In this document: positions 1-53,803 of the stretch, piece after piece | Layout: each line of letters begins with the position of its first letter | How positions within the stretch are numbered: position 1 is the first letter of the stretch | Source of the DNA: Synergistaceae bacterium | Lineage (GTDB): Bacteria > Synergistota > Synergistia > Synergistales > Aminobacteriaceae | NCBI GenBank assembly: GCA_031274425.1 | Contig: JAISQE010000158.1 | Location: 1 to 53,803 of the forward strand | Length of the DNA: 53,803 nt | Reading direction: 5' to 3' | Made by a program: the position numbers and the translations under genes | The notes under the pieces: generated by a model | Told to the model about the DNA's origin: nothing | The model's input: the letters and a program-made list of their open reading frames with translations, nothing else | Database searches by the model: none

Positions 1-89
1 AGCTCGGCGGAGGATACGTCCGCGAGAGCGCCGCCCATCTTCCCTATCGCCGTGCGACACGCGCCGGCCAACACAATTTCTTTACTCAA
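1..89 (-). CDS. Acetyl-CoA C-acetyltransferase (thiolase), N-terminal fragment
   Basis: This is a partial gene cut by the left edge of the window. Reading leftwards from a TTG at 89 gives 29 residues starting MSKEIVLAGACRTAIGKMGG, the N-terminal strand of the thiolase fold with its near-invariant R-T-A/P-I-G-K motif. A good ribosome binding site (AGGGGTGA) lies 6-8 bases upstream of the TTG. Thiolases condense or cleave acetoacetyl-CoA. Placed after hgdB, it suits a path linking crotonyl-CoA and acetyl-CoA in butyrate/acetate formation. The catalytic cysteine and histidines lie outside the window, so activity cannot be judged. The 245-base gap to hgdB may carry its own promoter. Confidence 0.82.
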   Translation of the reverse strand, partial: MSKEIVLAGACRTAIGKMGGALADVSSAE

Positions 90-287
90 GTAATGTCACC
101 CCTATTCTCTTTGTTTGTCACGTCTATAAAAACGCGCCATGCATTGCGTCCGACAGTCGAGAAAACAACTTCACCTCCCCGCCCCTCTCTTTAGCGAAGA
201 GAAACACGAGGAGGAAAAAGCCGATTCCACTCGGTTATTATGACTCAATATTCCGTAATTTAAAAGACAAGACGCCACTTCGAGTTG

Positions 288-335
288 AATTTCGACTTCA
301 ATGCCAACTTCAACGCCAACTTCAAATTCGACTTC
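288..335. repeat. Four tandem 12-bp repeats after hgdB
   Basis: Four consecutive 12-mers (on the plus strand AATTTCGACTTC, AATGCCAACTTC, AACGCCAACTTC, AAATTCGACTTC) abut and slightly overlap the TAG stop of hgdB. Because 12 is a multiple of three, the hgdB frame stays open past the stop for 24 codons, reading a Lys-Leu-Ala-Leu repeat. No terminator hairpin with a T-tract is evident downstream. Confidence 0.85.
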
Positions 336-1480
336 TAATGTTTGGCGTTCAAAACATCCGCAAAAGCTTGAAGCTGCGTCCTTGCCTGACCGAAATCCCG
401 CATTTGCTGGTCGAAACCGATAGACACGGAGGGAATGCCGGCCTTGTCGAGAGCCTGTTTGAGGGAGGGATATTCCATTTCCTCCGGGTCACAGAACTGC
501 ATCATCAAGATGACAACGCCCTGGGCTCCGTTTTCTTTCGCCAGGTTGACGACGTATTCCGGGCGCTTGTTCAGCTCCGGGTCGTACAGAAGAACGTCGT
601 AATCCTGACCGGCGAACTGCAGCGCCAAGGCCGTCATGGGGTCGTCCGCCTCCGGCACGTCCAGCCGGAAAGCGCGAGACTGCTGCGCCACGTCGTCGGC
701 GACGACCGCCATGTGGTTGTCGCCGAGAATCTGCAGCAGGTTTTTGCTGTCGGCCAGAATGCCCGAGATCAGGATCTTGGCCCCCTTCCAATCGGACTTG
801 GGTAGGGCTTCCAGTTGAGCGTTGAGCTGAGTCAGAAGCGCCGTGTGCTCCGCCTTATCCATGAAATACGCGCTTTTCAGGACGGCACTCCGCTGAACGG
901 GGGAGACCGACTCGGGATGTTGTCCCGCGAGCTTGACGAATTTTCTCCGAGCGGCGCGGCTCTCGTTGTAAACGCGGATGGCCTCTTTCAGGGAATTGTC
1001 GCTGATGGCTTTGCCGGCGATGGACTCCAGGTTTTTTTTCACGTTGGAGTACTGACTTTTCGTGTACTCCACGCCGTAAGGCGCCCGTCTGTTCTGCGGA
1101 TGCGCCAGGAAAATGAACGGGACCTGCGGGATCGCCGCCCGGAAATTCTGGGTCAAAGGGCGCAGCGTGTCGCACATCGACGGCATGATCACGCCCGAAA
1201 GCTTGTTCAGTTTTCCGTTCAGCGCCAGCTCCAGCCCCATTTGGGCGATGGTGCAGTAAAAGGGGGCGAAGTATTCCTTCGCGGCGTTGATGGTGCCCTC
1301 CGCTCCCCAGATGCCGAAGGGCACCATGCCCGCGGCCCGCACCAATTCCTCCGGCACGTAGTACGGGAAGCAGCCGATAGCCTTTTTCCCCTCGCCCACG
1401 TATTTCTCCAATTGAGCTTTGGGATTGGAAGCAATAACGTCAAAGTGATCCAACAACTCGCCGATGGTGCTCATCGTCAT
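335..1480 (-). CDS. hgdB: (R)-2-hydroxyglutaryl-CoA dehydratase, beta subunit
   Basis: This is the smaller subunit of component D of the ATP-activated radical dehydratase that turns (R)-2-hydroxyglutaryl-CoA into (E)-glutaconyl-CoA. It is 381 residues, against about 379 for the Acidaminococcus protein from memory. Several cysteines that could ligate the [4Fe-4S] cluster are present, among them those in FYCTIAQ and SMCDTLRP and the late QFCDPEE. The ATG overlaps the TGA of hgdA (ATGA), with a G-rich ribosome binding site just upstream, so the two subunits are translationally coupled. It is the last gene of the gctAB-gcdA-hgdCAB run. A paralogous HgdB/BcrC-type dehydratase acting on another acyl-CoA is possible on sequence alone, but the operon fixes the assignment. 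Confidence 0.93.
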   Translation of the reverse strand: MTMSTIGELLDHFDVIASNPKAQLEKYVGEGKKAIGCFPYYVPEELVRAAGMVPFGIWGAEGTINAAKEYFAPFYCTIAQMGLELALNGKLNKLSGVIMPSMCDTLRPLTQNFRAAIPQVPFIFLAHPQNRRAPYGVEYTKSQYSNVKKNLESIAGKAISDNSLKEAIRVYNESRAARRKFVKLAGQHPESVSPVQRSAVLKSAYFMDKAEHTALLTQLNAQLEALPKSDWKGAKILISGILADSKNLLQILGDNHMAVVADDVAQQSRAFRLDVPEADDPMTALALQFAGQDYDVLLYDPELNKRPEYVVNLAKENGAQGVVILMMQFCDPEEMEYPSLKQALDKAGIPSVSIGFDQQMRDFGQARTQLQAFADVLNAKH

Positions 1481-2700
1481 TTCCCCCCCGATTGCGCTTT
1501 ATTCGCTTCCATCAACTCGAAAAGACCTTCCACCCGCGTCGCGTACTGCGCCTCGGAGAAGTTTCGGGGATCCGCCTGGTCCCCGTCGAACCCCACCACC
1601 GGCACGCTCAAGTCCTTGCGGAAGCGCCGCTCCATCTCCGGCATATAGCCGCTCCAAGGCTTGCAGCTTCGATTGTAGTGAACCAGAACGCCGTCGACCT
1701 TGTTCTCGCGGCAGATGCCCTCGCGCCAATCCACGCCGGTCTCGATGCAGACCGAGTTCGGAGCTTTACAATACGCGCGCATCATCTCGTCCAGGTTGTC
1801 GTAGACGAAGCCGAAGGCCGGGGCGTAGACGACGGCGGTGGTGTTGATGCCTTTCGCTTTGAGCGGCTTGAAGAGGGCGCGCAGCTCCGGCCAGCAGGGG
1901 ATCCCCTCGAACATGATGCGGTACTTTTCCTCGTAGGGCAAAGTGGAGGTGCCGTTCTTCACCGCCTGTTCGTATTCCTCGGCCAGCATCTCGAAAGCGG
2001 CGGCGGTCTCCGGTTTGCTGCGCGCCGTGACCACGTCGGCCATGTGGTTGAACAGGTCGAACCCGCTCAAAGGCGACGGGACGTACTGACAGTAGGAGCA
2101 CGCTTTCAGCCATGCTTTCGCGGTGCGGTTCGAATTCTGGCAGACCTCCTCGAAACGTTTTTCGTCCCATTTACGGCCGCTGATTTTTTCCAGCTGCTTG
2201 ATGGCGTCCTGGAACTGCCCTTTTAGGTAGGCTACCGTCTCCTCGCTCACCTCGGTCGTGTTGTTGTAGGGGACGTCGATCATGATCAAAGGGATGTCGT
2301 GCATACGCGCGATGTTTTCGTACCATTTGGTCATGCAGTTGCAGATATTGTTGCAGCACAGCAAAAAATCCGGCTGAGGCATCGTCTTTTCCTCGCACTC
2401 GGCGCCGGCCGCATAGGCCAGGCTGATCCGGGCGTAGCCGCAGATGTCGTTCGCGAACCCCAACGACTCGGCGTGTTCGCACATCCTCTGCCCGCCGTGC
2501 TTGGCGGAAATGGCGGCCGCCTGATTTTCGGGATAGCAAACGGCCAACCCCAGAGCTTCCGCGATCTCCGCCGGGAATTTGGAGGAGGACCACCCCACGG
2601 GTTCTCCCCGCTTTTTGGCGTCCCACGCGTTTTGATAAACCCGATCCACGACTTCTCTAAGAAGAACCTTCGCCTCTTTTTTTTCTTGATTTTCGCTCAT
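1477..2700 (-). CDS. hgdA: (R)-2-hydroxyglutaryl-CoA dehydratase, alpha subunit
   Basis: This is the larger subunit of the hydroxyglutaryl-CoA dehydratase heterodimer. I start it at the ATG at 2700 (MSENQEKK), which has AGGGG six bases upstream, rather than nine codons earlier; this gives 407 residues. Family hallmarks are GWSSSKFP near residue 36, PENQAA, and the cysteine-containing NDICGYARISLAYAAG, followed by the SPLSGFDLFNHMAD segment. The protein is shorter than the roughly 477-residue Acidaminococcus subunit. It needs one-electron reduction by the HgdC activator encoded 28 bases upstream. HgdA and HgdB frames overlap by four bases. Confidence 0.93.
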   Translation of the reverse strand: MSENQEKKEAKVLLREVVDRVYQNAWDAKKRGEPVGWSSSKFPAEIAEALGLAVCYPENQAAAISAKHGGQRMCEHAESLGFANDICGYARISLAYAAGAECEEKTMPQPDFLLCCNNICNCMTKWYENIARMHDIPLIMIDVPYNNTTEVSEETVAYLKGQFQDAIKQLEKISGRKWDEKRFEEVCQNSNRTAKAWLKACSYCQYVPSPLSGFDLFNHMADVVTARSKPETAAAFEMLAEEYEQAVKNGTSTLPYEEKYRIMFEGIPCWPELRALFKPLKAKGINTTAVVYAPAFGFVYDNLDEMMRAYCKAPNSVCIETGVDWREGICRENKVDGVLVHYNRSCKPWSGYMPEMERRFRKDLSVPVVGFDGDQADPRNFSEAQYATRVEGLFELMEANKAQSGGK

Positions 2701-2728
2701 TTTATTCCCCTCCCAGGCAAACAGCATG

Positions 2729-3535
2729 TCATGCTTCCAGGTTCCCCAATTTCCTGAATGCCAATAACGCCGCCCCCAACGCGCCGACGTACTGAGACAG
2801 GGGCGACGTTTTGATTTCGGTCTGCAGTTCTTTTTCCAAGGCGAGCAGCACGCCGGAGTTCTGGGCGACGCCGCCCGTCATGACGACGTCTTTCACGACG
2901 CCCACCCGCCTCGCAAGACCGGAAACCCGCACGGCCACCGAACGGTGGATTCCGTTGATGATGTCGCATCTGTTTTTGTTCTGCGCGAGCTGCGATATGA
3001 CCTCGGATTCCGCGAACACCGTACAGGTGCTGCTGATGTCCACCCGCTGGGTGCTCTGGGCGGACATCGTAGCCAGGTCCTCCAGTTTCACCTCCAAAAC
3101 CCGTGCCATGACCTCGAGAAAGCGCCCCGTTCCCGCGGCGCACTTCTCGTTCATCACGAAGGTGTCGAGAACGCCCCTCTCCCCGACCCGCAAAACCTTG
3201 ACGTCCTGACCTCCAATGTCGATAACGGTGCGGACGCCGGGAAAAAGAAAGTGCGCGCCGCATGCGTGACAGGACAGTTCGCTCATCTCGAAGTTCGCCA
3301 CCTCGATGGAATTGCGGCCGTAACCCGTGGCCAGGACATAGGCCATATCCTCCTTACGGTAGCCGCAGTCGGCCAGAGCCTGGTCGATGACGCGAGCAGG
3401 ACCGCTGGTTCCGGCTCCGAACGGAATCAATGCCTTGCTGACAATCTCTCTGCCGTCGTTCGGGGCGTCTTTCAGAATGACGCATTTCGACGCCGTAGAG
3501 CCGATGTCGATACCCATCGTGTAGCGCGCGCTCAT
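2729..3535 (-). CDS. hgdC: 2-hydroxyglutaryl-CoA dehydratase activator (archerase)
   Basis: This is component A, a homodimeric [4Fe-4S] ATPase of the actin/hexokinase fold that injects a low-potential electron into HgdAB with ATP hydrolysis. The phosphate loop GIDIGSTASKC lies at residues 8-18. The two bridging cluster cysteines are C132 (NEKCAAGTGRF) and C171 (SSTCTVFAESEVIS). The second nucleotide loop, MTGGVAQN, is also present. At 268 residues it matches the family. It starts 19 bases after gcdA, with AGGACGG before the ATG. Extra cysteines at 89 and 92 (SCHACGAH) are typical of the BcrA/BadF group. Because the protein is extremely oxygen-sensitive, it supports a strictly anaerobic lifestyle. 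Confidence 0.95.
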   Translation of the reverse strand: MSARYTMGIDIGSTASKCVILKDAPNDGREIVSKALIPFGAGTSGPARVIDQALADCGYRKEDMAYVLATGYGRNSIEVANFEMSELSCHACGAHFLFPGVRTVIDIGGQDVKVLRVGERGVLDTFVMNEKCAAGTGRFLEVMARVLEVKLEDLATMSAQSTQRVDISSTCTVFAESEVISQLAQNKNRCDIINGIHRSVAVRVSGLARRVGVVKDVVMTGGVAQNSGVLLALEKELQTEIKTSPLSQYVGALGAALLAFRKLGNLEA

Positions 3536-3554
3536 AGCGAACCGTCCTGATCCT

Positions 3555-5312
3555 TCATGGTTTTTTCCAGGTATCGTACTCCCGGAGCGACCGCGGCAAC
3601 AGCATCTGGTGGAACGGGCATATAGACTTCGGATTTTGGTACACGGAGCAGGCGAACGCCTTGATGTAGGACCGCAAGCTCGGGAACTCGACCACCTCGT
3701 CCACCAATCCCATTTTGGCGCAGAAGGCCGGTTTCGCTTTTTCCGTGTATTCCTCGATCAGCTGGTTCATCTTGTCGATGACGGGCTGAAGGTCTTTGCC
3801 CGCCTTTTTGTCCTTCGCCAATCGCCTCGAATACATCGCCGCGGCCGCGGTCTCGCCGTTCATTACGTTGATCTCGGTGGTGGCCGTCCCCAGGGAGAAA
3901 GCGTTGGTGTTGTTGCCCTGCGGCCCCCCCAAAACGTAGTGAGCCGCCGCCGTTCCCTTGCGCAGCGTGATCTCTATCTGAGGCACGCCGGAGGTTTCGA
4001 TGGAGTAGATCAGGGACTGTCCCAGCCCCAAAAGCTCTGCCCGTTCCGCCTCGTCGCCGACATCGATGCCCGTGGTATCCTGAATCCAGACGATGGGTAT
4101 GCGGTCTCTTCCGCAAAGGGTGACGAATTCGTTCATCTTCACCAAACCCTGGCGGTATAGTTTACCCCCGATGCCGGTGGCGTTCTGCCTGTACTCGGGG
4201 TAGTTGACGAGAATCCCCTGGGCGTTGGCGACGACCCCGAGCAAAAGCCCGTCCATCTTCACCAGCCCCGTCACCATCTCGGGACCGTATCCTCGCTTGT
4301 ACTCCAGGATTTCGCTGCCGTCGAAAATGCGCCCCAAGACCTCGTAAATGTTGTAACCTCGCTTGGGATTGAGCGGCACGATGCTGTAGAGGTCTTCGGC
4401 GTTGTAAAGAGGTTCCTTGGGTTGGTCGATACGGAAAAACTCCAGATCGTAAGCGGGGATTTGGCGCATGTATTTTTTGATCGCCTCCAGCACCCCCAGC
4501 TCCTCCGTGTAGACCTCGCGGAAAAATCCCGTCTCGTTGAAATGGACGGCCACCGTCCCGGGGGGCTCCGCCTTGAAGTTCGCCTCCAGCTCTATCAGCT
4601 GATGCGCGCCCTCCAAGTCCACGTAGCCCTTGGGATTCATCCCTCCGAGAATGCCGGCGCCTCCCACCGCCATGTTCGCCTTGCTGTGCGCCAGCAAAAT
4701 GGTGGGGCTGATGCTGTGGTAGCCGCCGCCCGCCGGATTGGTGCCGTAAATGCCGACGATGACGGGAACGCCCAGCTGCTCCAGCTCCGCGTTACGGTAA
4801 AAGGGCGTGCCCCCGCCCCGCCGATTGGGATAGACCTTTTCCTGCGCGCTCAATTTGACGCCGCTGCAGTTGAGAACATAAACCATAGGAATGCGTAGCA
4901 TTTTTGCCGTGTCGGAAGCGCGGATCAGGTTCTCCGCCTGACCGGGCACCCAAGCGCCCGCCAGCTTCTTGTTGTCCGAGGCGACGACCACCGCCCATCT
5001 TCCGCTGATGCGCCCCAACCCTTTGAGAATGGCGGTGGAGCCCTCCGGGTTCTCCTCCGGGTTGAACAGACTGTTCAAGGGGCACCAGGTCCCCTCTTCG
5101 ACCAGCGCTTGGATTCGCTGCATTGCCGTCATCTGCCCGGACTCGTTCAGCGATGCGTCGCTTCTCCCCTCGGCGTACATTTTGCTCGCCAGATCGCGGA
5201 TTTCCTGTTCCACCTTTTTCAACGCGGCCTGGTTCTCCGCGTTTACAGAAGCCAAAGGTCTGCCCGCCGTTGGCATATTTTGAAAATAGGTCGGCATGGA
5301 ATACTCTGACAT
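3555..5312 (-). CDS. gcdA: Glutaconyl-CoA decarboxylase, carboxyltransferase (alpha) subunit
   Basis: This subunit transfers the carboxylate of glutaconyl-CoA to the biotin of the carrier subunit, yielding crotonyl-CoA. In the full complex the membrane subunit then decarboxylates biotin and exports sodium. The protein has 585 residues (587 in Acidaminococcus, from memory). It carries the double crotonase-fold carboxyltransferase signatures, including NRRGGGTPF, GTNPAGGGYHSISPT, KLYRQGLVKMNEFV, DTTGIDVGDEAE and LGGPQGNNTNAFSLG. The partner subunits gcdB, gcdC and gcdD are absent from the window and must be elsewhere. A 95-base gap holding a strong stem-loop separates it from gctB. Confidence 0.95.
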   Translation of the reverse strand: MSEYSMPTYFQNMPTAGRPLASVNAENQAALKKVEQEIRDLASKMYAEGRSDASLNESGQMTAMQRIQALVEEGTWCPLNSLFNPEENPEGSTAILKGLGRISGRWAVVVASDNKKLAGAWVPGQAENLIRASDTAKMLRIPMVYVLNCSGVKLSAQEKVYPNRRGGGTPFYRNAELEQLGVPVIVGIYGTNPAGGGYHSISPTILLAHSKANMAVGGAGILGGMNPKGYVDLEGAHQLIELEANFKAEPPGTVAVHFNETGFFREVYTEELGVLEAIKKYMRQIPAYDLEFFRIDQPKEPLYNAEDLYSIVPLNPKRGYNIYEVLGRIFDGSEILEYKRGYGPEMVTGLVKMDGLLLGVVANAQGILVNYPEYRQNATGIGGKLYRQGLVKMNEFVTLCGRDRIPIVWIQDTTGIDVGDEAERAELLGLGQSLIYSIETSGVPQIEITLRKGTAAAHYVLGGPQGNNTNAFSLGTATTEINVMNGETAAAAMYSRRLAKDKKAGKDLQPVIDKMNQLIEEYTEKAKPAFCAKMGLVDEVVEFPSLRSYIKAFACSVYQNPKSICPFHQMLLPRSLREYDTWKKP

Positions 5313-5336
5313 TGTTCAGCCACCTTTCTTTGAATA

Positions 5337-5373
5337 CGGCGTGCCCGGATTTTCTGGATACCTCGGCACGCCG
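5337..5373. other. Intercistronic stem-loop between gctB and gcdA
   Basis: A perfect 9-bp inverted repeat (CGGCGTGCC at 5337-5345 and GGCACGCCG at 5365-5373) encloses a 19-base loop. It sits in the only sizeable gap of the hydroxyglutarate operon. No T-tract follows on the minus strand, so it is not a clear terminator. An mRNA-stability or partial-attenuation element that sets the ratio of CoA-transferase to decarboxylase/dehydratase is more likely. Confidence 0.55.
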
Positions 5374-5407
5374 TTCGTCTAACTCAATTTGTTTTTCCGA
5401 AATTTTA

Positions 5408-6199
5408 TCAAGCCGGCACCTTGATGAACGCCTGGCCGGGGTCGATCTCCTCTCGGATCATACGGATGATTTCCGGCTCCGGAGGCGCGATTTTTTCGGC
5501 GTGGGAAACGTCGATTTCAAAGCCCGTGTTCTCGATGATCTCCTGGACGGAGGAGGTTTCGTAGTATCCCGCAAGGTACATGCGCTTCGTCTTTTCGTCG
5601 AACTTCAGGATTCCCCTGTCGGTCACCACCATCATCGGGCCGCGGTTGCCGGGAAGCCCGGCTTTTTCCCGCCCGCCGGGGCCGTCGATCCAACCGGGGC
5701 TGGTGACGTAATCCACCTTGTCGATGAAGCGGCGCGCCTCGTGTTGCATCATGATGATGGTGTTGACGAAGGTGCAGATTCCGTTCGCCCCTCCGCTTCC
5801 AGTGAAGCGCGATTTAGGATGGTGGTAATCGCCGATGCTGGTGGAATTGACGTTGCCGTAAGGGTCGATCTGCGCGCCTCCGATGAAAGCGATCATCCGG
5901 TCGCCGCCGTGCTGCCACTCGTTGGCTTGAAAGCCGACGTACCTGGCGTTGGGCCACTGCACCGCGCAGTGGGCCATAAAACGGCAATCTCCAACGCTGG
6001 TGGGAACTTCGATGGGATCGCAGTCCATCAGACCGCTCTCCACGATCAGAATGCAGTCCGGGGCAAAGTGTTTTTTGGCAAGGGTCGCGCCGATAAGCGG
6101 CAACCCGGTTCCCACGATGGCGATCTGTCCGTTTTTAACCGACCTCGCGATGGAGACGGCTTGCATTTCACGATTGGTGTAGTTGGTGTAATCCGCCAT
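5408..6199 (-). CDS. gctB: Glutaconate CoA-transferase, subunit B
   Basis: With GctA this forms the class I CoA-transferase that activates (R)-2-hydroxyglutarate using acetyl-CoA or glutaconyl-CoA as donor. It has 263 residues (266 in Acidaminococcus, from memory). The catalytic glutamate that forms the CoA thioester is E54 in the VESGLMD motif, at the same number as the characterised enzyme. GFQANEWQHGGDRMIAFIGGAQID and the GSGGAN loop are further family signatures. It begins 16 bases after gctA with AGGGGAAACA upstream of the ATG. Assignment to glutaconate rather than other acids rests on operon context and close similarity. Confidence 0.95.
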   Translation of the reverse strand: MADYTNYTNREMQAVSIARSVKNGQIAIVGTGLPLIGATLAKKHFAPDCILIVESGLMDCDPIEVPTSVGDCRFMAHCAVQWPNARYVGFQANEWQHGGDRMIAFIGGAQIDPYGNVNSTSIGDYHHPKSRFTGSGGANGICTFVNTIIMMQHEARRFIDKVDYVTSPGWIDGPGGREKAGLPGNRGPMMVVTDRGILKFDEKTKRMYLAGYYETSSVQEIIENTGFEIDVSHAEKIAPPEPEIIRMIREEIDPGQAFIKVPA

Positions 6200-6214
6200 A
6201 TTGTTTCCCCTCCT

Positions 6215-7168
6215 CTACTTTTTAACCTTGGGCGCGTACCCCAAACCCGGTACGACCCTCGTCTTGATCAGGCGTTCCGCCCCAAGTTTGTTGAGGTATT
6301 CCTCGTGGGTCTTGGGCCCGTAGCCCCATGTCTCGATGAACTTTTCGAAGTCCTCCGCCGTCTTGCTGGCCGTGTCGTAGTCCTTCAGGAATTGGGCGTC
6401 ATAGTCGTAGTAGTTGTAGCACTGGGAGGGATGTGCGCCGTGGGGGGCGTGGACGACGGCGTCCACCACAAAACCGGGGATCTTGTTCAAATTGGGATCT
6501 CGTTTGATCTCTTCGTTGCTGAGGAGTTCTTCGCAGGTGACGATGCAGTGCTTGGAGGCAATGGCGATGTCCACGTCGTGGAATTCGTCGCCCTCGATAC
6601 GGCAGGTTCCGTCCGGAGACGCTTTTTGCACGTGGATGACGGCCGTGTCCAATTTCGGCGTCGGCAAAAGCACCAGTTTCTGGCCGGGATCGAACGGATC
6701 TTCCTGGATGACGAACTTTTCGTTCGGAAGCTTGTCGATTTTTTGTCGTTCCTCTTTGCTGATGCCCCACTTGTTGATCAGATCCGACCCCAACATGACG
6801 CGGACCGGAACGTAGGGAAGCCCCAGAGCCGCGCCGGCGAACATGAGAATCAGGGCGTCCTGGGAGTAGTCCTCGAACAGCATCGTACCCTGCTCTATCG
6901 CGCTCTTGAATCGGCGACTGACGTTGGAAAAACCGGAGTTCGCCGTGTAGCAGTTGATGAACGCCTTCACCCGCCCGGCGCCGATCAGTATGTCCCAATC
7001 GCCTCCGGCCGGCCCGCCCTCGGCTATAAAATCCTTCTGACGCTGGCGAAGAATTTCATAAACCGCCGCGTAGGGCTTCCTGTTCGTGGTGAAACCGCCA
7101 AACGCAACGTGATCGCCATCGTGTACGAATTTCGCGATAGCGTCGTGAAGAGTATAAACCTTACTCAT
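6215..7168 (-). CDS. gctA: Glutaconate CoA-transferase, subunit A
   Basis: This is the first gene of the hydroxyglutarate operon. The 317 residues match the family (about 320). The protein is the partner of GctB in forming (R)-2-hydroxyglutaryl-CoA. The N-terminal HDGDHVAFGGFTTNRKP motif and the central TANSGFSNVSRRFKSAIEQG segment are characteristic. A strong ribosome binding site (GAGGAGGTCACGTA) precedes the ATG. The 233-base region upstream is shared with a divergently transcribed AraC-type gene and contains candidate promoters and inverted repeats, so this operon is probably controlled by that regulator. Confidence 0.95.
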   Translation of the reverse strand: MSKVYTLHDAIAKFVHDGDHVAFGGFTTNRKPYAAVYEILRQRQKDFIAEGGPAGGDWDILIGAGRVKAFINCYTANSGFSNVSRRFKSAIEQGTMLFEDYSQDALILMFAGAALGLPYVPVRVMLGSDLINKWGISKEERQKIDKLPNEKFVIQEDPFDPGQKLVLLPTPKLDTAVIHVQKASPDGTCRIEGDEFHDVDIAIASKHCIVTCEELLSNEEIKRDPNLNKIPGFVVDAVVHAPHGAHPSQCYNYYDYDAQFLKDYDTASKTAEDFEKFIETWGYGPKTHEEYLNKLGAERLIKTRVVPGLGYAPKVKK

Positions 7169-7261
7169 TACGTGACCTCCTCAATTTATTCGAATATCGT
7201 CGGCATAAAACCGAATGTCTCCCACTGCGTATCCCCCATTGGATAACGATAGCACAAAAAT

Positions 7262-7290
7262 AAAGTATGATTATCTCGATAATTTGGCAA
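7262..7290 (-). promoter_or_regulatory. Candidate promoter of the gctA-hgdB operon
   Basis: On the minus strand TTGCCA (7290-7285) is followed after 15-17 bases by weak -10 options (CATACT or TACTTT). The -35 box is good but the spacing and -10 are poor, as expected for an activator-dependent promoter. Transcription would give a leader of about 90 bases before gctA. Confidence 0.35.
7270..7283. promoter_or_regulatory. Candidate operator (inverted repeat) in the gctA/araC intergenic region
   Basis: ATTATC-TC-GATAAT is an inverted repeat with perfect 6-bp arms and a 2-bp centre. It lies between the candidate -35 and -10 of the gctA promoter, where a bound regulator would affect the operon. Which regulator binds is not shown by the sequence. 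Confidence 0.4.
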
Positions 7291-7294
7291 TATG

Positions 7295-7311
7295 TTTGCA
7301 TATCTTGCAAA
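7295..7311. promoter_or_regulatory. Inverted repeat overlapping the araC-type gene promoter
   Basis: TTTGCA-TATCT-TGCAAA has perfect 6-bp arms and overlaps the -35 of the rightward promoter. Its position is consistent with autorepression by the AraC-type protein or with a second binding site. Confidence 0.4.
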
Positions 7312-7324
7312 AGTGCGCTATAGT
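7296..7324 (+). promoter_or_regulatory. Sigma-70-type promoter of the AraC-family gene
   Basis: TTGCAT (7296-7301) and TATAGT (7319-7324) are separated by exactly 17 bases. The predicted start near 7331 leaves a leader of about 70 bases before the TTG start at 7402. Confidence 0.6.
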
Positions 7325-7401
7325 AATCGCCATGAAAACGCGCCTCGCGTTTCCATAATGAGGTCGAAAATCGGTGAAGTGACGGCGGTGAAGGTAAGAC
7401 C

Positions 7402-8226
7402 TTGCTTCAACCCAAATATCAGCTTCGTTTCAACAGGGACGACATGTGGCAGATGCATCGCCTTCATTTTCACGAAGACGTGGAGATATTGTTGTCCCTG
7501 TCGGGCAGCGGAAATTTTTTTATCGAAGACGAATTTTACCCTTTGCGGCGAGGCGCCCTGTTCCTTCTAAGGGAAGCGACGCTGCACAAAAGCGTCGTGA
7601 ACGATCCCTACAAAAGGTACGTGCTGCACATTTCCCCGGAAACCCTGCAAGAGTTCTCCACCCAGCGGAGCGACCTCGTCGCCTTCACGCAAAAAGTGTC
7701 GGGGCGCAACAAACAATTGAACGATGAGCAGACCCATGCCCTGACGGAGATGTTTCGAGAGTTGGAGGGGCCCTGCGGCTCGTTCTTCTGCGGCGATATC
7801 AAGAGGACCGCTCGTTTGTTGGATTTTTTGATCGCGACTTTCTCGCTGTTCGAGGACGCGGAAACAAACAGCAAAAACAAGAGCACGAATTTCGATTTCG
7901 CGAAAATCGCGCCCCTGATCAAATACATACCGGCCAATATCGCCGAACCGTTGTCTCTCGATAACCTGTCCGCCCACTTTTTCATCGACAAGTACCACAT
8001 GTGTCACATCTTCAAATCCGCCACGGGATTCAGCGTGATGGAGTACATCATCCACTGCCGGGTTCTGAAGGCCAGGGAATTGTTGCGGCAGGGACTGCGC
8101 GTTCAGGAGGTGGGGGAACGGGTCGGGTTCCGGAACAACGCGCATTTCATTCGGACCTTCGGGGCATTGACAGGCACCTCCCCCAAGCGTTACGCAAAAA
8201 AATACCTGCTGGGCGAGAAGGCGTAA
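7402..8226 (+). CDS. AraC-family transcriptional regulator, divergent to the hydroxyglutarate operon
   Basis: This is a 274-residue regulator with an N-terminal cupin-like sensing half and a C-terminal double helix-turn-helix. The cupin half holds HRLHFHEDVEILLSLSG and a glycine-rich RRGALFLL turn. The DNA-binding half holds LSLDNLSAHFFIDKYHMCHIFK and VQEVGERVGFRNNAHFIRTF, near residues 180-265, ending in the typical GTSPKRYAKKY. The start is TTG at 7402, five bases after AAGGTAAG; an in-frame TGA upstream rules out a longer protein. Its divergent position and shared repeats suggest that it controls gctA-hgdB, perhaps responding to glutamate or a pathway acid. The ligand is unknown. Confidence 0.9.
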   Translation: MLQPKYQLRFNRDDMWQMHRLHFHEDVEILLSLSGSGNFFIEDEFYPLRRGALFLLREATLHKSVVNDPYKRYVLHISPETLQEFSTQRSDLVAFTQKVSGRNKQLNDEQTHALTEMFRELEGPCGSFFCGDIKRTARLLDFLIATFSLFEDAETNSKNKSTNFDFAKIAPLIKYIPANIAEPLSLDNLSAHFFIDKYHMCHIFKSATGFSVMEYIIHCRVLKARELLRQGLRVQEVGERVGFRNNAHFIRTFGALTGTSPKRYAKKYLLGEKA

Positions 8227-8295
8227 AGAGCGACGGGGGGTTTACGCAAACGCCCGCCGCCGCCCGGGCTCCGACACGCTTTCGCCAGGCGCGGG

Positions 8296-9198
8296 TCAGC
8301 TCCATATCACCTCGGGATCGATGCGAGCCAGCTCGGAGGAACCGGTGAGGTTCATCGCCCATCGCAGCTCTTCGGTGATGTCCTCCAGAACCCTCCGCAC
8401 GCCGTCCGCGCCGTCCTTCGACAACCCCGCCATGACAGCCCTTCCGACGGAGACGGCGGTCGCCCCCAACGCTAACGCTTTGAACGCGTCCATCCCCCTC
8501 GTGACGCCGCAGTCGACGAAAATCGGTATTTTTTTGCCGACGATCTTTGCGATACGAGGAAGAACCTTCAGCGGCGGCACGGCGTAATCCATCACGCCGC
8601 CGCCGTGATGAGAAACGACGATGCCGCCGGCGCCGGCCTCCATCGCCTTCCCGGCGTCCCGCTCGCTCAGAATCCCCTTGAGAATGAAGGGCAGCTTCGT
8701 GGCCTCGACAAAGCTCTTGATGTCGTTCAAGGTCTTGGGGGCGACGGGGTGCTCCATGGCAAAGCCTTTGTTGTTCTTGCCGCCGAACACATAATCGGTG
8801 TCCATCCCCACCGCGATAGCTCCGCTTTTTTCCGCGTGCTCCAATTTCTTGAAAACAAGATCCAGGTCCGCGTAGGGTTTGATGATTTTGACGGTTTGCG
8901 CGCCTGTGGCGATCAGCGCCTCCAGCTCCGCCTCGCCGCCGATGCCCGTCCACATGACGGCCCCGGCGGCGGCGGCGCCCTTTGCGGTGTCCACCATGCC
9001 GCCTGGGCGGGTTCTGTCCAGGCCGGACAAAGCCGCCACCATCACGGGCGTGGAAAAAGTTTCGCCGAACAGCTCCATTTCGGTCGACGCCTTCACCGCG
9101 TCGATCGTCCGCAACTCCACCAGCAGCGAATCGAAATATTCCCTCGTTATCCTTGCCGAATCCCCCGCGTTGACGGCAACCGACGTCTTTTCGCTCAT
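8296..9198 (-). CDS. FMN-dependent alpha-hydroxy-acid dehydrogenase/oxidase family protein
   Basis: This is a TIM-barrel flavoprotein of the lactate/glycolate oxidase family. I start it at 9198 (MSEKTSVAVN), which has GGAGGACGC upstream, rather than 11 codons earlier; this gives 300 residues. FMN-binding parts are visible: PVMVAALSG, the LKGIL lysine segment, the late FVDCGVTRGMDAFKALALGATAVSVGR and the C-terminal LTG. The active-site motif that normally reads S-N-H-G-G/A-R-Q is here SHHGGGVMD, so the carboxylate-binding arginine is missing while the histidine stays. The substrate is therefore uncertain. It stands alone between two convergent or divergent genes. A role with 2-hydroxyglutarate is tempting but unproven. 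Confidence 0.75.
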   Translation of the reverse strand: MSEKTSVAVNAGDSARITREYFDSLLVELRTIDAVKASTEMELFGETFSTPVMVAALSGLDRTRPGGMVDTAKGAAAAGAVMWTGIGGEAELEALIATGAQTVKIIKPYADLDLVFKKLEHAEKSGAIAVGMDTDYVFGGKNNKGFAMEHPVAPKTLNDIKSFVEATKLPFILKGILSERDAGKAMEAGAGGIVVSHHGGGVMDYAVPPLKVLPRIAKIVGKKIPIFVDCGVTRGMDAFKALALGATAVSVGRAVMAGLSKDGADGVRRVLEDITEELRWAMNLTGSSELARIDPEVIWS

Positions 9199-9254
9199 TT
9201 TGCGTCCTCCGTTTTTTTTATATATTTTCATAATTCGTATCTCTCTTCATGGCT

Positions 9255-9282
9255 ATGCTATTACCGACCGGGAGTTTGTCAA
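9255..9282 (-). promoter_or_regulatory. Promoter of the alpha-hydroxy-acid dehydrogenase gene
   Basis: On the minus strand TTGACA (9282-9277) and TAGCAT (9260-9255) are 16 bases apart. They lie about 55 bases upstream of the start at 9198. The -35 is a perfect consensus. Confidence 0.55.
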
Positions 9283-9414
9283 GTAAAATCCGCAAAAAAT
9301 TATCTCCGCATGGGAGCGTCGACATCGAAGCTTAAGGAAAAGAGCTTGAGGAAACAAGAAAGGCGCGTTCTTTGTGATATAGTTTTTGGAGCATAATGAT
9401 TTGGGAGCAGGCTC

Positions 9415-10644
9415 ATGAAAATTAAAACGTACAATGCGGAAAAGATGGGGCAGAGCAACAAAAAGGTCGTCTTGAACATGATTCGATTTTATCCCGGCAT
9501 CAGTCGCCGTGATCTGGCGGAAGCGGTCGGGCTCGATCCCAGCACGGTCACAAAAATTATACGAGACCTACAAAAGAGAGGTTGGGTCAGAGAGGTGGGC
9601 CTCGATGGACATTTTCATCCGGGACGCCCCGCCATCAAACTGGAAATCGTGAAAGAGGTTGCGATGTCCTTTGTCGTCGAGATGACGGTACAGCGAATTT
9701 GCATGGGGTGGGGGTATCTGGACAACAGCGTGGATAATTTCTCCTCTTTTCGGACGCCCCAGGACAAGTCGGTGGACGTTTATTTTGACTCGCTGGCCGC
9801 GCATCTGGACGCGCAATTCGAAAAAGGCCCTCTGGACAACCTTGTCTCCATCAGCGTGGCCGTGCCCGGTCTCGTGGAGTGGGGCAGCAATATCCTGCGC
9901 AGTATCCCGCGGATGCGGTGGTCCGACGTCGACCTCGAGGCCGAGTTGCGAGGACGCCTCCCCTGGATGGAAACGCGCAAGCTGGATATTTTAACGGTCA
10001 ACGAGGCAAAATTGGGTTTGTTGACGGAAATGGCCTTGAATAAAAGCGTGGCGGGAATGAAAAACGGGATATACCTTTATATCGCGCAGGGAGTTGGCGG
10101 CGCTCTGTTGATCGGCGACGAGCTTTATCACGGAAGCAACAACATCGCGGGCGAGCTTGGACACATGATCGTTTCCCCGAACGGAGCCCCGTGTTATTGC
10201 GGGAACAAAGGGTGTCTCGAAACTTATATTTCCATCGATTCCGTGGTCAAAGCCTACGAAACGCGGTACGCCCCGTTGGAGGGGGACTTTCGCGATCGTT
10301 TCGACACCTTGATGGAGATGGCGCGGGCGAAAGATTCTCAGGCCATGACCATTTTGGACGAGATGGCGGATTATATGGCGATAGGCATCGCCAACCTCGT
10401 CAACATCTACGACCCGGATTTTGTCCTGCTCGGGGGAATGGGGTCTCAGTTTCCCGACGATTTTGTCGAAAGCGTATCCGAACGGGTCTATGGACAATTG
10501 CTGTTGCCCCTCAAGGGGAGGCTTTTGATCTTAAAAGGTTCGATGGACGTGGATTCGTTGACGCTCCGCGGCGCGACTTTGACCGCCATGAACGAGTTCG
10601 TCAGGAAGAGTTTTTCCAACGAAGGGCGAGAACGATTATCATGA
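9415..10644 (+). CDS. ROK-family transcriptional regulator (NagC/XylR type)
   Basis: This 409-residue protein has an N-terminal winged helix-turn-helix (residues about 15-70, including ISRRDLAEAVGLDPSTVTKIIRDLQKRGW) joined to a ROK sugar-kinase fold. The ROK zinc site is intact (GELGHMIVSPNGAPCYCGNKGCLE, near residues 243-267). The catalytic-loop position that reads N-D-A-N in kinases is N-E-A-K here, which suggests a sensor rather than an active kinase. It probably represses or activates carbohydrate or amino-sugar genes, but no such genes are adjacent, so its regulon is unknown. The ATG has GGGAG nine bases upstream. Confidence 0.88.
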   Translation: MKIKTYNAEKMGQSNKKVVLNMIRFYPGISRRDLAEAVGLDPSTVTKIIRDLQKRGWVREVGLDGHFHPGRPAIKLEIVKEVAMSFVVEMTVQRICMGWGYLDNSVDNFSSFRTPQDKSVDVYFDSLAAHLDAQFEKGPLDNLVSISVAVPGLVEWGSNILRSIPRMRWSDVDLEAELRGRLPWMETRKLDILTVNEAKLGLLTEMALNKSVAGMKNGIYLYIAQGVGGALLIGDELYHGSNNIAGELGHMIVSPNGAPCYCGNKGCLETYISIDSVVKAYETRYAPLEGDFRDRFDTLMEMARAKDSQAMTILDEMADYMAIGIANLVNIYDPDFVLLGGMGSQFPDDFVESVSERVYGQLLLPLKGRLLILKGSMDVDSLTLRGATLTAMNEFVRKSFSNEGRERLS

Positions 10645-10662
10645 TTTCAAGACGAGTATAAT
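10634..10662 (+). promoter_or_regulatory. Candidate promoter of the RNase J gene
   Basis: A perfect -10 TATAAT (10657-10662) has only a weak -35 (GATTAT at 10634-10639, 17-base spacing). It overlaps the 3' end of the ROK gene and would give a leader of about 45 bases before 10715. Confidence 0.4.
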
Positions 10663-10714
10663 GTGTGCAGACAAGTTGATTATGCGTATTTATGTCTGGA
10701 GGCAAAGTGTGTAG

Positions 10715-12472
10715 ATGACTACGAAACCACATCGCAGGCGGAGCGCGTCTGAGACGGGCAAAATGAAAACCCCTCAATTGAAGTTTACCTCTCTCGGAGG
10801 GTTGGGGGAAATCGGAAAAAATATGTACGTCATCGAATATGGCGACGATATTGTCGTTATCGATAGTGGACTGATGTTTCCCGACCAGGATCTGCCGGGA
10901 ATCGACTTTATCGTTCCAGATATTTCCTATCTGGAGGCCAATCGGGAAAAGGTGCTGGCCATTCTGCTGACCCACGGACACGAAGATCACACCGGCGGGC
11001 TTCCTTTCGTGCTCCAGCGGCTCAACGTCCCTATCTACGGGACACGTTTGACGCTGGGGTTGGTGGGAAACAAACTGAGCGAGGACATGCCCCTGCTGAA
11101 GCCCCGCATGGAAGAGGTCAAAGCGGGCGACGTGGTGGAGCTCGGCCCTTTCAAGATCCGTTTCATCGCGGTCAGTCACTCGATACCGGACGGAGTCGCG
11201 GTCTCAATCGAGACGCCTTTGGGACGAGTGATACACACGGGCGACTTCAAGCTGGATTCCACGCCCATCGACGGACGCACCACAGATTACGGAGCTTTCG
11301 CCGAGGAGGGGGACAGAGGCGTGCTCTTGCTTCTGTCCGATTCGACGAATGCCGAGCGCAAGGGATTTACTCCCTCGGAACGCGTGATCGGAGGAACGTT
11401 GGACCACCTTTACAGAAACTACAGAACACGGCGCCTCATCATTTCCTCGTTCGCCAGCAACGTCCACCGCATCCAGCAGGTGGTCGACGGGGCGGCGCGC
11501 TTCAATCGCAAAATCGCGTTCCTGGGGCGCAGCATGGTTCGCAACGTGGAGTTGGCAAAAAACTTGGGTTACCTCAGAATCGACGATAAGATGATCCTGC
11601 CCGTGGAGGATATCGGGAAGGTGTCGGAAAATCAGCTGGTGGTCATGACCACGGGCAGCCAGGGAGAGCCTTTTTCCGGTCTCGTCATGATGAGCCGCGG
11701 CGAACACAAACAAATCGCCTTGGGAGAGCGGGACGCGGTTTTTTTGCTGGCCTCGATCATCCCAGGCAATGAAAAACTGGTCAACAACACGATCAATCGT
11801 CTGTTTTCCATAGGCTGCGAGGTTGTTTACGAAGCGGACAAGTTGACGCACGTCTCCGGCCACGCCTCGGCGGAAGAACTCAAGATCGTGCTGAACCTGG
11901 TGCGTCCGCAGTATTTCGTTCCCATTCACGGGGAATATCGGCACTTGGTGCGCCATTCCCAGTTAGCTCAGGACGTGGGAATACCGACTCGGAATATCTT
12001 CGTCATGACCAACGGAGAGGTCCTGACCTTTCAAAAAGGCGCGCGACCGCATACCCGCGACCGCGTGCAGTCCGGCGCCGTGGTGATCGATGGCAACGCC
12101 GTCGGCGAGATCAAGAGCCGCGTCATGAAAGAACGCCGCGAGCTGGCGGAGGACGGCATTATCGTCGTTTCGCTGGCACTCGGAGAGGACGGGGCTCTTT
12201 TGGCCCCCATTGCCGTAGAAAGCCTCGGCTTTTTTACCCAGGACGAAGACAACGATGTTTTGGACGAAATACGGGCCGCCGCCCAAAGGGTGTTGAAGGA
12301 GTTCTCCGGGAACCGCAAAATCGATATCGATGCGGTGAGCAAGGGAATCAAAAATCGCGTCCGCGAGGTCGTCCGGCGCCGCAGCGCCTCTTATGCCGTC
12401 GTGATGCCCCTGATTTCCCTGACGGGAGACAACCGCAGCTCCAAAAACTGGCTCGAAAAAGAATTTTTCTAG
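10715..12472 (+). CDS. rnj: Ribonuclease J (RNase J1/J2 family)
   Basis: This is a metallo-beta-lactamase/beta-CASP ribonuclease with 5'-3' exo- and endonuclease activity in mRNA decay and rRNA maturation. Its 585 residues are slightly longer than most. It has a basic N-terminal tail, then GGLGEIGKN, the zinc motif THGHEDHTGG, SHSIPDG, HTGDFK, the beta-CASP region with SSFASNVHRIQQ, TTGSQGEP and the late HVSGHASAEELK and PIHGEYRHL motifs. The C-terminal domain is present. The nearest ribosome binding site (GGAGG) is 12 bases from the ATG, a long spacing, so a start at codon 17 (MKTPQLKF) is possible. uppP follows after 21 bases. Confidence 0.94.
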   Translation: MTTKPHRRRSASETGKMKTPQLKFTSLGGLGEIGKNMYVIEYGDDIVVIDSGLMFPDQDLPGIDFIVPDISYLEANREKVLAILLTHGHEDHTGGLPFVLQRLNVPIYGTRLTLGLVGNKLSEDMPLLKPRMEEVKAGDVVELGPFKIRFIAVSHSIPDGVAVSIETPLGRVIHTGDFKLDSTPIDGRTTDYGAFAEEGDRGVLLLLSDSTNAERKGFTPSERVIGGTLDHLYRNYRTRRLIISSFASNVHRIQQVVDGAARFNRKIAFLGRSMVRNVELAKNLGYLRIDDKMILPVEDIGKVSENQLVVMTTGSQGEPFSGLVMMSRGEHKQIALGERDAVFLLASIIPGNEKLVNNTINRLFSIGCEVVYEADKLTHVSGHASAEELKIVLNLVRPQYFVPIHGEYRHLVRHSQLAQDVGIPTRNIFVMTNGEVLTFQKGARPHTRDRVQSGAVVIDGNAVGEIKSRVMKERRELAEDGIIVVSLALGEDGALLAPIAVESLGFFTQDEDNDVLDEIRAAAQRVLKEFSGNRKIDIDAVSKGIKNRVREVVRRRSASYAVVMPLISLTGDNRSSKNWLEKEFF

Positions 12473-12493
12473 AAAATAAAGGGGTGGACATAC

Positions 12494-13306
12494 ATGACGC
12501 CTACATGGCAGACGCTGATTCTCGGCGTGGTGCAAGGCGTGACGGAGTTTTTGCCGATCAGCAGCTCGGGGCATTTGGCTCTGCTGCAAACTTTTTTCGA
12601 GATGCCCGCCGGTAATCTTCTCTTGTTTGACCTTATTCTCCATTGCGCCACGGTGTTGGCGATCTTGCTTTTTTTCCGTGAAGAGGTTGCCTTGGTTTTG
12701 GTACAGTGGTGCGGGGGGTTGTTTTCGAAAAAAGCGCGGGACGCGGAGGGCTGGCGTTACGGTTGGCTGCTTCTGGTCGGGACGATGATGACGGCGGTCG
12801 TCGCGTTGCCCCTCAAGGACGTGGTGGAGGAAGCGATGTCCTCTTATTTTGCTGTGGGAGTCGGTCTGCTGGCGACGGCCGGGCTTTTGTGCCTCGTTCC
12901 CCTCGTGCCGGAACGACAAAAAGAGTTGTCCCTCAAAGCGGCGCTGTTTGTCGGGCTCGCCCAAGGACTGGCCGTCTTTCCCGGCCTGTCCAGGTCGGGT
13001 TCTACTTTGGCCGTAGCGTTGTTTATGGGATTGACGGGCCGCGACGCATTCCGTCTGTCCTTTTTGATGTCGATTCCGGCGGTTCTCGGAGCGAGCCTCC
13101 TGGAGACTGCCAACATTCTGCGTCATCCGTCTTTGGCGCTGCCCGACGGTTGTTTTTTGGCTGCGCTCGCCGCGTTTCTGTTGGGTTATCTCTCCTTGGC
13201 GTTTCTGCGCCGATTGGTGTTGTCGGGGAAATGGCCCTATTTCGGGGTTTATTGTTTTCTTCTGGGCGTGGTTGCCGTGGTGTCCGACATTGCGGCCGAT
13301 TTTTAA
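12494..13306 (+). CDS. uppP: Undecaprenyl-diphosphate phosphatase
   Basis: This integral membrane phosphatase (BacA family) recycles undecaprenyl diphosphate, the lipid carrier of peptidoglycan and other surface polymers. At 270 residues it has the normal length, with about eight hydrophobic segments. The two family signatures are present: QGVTEFLPISSSGH (residues 14-27), with the catalytic glutamate and serines, and PGLSRSGST, with the essential arginine. AGGGGTGG lies eight bases before the ATG. It probably belongs to one transcript with rnj, maf, the DUF5693-like gene and csaB, which are all envelope or housekeeping functions. Confidence 0.95.
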   Translation: MTPTWQTLILGVVQGVTEFLPISSSGHLALLQTFFEMPAGNLLLFDLILHCATVLAILLFFREEVALVLVQWCGGLFSKKARDAEGWRYGWLLLVGTMMTAVVALPLKDVVEEAMSSYFAVGVGLLATAGLLCLVPLVPERQKELSLKAALFVGLAQGLAVFPGLSRSGSTLAVALFMGLTGRDAFRLSFLMSIPAVLGASLLETANILRHPSLALPDGCFLAALAAFLLGYLSLAFLRRLVLSGKWPYFGVYCFLLGVVAVVSDIAADF

Positions 13307-13346
13307 AACACGCGGCGTATGGGGGCAAAGAGGGGTTAAAGATAAA

Positions 13347-13946
13347 ATGGGAGATCTCGAGATCATATTGGCATCCGGCAGCCCCAGAAGGCGCGAGCTT
13401 TTGAAGGGTCTGGGTTGGAACTTCCAGGTCCTTGTTCCTGAAATCGACGAGAGCCCCCGCGCCGGCGAGCTCCCGAAGGAACTCTGCGTACGGCTCGCGG
13501 CCACGAAGGCCCATGCCGCCGACAGCGACGAAAACTCTCTGGTCGTCGCCGCCGATACGATCGTGGTGGTGGATGGGGACGTGCTGGGAAAACCGGTGAA
13601 TGAAGACGAGAGCCTGAGGATGATTCGACGCCTTCAGGGACGGGTTCACGAGGTCCTCACGGGGGTGGGGATACGTTGGAAAAAACGGATGTCGACCGGC
13701 TTGGAACGAACTCGGGTGCGTTTTCGCCCACTGGACGACGCTGCCGCTCGCGCCTACGTCGAAACGGGAGAGGGTAGGGATAAAGCGGGAGCTTACGCCA
13801 TTCAGGGTCGGGGATCGCTGCTCGTCTCCTCGATAGAGGGGGATTATTTCAACGTGGTGGGGTTGCCGCTATGCAGACTGGGAACGATGATTGAGGAAAT
13901 GGGCCTGAATTTACCCTGTCAATGGGGAGTGGAGGCTCAGAGATGA
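13347..13946 (+). CDS. maf: Maf-family nucleoside triphosphate pyrophosphatase
   Basis: Maf proteins hydrolyse non-canonical or excess nucleoside triphosphates to monophosphates and have been linked to division arrest. The start at 13347 gives 199 residues beginning MGDLEIILASGSPRRRELL, the classical N-terminal substrate loop; longer readings lack family similarity. Other signatures are the ADTIVV motif with the catalytic aspartate, LGKPVNEDES and the C-terminal YAIQGRGSLLVSSIEGDYFNVVGLPL. The TGA overlaps the ATG of the next gene. Whether the preferred substrate is dTTP/UTP or m7GTP cannot be told from here. Confidence 0.93.
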   Translation: MGDLEIILASGSPRRRELLKGLGWNFQVLVPEIDESPRAGELPKELCVRLAATKAHAADSDENSLVVAADTIVVVDGDVLGKPVNEDESLRMIRRLQGRVHEVLTGVGIRWKKRMSTGLERTRVRFRPLDDAAARAYVETGEGRDKAGAYAIQGRGSLLVSSIEGDYFNVVGLPLCRLGTMIEEMGLNLPCQWGVEAQR

Positions 13947-15673
13947 ATTTTTTGAAAGGCGTTGGGGAATGGCCTTCGCGCGTTTTCGCGGCGGGAGTGA
14001 CGGGCGTCGTTTTGATCTGCTCGGTGTACGGTCTTTTGCCCCGCCTGAAACTGGAACAGGACAATCGAAACGTCGCGATCGTCGTCGACTATCGTGAAAT
14101 GCTTCCCATGGCTCAGGAAGCGGGACTTTCGGCGGAGACCACGCTCGAGTTTTTGAAAAAAAAAGGCGTCGTCGGCTTGATGGTCAAGGAGTACACGGCG
14201 GAGGACGTTCAATACGAAATCGGGCCGGACTTCGAGGGGTTGAAAGCGGGCACGGCAGCGGGCATGCCCATCTTCTATCGCGTCGCTCCGGCGCCGACGT
14301 GGCAGTTGCGCCAGTCCCTCGAAACGACGCGGCAAATTTTATCCGAGTATCCGGGCGTCGTTATCGTCTCGCCTTCCGGTGAAATCGCGCTGGGATATCC
14401 CGACCTTATGCCTCTGGCTTCCCTTTTGAAAGAACACGACGTTTCCGTCGCCCAAACCGAATTTTCCCGCCAACTCGGCGCTTCTCAGCTCAATGGGTTG
14501 GCATTCCCCAGGCTCATCCCTCTGCACAGCGTGACGAATGAGGAATTGCTCGTCCGCAGGATCGACAGGGCGGCCCTGCACGACCGTTTCGTCCGCGCGG
14601 CGGTCGAGCGGTCCGTACGTCTTTTGGTGCTGCGGCCCGCGGCCTCCGGCAACGTGAGTTCTTCCCTCGAAAGTTTCGGGGGGGAGGTGGCGCGCCTGGT
14701 GGAGGATTTGCAGTCTCGCGGCCTCCAGGCAGCTTGGCCTCAGCCGGTATTTGCCCAACGCCCGGGATGGCGCATGAACTGGAGCTCGGCTTTGGCGTGC
14801 TCCATGGTTTTTTTGTTGTCCCTGGGCCGCTACCTGAAACGCATGAAGGGGACGCAAGAGAGAGCTTTGCTTGCCGCGGAATCCGTGTTGTTCGTTGCGT
14901 TTGCCGTAGCGCTCGCGTTGGCCGCGTGGAAAATCGCCGCTTTTGCCCGAGCGCTGGGCGCGTTTTCGGCCGCCTTTGTGACGACGGAGGCCTCGTTGAT
15001 CGTTATGGACGTTACCGCCGCGGACGGCCGGCGTTTTTGGAGAACGCTTCCGGAGGGATTCCTTTTCGCGACCGTAGGGGGGCTCGCTATAGCGGCTCTT
15101 TTCAGCGAACCCATTTATATGCTGCGGCTCAGGACCTTTTCGGGGGTGAAGCTCACGTTGCTGCTGCCCCCGCTGTTGGTGGCGCTGCACGATATGCGCC
15201 GCCGAGTCCACCCCGAGTCCCTGGCGGGGTTCCTTTCACGCCCTCCGCTTTGGGGGGAGTTTTTTCTCGGCCTCGTCCTTTTGGCGCTTCTGGCTTTAGC
15301 CCTTTTTCGCAGCGATAATGTCCAGTTCATCCCCGGCTTCGAGGCCAAGGTCCGCGAAACGCTCGAGCGCTTTTTGATCGCGCGTCCCCGCAATAAAGAA
15401 GTTTTCGTCGGCTATCCCTGTCTTCTGCTTTATACTTTCGCGGTGAACTCCGGACTTTGGGCGCGTTATCGCGAGATCTTCCGCGTGGGGGTGGTGTTGG
15501 GTTTTTCTTCCGTGGTGAATAGCTTTTGCCACTACCACACGCCGTTGTTTTTCATTTTGCTGCGCGAATTTCACGGCCTGTGGGTGGGGGCGATCGTGGG
15601 CGTCCTCGCGGTGTTCGTCGTGAAATACGCCGTTTTACCTCTGTGGCGGAAACTTTGTTTTCTGACGGAGTGA
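13943..15673 (+). CDS. DUF5693-like polytopic membrane protein
   Basis: This 576-residue protein of unknown function starts at the ATG overlapping the maf stop, seven bases after GGAGG. One membrane helix (about residues 12-32) is followed by a soluble domain of roughly 240 residues. That domain has a pattern (NVAIVVDYREM, FLKKKGVVGLMVKEYT, PGVVIVSPSGEIALGYP) reminiscent of a barrel or glycosidase-like fold. Eight or so transmembrane helices follow in the C-terminal half. It lies between maf and the pyruvyl transferase csaB, with which such proteins commonly co-occur. A role in export or modification of a cell-wall polymer is inferred only from this context. Confidence 0.7.
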   Translation: MNFLKGVGEWPSRVFAAGVTGVVLICSVYGLLPRLKLEQDNRNVAIVVDYREMLPMAQEAGLSAETTLEFLKKKGVVGLMVKEYTAEDVQYEIGPDFEGLKAGTAAGMPIFYRVAPAPTWQLRQSLETTRQILSEYPGVVIVSPSGEIALGYPDLMPLASLLKEHDVSVAQTEFSRQLGASQLNGLAFPRLIPLHSVTNEELLVRRIDRAALHDRFVRAAVERSVRLLVLRPAASGNVSSSLESFGGEVARLVEDLQSRGLQAAWPQPVFAQRPGWRMNWSSALACSMVFLLSLGRYLKRMKGTQERALLAAESVLFVAFAVALALAAWKIAAFARALGAFSAAFVTTEASLIVMDVTAADGRRFWRTLPEGFLFATVGGLAIAALFSEPIYMLRLRTFSGVKLTLLLPPLLVALHDMRRRVHPESLAGFLSRPPLWGEFFLGLVLLALLALALFRSDNVQFIPGFEAKVRETLERFLIARPRNKEVFVGYPCLLLYTFAVNSGLWARYREIFRVGVVLGFSSVVNSFCHYHTPLFFILLREFHGLWVGAIVGVLAVFVVKYAVLPLWRKLCFLTE

Positions 15674-15689
15674 CATGCGGAGTGACATG
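15666..15689 (+). repeat. 12-bp tandem duplication creating two csaB starts
   Basis: CGGAGTGACATG occurs twice back to back (15666-15677 and 15678-15689). Each copy carries both a GGAG ribosome binding site and an ATG in the same frame, and the first copy contains the stop of the preceding gene. Confidence 0.9.
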
Positions 15690-16712
15690 AAAACCCCGAG
15701 GCGTTATCGGGTCGCGCTGGCCGGTTACTACGGTTTCGGCAACCTGGGCGACGAGCTTTTACTCGAGGCATCGATTGCCGCGCTTTTGCGTTGCGGAGTC
15801 GCGCGCGAGCGTATTGTGGCGCTATCCAACAATCCCGACGATTCTCGGCGAAAGTTCGGAGTCGACGCCGTCGATCGATGGAAAATCCCGCAGGTTTATC
15901 GCGCCTTGGGGCGAAGCGAAACGTTTTTGCTGGGAGGAGGGGGCTTGTTTCAGGACGCGACCAGCCTGCGTTCGTGCGTCTACTATTGGGGACTCGTACG
16001 AGGGGCGGCCTTTCAAGGCGCCGTGCCCTGGGCCCTGGGCCAGTCCGTCGGCCCCCTGCGCTCGCGTTTTGCCCGATGGCTGACCCGCGACGCCCTAAAA
16101 CGTTGCCGCGTGGTGCAGGTGCGCGATAGGGCGACGTTATCGCTTTGCGAAACCTTGGGATTGAACGCGAACGTCGAGCTGGGTCATGACCTGGCATTTT
16201 CCTTGAGCGGCGTTTTCTTCGAGAACAATCCGGGAAACCAGGTCTCGAAATTATTGGTGAACCTGCGGCCCTGCGCCGACGGTCTGCCCGAACGTTTTGC
16301 CAAGGCCGTTTCCGCTTACGCCTCTGCTTTTACGGGCGATGTCCTGGGAGTCGCGCTGTCAGAGGAAGACGAATGTCTGATGCGCCGCTTGACGGACGAG
16401 AAACTCCTTTTTTTGCCGCGCATCGAGCGCGTCGCGACGTTCTTGGATGCTGTTCGCGTTTTTCACGGCGCGAAGGCGGCGGTTGGGATGAGATTGCATT
16501 TCGCGATATTGGCGACCCTGACTTCGACGCCCTTGGTTGTCGCGCCTTACGACCCCAAGGTGGAGGCCTTCGCGTCGGACGGCAACATCCCGATGTGGCG
16601 CGGAGGCCCGTTGCCCCCGCCGCAATTGCCCGCAGCCGTGTTTTCGCCGGAAGCCCTTCGGAAAGAAATCGACGTCCTTTGCCGAAATATCTTGGAATCG
16701 GAACGGCTTTAG
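15675..16712 (+). CDS. csaB: Polysaccharide pyruvyl transferase CsaB
   Basis: CsaB adds pyruvate ketals to secondary cell-wall polymers, which in many bacteria anchor S-layer-homology (SLH) proteins. In diderms with SLH porins it is part of the outer-membrane tether. The 345-residue frame shows GYYGFGNLGDELLLEA at the N-terminus, the LLGGGGLFQD loop, ALGQSVGPL and the late VGMRLHFAILATLTSTPLV motif, all typical of the pyruvyl-transferase fold. Either of two in-frame ATGs (15675 or 15687) could be used; they come from a 12-bp tandem duplication that copied the ribosome binding site too. It sits directly behind the DUF5693-like gene. Confidence 0.92.
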   Translation: MRSDMKTPRRYRVALAGYYGFGNLGDELLLEASIAALLRCGVARERIVALSNNPDDSRRKFGVDAVDRWKIPQVYRALGRSETFLLGGGGLFQDATSLRSCVYYWGLVRGAAFQGAVPWALGQSVGPLRSRFARWLTRDALKRCRVVQVRDRATLSLCETLGLNANVELGHDLAFSLSGVFFENNPGNQVSKLLVNLRPCADGLPERFAKAVSAYASAFTGDVLGVALSEEDECLMRRLTDEKLLFLPRIERVATFLDAVRVFHGAKAAVGMRLHFAILATLTSTPLVVAPYDPKVEAFASDGNIPMWRGGPLPPPQLPAAVFSPEALRKEIDVLCRNILESERL

Positions 16713-16713
16713 G

Positions 16714-16745
16714 ATTCGAAATGGAAGTAATTCGGAATGGAAATA
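16714..16745. repeat. 16-bp imperfect tandem duplication after csaB
   Basis: ATTCGAAATGGAAGTA (16714-16729) is followed at once by ATTCGGAATGGAAATA, with two mismatches. It starts just after the TAG of csaB. The rest of the gap to 16881 holds the promoter of the transketolase-like pair. Confidence 0.85.
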
Positions 16746-16800
16746 ATGTCGATGTTCCCTATTCTTTCCCAATCTTTCTCATCTTTCCCTTTCACGTGAT

Positions 16801-16829
16801 TTGCTATTGTCGTTTCTCCCCGATAAAAT
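16801..16829 (+). promoter_or_regulatory. Promoter of the transketolase-like/ftsEX run
   Basis: TTGCTA (16801-16806) and TAAAAT (16824-16829) are separated by 17 bases. They place a transcription start about 45 bases upstream of the ATG at 16882. This suggests that the run from the transketolase-like genes into ftsEX has its own promoter. Confidence 0.6.
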
Positions 16830-16881
16830 CTAAGAATGAATGTTTATGCTTTTCAGTTCGACAAAAGAGTGGTGTTTTGTG

Positions 16882-17739
16882 ATGGACGCTGTTGTTTTGG
16901 CAGAACTCAAGGCTCGTGCGCTGAACGTCAGATGCGACATAGTCCGTATGCTCGGTGTTGCCCGGACCAGGCACATGGCGTCGTCGCTTTCCGCCGCGGA
17001 TATCCTCGTGTGGCTTTACGGCTCCGTGCTTTCGGTTCGCCCGAGCGAACCCCTTTGGGAGGAGCGAGACCGTTTTGTCCTCAGCAAGGCGTCCGCCAGC
17101 CCCGCATTGTACGCCGCGCTGGCGGAACGCGGTTTTTTCGACCGGGACGATTTATGGGGATACCGCCGGTTGGGCAGCACGCTTCAAGCTTTCGCGGATT
17201 CTCGCCGGACGCCCGGCGTCGATGTTTCCTGCGGCGCGATGGGAATAGGGCCGGGGATCTCTCTGGGGCTGGCGTTGACGTTCAGGAATCGGACTCCCCA
17301 GCCCCGCGTTTTTTGCCTGATGGGGATCAGGGAGCTGCAGGAGGGATCGGTGTGGGAGGCCTTGATCGCCTCCGCGCGTCACAGATTGAGCAATTTGACC
17401 GTCATCGTGGATAAAAGCGACTTTCGCTCCATGAGCGAGTCTCCAAACGTTTGGGTTCTCGACTCCCTGGCGGAGAAGTTCAATTCTTTCGGCTGGGCCG
17501 CCGCGTGCGCGGACGGGCACGACATGCAGTCGCTGAACAGCGCCTTCGAGTCGTTGCCGGACGATTGTCCGCGCCTATTGATCGCGAAGACGGTGCGAGG
17601 CAAAGGAATTCCTTCGTTGGAACGGGAAACGCCGACCGACGAGGTCGCGTTGGATTCTCAAACGACGGACGACTTATTGAAAGAACTGGAGGGACGAAAC
17701 GATGGCGGTACCGAAAAAAAGTTTGGGAGAGGCATATAA
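16882..17739 (+). CDS. Transketolase-like N-terminal subunit with degraded cofactor site
   Basis: The 285-residue protein aligns by eye along its length with the N-terminal (thiamine-diphosphate) half of split transketolases: SLSAADILVWLYG, RDRFVLSK, ELQEGSVWEAL. Key residues are changed. The S-K-G-H motif reads SKAS (68-71), so the histidine is lost. The metal-binding G-D-G is GIR (148-150). The second metal ligand, the Asn of the V-D-x-N motif, is S179. It therefore probably cannot bind Mg-thiamine diphosphate normally. The frame is intact, with its own promoter and coupling to the C-terminal partner. I infer a pseudoenzyme or changed chemistry rather than a standard pentose-phosphate enzyme. 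The start at 16882 is chosen because the family similarity begins there. Confidence 0.8.
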   Translation: MDAVVLAELKARALNVRCDIVRMLGVARTRHMASSLSAADILVWLYGSVLSVRPSEPLWEERDRFVLSKASASPALYAALAERGFFDRDDLWGYRRLGSTLQAFADSRRTPGVDVSCGAMGIGPGISLGLALTFRNRTPQPRVFCLMGIRELQEGSVWEALIASARHRLSNLTVIVDKSDFRSMSESPNVWVLDSLAEKFNSFGWAAACADGHDMQSLNSAFESLPDDCPRLLIAKTVRGKGIPSLERETPTDEVALDSQTTDDLLKELEGRNDGGTEKKFGRGI

Positions 17740-18652
17740 GGACGCTCTTCTGTCGCTGGCGGATTCTCGTCCCGATCTGTTTGTGCTCGACGCGGACCTG
17801 GGTTTCTTTAGAGAAGAATCCGAGTTTGGGTGTCGATATCCCGACCGCTATTTGAATATCGGAGCGGCGGAGCAAAACCTGGTTTTGACGGCCGCCGGCA
17901 TGTCCATCGCGGGCTTGTGCGTGTACGCGTCGGCGTGTTCTTCGTTTCTCGCGGGGCGCGCTTACGAACAAATACGTTCGGCCGTCGCTTTGCCTGGTTT
18001 GCCGGTTCACCTGGCGGGCAGCCACGCGGGCGTCACGGTGGGCGAGGACGGCGCGACATACCAGATGCTCGAGGATATCGCGTTGATGCGGGCATTGCAT
18101 AACATGACGATCCTCGTCCCCTCCGACTACACCTCGGCATACGCGTTGTTCCGCAGAGTCGCGAACATGAAAGGTCCCTCCTACACTCGCCTTGCCCGGC
18201 AGGAGCAGCCCTCGATCTACGGGCCCGAGGACATGGATTTCCGCATCGGAGGAGGGCGAATCTTGCGGGAGGGGAACCAGATAACGATTTGCGCTTGTGG
18301 TATCATGGTAGGGGAGGCTCTGAAAGCTGCGGAAGTTTTGGATCAGCAGGATATCGGCGCGGAAGTCATCGATTGTTATTGTCTGCGCCCTTTTCCGGTG
18401 CGTTTGGTTTCGTCCTCTTTGCAGCGAACGGGATGTTGCGTGACGGCGGAAGAACATTTTTTGCCGGGGGGCCTTTTCGAACTGGTGGCGGGGTTGGCCG
18501 CGCGGGAATATCCCGTCCCGGTGCAGCCGGTTGGAGTCAAAATCGGTTTTGGGCAGAGCGGTTCGGCGGAGGACCTGAAAGAATATTACGGCCTTACGGC
18601 GGATCAGATTGTCAGCGCCGCCGTTTTGGCGTGGACGATGCGCCGCAGGTAA
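17702..18652 (+). CDS. Transketolase-like C-terminal subunit with altered active site
   Basis: This is the pyrimidine-binding and C-terminal half of a split transketolase or DXP-synthase-like enzyme (316 residues). The cofactor-activating glutamate is kept (E57 in NIGAAEQNLV), and GRAYEQIR, GSHAGVTVGEDGAT and the VPSD segment match well. The catalytic histidine of the usual G-A-T-H-Q motif is tyrosine here (Y120, GATYQ). The ATG lies inside the 3' end of the N-terminal partner (38-base overlap) with GGAGGGACG upstream, so the two are co-translated. With both halves altered at matching functional places, the pair looks like a maintained non-canonical complex. Confidence 0.8.
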   Translation: MAVPKKSLGEAYKDALLSLADSRPDLFVLDADLGFFREESEFGCRYPDRYLNIGAAEQNLVLTAAGMSIAGLCVYASACSSFLAGRAYEQIRSAVALPGLPVHLAGSHAGVTVGEDGATYQMLEDIALMRALHNMTILVPSDYTSAYALFRRVANMKGPSYTRLARQEQPSIYGPEDMDFRIGGGRILREGNQITICACGIMVGEALKAAEVLDQQDIGAEVIDCYCLRPFPVRLVSSSLQRTGCCVTAEEHFLPGGLFELVAGLAAREYPVPVQPVGVKIGFGQSGSAEDLKEYYGLTADQIVSAAVLAWTMRRR

Positions 18653-18699
18653 TTGAGTTCGTAGTTTTATGTAGTTTATTGAGAAAGGGAAACGTCCCG

Positions 18700-19395
18700 A
18701 TGAAGATAAAATTTTCGGGTGTGACGAAGGTATTCAAACCCGATATCGTTGCGTTGAAAGACGTGCATTTGGAGATCGCCAAAGGAGAATTCGTCTACGT
18801 GGTGGGGGCTACGGGCTCGGGAAAATCGACTTTGCTTCGCATGATCACTCGCGAGGTTCTCCCCACCAAGGGTTCCGTTTCGGTCGGAGACACGAATTTA
18901 CGAAAAATGCGCCCCAGCGATATTCCGTATTATCGTCGGGACGTGGGGTTGGTCGCTCAAGATTTCAAGCTCATTCCTCACCTGACGGTGCTGGAAAACG
19001 TGTCCTTCGTGATGGAGGCCATGTCCGTTCCCTCCAAGATGGTGGAGTATCGGGCCAACAAGGTGATCGAACAGGTCGGATTGTGGCGTCGACGTTTCAT
19101 GAGGCCACCCCAGCTTTCGGGCGGAGAGCAGCAGCGCGTGGCGATCGCGCGCGCCTTGGCCAATTCGCCGTCGCTTTTCGTTGCGGACGAGCCGACGGGA
19201 AATTTGGATTTTCGCACGTCCGCGGACGTCATGAAGATCCTCCTGGCGATCAACGCGGCCGGGGTGACGGTCGTGATGACCACCCACAATCAATACATCG
19301 TGGACTCCTACCGTCAGCGCGTCATCGAGTTGAACTCCGGCAGAGTCGTTCGGGACGAACACTCGGGGAGGTATACGCCGGATGACGACGTTTAG
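18700..19395 (+). CDS. ftsE: Cell-division ATP-binding protein FtsE
   Basis: This is the cytoplasmic ATPase of the FtsEX complex, which drives periplasmic murein hydrolases at the septum. The start at 18700 (MKIKFSGVTKVFKPD) gives 231 residues, the usual length. The Walker A is GATGSGKST, the Q-loop is GLVAQDFKLIPHLTV, the signature is LSGGEQQRVAIARAL and the Walker B is LFVADEPTGNLD, with a TTHN switch histidine. Longer in-frame readings to the left overlap the transketolase-like gene and are not real. ftsX overlaps its 3' end. Confidence 0.96.
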   Translation: MKIKFSGVTKVFKPDIVALKDVHLEIAKGEFVYVVGATGSGKSTLLRMITREVLPTKGSVSVGDTNLRKMRPSDIPYYRRDVGLVAQDFKLIPHLTVLENVSFVMEAMSVPSKMVEYRANKVIEQVGLWRRRFMRPPQLSGGEQQRVAIARALANSPSLFVADEPTGNLDFRTSADVMKILLAINAAGVTVVMTTHNQYIVDSYRQRVIELNSGRVVRDEHSGRYTPDDDV

Positions 19396-20266
19396 CTATA
19401 TACTGCGGGACACCGGGCGTCTGCTGGTAAGGCATTGGTTTTTAGGCATATTGACGCTGATCACGGCGGCCGTCATGATGTGGATACTGGGCATTACGAC
19501 GCTTTTTTCCTTGAATATCCAAAACTTGCTCCAAAAACTGGAAAGCGAGCTGGTCGTTCAGGCCTACGTTAAAAAAGGCAGCGAGGTGGGGAAGATCGCG
19601 GAAACGATTCGCGCGATGGAGGCCGTCACCTCCCTTACCGCTTTGTCGCCCGAGGAAACTCTGACGAAGCTCCAGGCCAGAATGGGAAGCCAATCTCATG
19701 CCCTCGACCTGATCGGAGAAAACCCCCTGCCATGGAATTTCGAAATCCGCGTGAAAAACGCGGTGGAGGTTCCCCACCTGGTGCGAACGTTGATGGCGAT
19801 GCCGGAAATTGAGGACGTCGTCTACGCGGGCATGGTGGTGGAACGAGTCGCCGCCATATCGAGGGTTGCCTCCAAGGCCGCGGTGGCGATGTTCGCGCTG
19901 TCGATCATGATCACCTCCCTGGTGGTCTACAACACCATCCATATCTCCCTTTATTCGAGGCGCGAGGAAATCGCCATCATGTTTCTGGTGGGGGCGACCC
20001 GCAGTTATATTTCGACGCCGTTCGTTCTGGAGGGGACTTTTTTGGCTCTTCTCGGTTCTATCATCGCGGTGGCGGGCATCACGTCGGCTTATTTCCCCGG
20101 AATACGCCTTTTGCAGCAGAGTTTGCCTTTTCTCAGCCTGGTGGGCGACCTGCGTACGATCGGCCAGTTCGGGGTGCTGCTCGTCGGTTTTGGGGCCACG
20201 TTGGGCTGGGTGTGCAGTTGCATTGTGGTGACGCGCTTCATGAACTCCACGACCAGACCGCTGTAA
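19382..20266 (+). CDS. ftsX: Cell-division permease-like protein FtsX
   Basis: This is the membrane partner of FtsE. The 294 residues comprise an N-terminal cytoplasmic stretch and a first helix (about 22-45, FLGILTLITAAVMMWILGI). A periplasmic extracellular domain (about 50-160) follows, then three C-terminal helices around 170-290 with the conserved RREEIAIMFLVGATRSYI segment. The periplasmic domain is the expected docking site for EnvC-type activators, and two such proteins follow directly. The ATG lies ten bases after GGAGG, within the end of ftsE. Confidence 0.95.
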   Translation: MTTFSYILRDTGRLLVRHWFLGILTLITAAVMMWILGITTLFSLNIQNLLQKLESELVVQAYVKKGSEVGKIAETIRAMEAVTSLTALSPEETLTKLQARMGSQSHALDLIGENPLPWNFEIRVKNAVEVPHLVRTLMAMPEIEDVVYAGMVVERVAAISRVASKAAVAMFALSIMITSLVVYNTIHISLYSRREEIAIMFLVGATRSYISTPFVLEGTFLALLGSIIAVAGITSAYFPGIRLLQQSLPFLSLVGDLRTIGQFGVLLVGFGATLGWVCSCIVVTRFMNSTTRPL

Positions 20267-20281
20267 AGGGGCTGGTGGGGG

Positions 20282-21511
20282 TTGCGCAAGGGCGGTTTTT
20301 TCAGGTCGTTTTTTTCTCTGATTCTCCTTCTCCTTTTGACGGCGCCCGTAGGGTGCGCGGCATGGGCGGCTCCGGCGGCGGATATCGACGCCCAGATCGC
20401 GACCGAGGAGCGTCGGAGGAAAGAGCTGGATCGAAAGTTGGAGTCGTACCGGAGCACGATCCGTCAGATGAAGGTCAAAGAAAACGATTTGCTCGTGCGT
20501 ATCGACCAGTCTCAGCAAGCCACGGAGAAAGCCCGGCAGGAAATGACGATTTTGGAGTATCAAATCAGCAAGCTCCAGAAAAACATCGTCGTTTTGAACG
20601 GGGAAATGGATCAGACGAAAAACCGGATCAACGATTTGGTTTTCGCCCTCAAGCGTCGCATGATCGATATCTCCAAGTATGGTACCTCCGAGGAGCTTCT
20701 TTTGATTTTTTCGGCCGAGAGCACGCATGAGGTCCTCGATTCCGTCTATCTTCTAGGGAAGCTTGCCGAGCACGACCAGTTCCTGATCGAGCAGCTCCAG
20801 GATAAAAAGCAGGAAATCGAGCTGTCGCAGCGGACCCTGGAAGATCATCGCGATCGCTTGCAACAACAAGCGAAGTCTCTTGAGCAAGAGCGTAGCAAGT
20901 ACAACTCCACAATCAAGCAGACCAATACTTTTTTGAATGATATCCGCCGCCAGAAAGCTTTGGCCGAAAGAGCGGCCAAGGAGATGGAAGAGGCCCAGAA
21001 GGCGGTGGGGCAAACCATCTTGACCTTGATGCGGCAGAGGAAAGAACGCGACGAAGCGGCGAGAAAAGCCGGAGGCAAGGGCAGCACGGATTACCTGGCA
21101 GGAAGGATCGCGCAGGGAAGGGGATCGATGTTCGATTGGCCCTTGCGCGGCCCGATCAGCAGTCCTTTTGGCTCGCGGATACATCCCGTATTCAAGACGA
21201 AGTCTTTTCATTCCGGCCTGGACATCGCCGCCCCTCGGGGAACGGCCGTCAAAGCGGCGGCCCCGGGAGAAGTGTTGTTCGAAGGGTGGATGAGGGGCTA
21301 TGGACAGGTCGTCATCATCGACCACGGACGCGATTACTCTACCGTCTACGCGCACATGTCCTCCACTCGGGTCAAGGAGGGAACGGTGGTGAACGCGGGA
21401 ACCGTCATCGGGGCGGTGGGCAACACCGGGACGACGACAGGCTACCATCTCCATTTCGAAGTTCGTATCGGCAGCACCGCGAAAAGCCCTCTGGATTATC
21501 TCAAACGCTGA
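20282..21511 (+). CDS. EnvC-like murein hydrolase with an intact M23 domain (copy 1)
   Basis: This 409-residue secreted protein has a signal peptide (FFSLILLLLLTAPVGCAAWAAPA) and a long coiled coil (about residues 35-260) of the kind that binds FtsX. A C-terminal LytM/M23 domain follows. All metalloprotease residues are present: H310 and D314 (HSGLD), H358 (YAH), H389 and H391 (HLH). It should therefore cleave peptidoglycan peptides itself, unlike E. coli EnvC, whose LytM domain is inactive. The cysteine in PVGCAA lies near the signal cleavage site and could make it a lipoprotein, though this is not a strict lipobox. The start is TTG at 20282, 15 bases after ftsX. Confidence 0.92.
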   Translation: MRKGGFFRSFFSLILLLLLTAPVGCAAWAAPAADIDAQIATEERRRKELDRKLESYRSTIRQMKVKENDLLVRIDQSQQATEKARQEMTILEYQISKLQKNIVVLNGEMDQTKNRINDLVFALKRRMIDISKYGTSEELLLIFSAESTHEVLDSVYLLGKLAEHDQFLIEQLQDKKQEIELSQRTLEDHRDRLQQQAKSLEQERSKYNSTIKQTNTFLNDIRRQKALAERAAKEMEEAQKAVGQTILTLMRQRKERDEAARKAGGKGSTDYLAGRIAQGRGSMFDWPLRGPISSPFGSRIHPVFKTKSFHSGLDIAAPRGTAVKAAAPGEVLFEGWMRGYGQVVIIDHGRDYSTVYAHMSSTRVKEGTVVNAGTVIGAVGNTGTTTGYHLHFEVRIGSTAKSPLDYLKR

Positions 21512-21520
21512 GGGAGTCAG

Positions 21521-21560
21521 GCATGAAAAATTGAGTATGAAAATTAGGTATGAAAATTTT
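21521..21560. repeat. Three tandem 13/14-bp repeats between the two EnvC-like genes
   Basis: GCATGAAAAATTGA, GTATGAAAATTAG and GTATGAAAATTTT follow one another between the stop of copy 1 and the ribosome binding site (GGAAGGAG) of copy 2. They contain start codons but no useful open frame. Confidence 0.8.
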
Positions 21561-21578
21561 GGAAGGAGTGCGGGGCCG

Positions 21579-22784
21579 ATGAACAAAACTTTGGCGGTCG
21601 TCTTGACGTTGTCGTTTTTTTGTTTCCCGTGCGACGGATGGGGCGCTCCAGCGACGGATCTGGACGGGGAAATCGCGGCGCAGGAGAAGGCGCGGGATGA
21701 ACTGAACAAAAAAATACAACAATACAATGAAACGGCGCAAAAAAAAGCTCAACAGGCGCGAAGCCTGCTGGGGCGCATCACCGATTTGCAGCAGAACTCT
21801 AAAATGGCGCAGCAGCAAGTCAAACTCCTGGAATTGCAATCGAATAAGCTCCAAAGATCGATGACGGAGCTGGATCGGGAAATAACGACGACCTCCCGTC
21901 AGGTCGACGATCTGATCCGCGAGCTGCGGGTTCGCGTGGTCAATATGTACAAATACGGTTCTCGTGAAGGGCTGAACCTGCTGCTTTCCGCAGAAAACAC
22001 TCACGAGGCCGTCGCGTCCGCGTATCTTCTGGACCGGCTTTCGCGATACGACCAGGTCGTGATCGACGAACTACTGAGCAAAATGAACGAGTTGGAACAA
22101 GGCAAGCGCAGCTTGGAGAAAAATAAAGAACAACTGACGACGCGAACCGAGGAACTGAACGCCCAGCGCGAGAAGTACAATTCCTCCATCAACGAGACCA
22201 ACGTCATTTTGTCCGGCGTCCAGCGAGAGCGGCAAAAAGCGGAAGCGGCCGCGAAAGAAATGGAACAGGCCCAACAAGAAATCGGACGCACCATCTTTGC
22301 CCTGATGCAAAGGAAAAAGACCCGTGAACCCGACAAAAAAACTAAAAACGAGGGAAGCGCCCCGGCCCCCAAATATCCCAGCCTCGCTCGCGGTTCCATG
22401 TTGGACTGGCCGGTTCAGGGGCCGATCGATAGGCCTTACGGTTCGCACGTGCACCCTGTTTTCAAAACGAAGTCCTTCAACTCGGGAATAGACATCCGCG
22501 CTTCGTCGGGGGCCCCCGTCAGGGCGGCCGCGCCCGGCGAGGTGCTGTTCGAGGGGTGGCTTCGAGGTTTTGGTCAGGTGGTCATCGTCGATCACGGACA
22601 AAACATTTCCACGGTTTACGCTCACCTAGCCTCGACCCGAGTGAAAGAAGGGGACGCGGTGCAGTCGGGGACGGTTATCGGGACTGTGGGCAACACGGGG
22701 ACGATGGAAAGTTACAGCCTGCACTTTGAGGTGCGCGTGAAAGAATCCGCTAAGAATCCGCTGGATTATCTGAAGAAAGCCTAG
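21579..22784 (+). CDS. EnvC-like protein with a degenerate M23 domain (copy 2)
   Basis: This tandem paralogue of the preceding gene has the same plan: signal peptide (residues about 4-23), coiled coil to about 245 and a C-terminal LytM domain. It has 401 residues from the ATG at 21579, ten bases after GGAAGGAG. The catalytic domain has lost the first zinc ligand (N301 in NSGID where copy 1 has H) and the first His of the final H-x-H (S380 in SLH), while D305, H349 and H382 remain. It is therefore probably an activator or scaffold, like E. coli EnvC, working with copy 1 or with an amidase under FtsEX control. Confidence 0.92.
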   Translation: MNKTLAVVLTLSFFCFPCDGWGAPATDLDGEIAAQEKARDELNKKIQQYNETAQKKAQQARSLLGRITDLQQNSKMAQQQVKLLELQSNKLQRSMTELDREITTTSRQVDDLIRELRVRVVNMYKYGSREGLNLLLSAENTHEAVASAYLLDRLSRYDQVVIDELLSKMNELEQGKRSLEKNKEQLTTRTEELNAQREKYNSSINETNVILSGVQRERQKAEAAAKEMEQAQQEIGRTIFALMQRKKTREPDKKTKNEGSAPAPKYPSLARGSMLDWPVQGPIDRPYGSHVHPVFKTKSFNSGIDIRASSGAPVRAAAPGEVLFEGWLRGFGQVVIVDHGQNISTVYAHLASTRVKEGDAVQSGTVIGTVGNTGTMESYSLHFEVRVKESAKNPLDYLKKA

Positions 22785-22942
22785 TTTTCTGGAATTGCTC
22801 TGGATAAAGTTGGATTTCCGTTTTAAAGTCAAGCTCAAAGCAAGGATATTTTGATGTTTTTATGAGAAAATAATTGAGGAAACGGCGGACAGGTGCAACC
22901 GGATAGCCGTGTCGATTTAAGGGGAGAAGGTGCTTTTCCGCG

Positions 22943-24202
22943 ATGGGTGGAAACAGTTTTTTTAAGAACAAAAAGTTGTTGTGCGGATTCTTGGCCGTAT
23001 TGGTCGCGTTGGTTTCGCTGAGGATTGGAAACCTTGCCACAACCTCGGCGGGAGCCGCGGATATTTCCGATTTCGAAAGGATATCCCCTTTCAGCGCCAA
23101 GTCTTTGTGGTTGGTGCGCCAAGCGAGAGCGATCATCGAGACCTATCAGGTCGACGCGGAGGCGAAACCGGTAACCGAAGATCATCTTGTCCAGGGCGCG
23201 ATCAAGGGCATGGTGGAGTCTTGGAAGGATCCCTACACGCGCTTCGTGTCCCCCGAGCAGTTGAAGGACGAAGAAATAGAAATGGAAGGCCAGTACGGCG
23301 GGGTGGGCATGTACATCGGAGATCGGGACGGTAAAATACTGGTCATCAGCCCCATTGAGGACACTCCCGCCGAAAAAGCCGGGTTGAAGCCGATGGATCA
23401 GATCGTCAAGGTGGGAGACGAGGTCGCGTTGGGCTGGGATTCTCAGGAGGTGGTGAAGCGTCTGAGAGGCAAACCGAACACCTCCGTGGTCATTTGGATA
23501 CGCCGCGAAGGCGAGGAGGAGCTGCTGAAATTCGAACTCAATCGCGAGGTCATTAAAATCAAATCGGTACGGTACGAAATGCTGTCCGACGACATCGGTT
23601 ATTTGAGGCTGACGCAGTTCAAACAAAAGACGGATGTGGAAGCCGCGGACGCGATACAGGGGATGATCGCTCAGGGGGCCAAGGGGATGATTTTGGACCT
23701 TCGTAACAACGGCGGGGGGCTGCTCAACGTCTGCGTCAACATCAGCAGCATGTTTTTGGACGGCGGGCTGGTTGTGGGGACGCGGGGCCGAGTCGAGAAG
23801 TCCAACGAGGAGTATTACGCGGACTCCTCCCACTATTTGACCGATATGCCGATGGTCGTTCTGATCAATGAAGGCAGCGCCAGCGCGTCGGAGATTTTGG
23901 CGGGAGCCTTGGCGGACAGAGAGCGGGCGGTTACGATCGGTAAAAAGAGCTTCGGCAAAGGTTCGGTGCAAACGCTTTTCAACCTTACGGACGGCTCGGG
24001 AATTTATGTGACGATCGCGCGTTACCACACGCCTTTGGGCAAAGTTATCGACCATGTGGGGCTCACCCCAGTCATCGAGGTGGAAGGGCAGTTGGACAAG
24101 GACTACGTCAAGGACGCTCAATTGCAGCGCGCGATTTCCGAGTTGAAAAAGAAAATATTGAAACCGGCGACTACGGCTTCTAACGCTCGGCAGCAGAGTT
24201 GA
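22943..24202 (+). CDS. ctpA: S41-family C-terminal processing protease
   Basis: This periplasmic tail-specific protease has a membrane anchor or signal at residues about 10-30, a PDZ domain near 110-200 (YGGVGMYIG to VKVGDEVALGW) and the S41 catalytic core. The catalytic serine lies in NEGSASASEILAGAL and the lysine in GKKSFGKGSVQ. The 419 residues are typical. Its place after two murein hydrolase-like genes suggests it may regulate their turnover, as CtpA/Prc-type proteases do for septal hydrolases elsewhere. The 158-base gap before it holds no clear promoter. AGGGGAGAAGG-like sequence precedes the ATG. Confidence 0.94.
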   Translation: MGGNSFFKNKKLLCGFLAVLVALVSLRIGNLATTSAGAADISDFERISPFSAKSLWLVRQARAIIETYQVDAEAKPVTEDHLVQGAIKGMVESWKDPYTRFVSPEQLKDEEIEMEGQYGGVGMYIGDRDGKILVISPIEDTPAEKAGLKPMDQIVKVGDEVALGWDSQEVVKRLRGKPNTSVVIWIRREGEEELLKFELNREVIKIKSVRYEMLSDDIGYLRLTQFKQKTDVEAADAIQGMIAQGAKGMILDLRNNGGGLLNVCVNISSMFLDGGLVVGTRGRVEKSNEEYYADSSHYLTDMPMVVLINEGSASASEILAGALADRERAVTIGKKSFGKGSVQTLFNLTDGSGIYVTIARYHTPLGKVIDHVGLTPVIEVEGQLDKDYVKDAQLQRAISELKKKILKPATTASNARQQS

Positions 24203-24218
24203 GGGAGCGTGAAGTATT

Positions 24219-25508
24219 GTGAAAAATAGAGTGGACGTACTCATTGGAGCTCAATGGGGAGACGAGGGCAAAGGTAAAGTCGTCGACGTGATGGGAGCGA
24301 ATGTCGACGTATTCGTTCGTTACCAGGGAGGCGCCAACGCCGGGCACACCGTCATCGTGGGCGGAGAGAAAATTGTTTTCCACCTTTTGCCCTCGGGCAT
24401 GCTTTACCCTGGAAAGCTCTGCGTGATCGGCAACGGCGTCGTCGTAGAACCCGAACAATTCCTGAAAGAAATAGAAGAGTTGCGGGAGCGCGGTCAGGAT
24501 CGAGCACGCCTCGTAATCAGCCCCTCCGCTCACGTGGTTATGCCTTATCACAAAATTCTCGACAAAGCCCAAGAAGCTTTTCGCGGAAAAGGGCATATGA
24601 TCGGCACGACAGGACGCGGTATCGGACCTTGTTACGTCGATAAATACGCGCGCAGCGGCCTTCGGGTGGAAGATCTGCTGGATGGGGATCGCCTTCGGGA
24701 GAAGCTGACCATGATATTGGAGGAGAAAAATCGAATTCTGACGAAACTTTATAACGAAAAACCCTTGGCGCTGGATGAAATTCTTGCCCCAGCCCTGGAA
24801 TGGGGCAAAGCTCTGGTTCCTTATGTGGGAGATACGGTGGAGCTGCTGCACGAGGCCATCAAGGACGACAAGCATGTGCTGTTGGAAGGAGCTCAGGCCA
24901 CGTTGCTCGACATCGACCACGGAACGTATCCTTACGTCACCAGTTCCTCGACTTCCGCCGCGGGCGGTTTTACTGGAACGGGGGTGCCGGTGTCGCGGGT
25001 CGATCGCGTGATCGCCGTCGTCAAAGCCTATGCCACCCGAGTAGGAGAAGGCCCTATGCCGACGGAGGACAAGGGAGAGATCGGGGAATTCCTGCGCAAG
25101 CAGGGAGGAGAGTTCGGGGCCACGACGGGGCGACCTCGTCGCTGTGGATGGCTGGATATGGTCGCGGTGCGCTACTCCGTACGCCTGAACGGGAGCGACG
25201 TGATCGCCTTGACGAAACTGGATGTGCTGACGGGGCTCGACGAAATCAAAGTCTGCACGGCTTATGACCTGAACGGAGCGAAGACGACGCATTTCAACGG
25301 CAGTTCCTATGTCCTGGAGGAATGCCGCCCGATATACGAAACCCTGCCGGGTTGGAGCGAGGATATTTCCAACTGCACGACCTTCGAGTCCCTGCCTGAA
25401 AAAGCGCAAAACTACGTTCGGTACATCGAAAAGCACGCCGGCGCGCCGGTAAAGGTAATCGGCGTGGGCGCGGATAGGAATCAAACGATAAATCGGGGAC
25501 TCTATTGA
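24219..25508 (+). CDS. purA: Adenylosuccinate synthetase
   Basis: This enzyme catalyses the GTP-dependent joining of IMP and aspartate, the first committed step to AMP. The 429 residues are standard. The phosphate loop GAQWGDEGKGK is at the N-terminus, followed by NAGHTV, TGRGIGPCYVDKYAR, GAQATLLDIDHGTYPYVTSS and the base-recognition segment TKLDVL. A GTG at 24219 is the likely start; a second GTG four codons on (MDVLIG) is an alternative. The last base of the TAT codon begins the stop TGA, which overlaps the TTG start of rimI. Confidence 0.97.
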   Translation: MKNRVDVLIGAQWGDEGKGKVVDVMGANVDVFVRYQGGANAGHTVIVGGEKIVFHLLPSGMLYPGKLCVIGNGVVVEPEQFLKEIEELRERGQDRARLVISPSAHVVMPYHKILDKAQEAFRGKGHMIGTTGRGIGPCYVDKYARSGLRVEDLLDGDRLREKLTMILEEKNRILTKLYNEKPLALDEILAPALEWGKALVPYVGDTVELLHEAIKDDKHVLLEGAQATLLDIDHGTYPYVTSSSTSAAGGFTGTGVPVSRVDRVIAVVKAYATRVGEGPMPTEDKGEIGEFLRKQGGEFGATTGRPRRCGWLDMVAVRYSVRLNGSDVIALTKLDVLTGLDEIKVCTAYDLNGAKTTHFNGSSYVLEECRPIYETLPGWSEDISNCTTFESLPEKAQNYVRYIEKHAGAPVKVIGVGADRNQTINRGLY

Positions 25509-25978
25509 TTTTAGCGGATATTCGTTTTTGCGCGAAAACGGACCTCGAACGCATTTTGAAGGTGGAGCGAACCTCGCCTCACCCGTGGTCAGAACGCGTC
25601 ATCACCCGCGATCTCGTTATCGGCGATACGGGGCTTTCTTATATTGGGGCTTTCGCTCCGGCGGCGCAGGATAAGTTGTTGGGCTACGCCGTCCTTGGCG
25701 ATGAAAAGGGAAACGGATTGCTGATGAACTTGGTGGTGTTGCCGGAGCATCAACGATGCGGTTTTGGAACCCAGTTGGTTGTGGCGGCGGCCGAGTGCGC
25801 GAGCGACATGGGCTTTTTCTCCCTTGTCCTGAGGGTGCGCGTCTCGAATGTCGCCGCGTTGACTCTTTACAGAAACTTGGGATTCAAAGCCGACGCGACG
25901 CGCGAAAGTTTTTACAGCGATGGAGACGTGGCGCAATATATGAGCGCGAAGCTGCCTTTGACCATAAAGATCGAGTGA
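25505..25978 (+). CDS. rimI: GNAT N-acetyltransferase, RimI-like
   Basis: This 157-residue GNAT protein is of the size and type of ribosomal protein S18-alanine acetyltransferase. The acetyl-CoA site is recognisable: LLMNLVVLPEHQRCGFGTQLV (beta 4 with the Q/R-x-x-G-x-G loop) and LRVRVSNVAALTLYRNLGFKADATRESFY at the end. It starts at a TTG overlapping the purA stop, so it depends on purA translation. Assignment to S18 rather than another amine is by similarity of the C-terminal N-x-A-x-x-L-Y-x-x-x-G-F signature only. Confidence 0.82.
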   Translation: MILADIRFCAKTDLERILKVERTSPHPWSERVITRDLVIGDTGLSYIGAFAPAAQDKLLGYAVLGDEKGNGLLMNLVVLPEHQRCGFGTQLVVAAAECASDMGFFSLVLRVRVSNVAALTLYRNLGFKADATRESFYSDGDVAQYMSAKLPLTIKIE

Positions 25979-25987
25979 GGAGCAAGG

Positions 25988-26254
25988 ATGAGGGTATACA
26001 TTCCCTTCGACGACGGTTCCGTCATTTCCTACGACGGCAAAAAGTTTACGTTACACAGGCAACCCGTCGACATCGACGCCGATCTCAGCGCGTTGCCCGA
26101 AGGAACGGCGGTACGGTTTTGGCGTGAACGACGCGGAGAACTCGTCAAAGCCTTGGAGACCGCATGGTGGAAAGAACGCCAGCGACGCAGGGAAAAGGCG
26201 ACGAAAAAGGTTTATTCGAGAGCCCATCAAGCAAAAGTCGAAGAAATCGAATGA
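25988..26254 (+). CDS. Small hypothetical protein (88 residues)
   Basis: I do not recognise this gene. It has a clear ribosome binding site (AGGAGCAAGG) ahead of its ATG and follows rimI by nine bases, so it is probably real and co-transcribed. The first half is acidic and beta-rich (MRVYIPFDDGSVISYDGKKF). The second half is a highly basic helix (residues about 45-80, WRERRGELVKALETAWWKERQRRREK) that could bind nucleic acid. A 9-bp tandem repeat and a possible terminator follow its stop. Confidence 0.6.
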   Translation: MRVYIPFDDGSVISYDGKKFTLHRQPVDIDADLSALPEGTAVRFWRERRGELVKALETAWWKERQRRREKATKKVYSRAHQAKVEEIE

Positions 26255-26268
26255 ATAGGATGAATAGG
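26251..26268. repeat. 9-bp tandem duplication after the small hypothetical gene
   Basis: ATGAATAGG occurs twice in a row at 26251-26259 and 26260-26268, overlapping the TGA stop of the 88-residue gene. It yields an unconvincing string of ATG codons. Confidence 0.8.
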
Positions 26269-26305
26269 ATGCGACGCGAATATGCCGCATCTTCATATTT
26301 TTTAT
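26268..26305 (+). terminator. Possible terminator of the purA-rimI run
   Basis: GATGCG (26268-26273) and CGCATC (26286-26291) can pair around a 12-base loop, followed by the T-rich TTCATATTTTTTAT. The stem is short, so strength is doubtful, but it lies just where a housekeeping transcript should end before the yqeB promoter. Confidence 0.45.
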
Positions 26306-26337
26306 ATTTCCGCGCCTCCCAAACCATACCTTTCAAT

Positions 26338-26347
26338 ATGACGTCAT
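26338..26347. promoter_or_regulatory. Palindrome at the yqeB promoter
   Basis: ATGACGTCAT is a perfect 10-bp palindrome ending two bases before the -35 box of the consensus promoter. Its position fits an upstream activator or repressor site. The protein that binds it is unknown. Confidence 0.4.
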
Positions 26348-26348
26348 T

Positions 26349-26377
26349 TTGACATTGAGTCACTCCGTGTTTATAAT
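26349..26377 (+). promoter_or_regulatory. Perfect consensus sigma-70 promoter for yqeB-yqeC
   Basis: TTGACA (26349-26354), a 17-base spacer and TATAAT (26372-26377) form an exact consensus promoter. The predicted start near 26384 leaves a leader of about 84 bases before the GTG of yqeB. Nothing resembling a known riboswitch was seen in that leader. Confidence 0.8.
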
Positions 26378-26467
26378 TTCTTGTCGTCACAAAAAATTAT
26401 CAACCCTTACTTTCCTCGCGCGACTCGACCCAAACAGGCAGATTTGATTTTTAGGGGGGGGACTGCA

Positions 26468-27349
26468 GTGCCGCTAGCGATTGTCCGTGGCGGGGGAGAC
26501 TTGGCCACAGGGATTGTCTACAGGTTGTGGAAAGTTGGTTTTACTGTCCTGACCCTGGAAACGCCCCACCCCACCGTCATACGGCGTCCGGTCTCCGTCG
26601 CGCAGGCGGTTTTTGAAAAAACGCACGCGATTGGCGGAATGACGGCAAGGTTGATTTCGTCGGCGCGCGACATGCCCGATGACGGGGACGTGGGCGTTCT
26701 GATAGATCCCCGGGGGCGGTCGATTTCGGCGCTGAAGCCGGATCTTTTGATCGACGCCATCATGGCCAAAAAAAACTGCGGAACCACGAGAGACATGGCG
26801 CCTCGCGTCATCGCCATCGGCCCTGGATTTCGAGCCCCTCGGGACGCCCATGCCGTCGTGGAAACTTTGCGCGGACACAATCTCGGGCGCGTGATCGAAA
26901 ACGGAGAAGCGGCTCCCAACACCGGAACTCCCGGCGAAATAGGAGGCGAAACCACGACCAGACTGGTGCGCTCTCCAGCGGAGGGGCTGGCCGGCTTCAC
27001 GGTCGCGATCGGAGACCATGTGGAAGACGGGCAAATCATCGGAGCAATAAGCGGAAAACCCATCGCCGCCCGGATCAGCGGGGTTGTCCGCGGCCTCATT
27101 CATCCCTCCACACCGGTCGCCGCTCACATGAAGATCGGGGACATCGACCCTCGCGCGGTTCGTGAAAATTGTTTTTCGATATCCGACAAATCCCTCGCGA
27201 TCGCCGGAGGCGTCCTCGAAGCGGCGCTCGCCTTCAAGCTCGGCCCCGAAGAGGAGGTGCGTTCATGTTCGCTTCCATGTTGGCCTCCATCGATTTTCCG
27301 AAAAGAAGCCTTATATGCTTCACGGGCGGCGGAGGCAAGACGACGCTGA
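26468..27349 (+). CDS. yqeB: Selenium-dependent molybdenum hydroxylase maturation protein YqeB
   Basis: YqeB is a marker of selenium-dependent molybdenum hydroxylases and is thought to help insert the labile selenium into the Mo cofactor. I start it at the GTG at 26468, seven bases after an eight-G run. The protein then begins VPLAIVRGGGDLATGIVYRLW, with the Rossmann-like nucleotide loop characteristic of the family. Further parts are RPVSVAQAVFEK, DLLIDAIMAKKN and TRDMAPRVIAIGPGF. It has 293 residues. The last 30 or so (after GPEEEV) are read across the ribosome binding site and start of yqeC, an 85-base overlap; they look unlike the family and may be a non-functional tail or a 3' frameshift. 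Confidence 0.9.
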   Translation: MPLAIVRGGGDLATGIVYRLWKVGFTVLTLETPHPTVIRRPVSVAQAVFEKTHAIGGMTARLISSARDMPDDGDVGVLIDPRGRSISALKPDLLIDAIMAKKNCGTTRDMAPRVIAIGPGFRAPRDAHAVVETLRGHNLGRVIENGEAAPNTGTPGEIGGETTTRLVRSPAEGLAGFTVAIGDHVEDGQIIGAISGKPIAARISGVVRGLIHPSTPVAAHMKIGDIDPRAVRENCFSISDKSLAIAGGVLEAALAFKLGPEEEVRSCSLPCWPPSIFRKEALYASRAAEARRR

Positions 27350-28023
27350 TGCTCCGGCTCGCCCGGCATTTGACGCCGAACTCCGTCATCGTGACGTCGA
27401 CGACGAAAATGGGAGAGTCGGAAGTTCCCCCTCAAGAGGCGCTGCTGGAGGACATTTCTTCCGGCAGTGCCGATATAAAAAACAAATTGTTGGAGAAGAA
27501 GCGGCTGTTTTTATTTCGCGAGTTCAAGGACGGCAAGTACCACGGCTTTGCACCGGACGCCGTCGCGGCGCTCTACCGGAGTCGACGCGCTTCCTATGTT
27601 CTCGCGGAGGCCGACGGAGCCCGGCGCTTGCCGCTGAAGGGCTATGAAATCCATGAACCTCCCCTGCCGGACTCCTTCGACTATCAAATCATCGTCGTCG
27701 GGGTCGACGCTTTTTTGCAACCGATGAACGAGCGGACGGTCGCCCGTTTCGAAATCGTGCGGCGATTTTTAGGGGGGGAAAGAAACGAGACGCTGACCCC
27801 TCCCCTTCTTTTGAAATTGCTGACAAGCCCGGACATGTACATGAAAAACTCCCCGCCTGAGACAAAACGTATTTTGTGCCTCAACAAGGCGGACCTGATG
27901 GATCCGGCTTCTCTTGCCGTATGGACGCGCTATCTGCGTTCCCACCTGAGGGGATACTACGGAATCGGGATAACGGGCCGAGGCCGAGAAGGCTCCTTCA
28001 TGCGCGCGTCGCAAGAAGTCTAA
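27265..28023 (+). CDS. yqeC: Selenium cofactor biosynthesis protein YqeC
   Basis: This 252-residue P-loop protein is of the YqeC family, the second accessory marker of selenium-dependent molybdenum hydroxylases. The Walker A-like FTGGGGKTTLMLRLAR lies at residues about 18-33, then VTSTTKMG, the switch-like VLAEADGARRLPLKGYEIHEP and an LNKADL motif. The ATG at 27265 follows GAGGAGGTGCGTTC. It overlaps the end of yqeB in another frame and shares its promoter. YqeC plus YqeB imply that the xanthine dehydrogenase-like enzymes downstream carry selenium. Confidence 0.92.
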   Translation: MFASMLASIDFPKRSLICFTGGGGKTTLMLRLARHLTPNSVIVTSTTKMGESEVPPQEALLEDISSGSADIKNKLLEKKRLFLFREFKDGKYHGFAPDAVAALYRSRRASYVLAEADGARRLPLKGYEIHEPPLPDSFDYQIIVVGVDAFLQPMNERTVARFEIVRRFLGGERNETLTPPLLLKLLTSPDMYMKNSPPETKRILCLNKADLMDPASLAVWTRYLRSHLRGYYGIGITGRGREGSFMRASQEV

Positions 28024-28046
28024 AAAATCGGAACATGCATCGCTTC

Positions 28047-28075
28047 TTGACATTATTAAGTAAAGCGAGTAAATT
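28047..28075 (+). promoter_or_regulatory. Promoter of the YheO-type regulator gene
   Basis: TTGACA (28047-28052) and TAAATT (28070-28075) are 17 bases apart in an AT-rich intergenic stretch. The start near 28082 gives a leader of about 135 bases. Confidence 0.6.
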
Positions 28076-28081
28076 CTTTAC
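28060..28081. promoter_or_regulatory. Inverted repeat flanking the regulator's -10 box
   Basis: GTAAAG (28060-28065) and CTTTAC (28076-28081) are perfect 6-bp inverted arms on either side of the -10 element. This is a natural place for autorepression. Confidence 0.4.
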
Positions 28082-28217
28082 CGAGATGTTATTATTTTAT
28101 CATCCTGTTAAAAACCTCAAATTAAAATAAATAAATCAATGCCTGGAGAAACCCTGAAGCGTTTGAACCAATTCCGGAAGACGCGTCCGTGAAAAAGCAA
28201 AAAAGGGGAGACGGTCC

Positions 28218-28880
28218 GTGAATCACGCGCAAAGTTTGCAGGCTTGGGTTCCTTTGGTCGACTTTCTGGCGGACGCCTTTGGAAGCACATGCGAAGTGGT
28301 CCTCCATGATCTTCGGAACATAGAACACTCCATCATCGCCATCCGAAACAATCACATCACAGGCAGGAAAATCGGCGATTCGTTATCCGATTACGCCTTG
28401 GAGGTCATTCATAAACAAAGCCGAAACCCCAATAAAAATTACGTGGCCAGTTATTACGGCACCCTCGAAGAAAGTGGAAAGATATTGCGCCTGTCGTCTT
28501 TTTTGATCTACGACGAGGAAAACGAACTGATGGGGCTACTGGCCTTGAACATGGATTTTTCCGCTTTGGAAGAAGCCCGCAATATCATCGACGGCTTCAT
28601 CAACAACATGGAAAAATTGCCCCAGGCGGCGGGCCGGGAGGAAAAATCCATGCATTTCAACCTTTCGGAAGACTATATGCCCTCCGTGATCGCCCAGATG
28701 ATCGAGAGCTGCGGGGTGGAGCCGATGCGCATGACGCTGGAAGAAAAACGCAGTCTGGTGGAACAACTGCAGCTAAAGGGCATTTTTTTGCTGAAAGGCG
28801 CGGTGACGGAGGTCGCCAACAAGCTGGAGGTCTCGGAACAAACGGTATACCGTTATTTGAAAGATAAAGATGAAAGATAA
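28218..28880 (+). CDS. YheO/DauR-type PAS-like transcriptional regulator
   Basis: This 220-residue protein has an N-terminal YheO-like PAS domain (residues about 10-125: LADAFGSTCEVVLHDLRNIEHSI through FLIYDEENELMGLLALNMD). A C-terminal helix-turn-helix of the YheO family ends KGAVTEVANKLEVSEQTVYRYLKD. Proteins of this type sense small amino-acid or purine-related ligands and regulate neighbouring catabolic genes. It sits between the yqeBC and ssnA transcription units, so it is the likely controller of the island. The start is a GTG with GGGGAGACGG upstream. Ligand and sign of regulation are not evident. Confidence 0.88.
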   Translation: MNHAQSLQAWVPLVDFLADAFGSTCEVVLHDLRNIEHSIIAIRNNHITGRKIGDSLSDYALEVIHKQSRNPNKNYVASYYGTLEESGKILRLSSFLIYDEENELMGLLALNMDFSALEEARNIIDGFINNMEKLPQAAGREEKSMHFNLSEDYMPSVIAQMIESCGVEPMRMTLEEKRSLVEQLQLKGIFLLKGAVTEVANKLEVSEQTVYRYLKDKDER

Positions 28881-28888
28881 AGGTGAAA
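28863..28888. repeat. 13-bp tandem duplication over the regulator stop codon
   Basis: GATAAAGATGAAA (28863-28875) is repeated as GATAAAGGTGAAA, with one mismatch. The duplication spans the TAA stop and extends the lysine-rich end of the regulator. Confidence 0.75.
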
Positions 28889-28975
28889 AGTAAAGAACGA
28901 CCTCAGTGGAGACCAGCGAAGAGAATTTTCGGGGAAAAATGGAATGCGCCGCCGATGTTTGGGCGAATCGCTCGA

Positions 28976-29004
28976 TTGACCTGAGGCGGCCCGGCAATTA
29001 TAAA
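28976..29004 (+). promoter_or_regulatory. Promoter of the ssnA-ygfK catabolic operon
   Basis: TTGACC (28976-28981) and TATAAA (28999-29004) are 17 bases apart. The predicted start near 29011 would leave a leader of only about 18 bases before the ATG of ssnA. Confidence 0.6.
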
Positions 29005-29012
29005 ACTTTTAT
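29000..29012. promoter_or_regulatory. Candidate operator at the ssnA transcription start
   Basis: ATAAAA-C-TTTTAT is an inverted repeat with perfect 6-bp arms over the -10 box and predicted start site. A repressor bound here would block the whole catabolic operon. Confidence 0.4.
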
Positions 29013-29029
29013 CGAAAGGAGTGTTCGAT

Positions 29030-30358
29030 ATGCTGCTCATAGGAAATGGCCCGACGATCACACGGGACGAAAACAATCCTTTTTTGCCCGACGGCTGCGT
29101 GGCCGTCGACGGGGCCCTCATCGCGGAGGTCGGGGACACGGCGGAGATGAAGGGCAAATACCCCGGCGCGCGGTTTCTCGACGCCGAAAGAAATATCATC
29201 ATGCCCGGCTTCATCAACGGCCACACGCATTTTTACAGCACGTTCTCGCGGGGGATGCCGGGCAAGTACCCGCCAGCTCAAAATTTCGCCGAGGTTCTGG
29301 ACCGCTTGTGGTGGAAACTGGACAAGGCTCTGACGCTGGAAGGGGTCTACTACAGCGCGATCACCGCTTTGGTGGACTGCGTCAAAAACGGATGCACTAC
29401 GGTCATCGATCACCACGCGTCCCCTCTGCACGTCGCGGGAAGCCTGTTCGAGATCGAAAAAGCCGCGCGCCTGGCTGGCATCCGCGCCTCGCTCTGTTAT
29501 GAGGTGTCGGACCGCGACGGAGCGGAGATCATGAAACAGGGCATCAAGGAAAACGTCGATTTTATCGACCATGCGGCCCGAAGCCAGGACGACAGGGTTG
29601 CCGGCATGTTCGGCTTGCACGCGTCCGTCACCCTGAGCGACGAGACTCTGGCCCTGTGTCGCGAGGCAATGGGCGACCGGGACGCGGGATATCACGTCCA
29701 CGTGGCGGAGGGGCCGGCGGACCAGGAGGACTCCGAGGCGAAGTACAAAAAACGCGTCGTCGAGCGCTTCCGCGATTTCGGCATAACGGGCGGCAAATCC
29801 CTTTTCATCCACTGCATTCACTTGAACGACAAGGAACTCGACGTCATCGGGCAAACCGGCACCGCCATCATCCACAACCCCGAGTCCAACATGGGCAACG
29901 CCGTCGGGTGCGCGCCCCTCCTGAAAATATGCGAACGGGACATCCTGACGGGGCTCGGCACGGATGGGTACGTCAGCGATATGCTACAGTCCTATAAGAT
30001 GGCCAACGCCCTCCAGAAACATCATAACAAGCATCCCAACGTCGCGTGGGGCGAGATCCCGACGATGCTTTTCGAGAACAACGCGAAAATTTGCGCCCGT
30101 TATTTCAAAACGCCGGTGGGCAAACTGGCCGCCGGTTATTCCGGTGACGTTATCGTCTCCGACTACAACCCACCCACCCCGCTTTCCGACGCGAACATCA
30201 ACGGACACCTGCTTTTCGGCACGGAAGGGCGTAGCGTCGTCGCCACGGTCGCGGCCGGAAAGGTGCTGATGCGGGACCGCCGCTTGACGGAGCTGGACGA
30301 GAAAGCCATTTTCGCCAAAGCGAGGGAGGTCGGAGCCAAGGTCTGGGAAGCCGTTTGA
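29030..30358 (+). CDS. ssnA: Putative aminohydrolase SsnA
   Basis: This amidohydrolase-superfamily protein belongs to the selenium/purine cluster. Starting at the ATG at 29030, eight bases after AAAGGAG, it has 442 residues, the length I recall for E. coli SsnA. A GTG three codons earlier overlaps the ribosome binding site and is unlikely. The metal motif is NGHTHFYSTFSRGM. Further ligands are likely in DHHASP, YHVHVAEG, IHCIHL and GLGTDGY. SsnA is part of the gene set shown in gut bacteria to support anaerobic uric acid use and is expected to open or deaminate a purine-derived ring. The exact reaction is not visible from sequence. Confidence 0.92.
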   Translation: MLLIGNGPTITRDENNPFLPDGCVAVDGALIAEVGDTAEMKGKYPGARFLDAERNIIMPGFINGHTHFYSTFSRGMPGKYPPAQNFAEVLDRLWWKLDKALTLEGVYYSAITALVDCVKNGCTTVIDHHASPLHVAGSLFEIEKAARLAGIRASLCYEVSDRDGAEIMKQGIKENVDFIDHAARSQDDRVAGMFGLHASVTLSDETLALCREAMGDRDAGYHVHVAEGPADQEDSEAKYKKRVVERFRDFGITGGKSLFIHCIHLNDKELDVIGQTGTAIIHNPESNMGNAVGCAPLLKICERDILTGLGTDGYVSDMLQSYKMANALQKHHNKHPNVAWGEIPTMLFENNAKICARYFKTPVGKLAAGYSGDVIVSDYNPPTPLSDANINGHLLFGTEGRSVVATVAAGKVLMRDRRLTELDEKAIFAKAREVGAKVWEAV

Positions 30359-30409
30359 GGGCCGGGGGTGTCCTCGAATGGGTTATTCCGAAAAGGAGGG
30401 GATCGATTT

Positions 30410-33400
30410 ATGTCGCATATCATGAGGCCGCAACCGTTCGGCACGCTGCTTCGATGGATCGTGAACGAGCACGAATCGACGGGGTCCATTTTTGGCATTC
30501 ACAAGTCGCTTTTTTACGTTCCGAAGGAGAACGCGCCCTACTCCACCGAAATTTTCGGGCAAAAGCTCGCGACGCCTTTCGGGCCCGCCGCCGGCCCCAA
30601 CAGCCAATTGACGCAGAACATTGTCGCGAGCTGGTTGGGGGGCGCGCGGTTTATAGAGTTGAAAACCGTTCAGATCATGGACGAGCTGGAGTTCGGCCGC
30701 CCCTGCATCGATATGGAGGACGAGGGCTATAACGCCGAATGGTCCCAGGAACTGAAATTGGAGCAGTCCGTGCGGGAGTACATCAAGGGATGGACGCTGC
30801 TTCACGTGCTGCAAAAATTGTTGGGCTGGGAAAAACTTCCCTTCGGGACTGTTTTCAACATGAGCGTGGGCTACAACCTGGACGGAATCAAAAGCTCTCG
30901 TATGCAGAAATTCATGGGCATCATGACGGACGCGTCGGAGTTCATCGAAAAATACAGGGCGGTTCTCGCAAAAGACTTCCCTCGGTTCGCGGACATCGAG
31001 ATCCCCAGCCGCCTGATCGACAGCGTCACGCTCTCCACGATGCACGGCTGCCCGCCGGAGGAAATCCAAAAAATAGGTCTCTATCTCCTGGAAGAAAAGG
31101 GGCTTCACCTGATCCTAAAGCTCAACCCGACGCTTTTGGGCAAGAGCGAGGCCATGAAGATCCTCCACGAGGACCTGGCCTACACGGACATCGAGATTCA
31201 CGACTCCACGTTCGACCACGACCTCCAGTACCCCCGCGCCGTCGAAATCGTCTCCACGCTAAAAAACCGGGCGCGGGAGCTGGGGCTTTTCTTCGGAGTC
31301 AAGCTGACCAACACCTTCGCCATGATCAACCGCCGCGGCGCGATGCCGGGCGAGGAGATGTACATGTCGGGACGCTCGCTCTACCCGATCACCATGCAAC
31401 TTTTCGACCGCCTTTCCAAACATTTCGGGGGAGACCTTCCCGTGTCGTACTCCGCCGGAGCCGACGAGCTGAACGTGGGGACGATCTTCGCTTGCGGGGC
31501 CCTGCCGGTCACCATGGCGTCCGACCTCCTGAAGCCTGGGGGGTACGCGAAGTTTCGTTCCTGCATCGAGGCCCTCGAGGCCGCCATGAAAAAAGCCGGG
31601 GTCGAAAATTTAAAGGACTACGCGCGCGGGAGCGCCGAGGCCCTCGACAAAGCGGCAAAAAACGCCCTATCCGACCCGCGCTATAAGAAAAGCGCTTTCG
31701 AGGGGATCCCCAAGGTCAAATCCAGCCTCGGCCTCTTCGACTGCGTGGCGGCTCCCTGCATGGAAAGCTGCGCGGTGTGTCAGGACGTGCCCTCCTATGC
31801 TTGGCAGATCGCTCAGGGGGATTTCGACGGGGCCCTGGCCAGCATCCTCCGTAAAAATGCTCTGCCGGGCGTGACGGGGCACGTTTGTACCCATCGATGT
31901 CAGAGCGCCTGCACGCGCAACAACTACGACAGCCCCGTGGCCATCCGGGCGCTCAAGCGATTCGCGGCGGAACACGGGAATGCCTCGGAGAACCTGAAGG
32001 CGGCGCTGAAAATCGAGAAAAACGGATACAAGGCTGCGGTCGTCGGCTCGGGGCCCTCGGGTCTGGCCGCGGCAATGTCCTTGGCCCTCGCCGGGATGGA
32101 GGTCACGGTTTACGAGGAGATGCCCCGAGCGGGGGGCATGATGGCGCTGGCGCCGACCTTTCGCCTGCCTCGGGAGGCGATGGACGCGGACGTCCGGCGC
32201 GTCACGGACCTGGGCGTCAAGATTGAGCTGAACCACAAGATCTCCGAGGCCCCGGAGAAACTGCTCGAAAAGGGTTTCGACGCCGTCTACGTGGCCTGCG
32301 GCTTCCCCGAGGACGCGCCCTTCGACGTTCCTGGGCTGACCTCCCAGGGGACGTTCACTCCTGGGGTATTCACCTCCATGCAACTGCTCAAGTCCGTGGC
32401 GGCTATGGAGGTCTCGGGAACCTCCCCGAATGCCGAAAAACCGGCGCTCGGCAAAAAAACGATCGTCGTCGGAGGCGGCAATACCGCGATGGACGTCGCC
32501 CGGACCGCGTCGCGCCTGACGGGAAACCCCGTGTCGGTGGTCTACCGACGCACCCGCGCCGAGATGCCGGCCATTCAGGAGGAGCGGGACCTGGTCTTTC
32601 ACGAGGGAAACGAGCTGATCGAACTCGCGGCGCCGAGCGGAGTCGTCGTCGAGAACGGCAGGGTCGCGGGGCTGGAGTGCGAAAGATGCCGCTTGGGCGA
32701 CCCCGACGCGTCCGGCCGACGCGCCCCCGTCCCCACAAGTGAGAAGTTCGTCGTCAAGGGGGACTCGATCGTGATCGCCATCGGCCAGGGCCCCGAGAAG
32801 AGCCTTTTTCGGAACAGCCGCGTGATCACCAAAAAGAACGGCGCGGTGGAGGTTCGGGCCAACGGCATGACGTCGGTCTGTGGTGTTTTCGCGGGCGGCG
32901 ACGCTGTTCGGACCCCGGCGATCGTCATCCAGGGCTGCGCGGACGGTGCGAAGGCCGCCGAGGCCATCTGCGCCCAGTTGGGAATCCCCTCGGGCCCCGT
33001 CGCCCCGCTGCCGGTCTTGACCGAGGAGGACATCTTGAAGGTCAAAGCTCTTCGCGCCCACAAAAGCCGTCAGCATGAGGAGTCCCGCCTGCCTTTGGCG
33101 GACCGCAAAGGTTTTGAGCTTGCGGAACGGACGTTCTCCCCGGAGGACGCCGTTTCCGAGGCGAGGCGCTGCCTGCAGTGCGCGTCTTTTTGCGACAAAT
33201 GCGTGGAGGTCTGCCCCAATCGCGCCAACGTCGCCTACAAGGTGACGCCGATCCGGGTGGACGTGCCTAGAATTCGCGCCCACAACGGAACCGCGGTGAC
33301 CCTGGGAGTGGAGCGGGTGGAGATCGTTCAGGCGCGGCAAGTCCTCCACGTCGACGACTTTTGCAACGAGTGCGGCAACTGCTCCACGTTCTGCGTCCAC

Positions 33401-33742
33401 GAGGGGCGGCCCTACAGGGACAAGCCCCGGCTGGTGCTCAACGAGCCCGATTTCGTGTCCCAGGACGACAACGTCTTCAAAATCGACGGCAACACGCTCC
33501 GCCGCCGCGAAGGGGGCATGGAAAGCCGCCTTACGGTGGCGGCCTCGGGATATTTTTACGAGAACGAGAGCTTCTCCCTGGAACTGGACAACGGATTCGC
33601 CGTCCGAACCCTTACGCCGAGGGGACACGTGAAGGACTGTTCTTTGCGCGACGCGGTGGAGATGGCCGTGATGTACAACGGGATCAAGGCCTCGGCGTCC
33701 CACCTTCTATCGGCTTCCGCCGAGTTCTCGCATGTGATTTAA
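30410..33742 (+). CDS. ygfK: YgfK: multidomain Fe-S flavoprotein (putative selenate/urate reductase subunit)
   Basis: This large 1110-residue redox protein starts at the ATG at 30410, eight bases after GGAGGGG. The N-terminal region (1 to about 400) resembles the dihydroorotate dehydrogenase barrel (TPFGPAAGPNSQ, STMHGCPPEEIQ, LKLNPTLLG). A GltD-like 4Fe-4S segment (CMESCAVCQDVP and CTHRCQSACTRNN) follows. Next come an FAD loop (AVVGSGPSGLAAAMSLA), an NAD(P)H loop (VVGGGNTAMDVART) and C-terminal ferredoxin cysteines (CLQCASFCDKCVEVCP and CNECGNCSTFC). First named as a putative selenate reductase subunit, it now associates genetically with anaerobic uric acid breakdown. A flavin-based reduction of the purine ring is the likely job. 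Confidence 0.92.
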   Translation: MSHIMRPQPFGTLLRWIVNEHESTGSIFGIHKSLFYVPKENAPYSTEIFGQKLATPFGPAAGPNSQLTQNIVASWLGGARFIELKTVQIMDELEFGRPCIDMEDEGYNAEWSQELKLEQSVREYIKGWTLLHVLQKLLGWEKLPFGTVFNMSVGYNLDGIKSSRMQKFMGIMTDASEFIEKYRAVLAKDFPRFADIEIPSRLIDSVTLSTMHGCPPEEIQKIGLYLLEEKGLHLILKLNPTLLGKSEAMKILHEDLAYTDIEIHDSTFDHDLQYPRAVEIVSTLKNRARELGLFFGVKLTNTFAMINRRGAMPGEEMYMSGRSLYPITMQLFDRLSKHFGGDLPVSYSAGADELNVGTIFACGALPVTMASDLLKPGGYAKFRSCIEALEAAMKKAGVENLKDYARGSAEALDKAAKNALSDPRYKKSAFEGIPKVKSSLGLFDCVAAPCMESCAVCQDVPSYAWQIAQGDFDGALASILRKNALPGVTGHVCTHRCQSACTRNNYDSPVAIRALKRFAAEHGNASENLKAALKIEKNGYKAAVVGSGPSGLAAAMSLALAGMEVTVYEEMPRAGGMMALAPTFRLPREAMDADVRRVTDLGVKIELNHKISEAPEKLLEKGFDAVYVACGFPEDAPFDVPGLTSQGTFTPGVFTSMQLLKSVAAMEVSGTSPNAEKPALGKKTIVVGGGNTAMDVARTASRLTGNPVSVVYRRTRAEMPAIQEERDLVFHEGNELIELAAPSGVVVENGRVAGLECERCRLGDPDASGRRAPVPTSEKFVVKGDSIVIAIGQGPEKSLFRNSRVITKKNGAVEVRANGMTSVCGVFAGGDAVRTPAIVIQGCADGAKAAEAICAQLGIPSGPVAPLPVLTEEDILKVKALRAHKSRQHEESRLPLADRKGFELAERTFSPEDAVSEARRCLQCASFCDKCVEVCPNRANVAYKVTPIRVDVPRIRAHNGTAVTLGVERVEIVQARQVLHVDDFCNECGNCSTFCVHEGRPYRDKPRLVLNEPDFVSQDDNVFKIDGNTLRRREGGMESRLTVAASGYFYENESFSLELDNGFAVRTLTPRGHVKDCSLRDAVEMAVMYNGIKASASHLLSASAEFSHVI

Positions 33743-33757
33743 GGAGGAATTTCGAGA

Positions 33758-34999
33758 ATGGATTTCAAGAAAATTCACGAACTGGCAAAAAAATACGAAC
33801 CCGACATGACCCGTTTTTTGCGGGATATGATCGCCATTCCCAGCGAAAGCTGCGACGAGAAGGCCGTCGTCCTGCGCATCAAAGAGGAAATGGAAAAGGT
33901 CGGCTTCGATAAGGTGGAGATCGACCCGATGGGAAACATCCTGGGCACCATAGGCGACGGCAAGCACGTCGTCGCGATGGACGCCCACATCGACACCGTA
34001 GGCATAGGTAACCGCGACAACTGGAAATTCGACCCCTACAAGGGCATGGAAGACGCCGAAATCATCGGCGGCCGCGGTTCCAGCGACCAGGAGGGCGGCA
34101 TGGCGTCCATGGTCTACGCGGGCAAGATCATCAAAGACCTGGGCATGACGGCCGACTACACTCTCGTCGTCGTCGGTTCCGTTCAGGAGGAGGACTGCGA
34201 CGGGCTCTGCTGGCAGTATATTTATAACGAGGACAAGCTGCGCCCCGAGTTCGTCGTCAGCACCGAGCCGACGGACGGGCGGATTCACCGAGGCCAGCGC
34301 GGGCGCATGGAAATTCGGGTGAAAACGACCGGGGTCAGCTGTCACGGTTCCGCCCCCGAACGCGGAGACAACGCCATCTACAAGATGGCCCCCATTCTTC
34401 TGGAACTCCGCGCGTTGCACGAGAACCTCAAGGACGACCCGTTTCTCGGCAAGGGCAGCCTGGCGGTGTCCGAGATTTTCCACACCTCTCCGTCCCGTTG
34501 CGCCGTGGCGGATAGCTGCTGGATCTCCATCGACCGCCGCCTGACCGTCGGCGAAGACGGCGAGTACGCCCTGAACCAGATTCGCAGGCTGCCCTCCGTC
34601 AAGGCCGCTCAGGCCGAAGTTTCCATGTACATGTACGAGCGCCCTTCGTACACCGACCTGTTTTATCCGACGGAATGCTATTTTCCCACCTGGGTCATCG
34701 AAAACGAGCACCCCGTCACCCACACTCTGGTCGACGCGTTCAAGGGAGTTCTTCAGCGGGATCCCGTGGTGGACAAATGGACCTTCTCGACCAACGGCGT
34801 CTCGATCATGGGGCGTTTCGGCATTCCCTGCATCGGCTACGGCCCCGGCAAGGAATCTCAGGCCCACGCCCCCAACGAGATCACCTGGAAAAAGGACCTG
34901 GTCGAGTGCGCCGCCGTCTATGCCGCGGTGCCCCTGACCTACGTCGGCAAGTACGCGGACAAGATGCCGAAAGAAACGGCGAATCTCGTCAGAAAGTAG
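33758..34999 (+). CDS. ygeY: YgeY-type M20 family metallohydrolase
   Basis: This 413-residue binuclear zinc hydrolase is of the M20/DapE group, YgeY branch. Metal ligands appear in [39 protein letters not shown] and the late [12 protein letters not shown]; the general-base glutamate is in QEED. The inserted dimerisation domain begins near [27 protein letters not shown] precedes the ATG, 15 bases after ygfK. In the urate/purine clusters it is expected to hydrolyse a ureido or amide intermediate rather than a peptide. The substrate is inferred from context. Confidence 0.92.
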
Positions 35000-35027
35000 C
35001 CGCGGGAATCGGCAGGAGGTGACGCAG

Positions 35028-36005
35028 GTGAACAAAATCGCCGTGGTCGCGGTGGGCGGAAATTCCCTTATCGTCGACGAGAAAAAGCACTCGGTGGAAG
35101 ATCAGTACAAGGCCATCGTCACGACGGCCGGCCATATCGCCGACATCGCGGAAAAGGGGTACGACGTGGTGATCACGCATGGCAACGGGCCTCAGGTCGG
35201 ATTCATTTTGCGCAGGTCGGAGATCGCCAATCAGGTCGCGGGCATGCACCACGTCCCGCTGGTCAGTTGCGGCGCGGACACGCAGGGCGCGATCGGATAC
35301 CAGATCCAGCAGGCGATGGACAACCAGTTCCGGGCGCGCGGAATCGGGAAAGCGGCCGTGACGGTGGTGACGCAGGTTGTCGTGGACCGGGACGACCCCG
35401 CTTTCAAGAACCCCGGCAAGCCCATCGGTTCCTTCTACAAAGAAGAGCAGGTGGAGGCCATCAAAAAAGAAAACCCGGATTGGGCGATGATGAACGACGC
35501 CGGGCGCGGTTATCGCCGGGTGGTGGCCTCGCCCAGGCCGAAGGAGATCGTCGAGCTGGAAATGATCAAGCTCTTGATCCGACAGGGGTACTGCCTGATA
35601 GCCGTCGGAGGCGGAGGCATCCCCGTCGTCCGCAGAGAGGACGGAATGCTCGAGGGCAGGGACGCCGTCATCGACAAAGATTTCGCGTCGAGCTTGCTGG
35701 CCTCGGAGATCGACGCCGACTTGTTGGTGATCTCCACGGGAGTGCCGCAGGTTTACGTCAACTACGGCAAACCGGAACAAAAAGCTCTCGAAAGGGTCAC
35801 TCTGTCCGAGCTCAAAAAATACGCAAAAGAGGGCCACTTCGCCCCGGGCAGCATGTTGCCCAAGATCGAGGCGATTATCCAGTTTATGGAAAAGAAATTT
35901 ATGGAAAAGGGGAACGCGAAAACTCGGAGAGCCGTCATCACCAACCCGGAATCTCTGGGTATGGCGGTGGACGGGAAAGCCGGGACGCATGTGAGAGCAG
36001 ACTGA
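35028..36005 (+). CDS. arcC: Carbamate kinase
   Basis: This enzyme makes ATP from carbamoyl phosphate and ADP, releasing carbamate. A GTG at 35028, eight bases after AGGAGG, gives 325 residues beginning MNKIAVVAVGGNSL. Family signatures are THGNGPQVGFILRR, IGSFY, NDAGRGYRRVVASP, AVGGGGIPVV and the C-terminal GSMLPKIEAIIQFME. Together with the carbamoyltransferase two genes on, it gives substrate-level ATP from purine ureido groups. The E. coli counterpart in the equivalent cluster is yqeA. Arginine deiminase pathway genes are absent here, which supports the purine role. Confidence 0.94.
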   Translation: MNKIAVVAVGGNSLIVDEKKHSVEDQYKAIVTTAGHIADIAEKGYDVVITHGNGPQVGFILRRSEIANQVAGMHHVPLVSCGADTQGAIGYQIQQAMDNQFRARGIGKAAVTVVTQVVVDRDDPAFKNPGKPIGSFYKEEQVEAIKKENPDWAMMNDAGRGYRRVVASPRPKEIVELEMIKLLIRQGYCLIAVGGGGIPVVRREDGMLEGRDAVIDKDFASSLLASEIDADLLVISTGVPQVYVNYGKPEQKALERVTLSELKKYAKEGHFAPGSMLPKIEAIIQFMEKKFMEKGNAKTRRAVITNPESLGMAVDGKAGTHVRAD

Positions 36006-36041
36006 AGCGTTTTCGTCCGCTCTCCGCGGGAGGGTTTGAGT

Positions 36042-38672
36042 ATGTTCGCTGTGAACGTCAACGGGAAAATCTGGTTTACGGAAAAAGGCGGGAGCCTGCT
36101 GGCTTTCCTGCGCGGCACCGCGCGGCTGACGGCGGCTAAAAACGGCTGCGGGGAGGGAGCCTGCGGCGCCTGCATGGTGTTGGTCGACGGCGTCGCGACC
36201 CGCGCCTGCCTTTTGACCGTGGAGAAAGCCCAGGGGAAAAACATTCTGACCGTGGAGGGCCTGTCGGAGCGGGAACAAGACGTCTTCTCCTGGGCCTTTG
36301 CCGAGGCCGGCGCGGTTCAGTGCGGTTTTTGCATCCCCGGCATGGTCATAAGCGCCAGAGCCCTCCTGTACGCCGCTCCCGATCCGACGGAGGAGGAAAT
36401 TCGCGGCGCCATTCGCGGCAACATGTGCCGCTGCACCGGGTACGCCAAAATTGTCGAGGCCATCGCGCTTGCCGCCAGGGCGCTCAGGGAAAACTTCTCT
36501 CCGCCCCGCGCCGGGGACAGGGCCTACCGCGTGGGGGAGAGAATGCCGCGCGTGGACGTTGCGGAAAAGGTGAAGGGAACGGGACAATTCGTGGACGACA
36601 TGATTTTCCCTGACATGCTGTACGGAGCGGCGTTGCGTTCGCCGACAGCAAGGGCCCTGATCAAATCCGTCGACGCGTCGGAGGCGAAAAAAATGCCGGG
36701 GGTCGTCGCGGTGTTGACGGCGGAGGACGTGCCGGGAAAGCGTTATCTCGGCCATATCGCGCGCGATTGGCCCGTTATGATCGCGCTCGGCGAGGAGACC
36801 CGCTACATCGGGGACTCGATCGCCATCGTCGCCGCCGAAACGAGAGAGGAAGCCGTCGCGGCGGCCAGACGGATCGAGCTGGACTACCAGGAGCTGCCCC
36901 CCGTCCTGACGGTGGAGGAGGCCCTTGCCCCCGACGCCCCTCAAATCCACCCCAACGGCAACGTCCTCAAGGTCGACACCGCCGTCAAACGGGGGGACGT
37001 GGAAAGGGCCCTGTCCGAGTCCGCCTTCGTCGTCGCGGAAACCTACTCGACTCCCTTCGCCGAACACGCCTTTCTGGAGCCTGAGTGCGCCATCGGCGTT
37101 CCAGGGAAGGACGGAAGCCTGACCGTTTACGTCGGAGATCAGTCCGTCTACGACGACCATCACGGCATCGTCGAGATGCTGGGCGTGCCGGAAGCGCAAA
37201 AAAACCGGGTGCGGATCGTCAGCGCCCTGGTCGGAGGGGGGTTCGGCGGCAAAGAGGACCTGTCCGTCCAGCACCACGCCGCTCTTTTGGCGTGGAAAAC
37301 GGGTCGCCCGGTCAAGATGCTCTTGGCGCGGCAGGAGAGCATCAACGTCCACCCCAAACGCCATCCCATGTTCATGGACTACACCACGGGCTGCGACGCC
37401 GAGGGGCGAATCACGGCGCAGCGCGTCCGCATTCGCACCGATACGGGCGCTTACAGCTCGCTGGGAGGCCCGGTGCTTCAACGCGCCTGCACCCACGCCA
37501 CCGGACCGTACCGAGTGGGCAGCGTGGATATCGAGGGCATAGGCGTCTACACCAACAACCCTCCGGCCGGGGCGTTCCGCGGCTTCGGCGTCACGCAGTC
37601 GGCCTTTGCCGTGGAATGCCAGATGAACCTGCTGGCCGAAAAAACGGGGCTCTCCTACTGGGAAATCCGTTATCGCAACGTCGTGGAGCCGGGGGACGTC
37701 CTCGGAAACGGGCAGATCGTGCCGCCCAATACCTCCATCAAGGAGACCCTGCTGGCGGCGAAAGCGGCCTACGAGTCCAGCCTTTACGCGGGCATCGCCT
37801 GCGGGCTGAAAAACAGCGGGATCGGGGTAGGCAACCCGGACGTGGGGCGGGTGCGGCTGGAGATTCGGGACGGCAAAACCGTCGTTTACACCAGCGCGGC
37901 CTGCATCGGCCAGGGGCTGGCGAGCACCCTGATTCAAATCGTTTCGCACGTGACGGGCCTTCCCATCGGGGCGATCGATTACGTGCGCCCCGATACGTTC
38001 ACGACGCCGGACTCGGGGACCACGACGGCGTCGCGTCAGACGGTCTTCACCGGCGAGGCCGCGCGCCTTTGCGCGGAGGATCTGAGAACCGACCTCGCTC
38101 TGGTCGACGGCGAGACGCCGGAGGAGAAGTTGAGATCTCTGGAGGGCAAAGACTATTACAATGAATACAGTTTCGTGAGCGACCCCATGGGGTCGGACAA
38201 ACCTCACCCCGTGAGTCACGTGGGGTACAGCTACGCCACCCACGTGGCGGTCCTGGACGAACAGGGCAAAGTCGCCAGGTTTTACGCGTATCACGACGTG
38301 GGGCAGGCGATCAACCCCAACTCGGTGGAGGGGCAAATCGACGGAGGCGTCGCTATGGGGTTGGGCTACGCTCTGACGGAGGACTTGAAGCTGGAAAAGG
38401 GAGTTCCTCGGGCGAAATACGGCTCGCTGGGAATATGGCGGGCAAACCAGATGCCCGTTATCGAGCGCGTGGTGCTCGACCCGAAGAAGGACGACGGCCT
38501 CGCGTTCGGCGCCAAGGGGGTGGGCGAAATCGTTCTGGTGCCGCCCGCTCCGGCCATAGCCCTCGCCTACCGCCGCTTCGACGGAGTTTTTCGCAACAGC
38601 CTGCCCTTGGAAAACACCGCGTACAGAAAAAAGAAAGTCGAAAAGGAAATCGAGAAAAAAATCGGCGGTTGA
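36042..38672 (+). CDS. Selenium-dependent xanthine dehydrogenase-type Mo hydroxylase, fused Fe-S/Mo protein
   Basis: This 876-residue fusion starts at the ATG at 36042, seven bases after GGGAGGG. Residues 1-150 bind two [2Fe-2S] clusters (C36, C41, C44, C56 plant type; C94, C97, C129, C131 helical type). The rest is the molybdopterin domain, with [16 protein letters not shown], the IGQGL segment and the C-terminal GAKGVGE holding the catalytic glutamate. The architecture matches XdhD and the selenium-dependent xanthine dehydrogenase group of maturation-linked clusters. No FAD domain is present, so electrons may pass to YgfK or another partner. The expected reaction is hydroxylation of a purine such as xanthine or hypoxanthine. 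Confidence 0.9.
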
Positions 38673-38678
38673 CCGCCG
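38663..38678 (+). other. GC stem-loop at the 3' end of the Mo hydroxylase gene
   Basis: CGGCGG-TTGA-CCGCCG forms a 6-bp stem with a 4-base loop that contains the stop codon. No T-tract follows. In this 65-base gap before the carbamoyltransferase gene it may stabilise the upstream mRNA or cause partial polarity. Confidence 0.45.
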
Positions 38679-38737
38679 CTCAAAATTTGAAACGCGTCGC
38701 TTAAAAAACATATCGCTAAAATTAGGAGGAAATTTCA

Positions 38738-39748
38738 ATGCAGACGTTATTCAGGGGGAAACATTTTGTCACGCTCCGCGATTGGACCCAAGACGAGGTC
38801 CACACGCTTTTGGACGTTTCTATGGAGCTGAAGCGCGACTTCGCGATGGGCAAAATCAACGACGGCTTGAAGAATCAAACGATATTTCTGATGTTTTTCG
38901 AGCAGTCGACCCGCACCCGCAATTCCATGGAGGCGGGGATCACGCAGCTCGGCGGGCACGCCCACTTCCTGGACACCAGCACCATGCAGGTGAGCCACGG
39001 CGAGACGGCGAAGGACACGGCCATTATCCTCGGCCGCATGGGGCACGCCATCGCGTGTCGTTATTGCAACTGGGGCTACGGTAACAAATACCTGAACGAG
39101 ATGGCCAAGTGGTCTCCCGTTCCGATCATGAACCTGCAATGCGACCTCTACCACCCCATGCAGGCCATCGCCGACGTGATGACGATCAAAGAGAAGTTCG
39201 GCTGCACGAAGAAGCTGAAGGTCTCGATTATCTGGGCCTACGCCGAGAGCCACAAAAAGCCGATCTCCGTGCCCTTGTCCCAGGTTCTTTTTTTCCCGCG
39301 CTTCGGTATGGACGTGGTTCTGGCTCACCCCAAGGGCTGGGAGCTGCCCGACTGGGTCATCGCCGAGGCGAAGGCCAACGCCGAAAAATTCGGAGGCAGC
39401 GTGACCGTTACGGACGACGAGGCCTATGCCTACAAGGACGCGCACATCGTCATCCCGAAAAACTGGGGCAACTGGGTGACCGACCAGACCGGCCTGACGG
39501 CCACCGGCGCGGTGAAGGTGGTGGACGACAAGCTGATGGCCCACAAATCCTGGAAGTGCACGGAGGAAAAGATCGCCACGGCCGACAGGGATGTGGCCTA
39601 CATGCACGCGCTCCCCGCCGATCGCGACAACGAAGTCGAGGACTCCGTCATCGACGGCCCTCACTCCATCGTTTACGACGAGGCGGAGAACCGCCTGCAC
39701 ACCGCCAAGGCCGTCATGGCTCTGACCATGGGCGGCAGGGGAAAATAA
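38738..39748 (+). CDS. ygeW: YgeW-like carbamoyltransferase
   Basis: This 336-residue protein belongs to the aspartate/ornithine carbamoyltransferase family. The carbamoyl phosphate loop EQSTRTRNS and the LQCDLYHPMQAIAD motif are intact. The usual ornithine-binding H-C-L-P is HALP (YMHALPADRD), as in enzymes for other acceptors. Segments WAYAESHKKPISVP, FGMDVVLAHPKG and HKSWKCTEE recall E. coli YgeW, but the protein is about 60 residues shorter. It is predicted to work in the catabolic direction, cleaving a ureido amino acid to carbamoyl phosphate for the carbamate kinase. AGGAGG precedes the ATG. Confidence 0.88.
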   Translation: MQTLFRGKHFVTLRDWTQDEVHTLLDVSMELKRDFAMGKINDGLKNQTIFLMFFEQSTRTRNSMEAGITQLGGHAHFLDTSTMQVSHGETAKDTAIILGRMGHAIACRYCNWGYGNKYLNEMAKWSPVPIMNLQCDLYHPMQAIADVMTIKEKFGCTKKLKVSIIWAYAESHKKPISVPLSQVLFFPRFGMDVVLAHPKGWELPDWVIAEAKANAEKFGGSVTVTDDEAYAYKDAHIVIPKNWGNWVTDQTGLTATGAVKVVDDKLMAHKSWKCTEEKIATADRDVAYMHALPADRDNEVEDSVIDGPHSIVYDEAENRLHTAKAVMALTMGGRGK

Positions 39749-39786
39749 GCCCTCTGGGTCGAGCCGGGTATCGGCTGGAGATTTCG

Positions 39787-42126
39787 ATGTCCAAATTCAG
39801 GGTGATAGGCAAGTCCGTGCCTCGCTTGGACGGCATGCATAAAGCGACGGGACGGATGCGTTTCGTGGGAGATTACGACGTCCCGGGACACTGGGTGGGG
39901 GGCATCGTCCGATCCGACGTTCCCCGCGGGGTCCTCAAGGGGTTCGTCAAAGACCCCGCGTTCGAGTGGTCGAAAGTCGTTTTCGCGACGTCTGGGGACG
40001 TTCCGGGCGAAAATTTCGTCCATATCGTGCGCGACGATTATCCGGTCCTCGCAGAAAAACGCGTCTCTTACGTTACGGAGGCCTTGGCGCTGATAGCGGC
40101 TCCGGACGAAAAAACGCTTCGCGCGGCGCTGGCGGCGGTCAAACCGGAGATCGAACGCCTGCCCGCCGCCTTGACGCCGGAAGAAGGGCTCGAGGCGAAA
40201 GTGAAGGTCTGGGGCGAGGACAACATCCTGGACGAGTATCACGTCGACTGCGGCGACGTGGAAAAGGGGTTCGCCGAGGCCGACGTGATCGTCGAGGGCA
40301 CGTACGAGACCGGGCTTCAGGAACAAATGTACCTGGAACCCCAGGGAGCCGTCGCTATCCCTCATGAAGACGGGACGATCGAGATCGTTCTCTCGGTTCA
40401 GTGCCCTTATTACGTCCATAACGCGGCGGTTCACGCGCTCGGGCTTCCGAAAGAAAAGGTCCTGATCCGCCAGCCCGCCACGGGGGGAGGCTTCGGCGGC
40501 AAGGAGGACTATCCCTCCATGATGGCCGTATGGTGCGGTCTGTTGGCAATGAAGGCCGGCCGCCCCGTCAAGCTGATCTACGATCGCGAGCAGGATCTCC
40601 AGGTCACGCCCAAACGCCACCCCTCGAAAACGCGCCACAAAATGGGCCTAAAAAAAGACGGCTCGATCACGGCCATGGAAATCGACGTTCTGCTAGACGG
40701 CGGGGCCTATACGACGCTGACCCGGGTGATCCTGCAGCGCGCCACCCTGCACGCCGCCGGCGTATACAAGGTCTCCAACGTGAAAATTCGCGGGCGGGCC
40801 GTCGCCACCAACACGCCGCCCACGGGGGCCTTTCGCGGCTTTGGCGCGCCTCAGGCGTTTTTCGCCGTCGAGCGCCATATAGACAAGGCCGCCTCTCTGC
40901 TGGGTATGGACCCCCTGGATCTGCGCGTCAAAAACCTGCTCCATAACGGGGATTCATTCCCCTATCGCCAAAGGATGGAGCAGGGCGTCAACGCCGAGGC
41001 CGTGCTTTCCCGAGCCGCGGCTCTGTCCGGCTATCGCGAAAAGCGCGCGCGCTACGCGGCGGAGCGGGAGCAAAACAGGCGCGTCCGGCGGGGAATCGGC
41101 CTCTCCGTCGTCATGCACGGCGGCGGCTTTACCGGAAGCGGCGAGGACAGCATGGGTTCCATCGTCCGAATCGATTTCGAAGACGACTGGTTCCGCGTAC
41201 TCTCCAGCAGCGTGGAGATGGGGCAGGGGTCGGCCACCATATTGCCCATGATCGCGGCCGAGACGCTGGGCGTGGAGCTGGAGAACGTGACGGCTCCGCC
41301 CGCGGACACGAACCTCGTCCCCAACAGCGGCCCGACGGTCGCCTCGCGCACCACGATGTTCGTCGGCGCGACGACTTACGATGCCTGCCTGAACATGACC
41401 GCGAAACTCGGGGAGTTTCTGGCGGAGGAAAACGACTGCTCGGCCTCCGAGGTCCTGTGGGAATGGGAAAAGGGACAGTACGCCGTCAAGGGCAAAACGG
41501 TTCCGATCCTGGAGGCCGCCCGAAATTTCGTCGCCCAGCGAGGCCAGCTGAGTTCCGAGGGAACTTACAAGGGGCCGGAGTCGGAAAACCTCTGGGACGA
41601 CGGGAAATTTTCGGGAGACGCTTACAAGGGCTACTCCTGGCTCGCCACGGTCGTCGAACTCGAGGTGGACATGGACACCTACGAGGCCAACCCGATCGAC
41701 GTCGCCGCGGTCGCCGAGATCGGCCGCGTCATCCATCCCTCGCTCGCCGCGGGGCAAATCGCCGGCGGGGTTCTGCAAAGCATCGGATGGGCCCATATCG
41801 AGGACCTCACGATCACGCCCGAAGGCCGATACAGCACGTCGCACATGAGTTCGTACCTGGTTCCGACGACCCTCGACACCCCCAGATGGACCATCGAGAC
41901 GATAGAGGATCCCTGCCCCGCCGGAGGCTTCGGCGCGAAGGGCATGGGAGAAATGCCCTGCAACGGCAGCGCTCCCGCGTTTCTGTCGGCGCTCGACAAC
42001 GCCCTCGGCGTTTTTGCCGATAGAATTCCGGCAACCGGCGAATATCTTTTCGGTTTGCTGATGGACAAGCGCGCCGAAAACGAAGGCGAAAGCGAAAAAA
42101 CGAGGTCGGATTTGGATGCGTATTGA
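39787..42126 (+). CDS. Xanthine dehydrogenase-family Mo hydroxylase, molybdopterin subunit
   Basis: This separate molybdenum subunit has 779 residues from the ATG at 39787, eight bases after TGGAG; a longer frame to the left only shadows the carbamoyltransferase gene. The order is the hammerhead domain (LDGMHKATGRMRFVGDY), then [46 protein letters not shown] and the C-terminal FGAKGMGEMP with the catalytic glutamate. It pairs with the Fe-S/FAD protein encoded next, overlapping by 11 bases. It is a different hydroxylase from the fused one upstream, so the operon encodes two. Which purine position or aldehyde it hydroxylates is unknown. Confidence 0.92.
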   Translation: MSKFRVIGKSVPRLDGMHKATGRMRFVGDYDVPGHWVGGIVRSDVPRGVLKGFVKDPAFEWSKVVFATSGDVPGENFVHIVRDDYPVLAEKRVSYVTEALALIAAPDEKTLRAALAAVKPEIERLPAALTPEEGLEAKVKVWGEDNILDEYHVDCGDVEKGFAEADVIVEGTYETGLQEQMYLEPQGAVAIPHEDGTIEIVLSVQCPYYVHNAAVHALGLPKEKVLIRQPATGGGFGGKEDYPSMMAVWCGLLAMKAGRPVKLIYDREQDLQVTPKRHPSKTRHKMGLKKDGSITAMEIDVLLDGGAYTTLTRVILQRATLHAAGVYKVSNVKIRGRAVATNTPPTGAFRGFGAPQAFFAVERHIDKAASLLGMDPLDLRVKNLLHNGDSFPYRQRMEQGVNAEAVLSRAAALSGYREKRARYAAEREQNRRVRRGIGLSVVMHGGGFTGSGEDSMGSIVRIDFEDDWFRVLSSSVEMGQGSATILPMIAAETLGVELENVTAPPADTNLVPNSGPTVASRTTMFVGATTYDACLNMTAKLGEFLAEENDCSASEVLWEWEKGQYAVKGKTVPILEAARNFVAQRGQLSSEGTYKGPESENLWDDGKFSGDAYKGYSWLATVVELEVDMDTYEANPIDVAAVAEIGRVIHPSLAAGQIAGGVLQSIGWAHIEDLTITPEGRYSTSHMSSYLVPTTLDTPRWTIETIEDPCPAGGFGAKGMGEMPCNGSAPAFLSALDNALGVFADRIPATGEYLFGLLMDKRAENEGESEKTRSDLDAY

Positions 42127-43489
42127 ACTTACCGTAAACGGAATTTTGCGATCTGTGGACGTGGACCCCATGACGAGGCTCCTGGATATTCTTCGAGACG
42201 ACCTTCGCCTCACGGGGACCAAAGAAGGCTGCGGCGAGGGCGAATGCGGAGCCTGTTCCGTCGTCATGAACGGCAAGGTCGTGACCTCGTGCCTGGTTCC
42301 GGCGATGCAGGTCGGGGGGAGCGAGATTTTGACCATCGAGGGCATCGGCACGCTGGAGGCTCCCAGCGAGCTTCAGGTCATCTTCAACGAAGAAGGGGCT
42401 ATCCACTGCGGTTTTTGTACGCCGGGCATGATCGTGGCCTCTCACGATCTGCTCGAAAAAAACCCTGACCCCGACCTGAGCGCGATCCGCCGGGAGCTTT
42501 CGGGCAATATATGCCGCTGCACCGGGTATGAAAAAATCTACAACGCCGTGATCCGAGCGGCAAAGGAGAGCTACGGACGCAAGCCGAAACCCCGGCCGAA
42601 ACCCGCGGCCGGCGGACGCCCTTCCTTCACCTCGGAGGAGTCGTCGAGGTATTTTTCTCCCGCCACGCTGGACGAAGCTTTGGAGATCCTGAAACGGAAT
42701 CCGGGGACGCCGATCCTCGCGGGGGCCACGGATATCGTCGTCGACCTTCGCGGGGGCCGCGCGACGGACGAGCGCGCGATGGACGTTTTCGGCCTGCCGG
42801 AGCTGCACAAAATCTACAAAGGAGACGACGGGTTCATCCACATCGGCAGCTGCGCCACCAACGACGAACTGGAGGGCGACCCTCTGATCAACGAGTTTTT
42901 GCCGGCTCTCGCCCACTGTGCCGGACGCTGTGGCGGTCCCGCGGTCCAAAATCGCGCCACCGTCGGAGGGAACCTCTGCACAGCCAGCGGCGCGGGTGAC
43001 CTGCCCGTGGTTCTTCTGGTCCTGGACGCGTACGCTCTCTTGGCGAGCGCGGAAGGGGAAGAACGCGTCCGGACCGAAGACTTCGTGATCCAATACCGCC
43101 GGACGGCCATCGGGCCCGACCAGCTCGTCAAGGAGATCCTGATCCCCATCCCCGCGGCCGGGTCGAAGCAGGTATTTTTCAAAAGAGGCTCCCGTAAGGC
43201 CCTGACCCTTTCCCGGGCGTCCCTGGCGGCCTATCTGGAACTCGACGGAAATAAAGTGCGCCGGCTGCGCCTGGCGGCGGGAAGCATGTCCCCGATTCCG
43301 AGGCGTCTCAAAGAAACGGAGGCCGCGCTGATCGGAGAAACGCTGGACGCGCCGTTCATTCACAGGGCCGCGCGTCTGGCTTCGGAGGAAATCTCCCCCC
43401 GAAGGCAGGCCGCCTACCGGAAAAACATCACGGGCAATCTGACGCGCCGCTTTTTTGAAGAGACCGTATTGGGAGGCGGAGGTTTTTGA
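42116..43489 (+). CDS. Mo hydroxylase Fe-S/FAD subunit (fused)
   Basis: This 457-residue electron-transfer subunit of the second hydroxylase has a [2Fe-2S]2 domain at the N-terminus (C39, C44, C47, C59; C98, C101, C133, C135). A proline/lysine linker near 155-165 leads to an FAD domain with ILAGATDIVVDLRGG and RCGGPAVQNRATVGGNLCTASGAGDL. FAD-linked oxidation by NAD(P) or another carrier is expected. The Fe-S plus FAD fusion is less usual than separate subunits. The ATG lies within the end of the Mo-subunit gene, and its stop overlaps the TTG of the next gene, so translation of the three is coupled. Confidence 0.92.
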   Translation: MRIELTVNGILRSVDVDPMTRLLDILRDDLRLTGTKEGCGEGECGACSVVMNGKVVTSCLVPAMQVGGSEILTIEGIGTLEAPSELQVIFNEEGAIHCGFCTPGMIVASHDLLEKNPDPDLSAIRRELSGNICRCTGYEKIYNAVIRAAKESYGRKPKPRPKPAAGGRPSFTSEESSRYFSPATLDEALEILKRNPGTPILAGATDIVVDLRGGRATDERAMDVFGLPELHKIYKGDDGFIHIGSCATNDELEGDPLINEFLPALAHCAGRCGGPAVQNRATVGGNLCTASGAGDLPVVLLVLDAYALLASAEGEERVRTEDFVIQYRRTAIGPDQLVKEILIPIPAAGSKQVFFKRGSRKALTLSRASLAAYLELDGNKVRRLRLAAGSMSPIPRRLKETEAALIGETLDAPFIHRAARLASEEISPRRQAAYRKNITGNLTRRFFEETVLGGGGF

Positions 43490-44085
43490 GCGACCCCGTA
43501 CAGGCCGTCGTCCTGGCGGCGGGGCGTTCGACGCGGATGGGGAGGCAAAAACTCCTGATGCCCTTCGGGGGCGAACCGATCCTTGACCGGGTGCTTCGGA
43601 CCGTGACGGCCTGCGGGTTCGAAAAAACCATCGCCGTCGTTTCGCGGGAAACGGAGGGCCTCTTGTCCCCGGTCCGCGGAGTGATTTACCTCATCAACCC
43701 CGATCCTGACAGGGGGCAGGACAGTTCTTTTCGCCGCGGGCTCAAGGCGCTGGACGATGGTTCCTCCTTCGCGCTTTTTCTAGGGGACAAGCCCCTGATC
43801 ACGGCATCGCAGATTCAGGATTTGAAACGCCGTTTCCTGGATTCCCCCAAAAGCGCCCTCGTGCCGCAAAGAGATGGAGTTCCAGGACATCCCGGTTTTT
43901 ATGAACCTTTGTGGCGCGAGCGTTTTTTACGCCCGGGGGCGGCCCGCGCGACGCTTTTTCGCTACGCCGACGACGTCCAGTGGACGCCGGGTCACGAAAG
44001 CTGTTTTTTCGACGTCGACACCCCGGAAGACTATCGGCGTCTTGAATCAAACGTTCAAACTTATTTTGGGAGGACTGACTCATGA
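43486..44085 (+). CDS. ygfJ: MocA/YgfJ-type molybdenum cofactor nucleotidyltransferase
   Basis: This 199-residue nucleotidyltransferase probably converts molybdopterin to the cytosine dinucleotide form, or otherwise matures the Mo hydroxylases of this operon. The N-terminal VLAAGRSTRMGRQKLLMPFGG is the classical NTP-transferase loop. FLGDKPLIT holds the metal-binding position and FFDVDTPEDY the C-terminal motif. The start is TTG at 43486, overlapping the TGA of the preceding gene, with two GGAGG elements upstream. It belongs to the YgfJ family found beside selenium-dependent hydroxylases. Confidence 0.9.
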   Translation: MSDPVQAVVLAAGRSTRMGRQKLLMPFGGEPILDRVLRTVTACGFEKTIAVVSRETEGLLSPVRGVIYLINPDPDRGQDSSFRRGLKALDDGSSFALFLGDKPLITASQIQDLKRRFLDSPKSALVPQRDGVPGHPGFYEPLWRERFLRPGAARATLFRYADDVQWTPGHESCFFDVDTPEDYRRLESNVQTYFGRTDS

Positions 44086-45548
44086 TAGACCTGACGATGA
44101 ATGAAGACAACCTGAAACGCTCCGTGGAGCTGGCCAGGAAGCGCAACGTTTTGATCCCCACGTTCAAGCAGATGAAGAACCCCGACGCCCACACCCCGGC
44201 CAAGATCAAAGAAAAGCTGAAACAAACCGGGCTTTGGGACGTGGACCCGGCGAACCTTTTCCGCATCACGTGGAAGAACCAACCCCAGAGCTCGGGGGGG
44301 CTCTTCGGCTCCGTCAACGCCTTCGAGCTGCCGCGCGAGATCACGGGGGTGAAGGCGCGCATTTTCGCCCTCTGCGGAAAGTGGTTTCCGACGGGAGCCC
44401 ACAAGGTCGGCGCGAGCTTCGGCTGCCTGGCGCCGCGCCTGGTGACGGGACAGTTCGACCCGACGAGGCACAAGGCCGTATGGCCCTCGACCGGCAACTA
44501 CTGCCGCGGAGGGGCCTACAATGCGCAGCTCCTAGGCTGCGAGTCGGTGGCGATTCTGCCGGAGGGCATGAGCAAGGAGCGCTTCGAGTGGCTCAAGACC
44601 GTCGCGGGCGAGATCATCGCCACCCCCGGCACGGAGAGCAACGTCAAAGAGATCTACGACAAGGTGGCGGAGATTCGCGCCACTCGCCCCGAGGCCATGA
44701 TATTCAACCAGTTCGAGGAGATGGGCAACCACCTGTGGCACTACACGGTCACGGGCAGCGCGATGGAGGAGCTTTTCAACGAGGTGAGGGGACCGAAAGA
44801 CCGTTTCGCCGGCGCGGTCGTGACCTCCGGGTCGGCGGGGACGACCGCCGCGGGCGACTACTTGAAGGAGGTTTTTCCTCACTCGAAGTTCGGGGTGGGA
44901 GAGGCGCTCCAATGCCCAACCTTGATCTGGAACGGGTTCGGCGACCATCGTATCGAGGGAATCGGCGACAAGCACGTGCCCTGGGTCCACAACGTCAAGA
45001 ACACCGACCTGGTGTTCGCCGTGGACGACAGCGCCTGCATGGCGATGATCCGGTTCTGCAACGAGCTGGAGGGGAAAAAATACCTGAAAAGCATCGGGGT
45101 GAAGGACGCGGACGTCGAAAAATTGTCCCTGATGGGCATCTCCGGCGCGGCCAACGTGGCGATGGCGATCAAAATGGCAAAGTACTACGAACTCGCGGAG
45201 CACGACATTATTTTAACGGTGTTCACCGACTCCATGGAGATGTACGGCTCCCGCCTTGCGGAGATGAACCAGGCGACAGGAGCTTACACGGAACGACAGG
45301 CGGCCGTCGACCACAATCGATGGGTTTTGGGCATGGGCGTCGACGGAATGCAGGAGCTCTCGTACTACGACCGCAAGCGCATCCACAACCTGAAGTACTA
45401 CACCTGGGTGGAGCAGCAGGGCAAGACCTCCGATGAGCTGAACGCCCAGTGGTACGACCGCGATTACTGGGAAAACATCCACAGGATGGCCGACGCCGTC
45501 GACGAAAAAATCGACGCCTTCAACAAAATGACGAATCTGGACGAATAG
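44082..45548 (+). CDS. Fold-type II PLP-dependent lyase-like enzyme (in the ygeX position)
   Basis: This 488-residue PLP enzyme is of the tryptophan-synthase-beta/cysteine-synthase fold. The Schiff-base lysine is predicted to be K108 in PTGAHKVGASFG, matching the T-G-A-H-K motif of TrpB. A glycine-serine phosphate loop (TSGSAGTTAAGD) follows near residue 250. Comparable clusters carry YgeX, the 2,3-diaminopropionate ammonia-lyase of about 400 residues, at this step. This protein is longer and differs in its lysine motif, so it may be a non-orthologous replacement that forms pyruvate and ammonia from the amino acid left after carbamoyl removal. That reaction is inferred. The ATG overlaps the ygfJ stop and follows GGGAGGACT. 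Confidence 0.75.
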   Translation: MIDLTMNEDNLKRSVELARKRNVLIPTFKQMKNPDAHTPAKIKEKLKQTGLWDVDPANLFRITWKNQPQSSGGLFGSVNAFELPREITGVKARIFALCGKWFPTGAHKVGASFGCLAPRLVTGQFDPTRHKAVWPSTGNYCRGGAYNAQLLGCESVAILPEGMSKERFEWLKTVAGEIIATPGTESNVKEIYDKVAEIRATRPEAMIFNQFEEMGNHLWHYTVTGSAMEELFNEVRGPKDRFAGAVVTSGSAGTTAAGDYLKEVFPHSKFGVGEALQCPTLIWNGFGDHRIEGIGDKHVPWVHNVKNTDLVFAVDDSACMAMIRFCNELEGKKYLKSIGVKDADVEKLSLMGISGAANVAMAIKMAKYYELAEHDIILTVFTDSMEMYGSRLAEMNQATGAYTERQAAVDHNRWVLGMGVDGMQELSYYDRKRIHNLKYYTWVEQQGKTSDELNAQWYDRDYWENIHRMADAVDEKIDAFNKMTNLDE

Positions 45549-45594
45549 CGTCGCGGCAGCTATCGCCCGGCTCGTGCGATAAAGCCGGAGACTC

Positions 45595-45622
45595 GCCGAG
45601 GCAGCTCTGCCGAGGCGGCTCT
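45595..45622. repeat. 14-bp tandem duplication upstream of the BMP gene
   Basis: GCCGAGGCAGCTCT (45595-45608) is followed at once by GCCGAGGCGGCTCT (one mismatch). A short hairpin (CCGGCT/AGCCGG at 45567-45588) lies just before it. This 102-base gap between the PLP enzyme and the transporter shows no convincing promoter. Confidence 0.8.
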
Positions 45623-45650
45623 ATATCACACACTTTAAGGAGGGTTACAC

Positions 45651-46667
45651 ATGTTTGAAAGGAATGTATCGGGCAAGAACGCATCGGAAAAGAACGTATC
45701 GAGAGGAAAATGGAAAAGTGTGGTTTTGGCGTTTTTGTTGGTCTGTCTGCTGGGCACGGGGGCGTGGAGCGCGCCGATCAAGATCGCTTTCGTCGTCCCC
45801 AGCACTCGGGACGACATGGCTTGGAGCCAGGCTATGTACGAGGGGATCGTCGCCGTTCAGAAAAAACTGGGCGAGGCGAACCTGGAGCTTTCCATCAGCG
45901 AGCGCCTCGGCAACCCGGTGGACGCCGCCGCGGCCATCCGCCAGTACGCCTCGCAGGGCTACGACATCATCATCGCCCACGGCACTCAATATCAAAGTCT
46001 TCTGAACGACATCGCCCCCGACTTCCCCGAGACCTCGTTCGCCTACGGCACGGGATACGCCACCAACCATCCCAACATCTTCGCTTACGACCCCCAGGCC
46101 CAGGAAGGCGCTTATCTGGGAGGCATGATCGCCGGCCTTATGACGAAGAGCGGCGTCATCGGCCTGGTGGGCCCCGTCGAGGCGGGCGACGCCATCAAGT
46201 ACAACAAGGGCTTCGAAATGGGCGTCAAGGCCGTCAATGACAAGGCCGTCGTCCGCACCGCCTACACGGGGTCCTTCAACGACCTGGTGGGGGCCGGGGA
46301 CATCGCCAAAACGGCCATCAAGGGCGGCGCGGACTTCCTCAGCGGATCCTCGCAGCAGAGCGTCGGGGCCGTGAAGGCCGCGGCCGAAACGGAGGGCGTC
46401 TACTGGATCGCCACCGACCTCAACATGAAGGACATCGCGCCGAAGACCGTTCTGGCGGCGCAGGTCTACAGGTTCGAGATCGTCGTGCAGGAGATGATCG
46501 ACTCCCGCGAAAAAGGCGTGTTGGGCGGAAGGGCCATCCCTCTCACTTTTGGCAACGGCTATATCGAAATGCAGGTCAACCTTCCGCTTCCGCCGGACGT
46601 CGCCGAGAAGGTCGAAAAAGCCAAAGCGGATATCGCCAGCGGCGCCTTGAAAATCGAGATCGATTGA
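45651..46667 (+). CDS. BMP-family substrate-binding protein (nucleoside/purine ABC importer)
   Basis: This 338-residue periplasmic binding protein is of the basic membrane protein (PnrA-like) family, which carries purine nucleosides or related compounds. After a long basic n-region there is a hydrophobic core (SVVLAFLLVCLLGTG) and a likely cleavage after AWSA. No proper lipobox is present, so the protein is probably soluble, as expected in a diderm. Family segments are VPSTRDDMAWSQAMYEG, YDIIIAHGTQYQ, YDPQAQEGAYLGGMIAG and the late PLTFGNGYIEM. AAGGAGGGTTACAC precedes the ATG. Position after the purine genes suggests import of a purine substrate. Confidence 0.92.
   Translation: MFERNVSGKNASEKNVSRGKWKSVVLAFLLVCLLGTGAWSAPIKIAFVVPSTRDDMAWSQAMYEGIVAVQKKLGEANLELSISERLGNPVDAAAAIRQYASQGYDIIIAHGTQYQSLLNDIAPDFPETSFAYGTGYATNHPNIFAYDPQAQEGAYLGGMIAGLMTKSGVIGLVGPVEAGDAIKYNKGFEMGVKAVNDKAVVRTAYTGSFNDLVGAGDIAKTAIKGGADFLSGSSQQSVGAVKAAAETEGVYWIATDLNMKDIAPKTVLAAQVYRFEIVVQEMIDSREKGVLGGRAIPLTFGNGYIEMQVNLPLPPDVAEKVEKAKADIASGALKIEID
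45663..45707 (+). repeat. 15-bp in-frame tandem repeats before the BMP signal peptide
   Basis: Three 15-bp units encode N-V-S-G-K, N-A-S-E-K and N-V-S-R-G in succession. They lengthen the n-region of the signal peptide to about 21 residues. Confidence 0.7.
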
Positions 46668-46709
46668 TCGGGGCCCAGCACCGGGTGTCCCGGGAGAGGA
46701 GCGAGGGCA

Positions 46710-48293
46710 ATGGCGGAACAGATCAAACTCCTTGAGATGAAGGGAATCACAAAACGCTTCCCGGGCGTTCTGGCGTGCGATTCCGTAGATCTCGAACTTC
46801 ACGCGGGCGAGGTTCTGGCCTTGCTCGGAGAGAACGGCGCCGGGAAAAGTTCTCTGATGAATATCCTTTACGGCTTGTACAAGCAGGACAGCGGACAGAT
46901 TCTGATCAATGGGAGCGAAGTGACGTTCGACAGCCCGCTGCAGGCCTTCACCCTAGGCATCGGAATGGTGCATCAGCATTTTATGCTGGTGCCGAACCTG
47001 ACGGTGACCGAAAACGTCGCCCTGGGGCTCTGCCACGACCGCACCTTTGCTTTGAACTTGGGCGAAGTGCGCCGCAAGATCGTGGACGTCTCTCGGAAGC
47101 ACGGCCTGGCGATTCACCCCGACGCCTTCGTGTGGCAGCTTTCGGTTGGAGAACAGCAGCGGGTCGAACTGGTGAAGGCTCTGGCGCTCGGCGCCAACCT
47201 CCTGATCATGGACGAGCCGACCGCGGCCCTGACGCCCCAGGAGGCCGACGAACTCCTGGATCTGCTGCGGGACATGACGAAGCGAGAATGTTCCGTCATC
47301 TTCATCAGCCATAAGCTGAACGAGGTCCGAAAGGTCAGCGATCGCGTCATCGTGCTGCGAGGCGGCGGGAAAGTCTACGACGGGCCGACCCGCGAGCTGT
47401 CCGACTCGGAATTGGCCGGGCGCATGGCCGGAAAAGAGTTGGGTCAGGCGGCGGCGCGCGCGCCTCAACCCCTCGGGGAGCCCGTGCTCGACATCGTGGA
47501 CCTCCACGCCCGCGGCGACCGAGGCGTCAAAGCCCTGAACGGCGTCAGCTTCAGCGTGCGCAAGGGCGAGATTTTCGGCCTGGCCGGGGTTTCCGGCAAC
47601 GGGCAAAGAGAGCTGGCGGAGGTCGTAAACGGCCTCCGCAGGGTCGACAGCGGCAACATCCTGCTGGACGGCCGCGACGTCGCCAACTGCTCTCCGCTTC
47701 ATATTATCGGGCAGGGCATGGGTTATATTCCCGAAAATCGCATTCACGAGGGGACCATTCCCCCGTTTTCGATCCGGGAGAACCTGATCCTGAAGGATTA
47801 CGACACGGACAAGATGTCGGTGCACTGTTTTCTGAGCATGGACAAAACCCGGTGTTTCGCCTCGGACCTTATCTCTTCCTTTAGGATCAAGACGCCGGAC
47901 ATGGAGACGAACTGCGCCTCCCTTTCCGGCGGAAATATCCAAAAGGTCATCCTGGCCCGCGAGATCACGCGCAATCCCAAGGTTCTGGTCGCCGTGTACC
48001 CCATTCGGGGGCTGGATCTGGGCGCGACGGAAAACGTGCACGAACAGTTGTTGCGCATCAGCGAGGCCGGGACGGCCGTGCTTTTGATTTCGGAGGAATT
48101 GGACGAGCTGCTTGCCTTGTGCGACCGGATCGGGGTCATTTACGAGGGCCGCGTCATGAAGGTGCTGGAGGCGCGCAAAACCGACAAACAGGAGCTGGGG
48201 CTCCTCATGGCGGGGGTAGAAAGCCCTTCGGAGATAGAAAGCCCTTCATGCCCCGATGAGCGCTCCATCGAACTCGAGGAGGTTTCGACATGA
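46710..48293 (+). CDS. Nucleoside/purine-type ABC importer ATPase (two ATPase domains)
   Basis: This 527-residue ATPase of the YufO/RbsA-like type has two nucleotide-binding domains. The first is complete: GENGAGKSSLMNILYG, LSVGEQQRVELVKAL and LLIMDEPTAALTP. The second has the degenerate Walker A usual for the family (GVSGNGQRELAEVV), a normal LSGGNIQKVILAREI and VAVYPIRGLDLGAT where Q-P-T-R-G is more common. A serine-rich tail at the C-terminus contains an 18-bp in-frame duplication. It lies between the binding protein and two permeases. Purine or nucleoside specificity is inferred from the BMP partner and from the operon. Confidence 0.94.
   Translation: MAEQIKLLEMKGITKRFPGVLACDSVDLELHAGEVLALLGENGAGKSSLMNILYGLYKQDSGQILINGSEVTFDSPLQAFTLGIGMVHQHFMLVPNLTVTENVALGLCHDRTFALNLGEVRRKIVDVSRKHGLAIHPDAFVWQLSVGEQQRVELVKALALGANLLIMDEPTAALTPQEADELLDLLRDMTKRECSVIFISHKLNEVRKVSDRVIVLRGGGKVYDGPTRELSDSELAGRMAGKELGQAAARAPQPLGEPVLDIVDLHARGDRGVKALNGVSFSVRKGEIFGLAGVSGNGQRELAEVVNGLRRVDSGNILLDGRDVANCSPLHIIGQGMGYIPENRIHEGTIPPFSIRENLILKDYDTDKMSVHCFLSMDKTRCFASDLISSFRIKTPDMETNCASLSGGNIQKVILAREITRNPKVLVAVYPIRGLDLGATENVHEQLLRISEAGTAVLLISEELDELLALCDRIGVIYEGRVMKVLEARKTDKQELGLLMAGVESPSEIESPSCPDERSIELEEVST
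48217..48252 (+). repeat. 18-bp in-frame tandem duplication near the ATPase C-terminus
   Basis: TAGAAAGCCCTTC recurs at an 18-base interval (48217 and 48235), encoding V-E-S-P-S-E followed by I-E-S-P-S-C in the tail of the ATPase. Confidence 0.75.
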
Positions 48294-49375
48294 AAAAAAC
48301 TTACGTGATCTACAATATCGCTGTCGTTCTCGTCGCCCTCCTGATCGCTCTTTTGATCGGCGCGGCGCTTTTCGCCGTGGCCGGGGGCAACCCGATAACG
48401 GCCTATAAAGTCATGCTCACCGAACCTCTGAGGGGGGCCTTCGGCGTCACCGAGACGCTGGTGCGCGCCGCGCCCCTGATGTTGGTGGGCGTGGGCGTCG
48501 CCGTTTCCTTCCGGAGCGGCATCCTGAATATCGGGGGCGAAGGGCAAATTTTGATGGGCGCCGTGTCGGGCGCTTTCATAGGTCTGTCTCTGCCGGGGCT
48601 TCCGAAGTTTCTGCTGGTTCCCTTGATTTTTCTCGCGGCTTTTGCCGGCGGCGCGCTGTGGGGCGGCATCGCGGGCTGGCTGCGGGCCTACCTGGGCGTC
48701 AACGAGATTTTGAGCACCGTCATGCTGAACTACATCGCCATACAGCTCTACACGTATCTTTTGCGCGCGCCGCTGATCGACCCCCAGGAACTGGCCTACG
48801 GGACGGGTATTCCCCAGACCGCGCAGCTGACGCGCAACGCGTGGCTGGAGCGCCTGATCCCCGGCATGAGGCTCCACACGGGCCTGATCTACGCGATAAT
48901 CATCGCCGTGCTGGTTTATCTGCTTTTATGGAAAACCACCCTGGGCTACAGGATGCGCGTCTGCGGGGCCGAGCCCTTGGCGGCCCGCTACGCGGGCATG
49001 AACGTGTCGCGCTACCTGCTCCTGGCGATGCTTCTCGCGGGAGGGCTCGCGGGGCTGGCCGGCGCCGTGGAGCTTTGCGGCGTCCACCGGCGCGCGCTCG
49101 AAGCGCTTTCCGCGGGCTACGGGTTCAGCGGCATCGTCGTGGCGCTTTTCGGCGGCCTTCATCCCCTGGGGATCATCCCGGCCTCCGCGCTTTTCGGCCT
49201 TCTGATCGTGGGCGCGGATATGATGCAGCGGGCCGTCACCATTCCGGCCCATATCATCCTGGCGATACAGGGGCTCATCATTCTGGCGGTCGTATCGAGC
49301 GCGCTTTTCATCACCCATCGGGGCATAAGGGAGAAAATTCTGGGCCGTTTCGGCTGGAAAGAGGAGGTGCATTGA
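48290..49375 (+). CDS. ABC importer permease, BMP/nucleoside type (first subunit)
   Basis: This 361-residue inner-membrane permease is of the branched-chain/ribose permease superfamily, with about nine to ten hydrophobic segments. Typical pieces are AAPLMLVGVGVAVSFRSGILNIGGEGQILMGAV, LGVNEILSTVMLNYIAIQL and GYGFSGIVVALFGGLHPLG. The ATG overlaps the TGA of the ATPase gene. With the next permease it forms the heterodimeric channel of the BMP-dependent importer. Confidence 0.94.
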   Translation: MKKTYVIYNIAVVLVALLIALLIGAALFAVAGGNPITAYKVMLTEPLRGAFGVTETLVRAAPLMLVGVGVAVSFRSGILNIGGEGQILMGAVSGAFIGLSLPGLPKFLLVPLIFLAAFAGGALWGGIAGWLRAYLGVNEILSTVMLNYIAIQLYTYLLRAPLIDPQELAYGTGIPQTAQLTRNAWLERLIPGMRLHTGLIYAIIIAVLVYLLLWKTTLGYRMRVCGAEPLAARYAGMNVSRYLLLAMLLAGGLAGLAGAVELCGVHRRALEALSAGYGFSGIVVALFGGLHPLGIIPASALFGLLIVGADMMQRAVTIPAHIILAIQGLIILAVVSSALFITHRGIREKILGRFGWKEEVH

Positions 49376-49376
49376 C

Positions 49377-50306
49377 GTGGAGTGGGCGGATTTGGTCTCC
49401 GGCGTTCTGGCCGCCGCCATCCCCATGGCCGTGCCGCTCCTGCTGGTGGGTTTGGGAGAGATGTTTGACCAGCGTGCGGGAATGTTCAACCTGGGGGCCG
49501 AGGGCATCATGATGATGGGTGCGTTCGTCGCTTTTTTCATCGACCTGAAACTGCAAACACCTTGGCTGGGTCTTTTGGCCGCACTCCTGGTCGGCGCGGC
49601 CTTCGGCCTGCTGATGGGCCTGGTCTGCGTGACCTTTCGTTCTCCGCAGGGAATCGCGGGGATAGGAATTTACATGTTGGGCTGGGGGCTTTCGGGAACG
49701 CTTTTTCGCGTCTACGTCGGCGGCCCCACGCCGATTCAGGGCATCGCGTCGCTCAACCTATCCTCGCTCCGGGGCGTTCCCTACGTCGGCTCCGTACTGG
49801 CCGTGCTGAACCCGATGGACTACGCCGCGTTTTTCCTGATCCCCTTGTCGGGATGGCTGCTCTTCAAGACGGCCTGGGGCCTCAAGGCGCGCGCTGTGGG
49901 AACGACGCCCCGCGCCGCCGACACCTTGGGCATCGGCGTCTCCCGCGTCCGTTATCAGTGCGTCGTCTTGGGCGGGGCTATGGCGGGGCTGGCCGGCGCT
50001 TATCTGTCGGTCTGTCAGGCGAAGATGTTCGCCGACAACATCACGGCGGGGCGAGGCTTTATCGCCGTGGCCCTCGTGTACTTCGGACGCTGGTCGCCCT
50101 GGGGCGTGGCCGTCGGCGCGGCGATTTTCAGCCTCGCCGTGGCGGCGCAGCGCCTGATCCAGTTCTATGGGGCCAAGTTTCCTTACGAGCTGGCGCTGGT
50201 CATCCCTTACGTCCTCGTTATCGTCGTGCTCGCCTGTTCGCGCAATCGCGACAAAAGCGAACCCACGGCGCTGGGGAAACCCTATTACAGAGAATATAGG
50301 GGATAA
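49377..50306 (+). CDS. ABC importer permease, BMP/nucleoside type (second subunit)
   Basis: This 309-residue permease starts at the GTG at 49377, two bases after the preceding stop, with GAGGAGGTGC upstream. It keeps the shorter second-subunit signatures VPLLLVGLGEMFDQRAGMFNLGAEGIMMMGA, FRSPQGIAGIGIYMLGWGLS and ITAGRGFIAVALVYFGRWSPWGVAVGA. About eight to nine membrane segments are apparent. It completes the four-gene importer. The tail after the last helix (NRDKSEPTALGKPYYREYRG) is short and basic. Confidence 0.94.
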   Translation: MEWADLVSGVLAAAIPMAVPLLLVGLGEMFDQRAGMFNLGAEGIMMMGAFVAFFIDLKLQTPWLGLLAALLVGAAFGLLMGLVCVTFRSPQGIAGIGIYMLGWGLSGTLFRVYVGGPTPIQGIASLNLSSLRGVPYVGSVLAVLNPMDYAAFFLIPLSGWLLFKTAWGLKARAVGTTPRAADTLGIGVSRVRYQCVVLGGAMAGLAGAYLSVCQAKMFADNITAGRGFIAVALVYFGRWSPWGVAVGAAIFSLAVAAQRLIQFYGAKFPYELALVIPYVLVIVVLACSRNRDKSEPTALGKPYYREYRG

Positions 50307-50363
50307 TCGATCTTAAAGACATTTTGGAGTTTGAGAAAATCAAACACAGGGGGGATATGAAAT

Positions 50364-51542
50364 ATGGCACAGAATCGCGTAGCCGACAGGATGAGCCTGC
50401 TGCACACGGAATCCGCTTTCAGTATCATGGCTCGGGCCAACGCTTTGGAGGCTCAAGGCAAGAGCGTCGTTCACTTGGAAATCGGACAGCCGGACTTCAA
50501 GACGCCGCAGAACATCATTGACGCCGCCTGCAAAGCCTTGAACGAAGGAAAAACCGGCTATACTCCCACGGCGGGGATCATTCCGCTGAGAGAAGCTATC
50601 GCGGAGCATTGCCGCGCGTATAAAAAAGTGGAGGCCGACATGGAGAATGTGGTGGTGGTGCCGGGCGGCAAACCCATTATGTTCTATACCCTGTTGATGT
50701 TGGCCCAGCCCGGCGACGAGGTGATCTACCCCAATCCCGGGTTTCCCATCTACGAATCGGTAATCAAATTTTCCGGAGCGAAGCCGGTCCCCATGCCGCT
50801 CCTTGAGAAAAACGACTTCCGCGTCGACCTGAAGCAACTGGAGCGCGACATCAACGAAAAAACCCGGTTGATCGTCATCAACAACCCCGGCAATCCCACG
50901 GGGGGAATGCTCTCCCGAGAGGACATTCTGGCCGTCGCCGACATGGTGCGCGGCAAGGGGATCTATATCATGTCCGATGAAATTTACGACAGGATCGTCT
51001 TCGAAGGTCAGCCGCTTTCCATCGCTTCTTTGCCGGGAATGAAGGATCACACCATCATCCTGGACGGGTTTTCCAAGACGTTCTCCATGACCGGCTGGAG
51101 GCTCGGCTTCGGCGTGATGAACAAGGAACTGGCCGATCACATGACGATGTTGATGGCCAACTCCAACTCCTGCGCCGCGTCCATGACCCAGTGGGCGGCG
51201 ATCGAGGCGCTGCAAGGCCCCCAGGACCCCGTGCGAAAAATGGTGGCGGCCTTCAAAGAAAGGCGCGACTATCTGATAGAGGCGCTGAACAAAATCGACG
51301 GCGTCCACTGCGTGATGCCCCAGGGCGCTTTCTACGCTTTTCCCAACATTTCCTCGTTCGGGCTGACTTCCGCCGAATTTGCGAGCCGCCTGCTGGAAGA
51401 CGGGGGAGTGGCGGCGGCTGGAGGCACGGCTTTCGGCGACTTCGGGGAGGGCTTTATCCGGCTTTCCTACGCCAATTCCCTGGAAAATCTTAAAATCGCC
51501 GTAGAGCGCATCGCCCAATTCACCCGAACGTTCAAGGCTTGA
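50364..51542 (+). CDS. Class I/II aminotransferase (aspartate aminotransferase fold)
   Basis: This 392-residue fold-type I PLP enzyme has the PLP lysine in DGFSKTFSMTGWRLG (near residue 235). Other active-site segments are VVPGGKP, NPGFPIYES, INNPGNPTGG, SDEIYDRIVFEG and the substrate-carboxylate arginine in FIRLSYANS. A G-rich ribosome binding site (AGGGGGGATATG) precedes the ATG. It is the last gene of the purine island and ends at a strong convergent hairpin. It could move amino groups between pyruvate, glutamate and aspartate to dispose of nitrogen. Its donor and acceptor cannot be read from the sequence. Confidence 0.9.
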   Translation: MAQNRVADRMSLLHTESAFSIMARANALEAQGKSVVHLEIGQPDFKTPQNIIDAACKALNEGKTGYTPTAGIIPLREAIAEHCRAYKKVEADMENVVVVPGGKPIMFYTLLMLAQPGDEVIYPNPGFPIYESVIKFSGAKPVPMPLLEKNDFRVDLKQLERDINEKTRLIVINNPGNPTGGMLSREDILAVADMVRGKGIYIMSDEIYDRIVFEGQPLSIASLPGMKDHTIILDGFSKTFSMTGWRLGFGVMNKELADHMTMLMANSNSCAASMTQWAAIEALQGPQDPVRKMVAAFKERRDYLIEALNKIDGVHCVMPQGAFYAFPNISSFGLTSAEFASRLLEDGGVAAAGGTAFGDFGEGFIRLSYANSLENLKIAVERIAQFTRTFKA

Positions 51543-51572
51543 AGATTTGAGGGCTTAAGTACTTGAAGTAAA

Positions 51573-51614
51573 GGCGGGAGGCCGGACGATCGCCGCGTCG
51601 TCGGGCCTCCCGCC
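51573..51614. terminator. Long convergent (bidirectional) terminator hairpin
   Basis: GGCGGGAGGCC (51573-51583) and GGCCTCCCGCC (51604-51614) are perfectly complementary. The stem continues inward for about six more pairs with one mismatch. It lies between the end of the plus-strand aminotransferase and the end of the minus-strand hydrolase. T-tracts are short on both sides, but the stem is by far the strongest in the window. Confidence 0.75.
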
Positions 51615-51628
51615 CCTTGGGGTTTCGC

Positions 51629-52276
51629 TTACCCTTTTTTGAACTTTCCCGTCTCCAGAAACGAGACGATCGCCTCCACGGTATCCGATCGCCAGTGAAG
51701 CCATTCATGAGGGCACGGCATCAGGATTTCGTCCGCCACCTTCACGTTCACGCCCCGGACCGATTCCAACGTAACGAGCCCGTCGTTGTCCCCCCGCAGG
51801 AGCATCTTTCTCACGGGGTCCGGTCGGGTGCCCGCGATAATGCCCACCTCGGGGGCGGGCAGGTTGAGCGGCGGAGAGATTTCGGGCCCCGGTTCCGAAA
51901 GGTCCGGCAGGCTTCCGAAAAGGCGACGCAGACGCGGCGCGACCCGCAGCGCCCGATTGCCGTGACGGGAGCCCTTGTTGGGCGTTCCCATCAGAACTAC
52001 CCTCCCCAACCCCTCGACGACGTGCCGGGACAGATAATCACGGACCACCAGCCCTCCCATGCTGTGCGCCGCAAAATGGACGACGCGATCCTCCGGCAGG
52101 CGCTGGGCGTCCAGGTACTCCGCCAGAAGTTCGCCGCACGCCCTGACGTCCCGAAACGTGGTCGGCAGGTTGGGGGCGAACGTGACATATCCCCGGCGTT
52201 TCAGTTCTCGCGAGAGATAACGCATGTTCCACCCTTGCCTCATGAATCCGTGAACCAATACAACGCAACGCTCCAT
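51629..52276 (-). CDS. Alpha/beta hydrolase (lipase/esterase-like)
   Basis: This 215-residue alpha/beta hydrolase has an oxyanion loop near the start (VLVHGFMRQGW), the nucleophile elbow AHSMGG, an acid in RGDNDGLVT and the histidine in CPHEWLHW. The triad is therefore complete. The pattern is that of small PGAP1/triacylglycerol-lipase-like enzymes. There is no signal peptide, so it is probably cytoplasmic. CGAGGTAGC lies upstream of the ATG. It follows the SGNH hydrolase gene by 29 bases on the same strand, so the two probably form a short operon. The natural ester substrate is unknown. Confidence 0.85.
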   Translation of the reverse strand: MERCVVLVHGFMRQGWNMRYLSRELKRRGYVTFAPNLPTTFRDVRACGELLAEYLDAQRLPEDRVVHFAAHSMGGLVVRDYLSRHVVEGLGRVVLMGTPNKGSRHGNRALRVAPRLRRLFGSLPDLSEPGPEISPPLNLPAPEVGIIAGTRPDPVRKMLLRGDNDGLVTLESVRGVNVKVADEILMPCPHEWLHWRSDTVEAIVSFLETGKFKKG

Positions 52277-52305
52277 CGTCGGCTACCTCGTACGGATACT
52301 CGATT

Positions 52306-52917
52306 TCATCGTTCGCCGGAGAGCCCGCGGCATAACACGTCGGCCATGAGGCGATGTCCCTCCGGCGTTGGGTGCAGGCCGTCGATGTAAAGTTCGCGAT
52401 TCCGCTCCGCGTCGGAAAACGCCTGAAAAGCCGATCGAAAATCGATGACCGGAATCGTGAAAACACCGGCGAAAAGGCGCAGCCATTCCGCGTATTCGTC
52501 GCCGACGTTCTGCGCGTGGACGGCATCCGCCAGGGTCGCCCAGTCGGGTCGAATGTTAAGGGCGTCGATCGGAGGAGGCGTCCCTATGAGGGGCACGGCG
52601 CCGAGAGCGATCACCTGATGCGCCAGGGCCGACATATTGGCCTTGGCCGACTCCGCCGTTCCGCTTATAAAAATATCGTTGCTGCCGCCCATCAGCAACA
52701 CCTTATCGGGAGAATGCATCGTCATCTCGTCTCGAAGACGCGCCAGCATCCCTCCCGTCGTGTCGCCGTTGACGCCGCAGTTGACGAGCTCCATTTTTGT
52801 CCGTTCAGCGACCAGAGAACCCCACGTATCCCGACGGGAAACGCCGAATCCGTAAGTCAGGCTGTCTCCCAGGCAAACAATTTTTATCGGCAATTGAACG
52901 AAACGCCCCTCCCGCAT
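52306..52917 (-). CDS. SGNH/GDSL-family esterase
   Basis: This GDSL-type hydrolase of 203 residues has all four blocks: GDSLTYG (catalytic serine), GVNGDTTGG, MGGSNDI and DGLHPTPEGH (catalytic aspartate and histidine). It resembles the TAP/lysophospholipase L1 group but has no signal peptide. The ATG at 52917 lacks an upstream ribosome binding site. A GGGAGGGG inside the first codons points instead to the TTG at 52893 (LPIKIVCLGDS), which would remove eight residues. It is followed by the alpha/beta hydrolase gene. Confidence 0.87.
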   Translation of the reverse strand: MREGRFVQLPIKIVCLGDSLTYGFGVSRRDTWGSLVAERTKMELVNCGVNGDTTGGMLARLRDEMTMHSPDKVLLMGGSNDIFISGTAESAKANMSALAHQVIALGAVPLIGTPPPIDALNIRPDWATLADAVHAQNVGDEYAEWLRLFAGVFTIPVIDFRSAFQAFSDAERNRELYIDGLHPTPEGHRLMADVLCRGLSGER

Positions 52918-53281
52918 CGAGCTAATATCATTTGCCGCCTGATTATAAAACGCGCCCTCATCAAATGTCCAGCCTATTGCCTAATTCGCGAGATGAATTT
53001 GCGAAAGTATAACTGAAAGCAGTATTGTAAGGTATTTATGAACTTGATAGGTATTCACCAAAAGGTGCAAAGTTGTCTCTCGGAAAACGAGGTTACTGTG
53101 GAAGACTTGCTAAAAACTGAAATTCTCAACAAGAATATTCATGCCTGCGGAACAAAGGTTACACGGACTCCGAGATTATCCTGGCTCTAATTAAAAATTT
53201 CACGCTTAAATCAAACACTTAAGTGACAGCAAGCCTTTACAGTGCCTGATGCGTCTGCCTTGGACTGAATCGCCGTAGGAG

Positions 53282-53310
53282 TTGACACACATGAAATCAT
53301 GGGGTATCAT
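53282..53310 (+). promoter_or_regulatory. Strong sigma-70-type promoter in the AT-rich right end
   Basis: TTGACA (53282-53287) and TATCAT (53305-53310) are 17 bases apart, a near-consensus pair. It points rightwards to a 34-codon frame and then the transposase remnant. Confidence 0.55.
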
Positions 53311-53383
53311 TACGGCATACTAATTCTTATTAAATAGCTATGTAATATATATTTATAATATGCCAAAGAAAAGGGTGACGAAG

Positions 53384-53488
53384 ATGAGATTGTTCGAAAG
53401 GGTCTGTAGCAATATGCGAATGCCGATGACACGCTTTCAGGACGCCTGCGCTTTTCAATGTTGTACGCGGAATTTACCTCCGTTTTAA
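53384..53488 (+). CDS. Possible 34-residue small protein
   Basis: The ATG at 53384 has AAGGGTG eight bases upstream and a near-consensus promoter about 75 bases before it. The frame encodes a short basic, cysteine-containing peptide (MRLFERVCSNMRMPMTRF and on) that ends at TAA 53486-53488. No similarity is recognised. It may be a real small gene, a leader peptide or a chance frame in decaying insertion-sequence DNA. Confidence 0.25.
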   Translation: MRLFERVCSNMRMPMTRFQDACAFQCCTRNLPPF

Positions 53489-53570
53489 CGGTATTTTCAC
53501 GCGAATTGCATCAAAATAAGCAGGTGATCTTGGAAGCTTCTGGTGGAGTTTCCATTTTTTTTCGATTTTT

Positions 53571-53803
53571 ATTCCGACAGCCCGCGCGCAGACTCCGAAG
53601 GGAGGAGCAAATCCGACCGGTACGACGCCGGAGGAAATTCTAGAATGCGGCAAAGATGTCACGGAGGTAATAAAACAACTCAGAACGCCTTCAACCACAA
53701 AGCGTTTCAAAAAAAGGACGGTAGTCGGGCAACATGGTTCGCGGAGGAAAGGGCGTCGCTTTTGCCGCTTCCGCTGAATCCATTTGAAATGGCTGAGTGG
53801 AAA
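53571..53803 (+). pseudogene. IS21-family transposase (IstA) remnant, frameshifted and cut by the right edge
   Basis: Reading from 53571, IPTARAQTPKGGANPTGT resembles the IstA segment that usually reads I-P-x-R-x-x-x-P-K-D-K-A-x-V-E-G. It continues to VTEVIKQLR near 53681. The homology then jumps frame at about 53684 to NAFNHKAFQKKDGSRATW and LLPLPLNPFEMAEWK, the well-known IstA motif before its C-terminal beta-rich domain. A frameshift and lack of a start mark it as a pseudogene. The rest, and any istB helper gene, would lie beyond the window. Confidence 0.75.

Follow-up and report, generated by a model that had tools for sequence, protein, structure and literature searches.

The window, a stretch of 53,803 nucleotides from a Synergistaceae bacterium, carries two overlapping genes for the halves of a split transketolase-like protein. 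TK-N (16882..17739, 285 aa) is the transketolase PP-domain chain, and its ThDP/metal site has been lost; TK-C (17702..18652, 316 aa) is the chain of the Pyr and C-terminal domains. Both frames read through and overlap by 38 bases, in keeping with the original prediction, which had described them as intact and had placed them between csaB and ftsE. The gene order bears out that location. On the same forward strand lie csaB, for a polysaccharide pyruvyl transferase (15675..16712; TIGR03609 above cut-off), and downstream of the pair ftsE (18700..19395; best match TIGR02673 with 242 bits, below the cut-off of 265, supplemented by gene context), ftsX (19382..20266; NF038347/TIGR00439, below cut-off, plus gene context), an envC-like gene for a murein hydrolase activator (20282..21511; NF008644, below cut-off) and a ctpA-like gene for a processing peptidase (22943..24202; TIGR00225 above cut-off). 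The interval between ftsX and ctpA holds EnvC/M23-like murein hydrolase activator genes in tandem (20282-21511 and 21531-22784), an apparent duplication. The reading frame upstream of csaB (13922-15673), matched by no NCBIfam model, presumably belongs to the DUF5693 family. A promoter of its own, also claimed for the pair, found no support: a single weak sigma-70-like site was seen (16801-16829), where 0.8 are expected by chance, and in most relatives the transketolase genes overlap or almost abut csaB and ftsE. Elsewhere in the window, genes for a ferredoxin-type oxidoreductase, an M20 peptidase and molybdenum hydroxylase subunits are clustered (30368-43489) and adjoined by an amidohydrolase gene (29021-30358), possibly for breakdown of purines or related heterocycles; on the minus strand, 2-hydroxyglutaryl-CoA dehydratase and carboxyl-transferase genes (1477-5312) suggest glutamate fermentation via the hydroxyglutarate route.

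The PP, Pyr and TK-C domains are all present in the pair (Pfam PF00456, PF02779 and PF02780, above cut-off). The AlphaFold2 models of TK-N and TK-C were confident (mean pLDDT of 88 and 93, respectively), and the best structural matches in Foldseek were 6YAK and 6YAJ at TM 0.82-0.92 (6YAK_A at 0.82 for TK-N and 6YAJ at 0.92 for TK-C), the fold of a transketolase. The TK-N model was weak at residues 103-108 and ~181-190, taking in the canonical cofactor-loop region. The pair does not belong to 1-deoxy-D-xylulose-5-phosphate synthase (DXS), as TK-C scored 144 bits against the cut-off of 466 for the NCBIfam dxs equivalog and TK-N gave no DXS match.

We mapped the active-site residues by alignment to the solved split transketolase 6YAK/6YAJ and by its published ThDP contacts (PMC7661550). 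SKAS (68-71; 17083..17094) replaces SKGH in TK-N, with loss of the diphosphate-contact His, and G148-I-R (17323..17331) replaces GDG, with loss of the metal-ligand Asp; Ile149 cannot bind metal. The metal-ligand Asn is replaced by S179 (17416..17418), the diphosphate-contact Lys (ChTK K240) by R239 (17596..17598), the donor-site His (yeast H103) by F104 (17191..17193) and the catalytic His (yeast H263) by D253 (17638..17640). In TK-C, Y120 within GATYQ (18059..18061) takes the place of a His (yeast H481), and the cofactor-activating Glu (E418) is kept as E57 (17870..17872). The residues named in the original prediction (S68-K-A-S71, G148-I-R150, S179, G-A-T-Y120-Q and E57) were all correct, and its list was incomplete by His to F104, Ile to S183, Lys to R239, H263 to D253 and Ile to A55. 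Counted as ThDP contacts of 6YAK/6YAJ, the replacements are His70 by S71, Asp148 by I149, Gly149 by R150, Asn178 by S179, Ile182 by S183 and Lys240 by R239 in TK-N, and Ile53C by A55 in TK-C. The contacts Lys68 (K69), Glu150 (E151), Glu55C (E57) and Phe80C (F82) are kept, as are H31, H108 and D116. From the histidine set of the yeast enzyme (H30, H69, H103, H263, H469 and H481) only H31 and H108 remain, the others being S71, F104, D253 and Y120. The metal and diphosphate site that marks a split transketolase (GDG...N, SKGH, Lys) is broken at I149, R150, S179, S71 and R239. By this comparison the N half is heavily damaged, whereas the main loss in the C half is that of H481 (Y120). We infer from these residues that the pair of this genus no longer binds ThDP-Mg. 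Canonical transketolase was expected elsewhere in the host genome, and it was found there as a full-length enzyme (contig C8) and two further split enzymes (C19 and C141), in which the TK-N motifs are preserved, along with most motif residues of TK-C.

The order rnj-uppP-maf-DUF5693-csaB-TKN-TKC-ftsE-ftsX-envC-ctpA (the DUF5693 name being the one we presume) is common across Synergistota. TK-N and TK-C overlap by 4 bases in many genomes, and TK-C is separated from ftsE by 1-9 bases, or overlaps it, in 62 of 68. In four genomes (G020, G004, G014 and G007) no csaB lies upstream within the fetched flank, and the pair is still attached to ftsE. In a sister species (G001), a frame of ~526 codons with the look of an ATP-binding transcriptional regulator lies between csaB and TK-N (locus L035, ~3390-5040). 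All syntenic copies group together in the TK-C tree, apart from the canonical split paralogues, with 97% support, and on this basis we rejected confusion with paralogues. The pair is absent while ftsEX is kept in 20 of 90 sampled genomes; thus it is not required for FtsEX. Three genomes (G106, G056 and G039) have csaB and ftsE with the pair cleanly missing between them; in other relatives, ftsEX stands without the pair in a different upstream context. Its presence and absence demand a minimum of 8 changes on the FtsE plus FtsX tree, and the genomes without it belong to clades in which the motifs are eroded. Three Firmicutes genomes (L178, L180 and L181, relatives of an uncultured Peptococcaceae) have a canonical split transketolase directly before ftsE-ftsX-envC-ctpA, often downstream of prfB, and because of them this neighbourhood may predate the phylum; in most of the Firmicutes relatives sampled, no such adjacency to ftsE appeared within the fetched flanks. 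The Firmicutes arrangement suggests either an old neighbourhood or transfer.

At the corresponding locus of the deep-branching outgroup family (f11, G108-G110), no motif residue is missing. Because this outgroup carries a fully canonical split transketolase between csaB and ftsE-ftsX-envC, the ancestor was most likely canonical. None of the 67 Synergistales orthologues on the tree has kept H263, and no scored Synergistales copy has the diphosphate Lys; the equivalent of E57 is kept in nearly all orthologues. About half retain GDG, though without H263. These GDG-keeping orthologues may bind ThDP, and some of the Asp-to-Glu changes could leave metal still bound. The fewest parsimony changes on the FtsE plus FtsX tree, by a quick method and with some weak branches, were at least 10 for D157, 13 for N187, 8 for H69, 9 for H481 and one for H263. 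By these counts, the ThDP/metal site has been lost independently in many lineages, the genus of the window included. R166, a better match to yeast R528 than the Arg first tabulated, is lost in 42 of 69. All three species of the genus show the loss, and several genomes of high quality or in a single contig show it again, so we rejected strain-specific decay and sequencing error. Orthologues with restored residues had been named as a sign of decay in this strain only; intact-motif orthologues do exist, but the loss is repeated across the phylum. The expectation of the same substitutions in orthologues fails as worded, since the replacements vary (I/A/T at D157, S/A at H69). In orthologues of families f4 (mostly; L116-L126) and f6 (L092 and L093), most active-site residues are gone and the C-terminal domain with its RRR tail remains. 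These are better test cases than the pair of the window.

The TK C-terminal domain (residues 180-316; 18239..18649) is the best conserved part of the pair in Synergistales. Within it, C197 (18290..18292) and C225 (18374..18376) are near-invariant in syntenic orthologues, RTGCC (242-246; 18425..18439) is an order-specific signature, and the chain ends in W311-x-x-R314-R-R316 (18632..18649), a terminus absent from the outgroup and from canonical split transketolases. RRR closes the chain in 66 of 66 complete orthologues but in no canonical or outgroup sequence. Order-specific near-invariance extends to Y295 and W311 in TK-C and to W92 and C145 in TK-N. Mean pairwise identity among eroded Synergistales copies is 0.60 for the C-terminal domain, 0.42 for PP and 0.37 for Pyr. 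Among canonical split transketolases the order is inverted, with PP at 0.55, Pyr at 0.52 and the C-terminal domain least conserved at 0.47. The inversion is already seen in motif-intact Synergistales copies (0.65 for the C-terminal domain, 0.52 for PP and 0.48 for Pyr). As these copies share the C-domain features, the shift in constraint probably came before the cofactor site decayed. The conserved cysteines may serve only core packing. The hydrophobic moment of the tail is no higher than in a canonical chain; the tail is not clearly amphipathic, and we set aside its binding to membrane. We know of no settled function for the transketolase C-terminal domain.

This distribution of constraint bears on the possibility that the pair is an enzyme of different chemistry, in which a remodelled active site still accommodates ThDP, or some other ligand, in the original pocket by means of E57, K69, E151 and F82. 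The near-universal E57 is in its favor, along with the K69, E151, H31, H108, D116 and F82 kept in the window, the GDG without H263 of about half the family, and F104, which fits a DXS-like difference of His to Phe (PMC7661550). Yet in the window pair neither side-chain metal ligand remains, the diphosphate-contacting His and Lys have been replaced, as has the catalytic His, and the loops near the cofactor site were modeled with low confidence. The replacements differ between sister species and thus define no conserved new pocket, and conservation is highest in the C-terminal domain rather than in either cofactor-binding domain. We consider a changed chemistry improbable.

No orthologue contained an internal stop. 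Among three species of the genus, all without GDG, omega was 0.14-0.21 for TK-N and 0.10-0.12 for TK-C, with bootstrap upper limits of at most 0.30, compared to 0.22-0.31 for csaB and ~0.04 for ftsE in the neighborhood; the low dN/dS that the original prediction had anticipated was thus found. The C-terminal domain by itself gave 0.07. In columns invariant among canonical enzymes, eroded lineages keep the residue at 29% in the active site vs 72% elsewhere (p=4e-5; two group-defining columns left out, with a similar outcome for one representative per clade), which is the signature of a catalytic activity lost and a protein kept. The pair of the window combines lost catalytic residues with purifying selection, as a pseudoenzyme does. 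These values weigh on the explanation by relaxed decay, by which a redundant transketolase copy is dying in several lineages with no remaining function. The absence of the pair from a share of the sampled genomes, cleanly so in three, would be expected of such a copy, as would the coincidence of absences with eroded clades, the presence of other transketolases in the host genome, and the tendency of TK-N toward faster evolution where the motifs are eroded than where they are intact. The omega of 0.10-0.21 after the loss largely refutes it, however, and neither the lack of stops and frameshifts with persistence through deep lineages, nor the 0.60 identity of the C-terminal domain with its invariant C-terminus, is expected of a functionless gene; we regard it as quite unlikely. 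Equally doubtful is a regulatory subunit that forms mixed tetramers with the cell's canonical split transketolases and tunes them: the window genome encodes two such enzymes, and separate chains come together as alpha2beta2 in split transketolases (PMC7661550), but in the eroded genomes G050 and G041 the matches listed comprise, besides the eroded pair, only one in a long full-length frame, with no split partner of canonical type, and the pair is linked to ftsE by gene order.

We favor a maintained pseudoenzyme, at a probability of roughly 0.6. It would probably be a heterotetramer without catalytic activity, its C-terminal domain serving as a module for binding or regulation that is expressed together with FtsEX. 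The loss in three species, the intact frames, an omega far below 1 and the canonical transketolases elsewhere in the genome support it, and to this extent the original interpretation stands, shorn of its separate promoter. Comparison across the phylum shows an ancient enzyme locus that has, to judge from its residues, become a maintained gene without a cofactor site. Strong selection despite the lost cofactor residues makes a new, non-enzymatic role very probable. With less certainty, the C-terminal domain would be a binding module acting with or beside FtsEX; the proposed link to FtsEX, division or envelope growth is drawn from gene order. The history most likely began with a canonical split transketolase between csaB and ftsEX in the ancestor. 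In Synergistales, H263 and the diphosphate Lys are gone from all scored copies and the near-invariant C-domain features (C197, C225, RTGCC and RRR) are present; the ThDP/metal site was then lost many times, while frame, fold, position and purifying selection persisted. The chains would still assemble as a transketolase-like alpha2beta2 body, without ThDP-Mg or ketol transfer. Its working part would be the C-terminal domain with the Arg tail, which might bind a protein partner or a small ligand, and the pair would be produced in step with FtsEX. Its role may be to report sugar-phosphate status to the division and peptidoglycan-hydrolase machinery, or to act as a scaffold. A bolder and tentative proposal is that a new class of envelope or division regulator has arisen from transketolase, in which the C-domain cysteines and Arg tail became an FtsEX-EnvC-coupled module and the ThDP site was then freed to decay repeatedly.

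Our search of the open-access literature returned nothing on a split transketolase with ftsE, on transketolase in Synergistota or on a bacterial transketolase pseudoenzyme. The locus preserves, at a single fixed position in the genome, the passage from an intact enzyme to a pseudoenzyme, repeated in many independent losses, and thus allows a direct reading of the order in which a pseudoenzyme evolves. The focus of selection has shifted away from the active site and onto the C-terminal domain of transketolase, the function of which thereby becomes testable. Were the link to FtsEX true, a component derived from sugar metabolism would have been added to the control of bacterial division in a little-studied phylum.

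The split transketolase of Carboxydothermus hydrogenoformans (6YAK/6YAJ, PMC7661550) shares the two-chain domain split and the fold of the window pair, at ~38-44% identity in structural alignment; among solved structures, its two chains are the nearest relatives of TK-N and TK-C. Its ThDP-metal site is complete and the enzyme is active, whereas in the window pair the two side-chain metal ligands, both diphosphate-contacting residues (His and Lys) and the catalytic His have been lost. The RTGCC and W-x-x-RRR of the window TK-C, in turn, are not found in the C. hydrogenoformans enzyme. DXS has a related three-domain fold, with a Phe at the position of TK His100 (E. coli numbering) comparable to F104, but it is catalytic and a single chain, in contrast to the two chains here. 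The nearest known parallel is human TKTL1 (PMC3485151), related to transketolase and, it has been argued, incapable of binding ThDP; a functional transketolase is encoded elsewhere in the genome, as is the case for the window pair. TKTL1 is a single chain that lacks a block of 38 residues. The window pair has no such deletion in the cofactor domain: it consists of two chains of intact length and fold, altered by point substitutions only. Unlike the block deletion of TKTL1, the substitutions in Synergistota recur phylum-wide under strong selection.
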